Below the pieces are notes generated by a model. That model did no database searches. It was not told where the DNA came from and was given only the letters and a program-made list of their open reading frames with translations. This document shows, in pieces, positions 1 through 22,430 of a stretch of 22,430 nt of DNA. The stretch comes from a virus, in IMG/VR virus record IMGVR_UViG_3300048837_001366, positions 1 to 22,430 of that record, one strand, 5' to 3'. How positions within the stretch are numbered: the first letter of the stretch is position 1; the number at the start of each line of letters is the position of its first letter. A program made the translations under genes and the position numbers.

Positions 1-39
1 TGCATCACGCGACCAAAAAATAGTGGAGTGACATAGGCT

Positions 40-552
40 ATGGGTACGGCAGAACGGGTACGCGTGCAGGTGACGGACAAGCATACGGGCAAGAGCCTGC
101 CTGCTGTGATCGATGACACGCGCTTCCAGAAGGGCCACACCAAGCGCGGTGGACGCAAGCCCGGCAGCACCAACCGTCACACCGCATTGCTCAAGGATGC
201 AATCATCGCTGCAGGCACCTCAGCCGGTGAACAAATCCTCGATGAAGCTATCCGCGAGACCCGGCGCTTGTGGCGTATCGCAAAGCGGCATGCGCACAGC
301 AACGAGGACACGCTGTACGAGACACTGCAGAAGATGAAGGCGTACCGCGATGGCGGGCCTGACATGCTGACCGAGTATTTGAAATGGATGGCGCTGAACC
401 ATCCCAAGACCTACGGGGCCTTGCTGGGCCGCGTGCTGCCGTTCCACCTTACTGCCAAGGTTGACCACTCGCACCGCGAGTACAACAGCAAGGAGGAGAT
501 CATGGAACGGCTGAAAGAGGCTGGTGTGCCGATCCACACCATCAGCAATTGA
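40..552 (+). CDS. Small basic protein; candidate small terminase subunit
   Basis: A 170-residue protein with a basic, glycine-rich N-terminal stretch (residues about 31-46, including KGHTKRGGRKPGSTN) of the kind seen in phage DNA-binding and small-terminase-like proteins. A helical middle and a long charged helix follow. There is no signal peptide or membrane segment. GGAG at 25-28 lies 11 bases before the ATG, so the start is acceptable but spaced widely. The gene is the third one upstream of the large terminase, the usual place for a small terminase, which would recognise the packaging site and load the large subunit. The role is inferred from position and basic character only; a general DNA-binding protein is equally possible. 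The 39 bases before it may hold the 3' end of an upstream gene, since stops occur in all three frames at 21-36, but no product can be named. Confidence 0.8.
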   Translation: MGTAERVRVQVTDKHTGKSLPAVIDDTRFQKGHTKRGGRKPGSTNRHTALLKDAIIAAGTSAGEQILDEAIRETRRLWRIAKRHAHSNEDTLYETLQKMKAYRDGGPDMLTEYLKWMALNHPKTYGALLGRVLPFHLTAKVDHSHREYNSKEEIMERLKEAGVPIHTISN

Positions 553-580
553 ACTGTGTAGCGTAACGGGGGAATACCTG

Positions 581-1312
581 ATGACTGACGTGCCTAGCAA
601 GATCGTACGCAAGCCACTGCCGTTGATTGCCGGTGAACTGCGCGACCGTGAAACCGGGGGGCAGCGTGCCAACATCAACTGGCACGATGAGGAGTTGCTG
701 GAGGTGCTGACCGCAGCACACAAGGAAGGGCTTAGCGCCACGCAGATCATGTTCCGCATCCATGATCATTACATCGTGCCAGCGCACGCCTCGTTGACAC
801 GCAATGCCGTGCTAGGCGCATTGCATCGCAAGGGCATCAAGGGCAGCGACCGGTCGTTCAGGCCACGCAGGACAAACCCGAGCGACGTGCCTGCTGCATC
901 CAAGCAGCGTGGCAGGCCCAAGGGTGTTGGTAATGGTGGCGGCCGTGCGCAGCGCATCGTTGCACAGGCGCAGGCCAATGCACGTGCGGCCGTAATGGCA
1001 GAAGGCAAAGCCGGTGCTGATGAGGTGCTGGCGCAGTACGGGGACCTTGAGCCTTGGGAACGCATGTCGATTCCGTTCATCGCACCCGAGGGCAAGCGCA
1101 CCATTGCGCTGGTGAAGCTGAACGAGACCACGTGCCGTTGGCCATTCGAATGTGATGACGGCATGGAAGGCAAGCACACGTTCTGCGGCGATGCTGTGCG
1201 CCCGGGCACAGGCTTCCCGTATTGCCCGATGCATGCGCGCCTAGCATCGGGCGGCATGCCACCGCCAAAGAAGTCCGCACCGTACCCAATGCGCACACGG
1301 CAAACACGCTAG
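581..1312 (+). CDS. GcrA-family transcription regulator, long form
   Basis: A 243-residue protein with both conserved ends of the GcrA family. Residues 33-90 form the DNA-binding part: a Trp (W34) start, the GLSATQI helix and TRNAVLGALHRKGIKG. Residues 185-222 form the C-terminal part: TCRWPFEC, then FCG, then PYCPMHARLA, with Cys185, 191, 202, 215 and His218. Cellular GcrA binds sigma-70 and activates promoters carrying methylated GANTC sites. The phage protein is longer than the usual roughly 170 residues because of a 90-residue Ala/Gly/Arg-rich linker. The ATG at 581 is chosen because GGGGGA lies 7 bases upstream; an in-frame ATG at 524 would overlap the previous gene and lacks a site. Its place between packaging genes suggests host or late-promoter control, or possibly co-option as a DNA-recognition packaging factor. 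Family call is strong; role is inferred. Confidence 0.88.
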   Translation: MTDVPSKIVRKPLPLIAGELRDRETGGQRANINWHDEELLEVLTAAHKEGLSATQIMFRIHDHYIVPAHASLTRNAVLGALHRKGIKGSDRSFRPRRTNPSDVPAASKQRGRPKGVGNGGGRAQRIVAQAQANARAAVMAEGKAGADEVLAQYGDLEPWERMSIPFIAPEGKRTIALVKLNETTCRWPFECDDGMEGKHTFCGDAVRPGTGFPYCPMHARLASGGMPPPKKSAPYPMRTRQTR

Positions 1313-1322
1313 GGAGGCGTTG

Positions 1323-1967
1323 ATGAGCAGGTATGCAGACATGACGCAGCGTGCATTGGAAAAGCACCTGCAGGACTACGGCAAGCCCGGTGCATTGGTT
1401 GGTGTTGCAACACAAGTCATCATCGCCAATTACGATGCGGACGGCTATCGCACGTTCAGCGAGACCAGCTACCCTTATGCCAAGTATGCGAAGGCGGGCG
1501 GCTTCCCGTACGGCGCTGTGCTGGAGATGGTGGCTGCGGTCGAGCACCACTATGCCACGCACAAAGGCCCGCCGCGTGACTGGATGATATACGATGCAAC
1601 AGCGCACCTTGATGCGGTGGGCCTGCTTGGTGCGTACCGCAGGGACATCCATTGGCTTGTTGATTGCGAACATGCCAAGCGCAAGGGCGAGCCGATGCCG
1701 ACATGGATTGACACGATGAACCTGCATGTCGAGATGCATCGCCGCAAGCGCCGCAGGTTCGACCCGGAGCTTGGTTTTGCGCAGATGCCGATGCCTCGCG
1801 TGGCTTACAGTGCTGGTGCCGATGGCGACTTGGAGATCAAGCGCACCAGTGTTGTGCACGATGATGGCACGCACCCTGCACGTGATGCATCAGTGCCGAT
1901 GCAGGCGCAGGCCTTCCTTGAGCCAAAGCCCAAGCGCTACCAGTGGCCCTTTAAGCCGCCGCACTGA
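1323..1967 (+). CDS. Unknown phage protein in packaging module
   Basis: A 214-residue soluble protein that I do not recognise. The N-terminal half is aromatic-rich (Tyr and Trp clusters around residues 35-95) and looks globular. A strongly basic patch, RRKRRRF, lies near residue 141, and the last 50 residues are Pro-rich and probably flexible. GGGAGG ends 5 bases before the ATG at 1323, which makes it a better start than the in-frame TTG at 1320. The gene sits 10 bases upstream of the large terminase start and 10 bases after the GcrA-like gene, so it is very probably co-transcribed with both. The basic patch would suit nucleic-acid contact, but no motif supports a specific function. Confidence 0.75.
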   Translation: MSRYADMTQRALEKHLQDYGKPGALVGVATQVIIANYDADGYRTFSETSYPYAKYAKAGGFPYGAVLEMVAAVEHHYATHKGPPRDWMIYDATAHLDAVGLLGAYRRDIHWLVDCEHAKRKGEPMPTWIDTMNLHVEMHRRKRRRFDPELGFAQMPMPRVAYSAGADGDLEIKRTSVVHDDGTHPARDASVPMQAQAFLEPKPKRYQWPFKPPH

Positions 1968-1976
1968 CACAGACCA

Positions 1977-3506
1977 ATGCTGCATTATCGTGACAACCCC
2001 TTCGCAACGGAGGGGATGAAAGCCCTTGCCCTGCTTGTGCGCCGTGCCGAGCGGGGCAAACGCGTCGTCACTGAGGAGCAATTACAACTGGTTGACCAGT
2101 TGCGGATCATGGAGGCGCGCGAATCCTTTTGGGCGTTCCGTTGCTACATCAACCCCAAGCTTAAGCTGTGCTGGTGGCACTACGATGCATCACTCGCACT
2201 GCAGGATTGGTGGGAAGCGTACAAGCGTGGCGAACGCCCAACGCTGGTGGTGCAGGCACCGCCGCAGCATGGCAAGACCACGATGATGCAGGACTTCCTT
2301 GCGTGGTGCTCGGGGCATAACCCGGACATCAAAAGCATCTATGCATCGTTCAGCGATGCGCTGGGCATCGAGACCAACAAGGCGATGCAGCGCATCTACA
2401 GCAACCCGGCATTCCAGCGGGTGTTCCCCGAGTTGGTCATCAACGCGCAGAACGTTGTGACCATGCTGCGTGCTGCGCGTAACAGTCAGCACATTGATTA
2501 CATCGACCGCGAAGGCTCGTTCCGCAACACCACGGTCAATGGCGTCATCAACGGCTTTGGCTTGGACATTGGTTTGATCGACGACCCGATGAAGGGCCGC
2601 GTCGCTACCCAGTCCAAAACCATTCGTGACAATACGTGGTCTTGGTTCACCTCGGACTTTTTTGCACGTTTTAGCGATCATGCGGGCCTGATCATTATCA
2701 TGACGCGGTGGCATGTCGATGACCCGGTTGGCCGGTTCATCGAGATGTTTCCCGACACGGTGGTCAAGATTTACAAGGCCATCGCCACCGAGGACGAGGA
2801 GTACCGTGCAAAGGGCGAGCCGCTATTCCCCGAGCACAAGTCGCTGGCCTTCCTGCTGCTGCGTAAGAAGGCCTTGGCAGCGTATGAATGGGAGTCGCTG
2901 TACCAGCAAAGCCCCATCATCGTTGGTGGTGACTTGTTCAAGGTGGAGGGCTTCAAGCTTATCGATGCGCAGCCCTACCCGCGCAACGTCATCAAGTCGG
3001 TGCGTTATTGGGATAAGGCAGGCACCGAAGGCGGTGGCGCGTACACCTGCGGCGTGCTGATGCATCTGATGGACGATGACACCTGCGTTGTAAGCGACGT
3101 GGTGCGTGGCCAGTGGTCGGCACTGAAGCGCGAGGAACGCATGCGCCAGACGGCGCAGCTTGATGACGATAAGTGGGGCGTCGTTGCCGTATGGGTTGAG
3201 CAGGAGCCGGGTAGCGGCGGCAAGGAATCAGCCGAGCGTTCGATCATGAACCTGCGCGGGCATGACGTGCATGCCGACCGCGTTACTGGTGACAAAGAGG
3301 TGCGTGCACGGCCGTACGCTGCGCAGGTGGAGGCGGGCAACATCAAGCTGGTGCGCGCACCTTGGAACAAGGAATTCATTGCCGAGCACGAGACGTTTCC
3401 TGCAGGCAAGTACAAGGACCAAGTGGACAGCGCAGGTGGTGCGTTCGCTAAAGTCGCAATCGGTGGCTCGTCATACGATGAGTCCCTTTCATGGGTGGAC
3501 AACTGA
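1977..3506 (+). CDS. Terminase large subunit (TerL)
   Basis: The DNA-packaging motor: an N-terminal ATPase drives DNA into the prohead and a C-terminal RNase H-like nuclease cuts the concatemer. The protein has 509 residues, normal for the family. Walker A is APPQHGKTT at residues 94-102. The Walker B-like strand ends in LIDDP (Asp202/Asp203). A TRWH coupling motif lies at 243-246 after a hydrophobic strand. Nuclease acidic residues are Asp346 (YWDKAGT), Glu408/Glu410 (VEQEPGSGG) and Asp481/Asp484 (KDQVDSAGG). The ATG at 1977 has no clear ribosome site. An in-frame ATG at 2016 follows GGAGGGG closely, only 2 bases from the GGAGG core, so the true start could be residue 14. The stop shares one base with the portal start. 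Packaging strategy (cos or headful) cannot be told from motifs alone. Confidence 0.97.
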   Translation: MLHYRDNPFATEGMKALALLVRRAERGKRVVTEEQLQLVDQLRIMEARESFWAFRCYINPKLKLCWWHYDASLALQDWWEAYKRGERPTLVVQAPPQHGKTTMMQDFLAWCSGHNPDIKSIYASFSDALGIETNKAMQRIYSNPAFQRVFPELVINAQNVVTMLRAARNSQHIDYIDREGSFRNTTVNGVINGFGLDIGLIDDPMKGRVATQSKTIRDNTWSWFTSDFFARFSDHAGLIIIMTRWHVDDPVGRFIEMFPDTVVKIYKAIATEDEEYRAKGEPLFPEHKSLAFLLLRKKALAAYEWESLYQQSPIIVGGDLFKVEGFKLIDAQPYPRNVIKSVRYWDKAGTEGGGAYTCGVLMHLMDDDTCVVSDVVRGQWSALKREERMRQTAQLDDDKWGVVAVWVEQEPGSGGKESAERSIMNLRGHDVHADRVTGDKEVRARPYAAQVEAGNIKLVRAPWNKEFIAEHETFPAGKYKDQVDSAGGAFAKVAIGGSSYDESLSWVDN

Positions 3507-5575
3507 TGCAACGCATCCGCATTACCGACAATGCACGCGCGGGTATGATCCGCATGCAGCAGGCCGATGGGATGGAAAACTTCCTGACCGGCATGGGCCT
3601 GCAGGGCGACAAGACAGTTGGCACGCAGTGGATTGCGCGCGAGCTTGACCGCAATCAACTCAATGCCGCGTACCGTGGCGACTGGGTTGCGCGCAAGGTG
3701 GTGGCCATCCCTAGCGAGGATGCGACACGCGAGTGGCGTTCATGGCAGGCCGACCCGAATGACATCACGCTTATCGAAGAGCTTGAGCGTGTGTTCAAGG
3801 TGAAGCAGAAGACCAAGCAAGCCGACCAAAAGGGCCGCTTGTACGGCGGTGGCGCAATGGTGCTTGGTGTTGACAGTGGCCTGCCCGAGGAGCCGCTGGT
3901 GTATGACAACGTCAAGAAGGGCGATCTCAAGTTCATCCACGTTGTGTCCCGCTGGGATTTGACCGTGACTGAACTGGAGCGGGACCTGATGAGCCCGTTC
4001 TACGGCAAGCCCAAGTTCTACCAATCCACCACCGGGGCTGCAGGCGGCATCATGCGCATCCATCCATCGCGCGTGATTCCGTTCATCGGCAGCGAGCATC
4101 CCGACCCGATGAATAACCCGTCCCCGGGTTGGGGCGATCCGGTACTGCAGGCCATTGCCGATGCAGTGAAGGCTTGCAGCACCGTGTCGCAATCGGTGGC
4201 AGGCCTTATCAGTGAACTGCAGACCGACATCGTGCGCATCCCGGGCATGGTCAACCAGCTTAAGACGGCTGACTATGAACGCAGGCTGCTCAAGCGCTTT
4301 GGCTTGGCCGCTACAGCCAAGTCCATTTACAAGATTCTGCTGCTCGACAAGGACGAGGAGTGGCAGCGCATCAACGCCAACCTGAGCGGTGTGCACGAGC
4401 TTATCAAGGTGTACCTGCTGATTGCATCGGGTGCGGCTGACATCCCTGCAACGCGCATGGTGGGGCAGGCACCGCAAGGGTTGAACGCGACTGGTGATGG
4501 CGACCTGCGCAATTACTACGACCGCGTCGCCACCGAGCAAAAGACCACGATGCAGCCCAACCTCGAACCGCTGGACGAGGTGTTGATCCGTTCGGCACTT
4601 GGCGCAAGGCCCGAGGAAATCTTCTACAACTGGAATCCGCTTTGGCAGCCTACGCCCGAGCAGTCGGCCGAGCTTGCATCAAAGAAGGCCACCACGTTTA
4701 CTGCCGACGTCAACAGCGGTGTCATCGAGCCTGCAATCATGCGCGAGGCACGCATTGCGCAATTGATCGAGGACGGCACGTACCCGGGGCTGGAGCAGAT
4801 CATTGAAGACCTCGACCTGAATGGCGAATTCCTTGAAGCCGATCCGATGGACCCGGATGACGATCCTACTGATGAGGATGGCCCCGATGAAGCGGTGGAA
4901 GGCGAAGGTGGTGACAAGGGCGATAGCACCTTGAAGGATGCCAAGCGCCGCAAGCGTGTTCGCATTGGTGCAGAGGTGCGTGCGCGGTATCGGCCGCGTG
5001 ACGTGCGTGGCGTATCAGGTGCAGGGCGCTTTGCCCCGGATCGCACGCCGCGCGCCATGCCTGCAGAGGTGCGCCGCTTCATGTTTGGCGATGCAACGAC
5101 ACCGCGTAGCCTGTACGTGTACCGGCCGGTGTTGAACGCCAACGAGATCAGGAAGCATTTCAAGGCGCAGGGCCTTGAGGCCATGGTGCCTGCCAAGGAG
5201 ATGCACGTCACCATCATGTACAGCAAGTCGGTTGTCGACTGGTCAAAGGTTGGCGAGTCGTACCCGGGCGGCAACGATGATGGCCGCATCCAGATTCGCC
5301 CGGGCGGCATGCGCCTAGTCGAGCGGTTCAAGGATGCGCTGGTGCTGGTGTTCAACAGCACCGACCTGCAGTGGCGGCATCAGGACATCAAGCACACCAC
5401 CGAATGCGAATGGGAGTGGCCCGACTACACGCCGCACATCACGCTGACATACGATTCAAACAAGCTGCCTCGTGGCACCACGTTTGAACCGTACCGGGGC
5501 AAGATCATACTCGGCCCCGAGGTTTGGGAAGAGGCGACCGAAGGTTGGGGCGAGACCCTGATCGAAGACGCGTAG
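3506..5575 (+). CDS. Portal protein (DUF1073 type) fused to Acb1-like 2H phosphodiesterase
   Basis: A 689-residue two-part protein. Residues about 1-440 resemble DUF1073-type portals, which form the dodecameric DNA channel at the capsid vertex and dock the terminase. A very acidic linker (446-473) and a basic linker (about 480-505) follow. From Arg534 (RSLYVYRPV) to the end is a domain with the two H-x-T motifs of 2H phosphodiesterases: H567-V-T569 and H644-I-T646, about 77 residues apart as in that fold. This matches Acb1, the phage anti-CBASS enzyme that hydrolyses the cyclic nucleotide signals of CBASS immunity. The ATG at 3506 has GGTGGA 6 bases upstream and overlaps the terL stop by one base; an in-frame ATG at 3491 is less favoured. 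The portal call rests on family resemblance and position after terL; the phosphodiesterase call rests on visible motifs; anti-CBASS activity is inferred. Confidence 0.93.
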   Translation: MQRIRITDNARAGMIRMQQADGMENFLTGMGLQGDKTVGTQWIARELDRNQLNAAYRGDWVARKVVAIPSEDATREWRSWQADPNDITLIEELERVFKVKQKTKQADQKGRLYGGGAMVLGVDSGLPEEPLVYDNVKKGDLKFIHVVSRWDLTVTELERDLMSPFYGKPKFYQSTTGAAGGIMRIHPSRVIPFIGSEHPDPMNNPSPGWGDPVLQAIADAVKACSTVSQSVAGLISELQTDIVRIPGMVNQLKTADYERRLLKRFGLAATAKSIYKILLLDKDEEWQRINANLSGVHELIKVYLLIASGAADIPATRMVGQAPQGLNATGDGDLRNYYDRVATEQKTTMQPNLEPLDEVLIRSALGARPEEIFYNWNPLWQPTPEQSAELASKKATTFTADVNSGVIEPAIMREARIAQLIEDGTYPGLEQIIEDLDLNGEFLEADPMDPDDDPTDEDGPDEAVEGEGGDKGDSTLKDAKRRKRVRIGAEVRARYRPRDVRGVSGAGRFAPDRTPRAMPAEVRRFMFGDATTPRSLYVYRPVLNANEIRKHFKAQGLEAMVPAKEMHVTIMYSKSVVDWSKVGESYPGGNDDGRIQIRPGGMRLVERFKDALVLVFNSTDLQWRHQDIKHTTECEWEWPDYTPHITLTYDSNKLPRGTTFEPYRGKIILGPEVWEEATEGWGETLIEDA

Positions 5576-5599
5576 CCCAACATAACGAGGAGAATGGGA

Positions 5600-5734
5600 A
5601 TGCTCGACCTGATCGTTGCAATCATCCTGCTGTACTTTGTGATTGGCCTTCTGCTGTACTGGAAGGACTACAAGGCGCAGCCGATGACTGCCAACACGCG
5701 CACCATCTACGCGTGGCCAAGCCGGTACTGGTGA
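5600..5734 (+). CDS. Small single-pass membrane protein
   Basis: A 44-residue ORF. One hydrophobic helix of about 19 residues (LIVAIILLYFVIGLLLYW, residues 4-21) is followed by a short polar tail with a WKDYK juxtamembrane basic patch. GAGGAG at 5587-5592 lies 7 bases before the ATG at 5600; an in-frame ATG at 5594 is only 1 base from it and so less likely. The gene lies between portal and head morphogenesis genes. It could be a small holin-like or host-membrane-active peptide, but nothing in the sequence distinguishes these. The predicted topology is N-terminus out, tail in the cytoplasm by the positive-inside rule. Confidence 0.65.
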   Translation: MLDLIVAIILLYFVIGLLLYWKDYKAQPMTANTRTIYAWPSRYW

Positions 5735-5735
5735 C

Positions 5736-5816
5736 ATGGCTTTGCACGTAGCAACCAGCACCACGATGCTAATCATCGTGGTCATTGTGGCGCGGTTGCT
5801 CGGCTTGGCACATTGA
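5736..5816 (+). CDS. Possible tiny membrane peptide
   Basis: A 26-residue ORF starting 1 base after the stop of the 44-residue membrane protein. Residues 11-25 (MLIIVVIVARLLGLA) could form a short hydrophobic helix. No strong ribosome site is present, so translation would depend on coupling to the preceding gene. It fills the whole gap to the MuF-like gene, which favours it being real in such tightly packed DNA. It could instead be a leader that couples translation into the MuF gene. Confidence 0.4.
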   Translation: MALHVATSTTMLIIVVIVARLLGLAH

Positions 5817-5818
5817 CA

Positions 5819-6802
5819 ATGCTGGCACGTTTGAACCATCCGGCTGCAAAGCCGCAGGTTTGCGTATGCGATGCGGAGCCGTCCGCTGACCCTACAGGGA
5901 CGGCTCCCATTCGCCGCAAGTACAAGGCCCATGCCAATGCGGCGTGGATGCGCTTGTCGAATGCGCTGCGCAAGCTGGTCATCGACCAAGACTTCTTTGG
6001 GCTGGATGCGCCCAAGGGTAACGCGTTGGCCCTGCGTGTATTGATCACGGAGGACCAGCGTGCAGCCGCATTCAGTGCGTGGTTGGACGGTGTTGTGCCT
6101 GCAGTGATGAAGCCGCTGCGCCTTGACACCATGATGAAGGAGGCCCGCCTGTACGCAGTGAAGCGTGCAGCCCGTTTGGCCCCTGCTGATTCAACACCGT
6201 ACGAATCGCCGCAGACCATCAACCTGCGCGACCAAGCGCAGCGCGAATTGCGTGGCATCGTGGAAGCGGTGACGCAGCAGCTTACGCGCCACATGGCCAA
6301 CCTGCAGGGCGAGAAGACACCGCCCATGCTGTACCGTGAACTGGACGAGATCGTCAGCCGCGTTGGCTCGTCCCGCACCAGCCTGCTTGTCGATACATTC
6401 GTGGTCGCGGCCCATGCAGCCAGCACGCTTGACCAGTTTGAAACGGCAGGTATCCACAACGTGGGCATTGTGCCCGAGCACCTGCGTGCCGTGCGCAAGC
6501 TATTCGATGCGCGCACGCGTAACCGGATCAAATACAATGGTCCGGGCAGCCGCATCAAAAAGGGCGAGATGCCTAGCAAGTCCACGTTGAACCGCATCCG
6601 CCGTGCGCAAAAGAAGATTGAAAAGCTGGGGCGCGTGGACGTGCTTACGGCTGGTGATGACGACGTGTGTCCGGTGTGTGAGGAGATCAGCGAGAATGGT
6701 CCCTACACAATCAACAAGGCGCGCAAGCTAATCCCTGCGCATCCCAATTGCCGCTGCGCATTCATCCCTGCGGATGACGCACGGTTCTCGGAGATCGATT
6801 AG
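5819..6802 (+). CDS. MuF-like minor head morphogenesis protein
   Basis: A 327-residue protein of the phage Mu F / SPP1 gp7 family, minor capsid proteins that bind the portal and are needed for head assembly or DNA ejection. The family signature is at the C-terminus: VCPVCEE (Cys284, Cys287), then IPAHPNCRCAF (His308, Cys311, Cys313), a likely metal-binding cluster. The rest is mainly helical and basic. It follows the portal gene, as in related phages. The ATG at 5819 has no good ribosome site; an in-frame TTG at 5813 is the alternative. The start at either codon overlaps or abuts the tiny membrane ORF, suggesting translational coupling. Unlike some MuF proteins, no C-terminal toxin domain is attached. 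Confidence 0.9.
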   Translation: MLARLNHPAAKPQVCVCDAEPSADPTGTAPIRRKYKAHANAAWMRLSNALRKLVIDQDFFGLDAPKGNALALRVLITEDQRAAAFSAWLDGVVPAVMKPLRLDTMMKEARLYAVKRAARLAPADSTPYESPQTINLRDQAQRELRGIVEAVTQQLTRHMANLQGEKTPPMLYRELDEIVSRVGSSRTSLLVDTFVVAAHAASTLDQFETAGIHNVGIVPEHLRAVRKLFDARTRNRIKYNGPGSRIKKGEMPSKSTLNRIRRAQKKIEKLGRVDVLTAGDDDVCPVCEEISENGPYTINKARKLIPAHPNCRCAFIPADDARFSEID

Positions 6803-7018
6803 ATGATTGAGGTTTTCTACCAGTGCGCCTGCATGCCCAAGGAGGACTCGTTCCACGTCAAGACGCGTGGTGCGGACGAGTCGATTGGGGACTTCATGAT
6901 GCGCATCAGTAGGGGCTTGGCTGATGCACACCACGAGCGTTCGCCACTGTGCATGGCGCGCAGTGTTGACAAGGTGCGCATCCCCGTTACTGACGACGGC
7001 AGGGTTGGCGGCAAATGA
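6803..7018 (+). CDS. Small unknown protein after MuF
   Basis: A 71-residue soluble protein starting directly after the MuF stop and ending with a 4-base ATGA overlap into the collagen-like gene. GGAG at about 6789 is 10 bases before the ATG. It has three Cys (residues 8, 10 and 50) and a helical middle (SIGDFMMRISRGLADAHHE). It is not a recognised family. Its position between MuF and the fibre gene suggests a head or head-fibre accessory role, but this is only context. Confidence 0.65.
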   Translation: MIEVFYQCACMPKEDSFHVKTRGADESIGDFMMRISRGLADAHHERSPLCMARSVDKVRIPVTDDGRVGGK

Positions 7019-8889
7019 GCAATCGCAAAACACGTGACGCCTTTGCGGCGTTGCTCGATGCCGAACCTGTGCAGCCTGTACCTGTGCCTGCGCGTGGCCC
7101 GCGCGGGCGTGATGGCATCGACGGTATCGATGGCGAGGACGGCAAGGATGGCAAGGACGGCGCACCGGGGCCAAAGGGCGACAAGGGTGATGATGGCAAG
7201 CCCGGCAAGGACGGCACTGATGGCAAGCCCGGGCCTAAAGGTGACAAGGGCGACAAGGGCGACACCGGCAAGCAAGGCCCCGAGGGTAAGCCCGGCAAGG
7301 ACGGCCGCAACGGCAAGGATGGCGAACGCGGCCCTGCAGGCAAAGACGGCCGCGATGGCAAAGACGGTGCGCGTGGCCCTGCAGGCAAAGACGGCAAAGA
7401 CGGCAAGCAAGGCCCCAAGGGCGATGCCGGTCGCAACGGTGCCGATGGCGAGGACGGGCTGCCGGGCTGGACGCCAATCCTCGGAATCGAGATCGATGGA
7501 TTCAGGCGGCTGCTTAAGCTGATTGGCTGGGTGCAGGGTAAGCCCGATGTTGAACCGGGGCAGTACGTTGGCGAGGCTGGCTTTGTAAAGCGTGCCGACG
7601 ACGCGGTTGATATCCGTGGCCAGCGTGGCCTTAGCGGTGGCGGTGGTGGCACCACCATCATCCGCGAAGATGGCAGCGGTGGTGCAGGCGAGCAAGGCCC
7701 GCAAGGCGAGCCGGGTGAAGATGGTGCGGACGGCGCTGATGGTGTTAGCGCAGGCCAGCAATACACGTACGATGCAACGCGCACCGATGAGCCGCAGGAT
7801 GGCTTACCCCCGATCATGGGCGGCATTGCCAGCGGCATGTTTTGGTTTGACAACGCTGACTGGTCAGCAGCAACCAAGCTGTACATCAGCACAAGCGATG
7901 GTGATGCGAACCACCTGAGTCCGTGGTTCGCTGCTGTGTTCGATAACCGCGAGATGACGTTCAAGGCAGCCGATGGTAGCTTTGGCGTCTTCCAAGCAAC
8001 TGGCTACGCAGCCAGCATGGACTTTGTTGCTGTTGACGTTGTGTACGTTGCGGCAGGCGGCACGGCATCGAATGGCGAGGTGCACTACCTGACATTCAGC
8101 GGGCCACAAGGCCCGGCAGGTGCACCGGGTGCTGCAGGGGCGGATGGTGCACCGGGCGCTGATGGTGCCGATGGTGAAGACGGTGCACCCGGTGCTGACG
8201 GTGCAAGCGCATACGAGATCGCAGTCGCCAACGGCTTTGTTGGCGATGAACTTGCGTGGCTCGCATCACTGGTTGGCGAACAAGGCCCACAAGGTGAGCC
8301 GGGCACCAACGGCACCAACGGAACGAATGGCGCAGACGGTGCGCCCGGTAGCGTGTGGCGCGAGGGTACAGGTGCGCCATCCGATGCACTTGGCATCAAC
8401 GGGGACTTTTACCTCAATGATGCAAACGGCGACGTGTACCAAAAGAGCAGCGGCACCTACTCGGTTGTCGCCAACATCAAAGGGCCGCAAGGCGACCCGG
8501 GTGCCGATGGTGCTGACGGTGCTGACGGTGCGGATGGCGATGGCAGCTTTCAGTATGCAGGCGTCAATAACATCGGCAACGCCAACCACACCTTGCTCGC
8601 GACCGATATCAACAAGGTTCTATTGTTTGCATTGAGCGCGAACAATCGCACGTTGACCATTCCCGATAATGCGACGACTCCTATTGCCATCGGCTCAAAG
8701 GTCTTTATCGACCAGACCAAGACGACAACAAACCAAGCGTATCTCACAATCTCGGGTGTGGGCGTTACGATTTACGGCGGCCATGCTGTGAATCAAAGCG
8801 GCACCGTGCTTGGTACGAACTTTGCCAACGTGTCGCGGTTCTCGGCCATGCTTGAGAAGGTCGATACCGACGTTTGGATACTGCACTAA
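7015..8889 (+). CDS. Collagen-like fibre protein in head module
   Basis: A 624-residue mosaic fibre protein. After a 27-residue Pro-rich N-terminus, residues 28-151 are an unbroken Gly-X-Y run, Lys- and Asp-rich (GKDGKD, GPKGDKGDKGD), expected to form a collagen triple helix. Globular and short collagen segments then alternate. These are: a module around WTPILGIEIDG; a beta-rich module starting SAGQQYTYDATRT; a second collagen run; the SAYEIAVANGFVGDE module (about residues 396-421); a third run; a module GAPSDALGINGDFYLN; a last run; and a beta-rich C-terminal domain of about 110 residues. All are typical of trimeric phage fibres. The start is the ATGA overlap at 7015. It is encoded between MuF and the scaffold rather than with tail genes, so a head fibre is as likely as a tail fibre. 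Confidence 0.9.
   Translation: MSNRKTRDAFAALLDAEPVQPVPVPARGPRGRDGIDGIDGEDGKDGKDGAPGPKGDKGDDGKPGKDGTDGKPGPKGDKGDKGDTGKQGPEGKPGKDGRNGKDGERGPAGKDGRDGKDGARGPAGKDGKDGKQGPKGDAGRNGADGEDGLPGWTPILGIEIDGFRRLLKLIGWVQGKPDVEPGQYVGEAGFVKRADDAVDIRGQRGLSGGGGGTTIIREDGSGGAGEQGPQGEPGEDGADGADGVSAGQQYTYDATRTDEPQDGLPPIMGGIASGMFWFDNADWSAATKLYISTSDGDANHLSPWFAAVFDNREMTFKAADGSFGVFQATGYAASMDFVAVDVVYVAAGGTASNGEVHYLTFSGPQGPAGAPGAAGADGAPGADGADGEDGAPGADGASAYEIAVANGFVGDELAWLASLVGEQGPQGEPGTNGTNGTNGADGAPGSVWREGTGAPSDALGINGDFYLNDANGDVYQKSSGTYSVVANIKGPQGDPGADGADGADGADGDGSFQYAGVNNIGNANHTLLATDINKVLLFALSANNRTLTIPDNATTPIAIGSKVFIDQTKTTTNQAYLTISGVGVTIYGGHAVNQSGTVLGTNFANVSRFSAMLEKVDTDVWILH
7096..7467 (+). repeat. Collagen Gly-X-Y coding repeat
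   Basis: About 124 consecutive codons encode Gly at every third position (roughly 41 triplets). At DNA level this gives a degenerate 9-base periodicity built from GGC-AAG-GAC, GGC-AAG-CCC and similar units. Lys occupies the X or Y position in many triplets, unlike the lysine-poor collagen segments of the second fibre at 18124-19416. Such repeats can lengthen or shorten by recombination. Confidence 0.95.
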
Positions 8890-9056
8890 TGATTGTGTGG
8901 CTGCTTTGCTACTCGCTGGCTGGTGGATTGCCGCAGTGTGATCCGCACCAGTACGACAACCTGCGCCAGTGCCAACTCGATGGCCAGTTCAGGGCGCACA
9001 TTTATCAGCGGTGGATGGAGTACCGCTGGGTATGTGACAAGCGTACCGAGATTTAG
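8889..9056 (+). CDS. Small Cys-containing protein with N-terminal hydrophobic segment
   Basis: A 55-residue ORF overlapping the fibre stop by one base (TAATG). The N-terminus (MIVWLLCYSLAGG) is a short hydrophobic segment like a signal peptide or a weak membrane anchor. The rest is polar and aromatic with further Cys residues at about 17, 28 and 49 and the pattern QCDPHQYDNLRQCQ. The ribosome site is weak. Length, spacing and composition resemble the small exported or membrane-linked proteins often seen in phage structural operons. Function unknown. Confidence 0.55.
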   Translation: MIVWLLCYSLAGGLPQCDPHQYDNLRQCQLDGQFRAHIYQRWMEYRWVCDKRTEI

Positions 9057-9070
9057 TTGGGAGGCTACAG

Positions 9071-9868
9071 GTGAAGATTGGCATCATTGGGTACGGCTAC
9101 GTTGGCAAGGGCATTGAGCGCATGTTCGAAGCGAGGGCCGATTGGGTAGCCGTGATCGACCCGGCACAGAAGCGTGACGACCGCACGCGCATGGCCGAGG
9201 CCGATATCATTTTCGTGTGCGTGCCTACGCCGCGCAAGGATGGTGGCGACATGTGCGACACCAGCATTGTGGAAAGCGTGGTCGCTGAATGGGCTGCGCA
9301 CTGCGCATCCAGCCGCGTGCTTATGTGCATCAAGTCAACGGTGCCACCGGGCACGACCGAACGGCTTATCAAGCTGTACGGGGACCACGTGCACTTTAGC
9401 CCCGAGTACATGGGCGAGGGCGGCAACTATGTTGACGCACGCTACCCGGACCCGCGCAACGCTATGAGCCATCCGTTCTGCATCGTTGGTGGTCATCGCG
9501 CAGACCAAGTGCTGGCGTACTTTCAACGTGTGATGGCCACCTCGGCTCGCTACGTTGCAACGACTGCCACGGCAGCCGAGTTGGCCAAGTACATGGAGAA
9601 TGCGTACCTCGCGACCAAGGTGGCATTCTGCAACGAGTTTGCCAGCATCGCTGATGCGCACGGCGTGCCGTACAACACGCTGCGTGACTTGTGGCTGTGT
9701 GATCCGCGCGTCGACCCTTCGCATACGCTGGTGTTTCCAAACCAGCGCGGTTTCAACGGCAAGTGCTTGCCCAAGGACCTTGCTGCGATTCGCATGGCCG
9801 CGTTTATCGCAGGCACCATGACGCCCCTGCTTGATAGTGTTGCGTACTACGACATGGGAGGCGTGTGA
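9071..9868 (+). CDS. UDP-glucose/GDP-mannose dehydrogenase-like enzyme, C-terminal domain missing
   Basis: A 265-residue member of the nucleotide-sugar 6-dehydrogenase family, which oxidises a sugar-nucleotide C6 alcohol to the acid in two NAD-dependent steps. The Rossmann motif GYGYVG is at residues 7-12. VCVPTP and STVPPGTT follow. SPEYMGEG puts the family Glu at 112. ELAKYMENAYLATK holds Lys173 and Asn177. GFNGKCLPKD holds the catalytic Cys232 and Asp236. All expected active-site residues are present with family spacing (Lys+4=Asn, Cys+4=Asp). Usual length is about 430 residues; here the protein ends soon after the catalytic Cys segment, so the third, nucleotide-binding domain is absent. 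The start is GTG, preceded by GGGAGG at 9059-9064. It begins the modification cassette. It may make an unusual oxidised sugar donor or act on another substrate. Confidence 0.88.
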   Translation: MKIGIIGYGYVGKGIERMFEARADWVAVIDPAQKRDDRTRMAEADIIFVCVPTPRKDGGDMCDTSIVESVVAEWAAHCASSRVLMCIKSTVPPGTTERLIKLYGDHVHFSPEYMGEGGNYVDARYPDPRNAMSHPFCIVGGHRADQVLAYFQRVMATSARYVATTATAAELAKYMENAYLATKVAFCNEFASIADAHGVPYNTLRDLWLCDPRVDPSHTLVFPNQRGFNGKCLPKDLAAIRMAAFIAGTMTPLLDSVAYYDMGGV

Positions 9869-10761
9869 TGAAACCTGCAAAGCTTTGGTGCTACGCGGAC
9901 CACAAGAATTGGGGGCTGCAGCTTGGTCGTGCTGCAGCCAAACGCGGTTGGGATGCGGCGCTGTTTAGCAACGCTGCCACCGTAAAGCCTGCGCAGGGCA
10001 CATTGGCATTCGTGCACATGCACCACGAGAAGACCCGCGAGTCGGATAAGAAGCTGATGCAGGACTTGCATGCCAAGGGCGTGCGCACGATCCCGGGGCT
10101 GGTGCAAGCCTATCTGTACGACGACAAGGTTGCGCAGGCGCAGGCCTTTCACAAGTGGATGCCGCGTACGCATTTCATTGGCACCCGCGAGGCAGCGCTG
10201 CGCATCATGCAGTACGAGATGCAGTACCCGTTCATCAGCAAGGCACGTGAGGGTGCCGCCTCGTACAACGTGCGCATCGTGCGGGACGAGGTACAGGCCT
10301 TGCACGAAATCAATGCGGTGTTTGGTGGCATGGGCCTGCCGCTGCACCGGCAGCAGGTGCAGCGCGAGTACCTGTTGTGGCAGGAGTTTGTTGCTGACAA
10401 CGACCACGACATTCGCGTGATCGCAATCGGCAAGCAGCGCATGCTTTTGAAGCGCTATGTCCGCAGCGCCGAACAACCTTTTGCCTCGGGCAGCGGCAAG
10501 CTGGAGCCGATTGGCAACCTTGCCGATCCAATGATCGGCAGCGCGTACGCCTTTGCTGATGCCTTCTTTAAGGCCGAGGGCGAGACATGGTGTGGCATCG
10601 ACTTGGTGTTTGATCACAAGGCGCAGCGCTGGCGCTTGTTGGAGACCACCGTTGGCTGGACCATGGCGGGTTACGCCAAGTGCACATTCTTTCCAGACGG
10701 CCGCATGGGCGACCGCTGGTGCGACGTCACACTGGACGAAATCGAAGCGGGGAATCTTTAG
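9868..10761 (+). CDS. ATP-grasp domain protein (RimK-like ligase)
   Basis: A 297-residue ATP-grasp enzyme. The family joins a carboxylate, activated as acyl phosphate by ATP, to an amine or similar nucleophile. ATP-site features in order: Lys125 in SKAREGAASYNVR; the hinge segment WQEFV at 171-175; DIRVIAIG at 181-188; and the magnesium-binding end GIDLVFD (Asp245) plus RLLETTVGW (Glu259). The Asn that usually follows this Glu by two residues is Thr here. The N-terminal 100 residues form a pre-ATP-grasp fold of unclear specificity. The ATG overlaps the dehydrogenase stop by one base (TGATG), with GGGAGG 5-6 bases upstream. Following a sugar-acid-producing dehydrogenase, it could amidate or conjugate a carboxylated sugar or peptide. 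The substrate is unknown. Confidence 0.82.
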   Translation: MKPAKLWCYADHKNWGLQLGRAAAKRGWDAALFSNAATVKPAQGTLAFVHMHHEKTRESDKKLMQDLHAKGVRTIPGLVQAYLYDDKVAQAQAFHKWMPRTHFIGTREAALRIMQYEMQYPFISKAREGAASYNVRIVRDEVQALHEINAVFGGMGLPLHRQQVQREYLLWQEFVADNDHDIRVIAIGKQRMLLKRYVRSAEQPFASGSGKLEPIGNLADPMIGSAYAFADAFFKAEGETWCGIDLVFDHKAQRWRLLETTVGWTMAGYAKCTFFPDGRMGDRWCDVTLDEIEAGNL

Positions 10762-10763
10762 CA

Positions 10764-11360
10764 ATGGCAATGCAGCACTTTTGGCGCGATATCAAAGGCT
10801 GGGCATCCTTTCGTGAACTGTACGAGGAGATGGTCAAAGCAGCACCGGCCGACACGCCTTCGCACTTTGTCGAAATTGGATCGTGGTTCGGCAAGAGTGC
10901 TGTGTACATGGCGGTGGAGATCGCCAATAGCGGCAAGCCAATCAAGTTTGATTGCGTCGACCCGTGGACGGATGGCGGTGCAGACTTGAAGCACAAGACG
11001 GTTGGTTGGGAAAAGGATGCGCTTTACAAGGCGTTCATCCGCAACATTCAACCGGTGCGCCACTACATCACGGCCGTGCGCGAGCGTTCGCTCGATGCAG
11101 CGCCGCGTTACGAGGATGCGTCGCTGGACTTTGTAATGATCGACGGCGACCACTCGTACGAGGCCTGCCTAGCCGATATCGATGCGTGGCTGCCCAAAGT
11201 GAAAAAGGGCGGTGTGATCGCAGGCGACGACTACAACTGGTCTGGCGTCAAGCGTGCGGTGCGCGACCGGTTCGACATGCGTGACGTCGATATCCGCTCG
11301 CACCAGCGTGTGGACAACCGCACGCTTAAGTCGTTCGAGTATTGGGTGCACAAGGTTTAA
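10764..11360 (+). CDS. Class I SAM-dependent methyltransferase (family 24 type)
   Basis: A 198-residue methyltransferase of the Methyltransf_24 type. Motif I, FVEIGSWFGKSAVYMA (residues 35-50), is the SAM-binding glycine loop. FDCVDPW (62-68) is the acidic strand-2 end. FVMIDGDHSYE (123-133) and GGVIAGDDY (149-157) are the characteristic later strands with metal- or substrate-binding Asp residues. Members methylate sugar hydroxyls in polysaccharide and antibiotic pathways, among other small molecules. GGGGAA at about 10749 precedes the ATG at 10764; in-frame ATG 10770 is a possible alternative. It starts 2 bases after the ATP-grasp gene. With the flanking glycosyltransferases, sugar O-methylation is the simplest guess. 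Confidence 0.87.
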   Translation: MAMQHFWRDIKGWASFRELYEEMVKAAPADTPSHFVEIGSWFGKSAVYMAVEIANSGKPIKFDCVDPWTDGGADLKHKTVGWEKDALYKAFIRNIQPVRHYITAVRERSLDAAPRYEDASLDFVMIDGDHSYEACLADIDAWLPKVKKGGVIAGDDYNWSGVKRAVRDRFDMRDVDIRSHQRVDNRTLKSFEYWVHKV

Positions 11361-11372
11361 CGGGAGGCTGCC

Positions 11373-11666
11373 ATGTCTGAGCGTGTGATGCTGCAGGTGA
11401 ATAAAACGCAGGTGGTGGATGCGGCGACCATCTTCGAGATCGATGGCCGCACCACCGGGCTGCCCGAGGCCGAGCGCTGGGTGAACTTCAAGGCCCGCGA
11501 TGCGGACGGCAAGGTGACGCTGTACAGCACCGACTTTGGTGTGGACGTGGTGCGCACCATTGCCGAGGCCAACGACGCAATCATCCGCGCAGGCGGCAGC
11601 GTCGTGGTGTTGCAGCGTGGCAGCGACGTGCCGCCGACCATCGATACGGTTGTGGTGCCCGCGTGA
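11373..11666 (+). CDS. Unknown small protein in the modification cassette
   Basis: A 97-residue soluble protein, mixed alpha/beta in appearance, with a clear ribosome site (GGGAGG before the ATG at 11373). Its end overlaps the next gene by 4 bases (GTGA). No motif identifies it. Being embedded between a methyltransferase and a glycosyltransferase, it may be a carrier, chaperone or acceptor protein for the cassette. Nothing in the sequence proves this. Confidence 0.7.
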   Translation: MSERVMLQVNKTQVVDAATIFEIDGRTTGLPEAERWVNFKARDADGKVTLYSTDFGVDVVRTIAEANDAIIRAGGSVVVLQRGSDVPPTIDTVVVPA

Positions 11667-12388
11667 TCACGTTTGTTTATACGTACTACGACAACCCGGT
11701 GATGCTGCAGACGCAGCTTGCCGCTTGGTTGCGGTACGACCAAGCTGCGCTTGCGCAGATCAAATTCATCGTCGTCGACGATGGTAGCGAGAAGCAGACA
11801 GCTTTGCCGGTGGTGCAGGGTGTAATGCAGGGCCAATGGGGCAAGCTGGACCTGCGGCTGTTTCGCGTGAACGTCAACATACCGTGGAACATGGATGGCG
11901 CGCGCAACTTGGCCATGCAGCATGTGAAAACGGAATGGGCGATGCTTTGCGACATCGACCACCTGCTGCCGCCAAGCGAGACACTGTGGCTGCTGCAGCT
12001 ACCGTTCACGCGCGGCACCGCGTACATGCCCAACCAAGTGCTTGCCGATGGGCGTTCACTCGGTCGGCCGCACCCGAACACGTACATCATGCGCAAGCAG
12101 GATTACTGGAATGTCGGTGGCTACGATGAAGACTTTGCAGGCTGGTACGGCAGCGATGCAAACTTCCAACGCCTGCTGCGACAGTGGGGAATCGATTTGC
12201 AATACGTGTCCTCGCTGAACCTTACGGTCTACCGCAGCGAGGATATCGATGACGCGAATACCAAAGACTGGGGGCGCAACCGCACTCAATGGAGCGTGTC
12301 AAACAACCCGGCGCTGTTAGCGAAGGCACGAGGCCCCCGCTACAAGCCGATCAACCCGGTACGCTTTCCTTGGGAGCAGCAGCTATGA
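11663..12388 (+). CDS. GT-A glycosyltransferase, family 2-like
   Basis: A 241-residue glycosyltransferase with the GT-A fold signatures. VVDDGS (residues 37-42) is at the nucleotide-binding strand. NMDGARNLAMQ (76-86) leads to the metal-binding DID motif at 97-99 (MLCDIDH). YDEDFAGWYGSD (154-165) is the acidic catalytic-base loop of family 2 enzymes. It would transfer a sugar from a nucleotide donor in the cytoplasm; no membrane segment is present, so the acceptor is soluble or peripheral. The start is GTG at 11663, overlapping the previous stop. The next gene begins by an ATGA overlap, so the two glycosyltransferases are translationally coupled. Confidence 0.88.
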   Translation: MITFVYTYYDNPVMLQTQLAAWLRYDQAALAQIKFIVVDDGSEKQTALPVVQGVMQGQWGKLDLRLFRVNVNIPWNMDGARNLAMQHVKTEWAMLCDIDHLLPPSETLWLLQLPFTRGTAYMPNQVLADGRSLGRPHPNTYIMRKQDYWNVGGYDEDFAGWYGSDANFQRLLRQWGIDLQYVSSLNLTVYRSEDIDDANTKDWGRNRTQWSVSNNPALLAKARGPRYKPINPVRFPWEQQL

Positions 12389-13185
12389 ATCGCGTGCACT
12401 TTGTGTCGTGGAAATGGAGCCAGACCAAACTCACTGGCAATCACCCGCTTGGTGGTGGCTACGTTGCCGAGCATGTGAATGTGATGCACGACATGCTGCT
12501 GCGCAATGTGACGATTCCATTCCGGCACGTGTGCGTCACGGACGAGCCGGGCAATATCAACCAGCGCGTCGACGTGCATCCGCTTTGGGATGATTTGAAC
12601 GACAAGCACAACATCTGCGGCAGGCACCTGCCAAGCTGCTACCGCAGGCTCAAGCTGTTCGACCCCATCACGCAGCGCGAGATGGGCATCAGCAAGGGCG
12701 ACCGCATCGTTAGCATCGACTTGGACTGCGTCATCGTGCGCAACACCGACCACCACTGGCGCAGGCAGGAGCGGTTTGTTGGCTGGGCACGGCGCGGCAG
12801 CGTGCACCCGACCGTATTCAACGGCAGCATGTGGATGTTTACCGCAGGCGACTTGGAGGAAATCTGGACGGAGTTTGATCCGGCTACCTCGCCGCAGGAA
12901 GCAAACCGCGCTGGCTACATGGGCAGCGACCAAAGCTGGTTGTCGTACAAGCTGGTGCGCCAGAACTTTGTCGGGGGCTGGGAGCCGACCCGGGTGTTGT
13001 CGTACAGCAACGACATCTGGAACAAGCGCACCAACGCACTTAGCCGTGCGGACATCATCTTTTTTCACGGCAGGCGTAAGCCGTGGCACGCGGAGGCCAG
13101 CAGCAAGCACCCGTGGATTCGTGACCACTGGCGCTTGTCCACCTCCACGAATCGGCAAGTCACTGGCGCTGCAATTCGCGCCTAG
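12385..13185 (+). CDS. Putative glycosyltransferase with DxD motif
   Basis: A 266-residue protein resembling GT-A enzymes with a central DLD motif (residues 112-114, in GDRIVSIDLDCVIV), the usual divalent-metal and sugar-nucleotide site. Downstream features are NGSMWMF (146-152) and GSDQSWLSY, typical of nucleotide-diphospho-sugar transferases that place Asp/Gln near the active site. The family number is not certain. The ATG at 12385 overlaps the preceding stop (ATGA) and has GGGAG about 9 bases upstream. It is the last gene of the cassette; a 32-base gap with a fresh AGGAG then leads to the protease/scaffold gene. The acceptor could be a phage fibre protein, a host surface glycan or DNA; the sequence does not say. 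Confidence 0.78.
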   Translation: MNRVHFVSWKWSQTKLTGNHPLGGGYVAEHVNVMHDMLLRNVTIPFRHVCVTDEPGNINQRVDVHPLWDDLNDKHNICGRHLPSCYRRLKLFDPITQREMGISKGDRIVSIDLDCVIVRNTDHHWRRQERFVGWARRGSVHPTVFNGSMWMFTAGDLEEIWTEFDPATSPQEANRAGYMGSDQSWLSYKLVRQNFVGGWEPTRVLSYSNDIWNKRTNALSRADIIFFHGRRKPWHAEASSKHPWIRDHWRLSTSTNRQVTGAAIRA

Positions 13186-13217
13186 TACCCAACACCACCA
13201 ACACAGGAGTGCAGCCC

Positions 13218-14474
13218 ATGGCTCGGCACATCATGGTCGACCGGCTTGAGTTTGACGACGCGGCTCAAGTGCGTACGACCCAAAAGGGTTTCATCACAGC
13301 GATCCCGCGCGTCGCGCGTACCGGCATCCAAGTCTATTCGGGCAAGGAAGTCGGCAAGCACGATATGCAAACCGTGCGCGTGTACCGCAGCGAGGAGGAG
13401 GTATTCAAAAAGGATGCCTTTGCATCGCTGGCGCATACCACCATCACGGACGACCATCCGGCGCAGATGGTGGACTCCACCAACTGGAGCAAGCTGGCTG
13501 TTGGCCAAGCTGACGGGGACGTGGTGCGGGACGGCGAATTCATTCGGGTGCCACTGGCGCTTATGGATGCCGGTGCAGTCGCAAAATACAAGGCAGGAAA
13601 GGCCGAACTGAGTGTCGGCTACACCTGCGATTTGGACTTCACCCCGGGGATTGATCCTGCCTCGGGACTCGCATACGACGCGGTTCAACGGAATATCCGT
13701 GCGAACCACATCGCATTGGTCGACCGCGCACGTGGTGGCCACAAGCTTCGCATCGGTGACGACGGCACGCTGGTCGCTGATGTAACTGCTGATGATACAG
13801 CGGCCAGCAACACACAGGAGACTGATACTATGGCTGACGGTAAGCCGACCAAGACCATCCTCATTGATGGCATCAGCGTGGCGCTCGAACAGCGTGACGC
13901 TGAATTCGTCCAGCGTGCACTCGATAGCGCGGCCAAGGCGCTGGAGACTGCCAACGCACAAGTCGCGAAGCTGACGGCCGATGCCAAGAAGCGCGACGAG
14001 GACGAGGAAGAGGAAAAGAAAAAGAAGGAGGAACTCTTCAAGGCCAAGGACGCCGAGATCGTTGCCCTGAAAAAGCAGGTCGAGGACTCGGTGATGACCC
14101 CGGCCAAGGTCGATGCACTCGTCAAGGACCGCGCCGAGGTGATCGGCAAGGCCAAGGTGGTGCTCGGTGACAAGGCACCGAAGGATATCGATACGCTCGA
14201 TTCCGATGCGGTGCGCAAGGCGGTCGTCGACCACAAGCTGGGCGATGCTGCCAAGGGCTGGGATGCTGGCCAGATCGGCGTGGCGTTCACGTCGCTCACT
14301 GCCGGTATCAAGGTCGGTGACAAATCGGCGGCCCCTGCCGGTGGTGGTGCGCAGCACATGGCGCAGCACTTCGCGCAGACGATGCCGGTCGGTGACTCGC
14401 AAGGCGAGCCTGCCGGTTACGCGGCGTACAAAAAGCGCCTCGGTGACGGCTACAAGCAGAAGCCTGCGGCGTAA
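13218..14474 (+). CDS. Prohead protease (DUF2213 type) with C-terminal scaffold domain
   Basis: A 418-residue fusion. Residues 1-180 match DUF2213-type prohead proteases: YRSEEEVF, TDDHP (His80), ELSVGY (Ser132) and NHIALVDRARGG (163-174). His80 and Ser132 are the likely catalytic pair, as in HK97-fold proteases. Residues about 205-420 look like scaffold: a charged coiled coil (about 224-290, with a run of Glu and Lys), then an Ala/Lys-rich helical part and a basic C-terminal tail that would contact the capsid protein. AGGAG at 13205-13209 sits 8 bases before the ATG at 13218, preferred over the in-frame GTG at 13209. It directly precedes cement and capsid genes. An internal start (separate entry) may yield free scaffold. 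Confidence 0.9.
   Translation: MARHIMVDRLEFDDAAQVRTTQKGFITAIPRVARTGIQVYSGKEVGKHDMQTVRVYRSEEEVFKKDAFASLAHTTITDDHPAQMVDSTNWSKLAVGQADGDVVRDGEFIRVPLALMDAGAVAKYKAGKAELSVGYTCDLDFTPGIDPASGLAYDAVQRNIRANHIALVDRARGGHKLRIGDDGTLVADVTADDTAASNTQETDTMADGKPTKTILIDGISVALEQRDAEFVQRALDSAAKALETANAQVAKLTADAKKRDEDEEEEKKKKEELFKAKDAEIVALKKQVEDSVMTPAKVDALVKDRAEVIGKAKVVLGDKAPKDIDTLDSDAVRKAVVDHKLGDAAKGWDAGQIGVAFTSLTAGIKVGDKSAAPAGGGAQHMAQHFAQTMPVGDSQGEPAGYAAYKKRLGDGYKQKPAA
13816..13832 (+). promoter_or_regulatory. Internal ribosome site and ATG for nested scaffold
   Basis: AGGAG followed by a 9-base spacer and ATG, inside the protease-scaffold reading frame. The encoded linker (TAASNTQETDT) is low-complexity, so the site costs little to keep in the protein. 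Confidence 0.55.
13830..14474 (+). CDS. Nested scaffold protein from an internal start (candidate)
   Basis: In-frame ATG at 13830 is Met205 of the protease-scaffold fusion and would give a 214-residue scaffold-only product. AGGAG at 13816-13820 lies 9 bases upstream, as good a site as most genes here, and it falls exactly between the protease domain and the coiled coil. Nested protease/scaffold genes with this arrangement are established in lambda (C and Nu3). The internal site could be chance, but its position at the domain border argues otherwise. Confidence 0.6.
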   Translation: MADGKPTKTILIDGISVALEQRDAEFVQRALDSAAKALETANAQVAKLTADAKKRDEDEEEEKKKKEELFKAKDAEIVALKKQVEDSVMTPAKVDALVKDRAEVIGKAKVVLGDKAPKDIDTLDSDAVRKAVVDHKLGDAAKGWDAGQIGVAFTSLTAGIKVGDKSAAPAGGGAQHMAQHFAQTMPVGDSQGEPAGYAAYKKRLGDGYKQKPAA

Positions 14475-14490
14475 GCCGTTCACGGGATAC

Positions 14491-14516
14491 GGTAGCGCGG
14501 CCTAGCGCCGCGCACC
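14491..14516 (+). other. Intercistronic hairpin after scaffold gene
   Basis: A 7-bp GC-only stem, GCGCGGC (14495-14501) with GCCGCGC (14507-14513), and a 5-base loop CTAGC. It extends by GGT/ACC across a bulged A. No T-run follows, so it is not a classic terminator. It may act as an RNA stabiliser, a processing site or a partial attenuator between scaffold and cement. Confidence 0.6.
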
Positions 14517-14562
14517 GAGCGTAACCGAGTATCACAATCCATCAACAAGGGAGTTAGGCATT

Positions 14563-15039
14563 ATGCCTTTCGTTCAGACCACCTACAGTGAGCGCATGCA
14601 GCCTGCCTTCGAGGGCATGCTCCATGGCACTGACAACGATGTTTTCACTGGCATCGTTGAAGCGGAAACGACCATCGGATTCGGCAAAGCCGTCAAGTCC
14701 GAGGCTGGTGCGGAGTCGATGAACAACATCATCGACTTTGGCGCGGCTGCTGCCACGTTCGCTGGCATCACGGTCAAGGACCCGGCACTCGGGGCCGAGG
14801 TTACGGCGTACGGCGCTGGCAAGAATGCCGGTGTCCTGCGGCGTGGCCAGATTTGGGTGAAGTCGACCGGCGCTGCGGCGGTGGTCGGTGCCTTCGCCTA
14901 TTACGTCCCGGCGACGGGCGTCATCCAAGCCAACTCCGGTGGTGGTGCTGTTGCCATCGCTGGCTCACGCTGGGTGACCAACGCCGCGCAGGACGGACTC
15001 GCTGTGCTGTACATCCCGGGACCGGTCGCTAACGCCTAA
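14563..15039 (+). CDS. Capsid decoration/cement protein (DUF2190-like)
   Basis: A 158-residue protein with an extended N-terminal arm (first 45 residues: FVQTTYSERMQPAFEGML) and a compact beta-rich Ala/Gly/Val core ending LAVLYIPGP. This is the pattern of head-cement proteins that sit on the capsid lattice and strengthen it after expansion. GVLRRGQIWVKSTGAAAV and the alternating small-residue strands resemble the DUF2190/structural-cement group. AGGGAG lies about 9 bases upstream of the ATG. Position directly before the major capsid gene is typical. The assignment comes from pattern and context, without alignment. Confidence 0.78.
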   Translation: MPFVQTTYSERMQPAFEGMLHGTDNDVFTGIVEAETTIGFGKAVKSEAGAESMNNIIDFGAAAATFAGITVKDPALGAEVTAYGAGKNAGVLRRGQIWVKSTGAAAVVGAFAYYVPATGVIQANSGGGAVAIAGSRWVTNAAQDGLAVLYIPGPVANA

Positions 15040-15048
15040 GCCCCTGCC

Positions 15049-15086
15049 TGATTAGCGCAAGCTAATCATCAGGGCGCTTACGCGCC
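15049..15086 (+). other. Two tandem hairpins between cement and capsid genes
   Basis: First hairpin: TGATTAGC (15049-15056), loop GCAA, GCTAATCA (15061-15068), an 8-bp perfect stem with a stable GNRA-type tetraloop. Second: GGCGC (15073-15077), loop TTAC, GCGCC (15082-15086). No T-run follows either. They sit in the 81-base gap 5' of the capsid gene, where they may protect or define the 5' end of a capsid mRNA. Confidence 0.65.
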
Positions 15087-15120
15087 ACGCTACCCGAACC
15101 ACAATCGAAAGGACTAAAAG

Positions 15121-16083
15121 ATGTTTCTTCCCGACGCACAACAGGCGCTGGGCTTTGTCGTAAGCCAGACCTCGCACATCGAGGCCACGGTGTACGAGGA
15201 GCAGTATCCCGAGATTCAGTACGACAAGCTGATCCCGATCGATACCAGCGCCAACGAATGGGCCAAGTCCGTCACGTACTACTCGATGAACAAAGTCGGC
15301 GCAGCCGGTTGGTTTCATCACTACGCGAAGGACATCCACGTTGCCGACAGCGAGCGTGCGAAGCACGAGGTCGGTGTCGAGATGGCCGACATCGGCTACC
15401 GCTGGTCTCTGGAAGAGATCGGCCAAGCGATGATGACCGGTACGCCGCTGCAGGCCGAACGGGCTGCGGCTGCGCGCCGTGCATACGAGGAGTTCATGGA
15501 CGAGAAGGCCCTGTTCGGTGATGCCGACAAGGGAATTTTCGGCCTGCTGAACTACCCGGGCATCACGACCACCACCGTGCCTGCGGATGGTGGCGACGAT
15601 GACGAAACCTCGTGGGCCATGAAGTCGGTCGATCAAATCCTGCGCGACTTCAATGCCGCGCTGACCGGCATCATGGTGGACTCGCTGCAGGTGGAAATGG
15701 CTGACACGGTTCTGCTGCCGTTGCAGTCGCTTAACCTGCTTGCGCAGACCCGCCTCGGCTCGGGCGATGGTGCGATGACGCTGCTCGACTTCATCGCCAC
15801 CAAGAACGTGTACACGTTCCAGACCGGTCGGCCGTTGCTGATCCGTGCTGTGCGTGGACTCGAAACGGCGGGTGAAGGTGGTGTCGGTCGCATGATCGTG
15901 TACCGCCGCGACCCGCAAGTGCTGAAAATGCACGTGCCGATGCCGCACCGCTTCATGCCGGTGTGGCAGACCGGGCCGCTCGTGTTCGACGTGCCCGGCA
16001 TCTTCCGCCTCGCTGGCGTGGAGGTTCGTCGCCCGGGCGCGTTCCGCTACGTGGACGGCATCATGGATGCCAACTACGAGTAA
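15121..16083 (+). CDS. Major capsid protein (DUF2184 type)
   Basis: A 320-residue protein resembling the DUF2184 group of HK97-fold capsid proteins. An N-terminal segment (residues 1-45) contains YEEQYPEIQYDKLIPID. A long helical part follows (SLEEIGQAMMTGTPLQAERAAAARRAYEEFMDEKALFG, about 100-137, given here in outline). Then come IFGLLNYPGI, a loop with DGGDDDETSW, a central helix/strand block with LLPLQSLNLLAQTRLG, and a C-terminal beta part ending VEVRRPGAFRYVDGI. GAAAGGA precedes the ATG. Many family members are not extensively cleaved; here no obvious protease site near the N-terminus is visible. Third positions are strongly G/C, as expected of the most highly expressed gene. Confidence 0.92.
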   Translation: MFLPDAQQALGFVVSQTSHIEATVYEEQYPEIQYDKLIPIDTSANEWAKSVTYYSMNKVGAAGWFHHYAKDIHVADSERAKHEVGVEMADIGYRWSLEEIGQAMMTGTPLQAERAAAARRAYEEFMDEKALFGDADKGIFGLLNYPGITTTTVPADGGDDDETSWAMKSVDQILRDFNAALTGIMVDSLQVEMADTVLLPLQSLNLLAQTRLGSGDGAMTLLDFIATKNVYTFQTGRPLLIRAVRGLETAGEGGVGRMIVYRRDPQVLKMHVPMPHRFMPVWQTGPLVFDVPGIFRLAGVEVRRPGAFRYVDGIMDANYE

Positions 16084-16112
16084 GGCGCAAGCCTGATGCA
16101 CTGAGTTGCAAA

Positions 16113-16154
16113 CCCCGCCGCGTGTTTTGCCTCCCAAGCAGCGCGGCGGGGCTT
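16113..16154 (+). terminator. Hairpin after capsid gene (terminator-like)
   Basis: A perfect 10-bp GC stem, CCCCGCCGCG (16113-16122) with CGCGGCGGGG (16142-16151), enclosing a 19-base loop and followed by CTTT. The T-run is short, so termination may be partial. It is about 30 bases after the capsid stop. Confidence 0.65.
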
Positions 16155-16160
16155 TGCGAG

Positions 16161-16213
16161 GAGGGGGCATCGCGCAGCGCGGCGGTGACCCCCTCTTTAC
16201 CTGTTTAGTTTTT
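16161..16213 (+). terminator. Second hairpin with T-rich tail
   Basis: GAGGGGG (16161-16167) pairs with CCCCCTC (16189-16195). The loop contains a smaller CGCG-CAG-CGCG hairpin. T-rich DNA follows (CTTTACCTGTTTAGTTTTT), the best Rho-independent terminator-like tail in the window. With the preceding hairpin it would reduce read-through from the capsid gene into the connector genes. Confidence 0.65.
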
Positions 16214-16239
16214 CAACTGCGCTAGTGGAGGCTTAGGCT

Positions 16240-16866
16240 ATGATTGACAAGACCCCAGCGGTGCGGGTTGGCATGTTCGACACGCCGCTGAATAAATTGC
16301 GCAAGGCACCGCGCGAGGTGGTGACCGTGCGCATCAAGAATCGCGGCCCCAACCCGCGCATCATCTTCGATACATCGCAGCGCGCAATCAAGTTGGCAGT
16401 TGGCGAAGCCAAGGCCATCGAGATCGGCAAGAAATATGCGCAGCGGATTCAGGCATTGTCGCTGCAGGGCGGCTCGCTGACTGTGCTCGACCAATCGGTG
16501 CTGGATGGCGATGCTGATGCCAAGCCGGTGCAGCGTGTGCGCATCAAGTCGCGCGGCGAACACAACGCCGAGCATGCTGCGCAGGATCAACGCACCAGCA
16601 AGCGTGCACCGAAGACCAAGGCCAAGCACGGCTCGGTCAGCAAGTCATCCGGCAAGCCTGCAAAGGCACCGAAGGACTCGAGCGTGATCCGGCCGGAAAT
16701 CAAAACGGCATCCGAGTTGCTGAACGCAATGAACGATGGCGAGCCGCTGGCTTACAACCATTTCAAGTCGGTGGCCTTTAGGGTGCTGCCTGCCGGTACG
16801 CTGGCCAACGGGGCCAACAAGGCAGCCATCCTGAAAGCCTTGGAGGTGCACGCCCGGGCCGAATAA
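16240..16866 (+). CDS. Unknown head-module protein with basic linker
   Basis: A 208-residue protein between the capsid gene and the connector genes. Residues about 1-92 look globular and beta-rich (VVTVRIKNRGPNPRIIFD, AIEIGKKYAQ, GGSLTVLD). Residues 95-150 form a Lys/Arg/Ser-rich, probably disordered linker. Residues 155-208 form a small helical C-terminal domain (ASELLNAMNDGEPLAYNHF, KAAILKALEVHARAE). GGAG at about 16227 precedes the ATG. I do not recognise the family. Position suggests a capsid, connector or DNA-contacting head protein; the lysine-rich linker would suit contact with packaged DNA. Confidence 0.72.
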   Translation: MIDKTPAVRVGMFDTPLNKLRKAPREVVTVRIKNRGPNPRIIFDTSQRAIKLAVGEAKAIEIGKKYAQRIQALSLQGGSLTVLDQSVLDGDADAKPVQRVRIKSRGEHNAEHAAQDQRTSKRAPKTKAKHGSVSKSSGKPAKAPKDSSVIRPEIKTASELLNAMNDGEPLAYNHFKSVAFRVLPAGTLANGANKAAILKALEVHARAE

Positions 16867-16883
16867 GGCCCCGGTGCCACGTG

Positions 16884-16903
16884 GGCTGGCCTAAAAACCA
16901 GCC
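16884..16903 (+). other. Small hairpin 5' of the large inverted repeat
   Basis: GGCTGG (16884-16889), 8-base loop CCTAAAAA, CCAGCC (16898-16903). It ends exactly where the left arm of the 16-base inverted repeat begins, so the two could stack coaxially. It lies 18 bases after the stop of the preceding gene. Confidence 0.6.
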
Positions 16904-16992
16904 GAAATAAGCCCCGTCCGTAAGCTTTACGGGCAGCCCGGCTACCCCAGCCGCCCCCAAGGCGGTTTAGGCGCATGGACGGGGCTTATTTC
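16904..16992 (+). terminator. Large structured element with 16-bp closing stem; possible terminator
   Basis: The left arm GAAATAAGCCCCGTCC (16904-16919) and right arm GGACGGGGCTTATTTC (16977-16992) are perfect reverse complements. The 57 bases between them contain further potential hairpins: GTAA-GCT-TTAC (16920-16930), CGGCT-ACCCC-AGCCG (16939-16953) and, competing with it, CCGCC-CCCAA-GGCGG (16951-16965). The AAATAAGCCCC...GGGGCTTATTT form resembles a bidirectional terminator with A- and T-rich ends, but the loop is much longer than usual and itself structured. A stable non-coding RNA or a DNA-level site is the alternative. It fills most of the 190-base gap, the longest non-coding stretch in the window. 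Confidence 0.55.
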
Positions 16993-17056
16993 CAGTTTAG
17001 GGCGGGCCAAAGTTCCCGCCAAGTTCCCTACCCCTGCCAACCCGGAGGCCCCAGCC

Positions 17057-17428
17057 ATGGCGGTTATTGTGCCCACACTGGACGAGATTCTGGCGCGCTT
17101 CCCCGCGCTGGAGGGCAATGATGAACTTGTGCAGGCTTGCTTGGAAGAGGCAGCAGCACAGGTGGACGACCGGTGGCTCGAATCCGATACCAAGCGGGCC
17201 ATCATGTACCTTACTGCGCACTTGACGCAGACCGAGCTTGACCGTGGTGGCGAGTCGGGCGCTGCAGGCAACATCGCAAGCGAGTCGATGGGGCCAATCA
17301 GCGTGTCGTATCGCGACGGCGCTGCAAGCGGCAAGGTGGACGACTACAGCACCACCATCTATGGCCAGCGCTTTGCTGAACTGCTGCGCGCCAACTTTGG
17401 TGGCGTACTGGTGGCAGACGCGCAATGA
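17057..17428 (+). CDS. Head-tail connector protein (DUF4054-like)
   Basis: A 123-residue protein with the pattern of DUF4054/adaptor-type head completion proteins. It has an N-terminal helical bundle starting FPALEG (residues 15-20), helices with AAAQVDDRWL and IMYLTAHL, then SVSYRDGAASG and a C-terminal STTIYGQRFAELL segment. Such proteins form a ring below the portal to which the stopper and tail attach. GGAGG is 10 bases before the ATG. The stop overlaps the next start by 4 bases (ATGA), which fits successive connector proteins made in register. Confidence 0.82.
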   Translation: MAVIVPTLDEILARFPALEGNDELVQACLEEAAAQVDDRWLESDTKRAIMYLTAHLTQTELDRGGESGAAGNIASESMGPISVSYRDGAASGKVDDYSTTIYGQRFAELLRANFGGVLVADAQ

Positions 17429-17751
17429 ACGTTGCTCGACTCCAAAACACAGCACTGCGCCAAATCAAGCGCTGGGGCGGGCAAGGCTTCCTTGTCCGTG
17501 ACGGCGCTAAGCGGGCGTGCTGGGTTTGCATCATCGATTACAAGCCGCGCGATGCAGACCTGCGCATGGTTGGCGCAAAGCGTGCACTGATTGCCGCCAA
17601 GGGACTCGCGGTTGGCCCCGACCGCGAGTTGGACCAAGTGGAGTTCAAGGGCCAACGCTGGCGCATCGTCAATCCGATCACAGGGCCGCGCCCGAACGGC
17701 ACGCCCATCTTTTACGACTGCGAGGTGGTCTATGAATCCGCTGCAACGTGA
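17425..17751 (+). CDS. Putative head-closure (stopper) protein
   Basis: A 108-residue, beta-rich protein. The C-terminal part, with ELDQVEFKGQRWRIVNPITGPRPNGTPIFYDCEVVYE, is described here by its key features: an Asp/Glu before a FKGQRWRIV strand, a PxTGP turn, and a final YDCEVVYE strand. This small barrel layout is common in head-closure proteins such as SPP1 gp16-type stoppers. The start is an ATGA overlap with the connector gene, and its last 20 bases overlap the next gene. Family assignment is by pattern and gene order only. Confidence 0.65.
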   Translation: MNVARLQNTALRQIKRWGGQGFLVRDGAKRACWVCIIDYKPRDADLRMVGAKRALIAAKGLAVGPDRELDQVEFKGQRWRIVNPITGPRPNGTPIFYDCEVVYESAAT

Positions 17752-18121
17752 CATCACGGTTGTACGTGGCAACTCGGGGCCAAAGGCTGGAATCATTTTC
17801 CGCCTGCAAGCTGGCGACCCGCTGGAGCCAATTGCGTACGAGGATATCCGCTTGTCGGTTTATGATAAGCGGGGCACCACTGAAATCCTCCGTGCCACAC
17901 TTGGCAACGGGGGAATCGTCGTTCTGGATGAACCGACCGGCACCATTGCTTGGTCGCCAACGGCAGAAGAGAGCCGCTCGATTCCAAAAAGCAGTGACGG
18001 TGTCACACCAAAGGCAACGTACGAGCTTGAGGTTTGGAATGCGGGCACCGAGTTGACGTACATGATGGGCGGTGTGATCGCCATCGGTGGCGTCAACGAC
18101 GACGTTGAATCGGATTCCTGA
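17732..18121 (+). CDS. Small beta-rich fibre-base/BppU-like protein
   Basis: A 129-residue protein starting with ITVVRGNSG, then a Gly/Pro strand pattern (GIIFRLQAGDPLEPIAYEDI in outline) and a C-terminal YELEVWNAG segment. This beta-sandwich pattern is common in small phage proteins encoded just before collagen-like fibres, where they anchor the fibre. The ATG at 17732 has GAGGTGG upstream and overlaps the preceding gene by 20 bases. The longer in-frame upstream ATG at 17591 would overlap the stopper gene by more than 150 bases and is rejected. It ends 2 bases before the fibre gene. Confidence 0.65.
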   Translation: MNPLQRDITVVRGNSGPKAGIIFRLQAGDPLEPIAYEDIRLSVYDKRGTTEILRATLGNGGIVVLDEPTGTIAWSPTAEESRSIPKSSDGVTPKATYELEVWNAGTELTYMMGGVIAIGGVNDDVESDS

Positions 18122-18123
18122 TC

Positions 18124-19416
18124 ATGGCCGAGGACGTACAACTCGTCATCGAAGAGAACCAAGTCGTTGCGGCGGTCGGCCCTGAGCCGGTCGACGTGCT
18201 TACGCTTGTCATCGCAGGCCCGCCCGGGCCTGCAGGACCCGGCGCAGGTGCGCAGGGACCGGAGGGGCCGCAAGGCCCTGCAGGCCCCCCGGGCCAAGAT
18301 GGCCAGATCATTGTCACCGAGGGCAATGTCGTAACTGGCGAAGGTGCGCCCAACGATGCGGACGGCGAGCCGGATGGCACGCTGTACATCGATGAACTGC
18401 CGCCCAATGACGTTTATCTGAAAGAGGCGGGCACCTACGTCTACAAGGTTTCCATCAAGGGCGCGCAGGGCGCGCAGGGCATCCAAGGCCCTGCAGGCGC
18501 AGCAGGTGACGCAGGCCTTTCGATTCGCGTCGTTGCTGGTGTGCCCAACAATGCGCTTGGTGTGAATGGTGACAGCGCAATCGATAATCAAACGGGCGAC
18601 CTGTACCTGAAGGCTGCAGGCGTTTACGTGCTGCAGTACAACTTGCGCGGCCCCGCTGGTGAAGATGGCGAGCCGGGCGCAGCCGGTGCAGACGGCGCAG
18701 ATGGTGCCGATGCCTACTCGGTTGCGTTGAGCGCTGGCTTTGAAGGCACGTGCGAGGAGTGGCTGGAGTCGCTTATCGGCCCGCCCGGGCCTGCAGGTGC
18801 GGACGGTGTTAGCGACGTGCCCGGTCCCCCGGGTGAAGATGGCGAGGACGGTGCGCCCGGCGCACCGGGTGCCGATGGTGCCAGTGCGTATGAGGTTGCG
18901 GTTGCGAATGGTTTCGTCGGTGATGAAACTGCGTGGCTGGCATCGCTGGTTGGCCCTGCTGGCGCAGATGGCGAGGATGGCGATGACGGTGCCCCCGGTG
19001 CGCCCGGTGCTGATGGTGCTCCCGGCGCTGATGGCGCACCGGGTGCGGACGGCGCTGACGGCACCGACGCGGCTATCGAGCGGGAGGTGCCTGCCACCAT
19101 TACGGCAAGCACCAACCTCGATGACGATGATGGTGGTGACTTACTGGTCATCAACCCTGCAAGCGGCGCGGTGGTGCTTACCGTGCGCAAGCAGGCCACG
19201 TACGCTTGGTCCGAGAACTGGCAAATCGACCTGTGCAACATCAGCGATGGTACGCACGAGGTGCGTGTGGTGGCAGAGGACGGCGACGTCACGATTCACA
19301 CTGGTGAAGCGACCGGCACGTTCCGCGCCATTAACCCGCACGGCGGCACTGCAACGCTGAACCGTTTGGCAGCCAATGTATGGGTGCTGAGCGGCAACAC
19401 GGCCGAGGTTGTCTGA
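18124..19416 (+). CDS. Collagen-like tail fibre protein
   Basis: A 430-residue fibre with an N-terminal attachment domain of about 35 residues (VQLVIEENQVVAAVG), then Gly-X-Y runs alternating with small modules. There are two copies of the PN-x-G-x-NGD type module (GAPNDADGEPDGTLYID and GVPNNALGVNGDSAID). There are two copies of the SAYEVAVANGF type module (DAYSVALSAGFEGTCEEWLESL and, closer to consensus, SAYEVAVANGFVGDETAWL). A last lysine-poor collagen run (GADGAPGADG) leads to a beta-rich C-terminal domain of about 110 residues. It shares these modules with the fibre at 7015-8889 but is otherwise different. The ribosome site is weak, suggesting coupling to the upstream gene. The last base of its stop is the first of the next ATG. 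Confidence 0.9.
   Translation: MAEDVQLVIEENQVVAAVGPEPVDVLTLVIAGPPGPAGPGAGAQGPEGPQGPAGPPGQDGQIIVTEGNVVTGEGAPNDADGEPDGTLYIDELPPNDVYLKEAGTYVYKVSIKGAQGAQGIQGPAGAAGDAGLSIRVVAGVPNNALGVNGDSAIDNQTGDLYLKAAGVYVLQYNLRGPAGEDGEPGAAGADGADGADAYSVALSAGFEGTCEEWLESLIGPPGPAGADGVSDVPGPPGEDGEDGAPGAPGADGASAYEVAVANGFVGDETAWLASLVGPAGADGEDGDDGAPGAPGADGAPGADGAPGADGADGTDAAIEREVPATITASTNLDDDDGGDLLVINPASGAVVLTVRKQATYAWSENWQIDLCNISDGTHEVRVVAEDGDVTIHTGEATGTFRAINPHGGTATLNRLAANVWVLSGNTAEVV
18877..18954 (+). repeat. Fibre module shared with the first collagen-like gene
   Basis: These 26 codons (starting GASAYEVAVANGF) encode a segment identical at 24 of 26 residues to 8200-8277 in the other fibre. By my codon-by-codon comparison, 14 of the 24 conserved residues use different synonymous codons. 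The protein module is therefore conserved while the DNA has diverged, arguing against a recent duplication. Confidence 0.8.
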
Positions 19417-20936
19417 TGCGTTTTGGTCTTGGTCATATCCAGCGCGGCAACGGGCTGCAACTGAACGCAGGCGCAGCGGCGTACATCGCTGCGCTGTCGG
19501 TCGAGCCCAATGACACGTACAAGGCCAAAATCAACACGCTGTTTGACAGCCTTGATGCAGCGGGCCTTACCGGCAAGCTGAATTGCCTTTGGGCTGCGGT
19601 CAACCCGGCGCAGGACCACGGGGATTCGCTTATCAACATCGTGAATCCCGGCACGTTCGACCTGACTGCAATCGGCTCGTCACCTGCATCGTATTACAGT
19701 GGGAGTCTTGGCCGCTGGAGTTCTACCGGTTCGGATGGGTACGACACAGGCTTTGCGGTCGGTGATGGCACCACCAGCATCACAAACTTTTGCATGTTCG
19801 TTCGCAACCGGCACTCCGCGACCACGAGCACCGGTTTGGACATGGGTGCTTATGACGGCACCAACTGGACTGCGTTCATCACACGCCGCTCCTCGTTGGA
19901 AATGCGCGGCAGTGTTGGCAGCAACTCCCTTGGCAACCACCTCACAGTCGGTGCCAACGGTGGTGTGCTCGGCTGCATCCAGCGTGATGGCTCGAATTCG
20001 CTTAAGCTGTACCGCGATGGGTTGCTGCAGTTTTCATCGGGCGCGATTGGCTACAACGCAGCCACGACCACTGACATCCATATCCTTGGATTTAACAATA
20101 ACGGCACGCACGTGCGCAACGTGTGCCCGCAATACTATGCAGGCATCGCGGAGGCCCTTACCGACCAAGAGCAGGCCGACTTGTTCGCCATCATGGAGGC
20201 TTACGTCGAAAGCTATGACGGCGCGGATGGCTTTAGCACTGACATGTTTGTTGCTGACTCGTGGTTGTACACCACGGTTGGTACGTTCCAGAGCATCGCT
20301 ATTCCGAAGAGTCGGACGCAAGTCGTCTTCGAGTTACAAGGTGGTGGCGGCGGTGGCGGTGGTGCTACCGACGGCGCATTCAACGGAACTGGTGCTGGTA
20401 TTGCTGGTGGCTCGACCGCGTTTACAAAACCTGCTGGTGGCGCAGTCGTTGCGCTTGGCGGCAACGGTGGCAGTCCCTGCTTCCCAACAGGCACGCCAGC
20501 TACTGTCACAGGTGGTGGTGGATCTGGTGGCGATGCCGCAGCTGAAACTGGTACAAGCGGCGGTCCGTTTTATCGCGGTGCTGCTGGAAGCATCGGAACA
20601 GGAAAAGGTTATGGCGGCGGCTCAGCGTGGCCCGCTTCCAACACAGCAGACAAGACTGCTCCCGGGACCAACACTAGCGTCGTCGGCGTGCAAGGCAATC
20701 TGTACGGTGGTGCAGGTCAGGCGGGCGCGCGTAACTCTGGCGGCACAGTTTATTGCGGATCAGGTGGTGGTGGCGGTGGCAAGAACACGCTAACGCTCGC
20801 AACCGAGGATTATGACTTCGAGCACGTGCTTTCCGTCAACATTGGTTCGGGCGGCAACGGGCAAACGCCAACGGTCGGCAACGCGATTGCAGGTGGCGCA
20901 GGACGCCAAGGCTGCATGCGCATCAGTTGGAGCTAG
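19416..20936 (+). CDS. LamG-like and glycine-rich putative receptor-binding protein
   Basis: A 506-residue protein. Residues 1-60 form an N-terminal helical attachment part (NAGAAAYIAALSVE, TYKAKINTLFDSLDAAGL). Residues about 80-265 have the pattern of a concanavalin/laminin-G-like carbohydrate-binding sandwich, closing with the typical YAGIAEALTDQEQADLFAIMEAYV helix (in outline). Residues about 290-506 are a glycine-rich domain with several Gly runs (from residue 309), probably a polyglycine-type sandwich as found at the tips of some phage adhesins. The start is a TGATG overlap with the collagen fibre; the two probably assemble as shaft and tip. Base use in the glycine-rich part is somewhat more A/T-rich than neighbours, a possible sign of exchange. 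Host-receptor binding is inferred. Confidence 0.82.
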   Translation: MRFGLGHIQRGNGLQLNAGAAAYIAALSVEPNDTYKAKINTLFDSLDAAGLTGKLNCLWAAVNPAQDHGDSLINIVNPGTFDLTAIGSSPASYYSGSLGRWSSTGSDGYDTGFAVGDGTTSITNFCMFVRNRHSATTSTGLDMGAYDGTNWTAFITRRSSLEMRGSVGSNSLGNHLTVGANGGVLGCIQRDGSNSLKLYRDGLLQFSSGAIGYNAATTTDIHILGFNNNGTHVRNVCPQYYAGIAEALTDQEQADLFAIMEAYVESYDGADGFSTDMFVADSWLYTTVGTFQSIAIPKSRTQVVFELQGGGGGGGGATDGAFNGTGAGIAGGSTAFTKPAGGAVVALGGNGGSPCFPTGTPATVTGGGGSGGDAAAETGTSGGPFYRGAAGSIGTGKGYGGGSAWPASNTADKTAPGTNTSVVGVQGNLYGGAGQAGARNSGGTVYCGSGGGGGGKNTLTLATEDYDFEHVLSVNIGSGGNGQTPTVGNAIAGGAGRQGCMRISWS

Positions 20937-20939
20937 GCA

Positions 20940-21431
20940 ATGAGCCTTGATACCCGCGAGCTAATTCTTGCGCGCATGTTCGACATCTTGGACGGCATGC
21001 GCACCGACATACTGCTGCCGACCGACGAGCGGTTTGTGACCGTGGCGCGCAACCGGGGCAAGCTGGACAACGACAAGCTGCCTGCAGGCTACCTGCTTGA
21101 CGGCGATGAAGATACGACCATGGCGGGCACCGGCCGTGGGCGTGTGCGTATGCAGCCTGTGTTCGTAACGATGCGACCGCAGGTGTTTGTGGTTTTGAAA
21201 GTGACAGGGGCCGAAAACAAAAAGGCCGAGTTGATTGGGCCGCTGTTGAATAAGTACCGGGGCAACATCATGCACCGCTTTGCCACCGACACGGGGTTGC
21301 TTGCGTTGCTCGGGGCCGAGGGTGACTTTGGTTACGTCGGTATGACTACCGATTTGAAAACCGGGATGCCGATGGACGGACAGGCGCAACTCAATTTCAC
21401 CGTTCGGCATCTTGTGAATCCCTACGCCTGA
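20940..21431 (+). CDS. Putative tail completion/terminator protein
   Basis: A 163-residue alpha/beta protein with a helical start (TRELILARMFDILDGM), a MQPVFVTMRPQVFVVLK strand pair in the middle, a helix with GPLLNKYRGNIMHRF, and a C-terminal strand with AQLNFTVRHL. This layout matches tail-terminator proteins (lambda gpU-like group), which cap the tail tube and join it to the head. GGAG lies 9 bases before the ATG. Its place directly before the tail tube gene supports the call. No residue-level motif defines the family, so confidence is moderate. Confidence 0.7.
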   Translation: MSLDTRELILARMFDILDGMRTDILLPTDERFVTVARNRGKLDNDKLPAGYLLDGDEDTTMAGTGRGRVRMQPVFVTMRPQVFVVLKVTGAENKKAELIGPLLNKYRGNIMHRFATDTGLLALLGAEGDFGYVGMTTDLKTGMPMDGQAQLNFTVRHLVNPYA

Positions 21432-21464
21432 CCGTCCACTGGCTAAACAAAGGAGTACTGCCCT

Positions 21465-22001
21465 ATGACTGTTTCGCTCGTATCGCCCAACACCGACAAC
21501 TATGCAGTCGGCAAAGGCATCCTGAAAATGGTCATGCCGGGGGACCTTGCCCCGGTTGACCTTGGCAACGCGCCCGAGATCGAACTGACGATGAATATCG
21601 AGCGGCTCGACCACTTCTCCTCGCGTGCTGGTGTCCGCTCCAAGGACCGCAGCATCGTGCTGGAAAAGGGCGGCACCATGCGCGTGGTGCTGGAGGAACT
21701 GACTGCGCGCAACATGTCGCTTGCGCTGATGGGCGCACGCAACGAAACGAATCCGGCAGCGGTGACCATCGACATCCTTTCGGAATCGTCGATCATCTGC
21801 GAGGTGCATTACCAGAGCACCAACGCGGTTGGCCCCAAATGGGATATGGTCTTCCCGCGCGTCGAATTCGTACCGTCTGCCTCGTTGAACCTGATCAGCG
21901 AGGAATGGCAGCAGATCGAAGTCGAGGGCGAGATTCTGTACGATGAATCGTCCGGCTCGTTCGGCACCGCCACGGCTGACTTTAGTCCGTCGTCGTCCTA
22001 A
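21465..22001 (+). CDS. Major tail tube protein
   Basis: A 178-residue protein with the beta-rich pattern of tail tube subunits. It opens with VGKGILKMVMPGD, then ELTMNIERLDHFSSRAGVRSKDRS (in outline: an Asn/Glu-rich strand followed by DHFSS, typical of siphovirus tube proteins), GGTMRVVLEEL, and a C-terminal WQQIEVEGEIL strand before a Ser-rich tail. It polymerises into the tube through which DNA passes. AAAGGAG lies about 10 bases before the ATG. The following tail-chaperone-like gene fits standard order. No sheath gene lies between the completion and tube genes, favouring a non-contractile tail. Confidence 0.85.
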   Translation: MTVSLVSPNTDNYAVGKGILKMVMPGDLAPVDLGNAPEIELTMNIERLDHFSSRAGVRSKDRSIVLEKGGTMRVVLEELTARNMSLALMGARNETNPAAVTIDILSESSIICEVHYQSTNAVGPKWDMVFPRVEFVPSASLNLISEEWQQIEVEGEILYDESSGSFGTATADFSPSSS

Positions 22002-22048
22002 CGCACACACGCAATATCGCGTAGCGTTCAACACTTGGGAGGCATCCT

Positions 22049-22430
22049 ATGTCGTCACTTATCGAACTCGCAGCCTTGACCACCACCGTAAAGGTGATGG
22101 GCAAGGATATCACTGTGCACGGAATCAGTGCCGGTGGTTTTGCGCAACTGCTGCACCGCTTCCCGGCATTGGGTAAAGCCATGTCGGGAGGCGGCTTCAA
22201 GCAGGAGGAATTGATCAAAGCTGCACCGGATGCGGTCGCTGCTTTGATTGCTGCCGGGTGCGGCGATCCCGGCAACAAGAAGGCCGAGGATGTTGCAGGC
22301 AAGCTGCCGTTGGAGGCGCAGCTTGATTTGATCACTGCAACATTGAAGCTGACATTCCCATCGGGTGTTGGCCCTTTCGTCAAAAAGCTGGAGGCGCTGG
22401 GTCTGCTCGCGCAGGTACAAAATCCCCCGT
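22049..22430 (+). CDS. Tail assembly chaperone-like protein, 3' end missing
   Basis: The first 127 codons of a gene that runs off the window. The protein is helical with a beta start (VKVMGKDITVHGISAGGFAQLL) and a regular helix pattern afterwards (AQLDLITATLKLTFP, KKLEALGLLAQV). This resembles proteins encoded between tail tube and tape measure, which act as tail assembly chaperones. GGGAGG lies 5-6 bases before the ATG. Many such genes make a second, longer product by programmed frameshifting near their 3' end; a CAAAAAG at 22381-22387 and the run of Cs at the window edge are candidate sites that cannot be tested here. Confidence 0.72.
   Translation, partial: MSSLIELAALTTTVKVMGKDITVHGISAGGFAQLLHRFPALGKAMSGGGFKQEELIKAAPDAVAALIAAGCGDPGNKKAEDVAGKLPLEAQLDLITATLKLTFPSGVGPFVKKLEALGLLAQVQNPP

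Follow-up and report, generated by a model that had tools for sequence, protein, structure and literature searches.

A palindrome-ended intergenic repeat of an uncultured tailed phage that may act as a terminator

Judged by its sequence, the perfect 16-bp inverted repeat described here, E1, belongs to a small family of dispersed repeats that has at least three copies, located between the gene blocks of a phage. The E1 hairpin is beyond chance. The favoured reading, if a tentative one, is that E1 is a hairpin of the intrinsic-terminator type that causes termination.

The window (the whole 22,430-nt stretch of DNA analysed) is a fragment of an uncultured, siphovirus-like tailed-phage genome. Codon-usage gene calling placed all genes of the window on the + strand, including terminase, portal, protease, decoration, major capsid, connector and tail genes. 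E1 is flanked by a head gene and a head-tail connector gene and occupies what proved to be the longest gene-free gap of the window by the same gene calling (16867-17056, 190 nt; the next is 181 nt), as had been claimed. A capsid-protein search found an overlapping IMG/VR record of the same phage, G008, of 43,420 bases. Its identity with the window is complete over two compared stretches of 1175 and 4455 bases (~5.6 kb), and somewhere between these stretches there is a net difference of 20 bases. G008 stops within the capsid gene, so E1 itself is outside it. Replication genes encoded by the phage include primase, helicase, DNA polymerase, clamp and loader. The features at the E1 locus, in window coordinates, are:

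15121-16083, + strand: major capsid gene (phrog_264)
16240-16866, + strand: gene upstream of E1 and next after the major capsid gene, 208 aa, no PHROG match
16884-16903, + strand: left hairpin GGCTGG/CCAGCC with a loop of 8, adjoining the left end of E1; outside the repeat, the flanks being unaligned between copies
16904-16992, no strand assigned: E1, a palindrome-ended repeat unit of ~90 bp with ends GAAATAAGCC...GGCTTATTTC, defined by sequence and by homologous copies (nhmmer and alignment)
16904-16919, + strand: left arm GAAATAAGCCCCGTCC, which on the - strand gives the 3' arm and a CTTATTTC tail
16920-16976, + strand: 57-nt loop of E1 with short hairpins, e.g., CCGCC/GGCGG at 16951-16955/16961-16965
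16940-16958, + strand: conserved core GGCTACCCCAGCCGCCCCC, present also in copy E3 in the same orientation and in copy E2 in the opposite one, there with two differences
16977-16992, + strand: right arm GGACGGGGCTTATTTC, comprising the 3' half of the GC stem, GGACGGGG, and the T-rich tail CTTATTTC
17001-17020, + strand: right hairpin GGCGGG/CCCGCC (17001-17006/17015-17020) with a loop of 8, outside the repeat
17057-17428, + strand: gene downstream of E1, 123 aa, phrog_302 virion structural protein with a weak match to phrog_541 head-tail adaptor

Elsewhere in the window, five to six genes at 9071-13185 (by eye sugar-nucleotide dehydrogenase, ATP-grasp, methyltransferase and glycosyltransferase-like) are flanked by a fibre-like gene and the head protease gene, a cargo unusual for the head region. 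Long collagen-like Gly-X-Y repeats occur in two genes (7015-8889 and 18124-19416). The portal ORF (3491-5575, 694 aa) is an apparent portal fusion, its C-terminal residues 550-684 matching the phrog_755 RNA ligase family (E 2e-22).

The original prediction described error-free arms, a foldable loop and a separate hairpin at the left arm, and all three were verified: the two 16-bp arms, 57 nt apart, are perfect reverse complements, RNA folding of the 57-nt loop yields further hairpins, and the left hairpin is present at 16884-16903. The right hairpin, which mirrors the left one in placement, was absent from that description. When the window was dinucleotide-shuffled 60 times, perfect inverted repeats (loop to ~120 nt) reached 15 bp at most. 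Structure folding, proposed earlier as a check, closed the outer stem on both strands and did so better than in shuffles: the + strand RNA of E1 forms 18 pairs at -53.1 kcal/mol (z -5.4, 0/200 shuffles equal) and the - strand RNA 16 pairs at -55.1 (z -3.7, 1/200 shuffles equal). Ranked by folding energy for G+C, the E1 segment is about tenth among 3851 windows of 104 nt from the phage. Its folding is thus strong, not unique, and other parts, including coding ones, are equally structured. The region at 16095-16211, just 3' of the capsid gene, has a stronger fold for its G+C than E1. A strong hairpin, CCCCGCCGCG/CGCGGCGGGG, with a CTTT tail is found at 16112-16152, directly 3' of the major capsid gene.

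A search with the E1 region returned related sequence in G008, at 26263-26331 and near 10787. E1, E2 and E3 align as one family of 88-90 bp that occurs in both orientations, and a fourth copy is doubtful:

G008 26230-26317, opposite orientation to E1: E2 (nhmmer, alignment)
G008 10753-10839, + strand, same orientation as E1: E3 (nhmmer, alignment), left end degenerate
G008 417-488: E4, sharing the core modules and not the ends (single-sequence nhmmer E 0.07-0.7)

Single-sequence nhmmer matched E2 with E1 at E 4e-5 (reverse 7e-4) and E2 with E3 at E 4e-3 (reverse 2e-3); for E4, sequence similarity is only suggestive of membership. Five occurrences of the end 10-mer GAAATAAGCC/GGCTTATTTC were counted in 50,255 bases, compared with 0.06 expected, and each is at an end of E1, E2 or E3. 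The core GGCTACCCC begins 51-52 nt before the right end in each of these three copies, and the 17-mer GGACGGGGCTTATTTCC of the right arm is common to E1 and E2. The perfect stem is kept in E1 only: the terminal inverted repeats are 16 bp and perfect in E1 and 9 bp plus mismatches in E2, and E3 has no left arm. In the predicted RNA of the E2 region at G008 26307-26345, the right arm may pair either upstream or downstream. Pairing with the downstream segment 26336-26345, at a probability near 1, is favoured, the outer stem being ~7 kcal/mol costlier. RNAalifold on the four copies gave a hairpin in the core and, at the base, a short helix. One pair of this helix is compensatory (two U-A, two C-G), which would be too little as proof of an RNA structure. 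The longest flanking direct repeat is 4 bp at E1 (CCAG, offset) and 2 bp at E2, with none at E3. Because E2 is inverted while the genes all lie on the + strand, the orientation of the copies is independent of the direction of transcription. This speaks against an RNA that must be read in a single sense and favours either a strand-symmetric element or a feature at the DNA level.

The copies sit in long gaps between called genes (codon-usage gene calling), with a G+C of 0.66-0.71, that are built from common short modules (G008 403-660, 10671-10961 and 26174-26398; window 16867-17056). The GTAG-containing hexamers GCTACC/GGTAGC number 8 in these gaps vs ~1.1 expected, together an enrichment of ~7-fold. 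The E4 gap separates a DnaB-like helicase fragment from a DNA helicase, the E3 gap an SSB-like gene from the clamp and polymerase genes, and the E2 gap an SbcC-like gene from a NusG-like gene:

G008 26399-26893 (= L039 7399-7893), + strand: NusG-like protein of 164 aa, with NGN domain PF02357 (E 3e-10) and a match to phrog_6386 transcription antiterminator (E 2e-8)

The NusG-like ORF starts 82 nt past E2 and is followed by a canonical terminator (G008 26970-26994). The motif GGCGGTAG, which we take to be part of the RfaH ops site, is located inside E2, ~130 nt upstream of the NusG-like start. NusG-like genes were found in 10 of 19 related records, and no repeat-like element was seen before these genes at six loci, three of them in an uninformative orientation. 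The frequency of NusG-like genes in relatives indicates that the protein belongs to a wider group; the repeat was not seen to share this spread.

If E1 is a terminator, the polymerase would exit the gene at 16240-16866 and transcribe E1, where compact loop hairpins would bring together the GC parts of the arms (CCCCGTCC/GGACGGGG). The GC stem would close just as the U-rich CUUAUUUC emerges, intrinsic termination, probably partial, would result, and the capsid-region mRNA would be left with a hairpin-protected 3' end. Because its A-rich and T-rich ends mirror each other, E1 could act on either strand. Termination, its efficiency and the same action by the other copies are what we infer here.

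Several observations are consistent with termination at E1. A stable GC-rich hairpin is present on both strands, as is a T-rich tail straight after the stem (CTTATTTC, 5 T in 8), although the internal A makes this tail weak. Co-transcriptional folding of E1 to 16993 retained the full stem beside the U-rich tail, which counts for termination. At least three homologous copies, in both orientations in an all-+ genome and all in gaps, are what a strand-symmetric element predicts. Among relatives, 9 of 10 have simple hairpins 3' of the capsid gene, several with T-rich tails, and in L029 (TTCTTAT tail), L005 and L007 a hairpin is found between the gene pair that flanks E1. A hairpin near the E1 site is therefore common in the group, though the E1 sequence is not. 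On the other side, the loop of E1 is not short (57 nt vs 3-8 nt in the terminator scan, which did not list E1), and both the preference of the E2 right arm for its downstream partner and the lost left arm of E3 argue against a uniform RNA role. Of the four options in the original prediction, the bidirectional terminator gave the best fit (GC-rich stem, CTTATTTC on both strands, position and the hairpins of relatives). A stable phage RNA, an RNase-protected mRNA end and a recombination/packaging site fit less well but are conceivable. The insertion that the prediction added to the terminator found no support, since the ~90-bp unit recurs elsewhere in the genome with conserved spacing and the loop belongs to it, rather than being a foreign insert. 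Our tentative stance on termination reflects the terminator features of E1 weighed against a stem that is not uniformly kept.

Because only E1 keeps the perfect stem, a DNA-level site and REP/MITE-like debris stay as readings. In the former, GAAATAAGCC would be a half-site, paired in inverted form in E1 and E2 but single in E3, for a phage or host protein that controls transcription or replication where modules meet, and the hairpin would be a by-product of the dyad. We regard this as rather unlikely. The confinement of the 10-mer to E1-E3 argues for it, as does the exact 10-mer in E3 despite the lost partner and in E2 despite the non-preferred RNA stem, but recent common descent of the copies would equally preserve the ends. 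The core is conserved as well, which a simple dyad operator would not require, and the site is without a candidate binding protein. A repeat with no function for the phage, spread by transposition, recombination or template switching and tolerated intergenically, is also on the unlikely side, if not to be neglected; the perfect arms of E1 may then stem from quasipalindrome correction. Sharp borders at inverted termini, unrelated flanks, both orientations and the decayed copies E3 and E4 all suit such a repeat, as does the enrichment of GTAG-containing GCTACC/GGTAGC in the gaps, which compares with the GTAG-tagged REP superfamily (PMC3733652). It is opposed by the lack of target-site duplication beyond the 4-bp match at E1, by the absence of a Y1 (RAYT-type) transposase (PF01797) from the two phage records G000 and G008, and by the presence of just three to four copies, at module borders.

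The NusG-like gene directly 3' of E2, GGCGGTAG inside E2 and the two mutually exclusive E2 hairpins bring to mind an antitermination or attenuation element (put-, ops- or LoaP-like) that would work with the phage NusG-like protein via structured RNA. We find this improbable for the family: E1 and E3 are opposite to E2 and lack GGCGGTAG, so that no common RNA would be shown to the polymerase, and the readable NusG-like genes of relatives have no repeat-like element before them. By itself, the E2 region might be a two-state switch upstream of the NusG-like gene. A broader scheme, in which the copies form a phage-specific, palindrome-ended control family at module borders, acting in either orientation as terminators opened in sequence by the phage's own NusG-like antiterminator, with E2 as a two-state switch before the gene of that factor, seems more doubtful still. 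Least probable is a single-strand hairpin for replication, i.e., a primosome or lagging-strand start site for the phage's own replisome. The phage does have replisome genes, and hairpin-forming elements are spread along its genome, but no GC-skew change was seen near E1, and nothing positive was found.

Searches for the element elsewhere recovered little beyond G008. No DNA similarity to the E1 locus was found in phages and plasmids, and the exact arm pattern was not found in IMG/VR. The end pattern with 45-75 nt spacing matched, in IMG/VR, G008, the Mu-like contig L041 and, by chance, one coding sequence seen in two records; in GTDB genomes it gave five matches, about the estimated chance number and most within predicted ORFs. 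One of these, L050, is a separate tandem of hairpins. The IMG/VR matches of the 17-mer GGACGGGGCTTATTTCC other than G008 lie within coding sequence. A core-plus-end pattern matched G008 and one further contig, L062, in which a profile search found no element. Searches for close relatives with the capsid, NusG-like, SbcC-like and DNA polymerase proteins returned G008 only, and no other relative carrying the E1 element was found in the viral searches. The named phages Erebus, RHEph05, CUB19, Pam3 and Silvergun have short gaps and at most a simple hairpin 3' of the capsid gene. In L041, GCGAAATAAGCCGG...CCGGCTTATTTCGC enclose three hairpins (2395-2487) between Mu-like protease and Phage_tail_S genes. 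The build is similar to E1, but the core is unrelated by profile search, and this hairpin was rejected as a relative. Its likeness suggests that hairpins with a long structured loop and AAATAAGCC/GGCTTATTT arms may form repeatedly. Rfam 15 gave no gathering match in the window or G008 1-29000 (best permissive match mir-934, E 0.2), and a tRNA/tmRNA search of the DNA returned nothing.

Should E1 and the other copies terminate or gate transcripts, a one-directional genome would be cut into blocks by a repeated hairpin cassette, in a lineage with few sigma-70-like promoters (simple scan) and with possible involvement of a phage NusG paralogue. A limited literature search found no dedicated study of such a paralogue. 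To our knowledge, a REP/MITE-like repeat is uncommon in a tailed phage genome, and this holds even if the E1 family is debris.

E1 resembles bidirectional intrinsic (Rho-independent) terminators in its GC-rich stem, in the A-rich 5' and T-rich 3' flanks on each strand and in its intergenic place after a structural-region gene, and differs in its 57-nt structured loop, interrupted T tract and imperfect sibling repeats. The mobile regulatory cassettes of T4-type phages (PeSL) consist of a promoter and a stem-loop. Like them, the E1 family comprises small intergenic stem-loop cassettes that recur in one phage genome, but a simple scan found no sigma-70-like promoters beyond chance in window 14000-18500 and G008 1-29000. 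With MITEs the family shares short, non-coding units, inverted terminal repeats and several decayed copies, but there is no clear target-site duplication and no related transposase was found. REP elements are palindromes of 20-40 bp with an unpaired GTAG at one end, and GTAG-tagged palindromes are a known REP superfamily (PMC3733652). As in REP/BIME (PMC3733652), the E1 units are intergenic, palindromic, dispersed in both orientations and equipped with a GTAG-containing core, and have modules common to the gaps. The REP features of size and GTAG position, copy number and RAYT gene (PMC3733652) are all lacking: the units are 88-90 bp long, carry GTAG within the core, number three to four, occur in a phage and have no RAYT gene found with them. 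We conclude that the E1 family is a modest addition to the known kinds of intergenic repeat and not a new kind of system.
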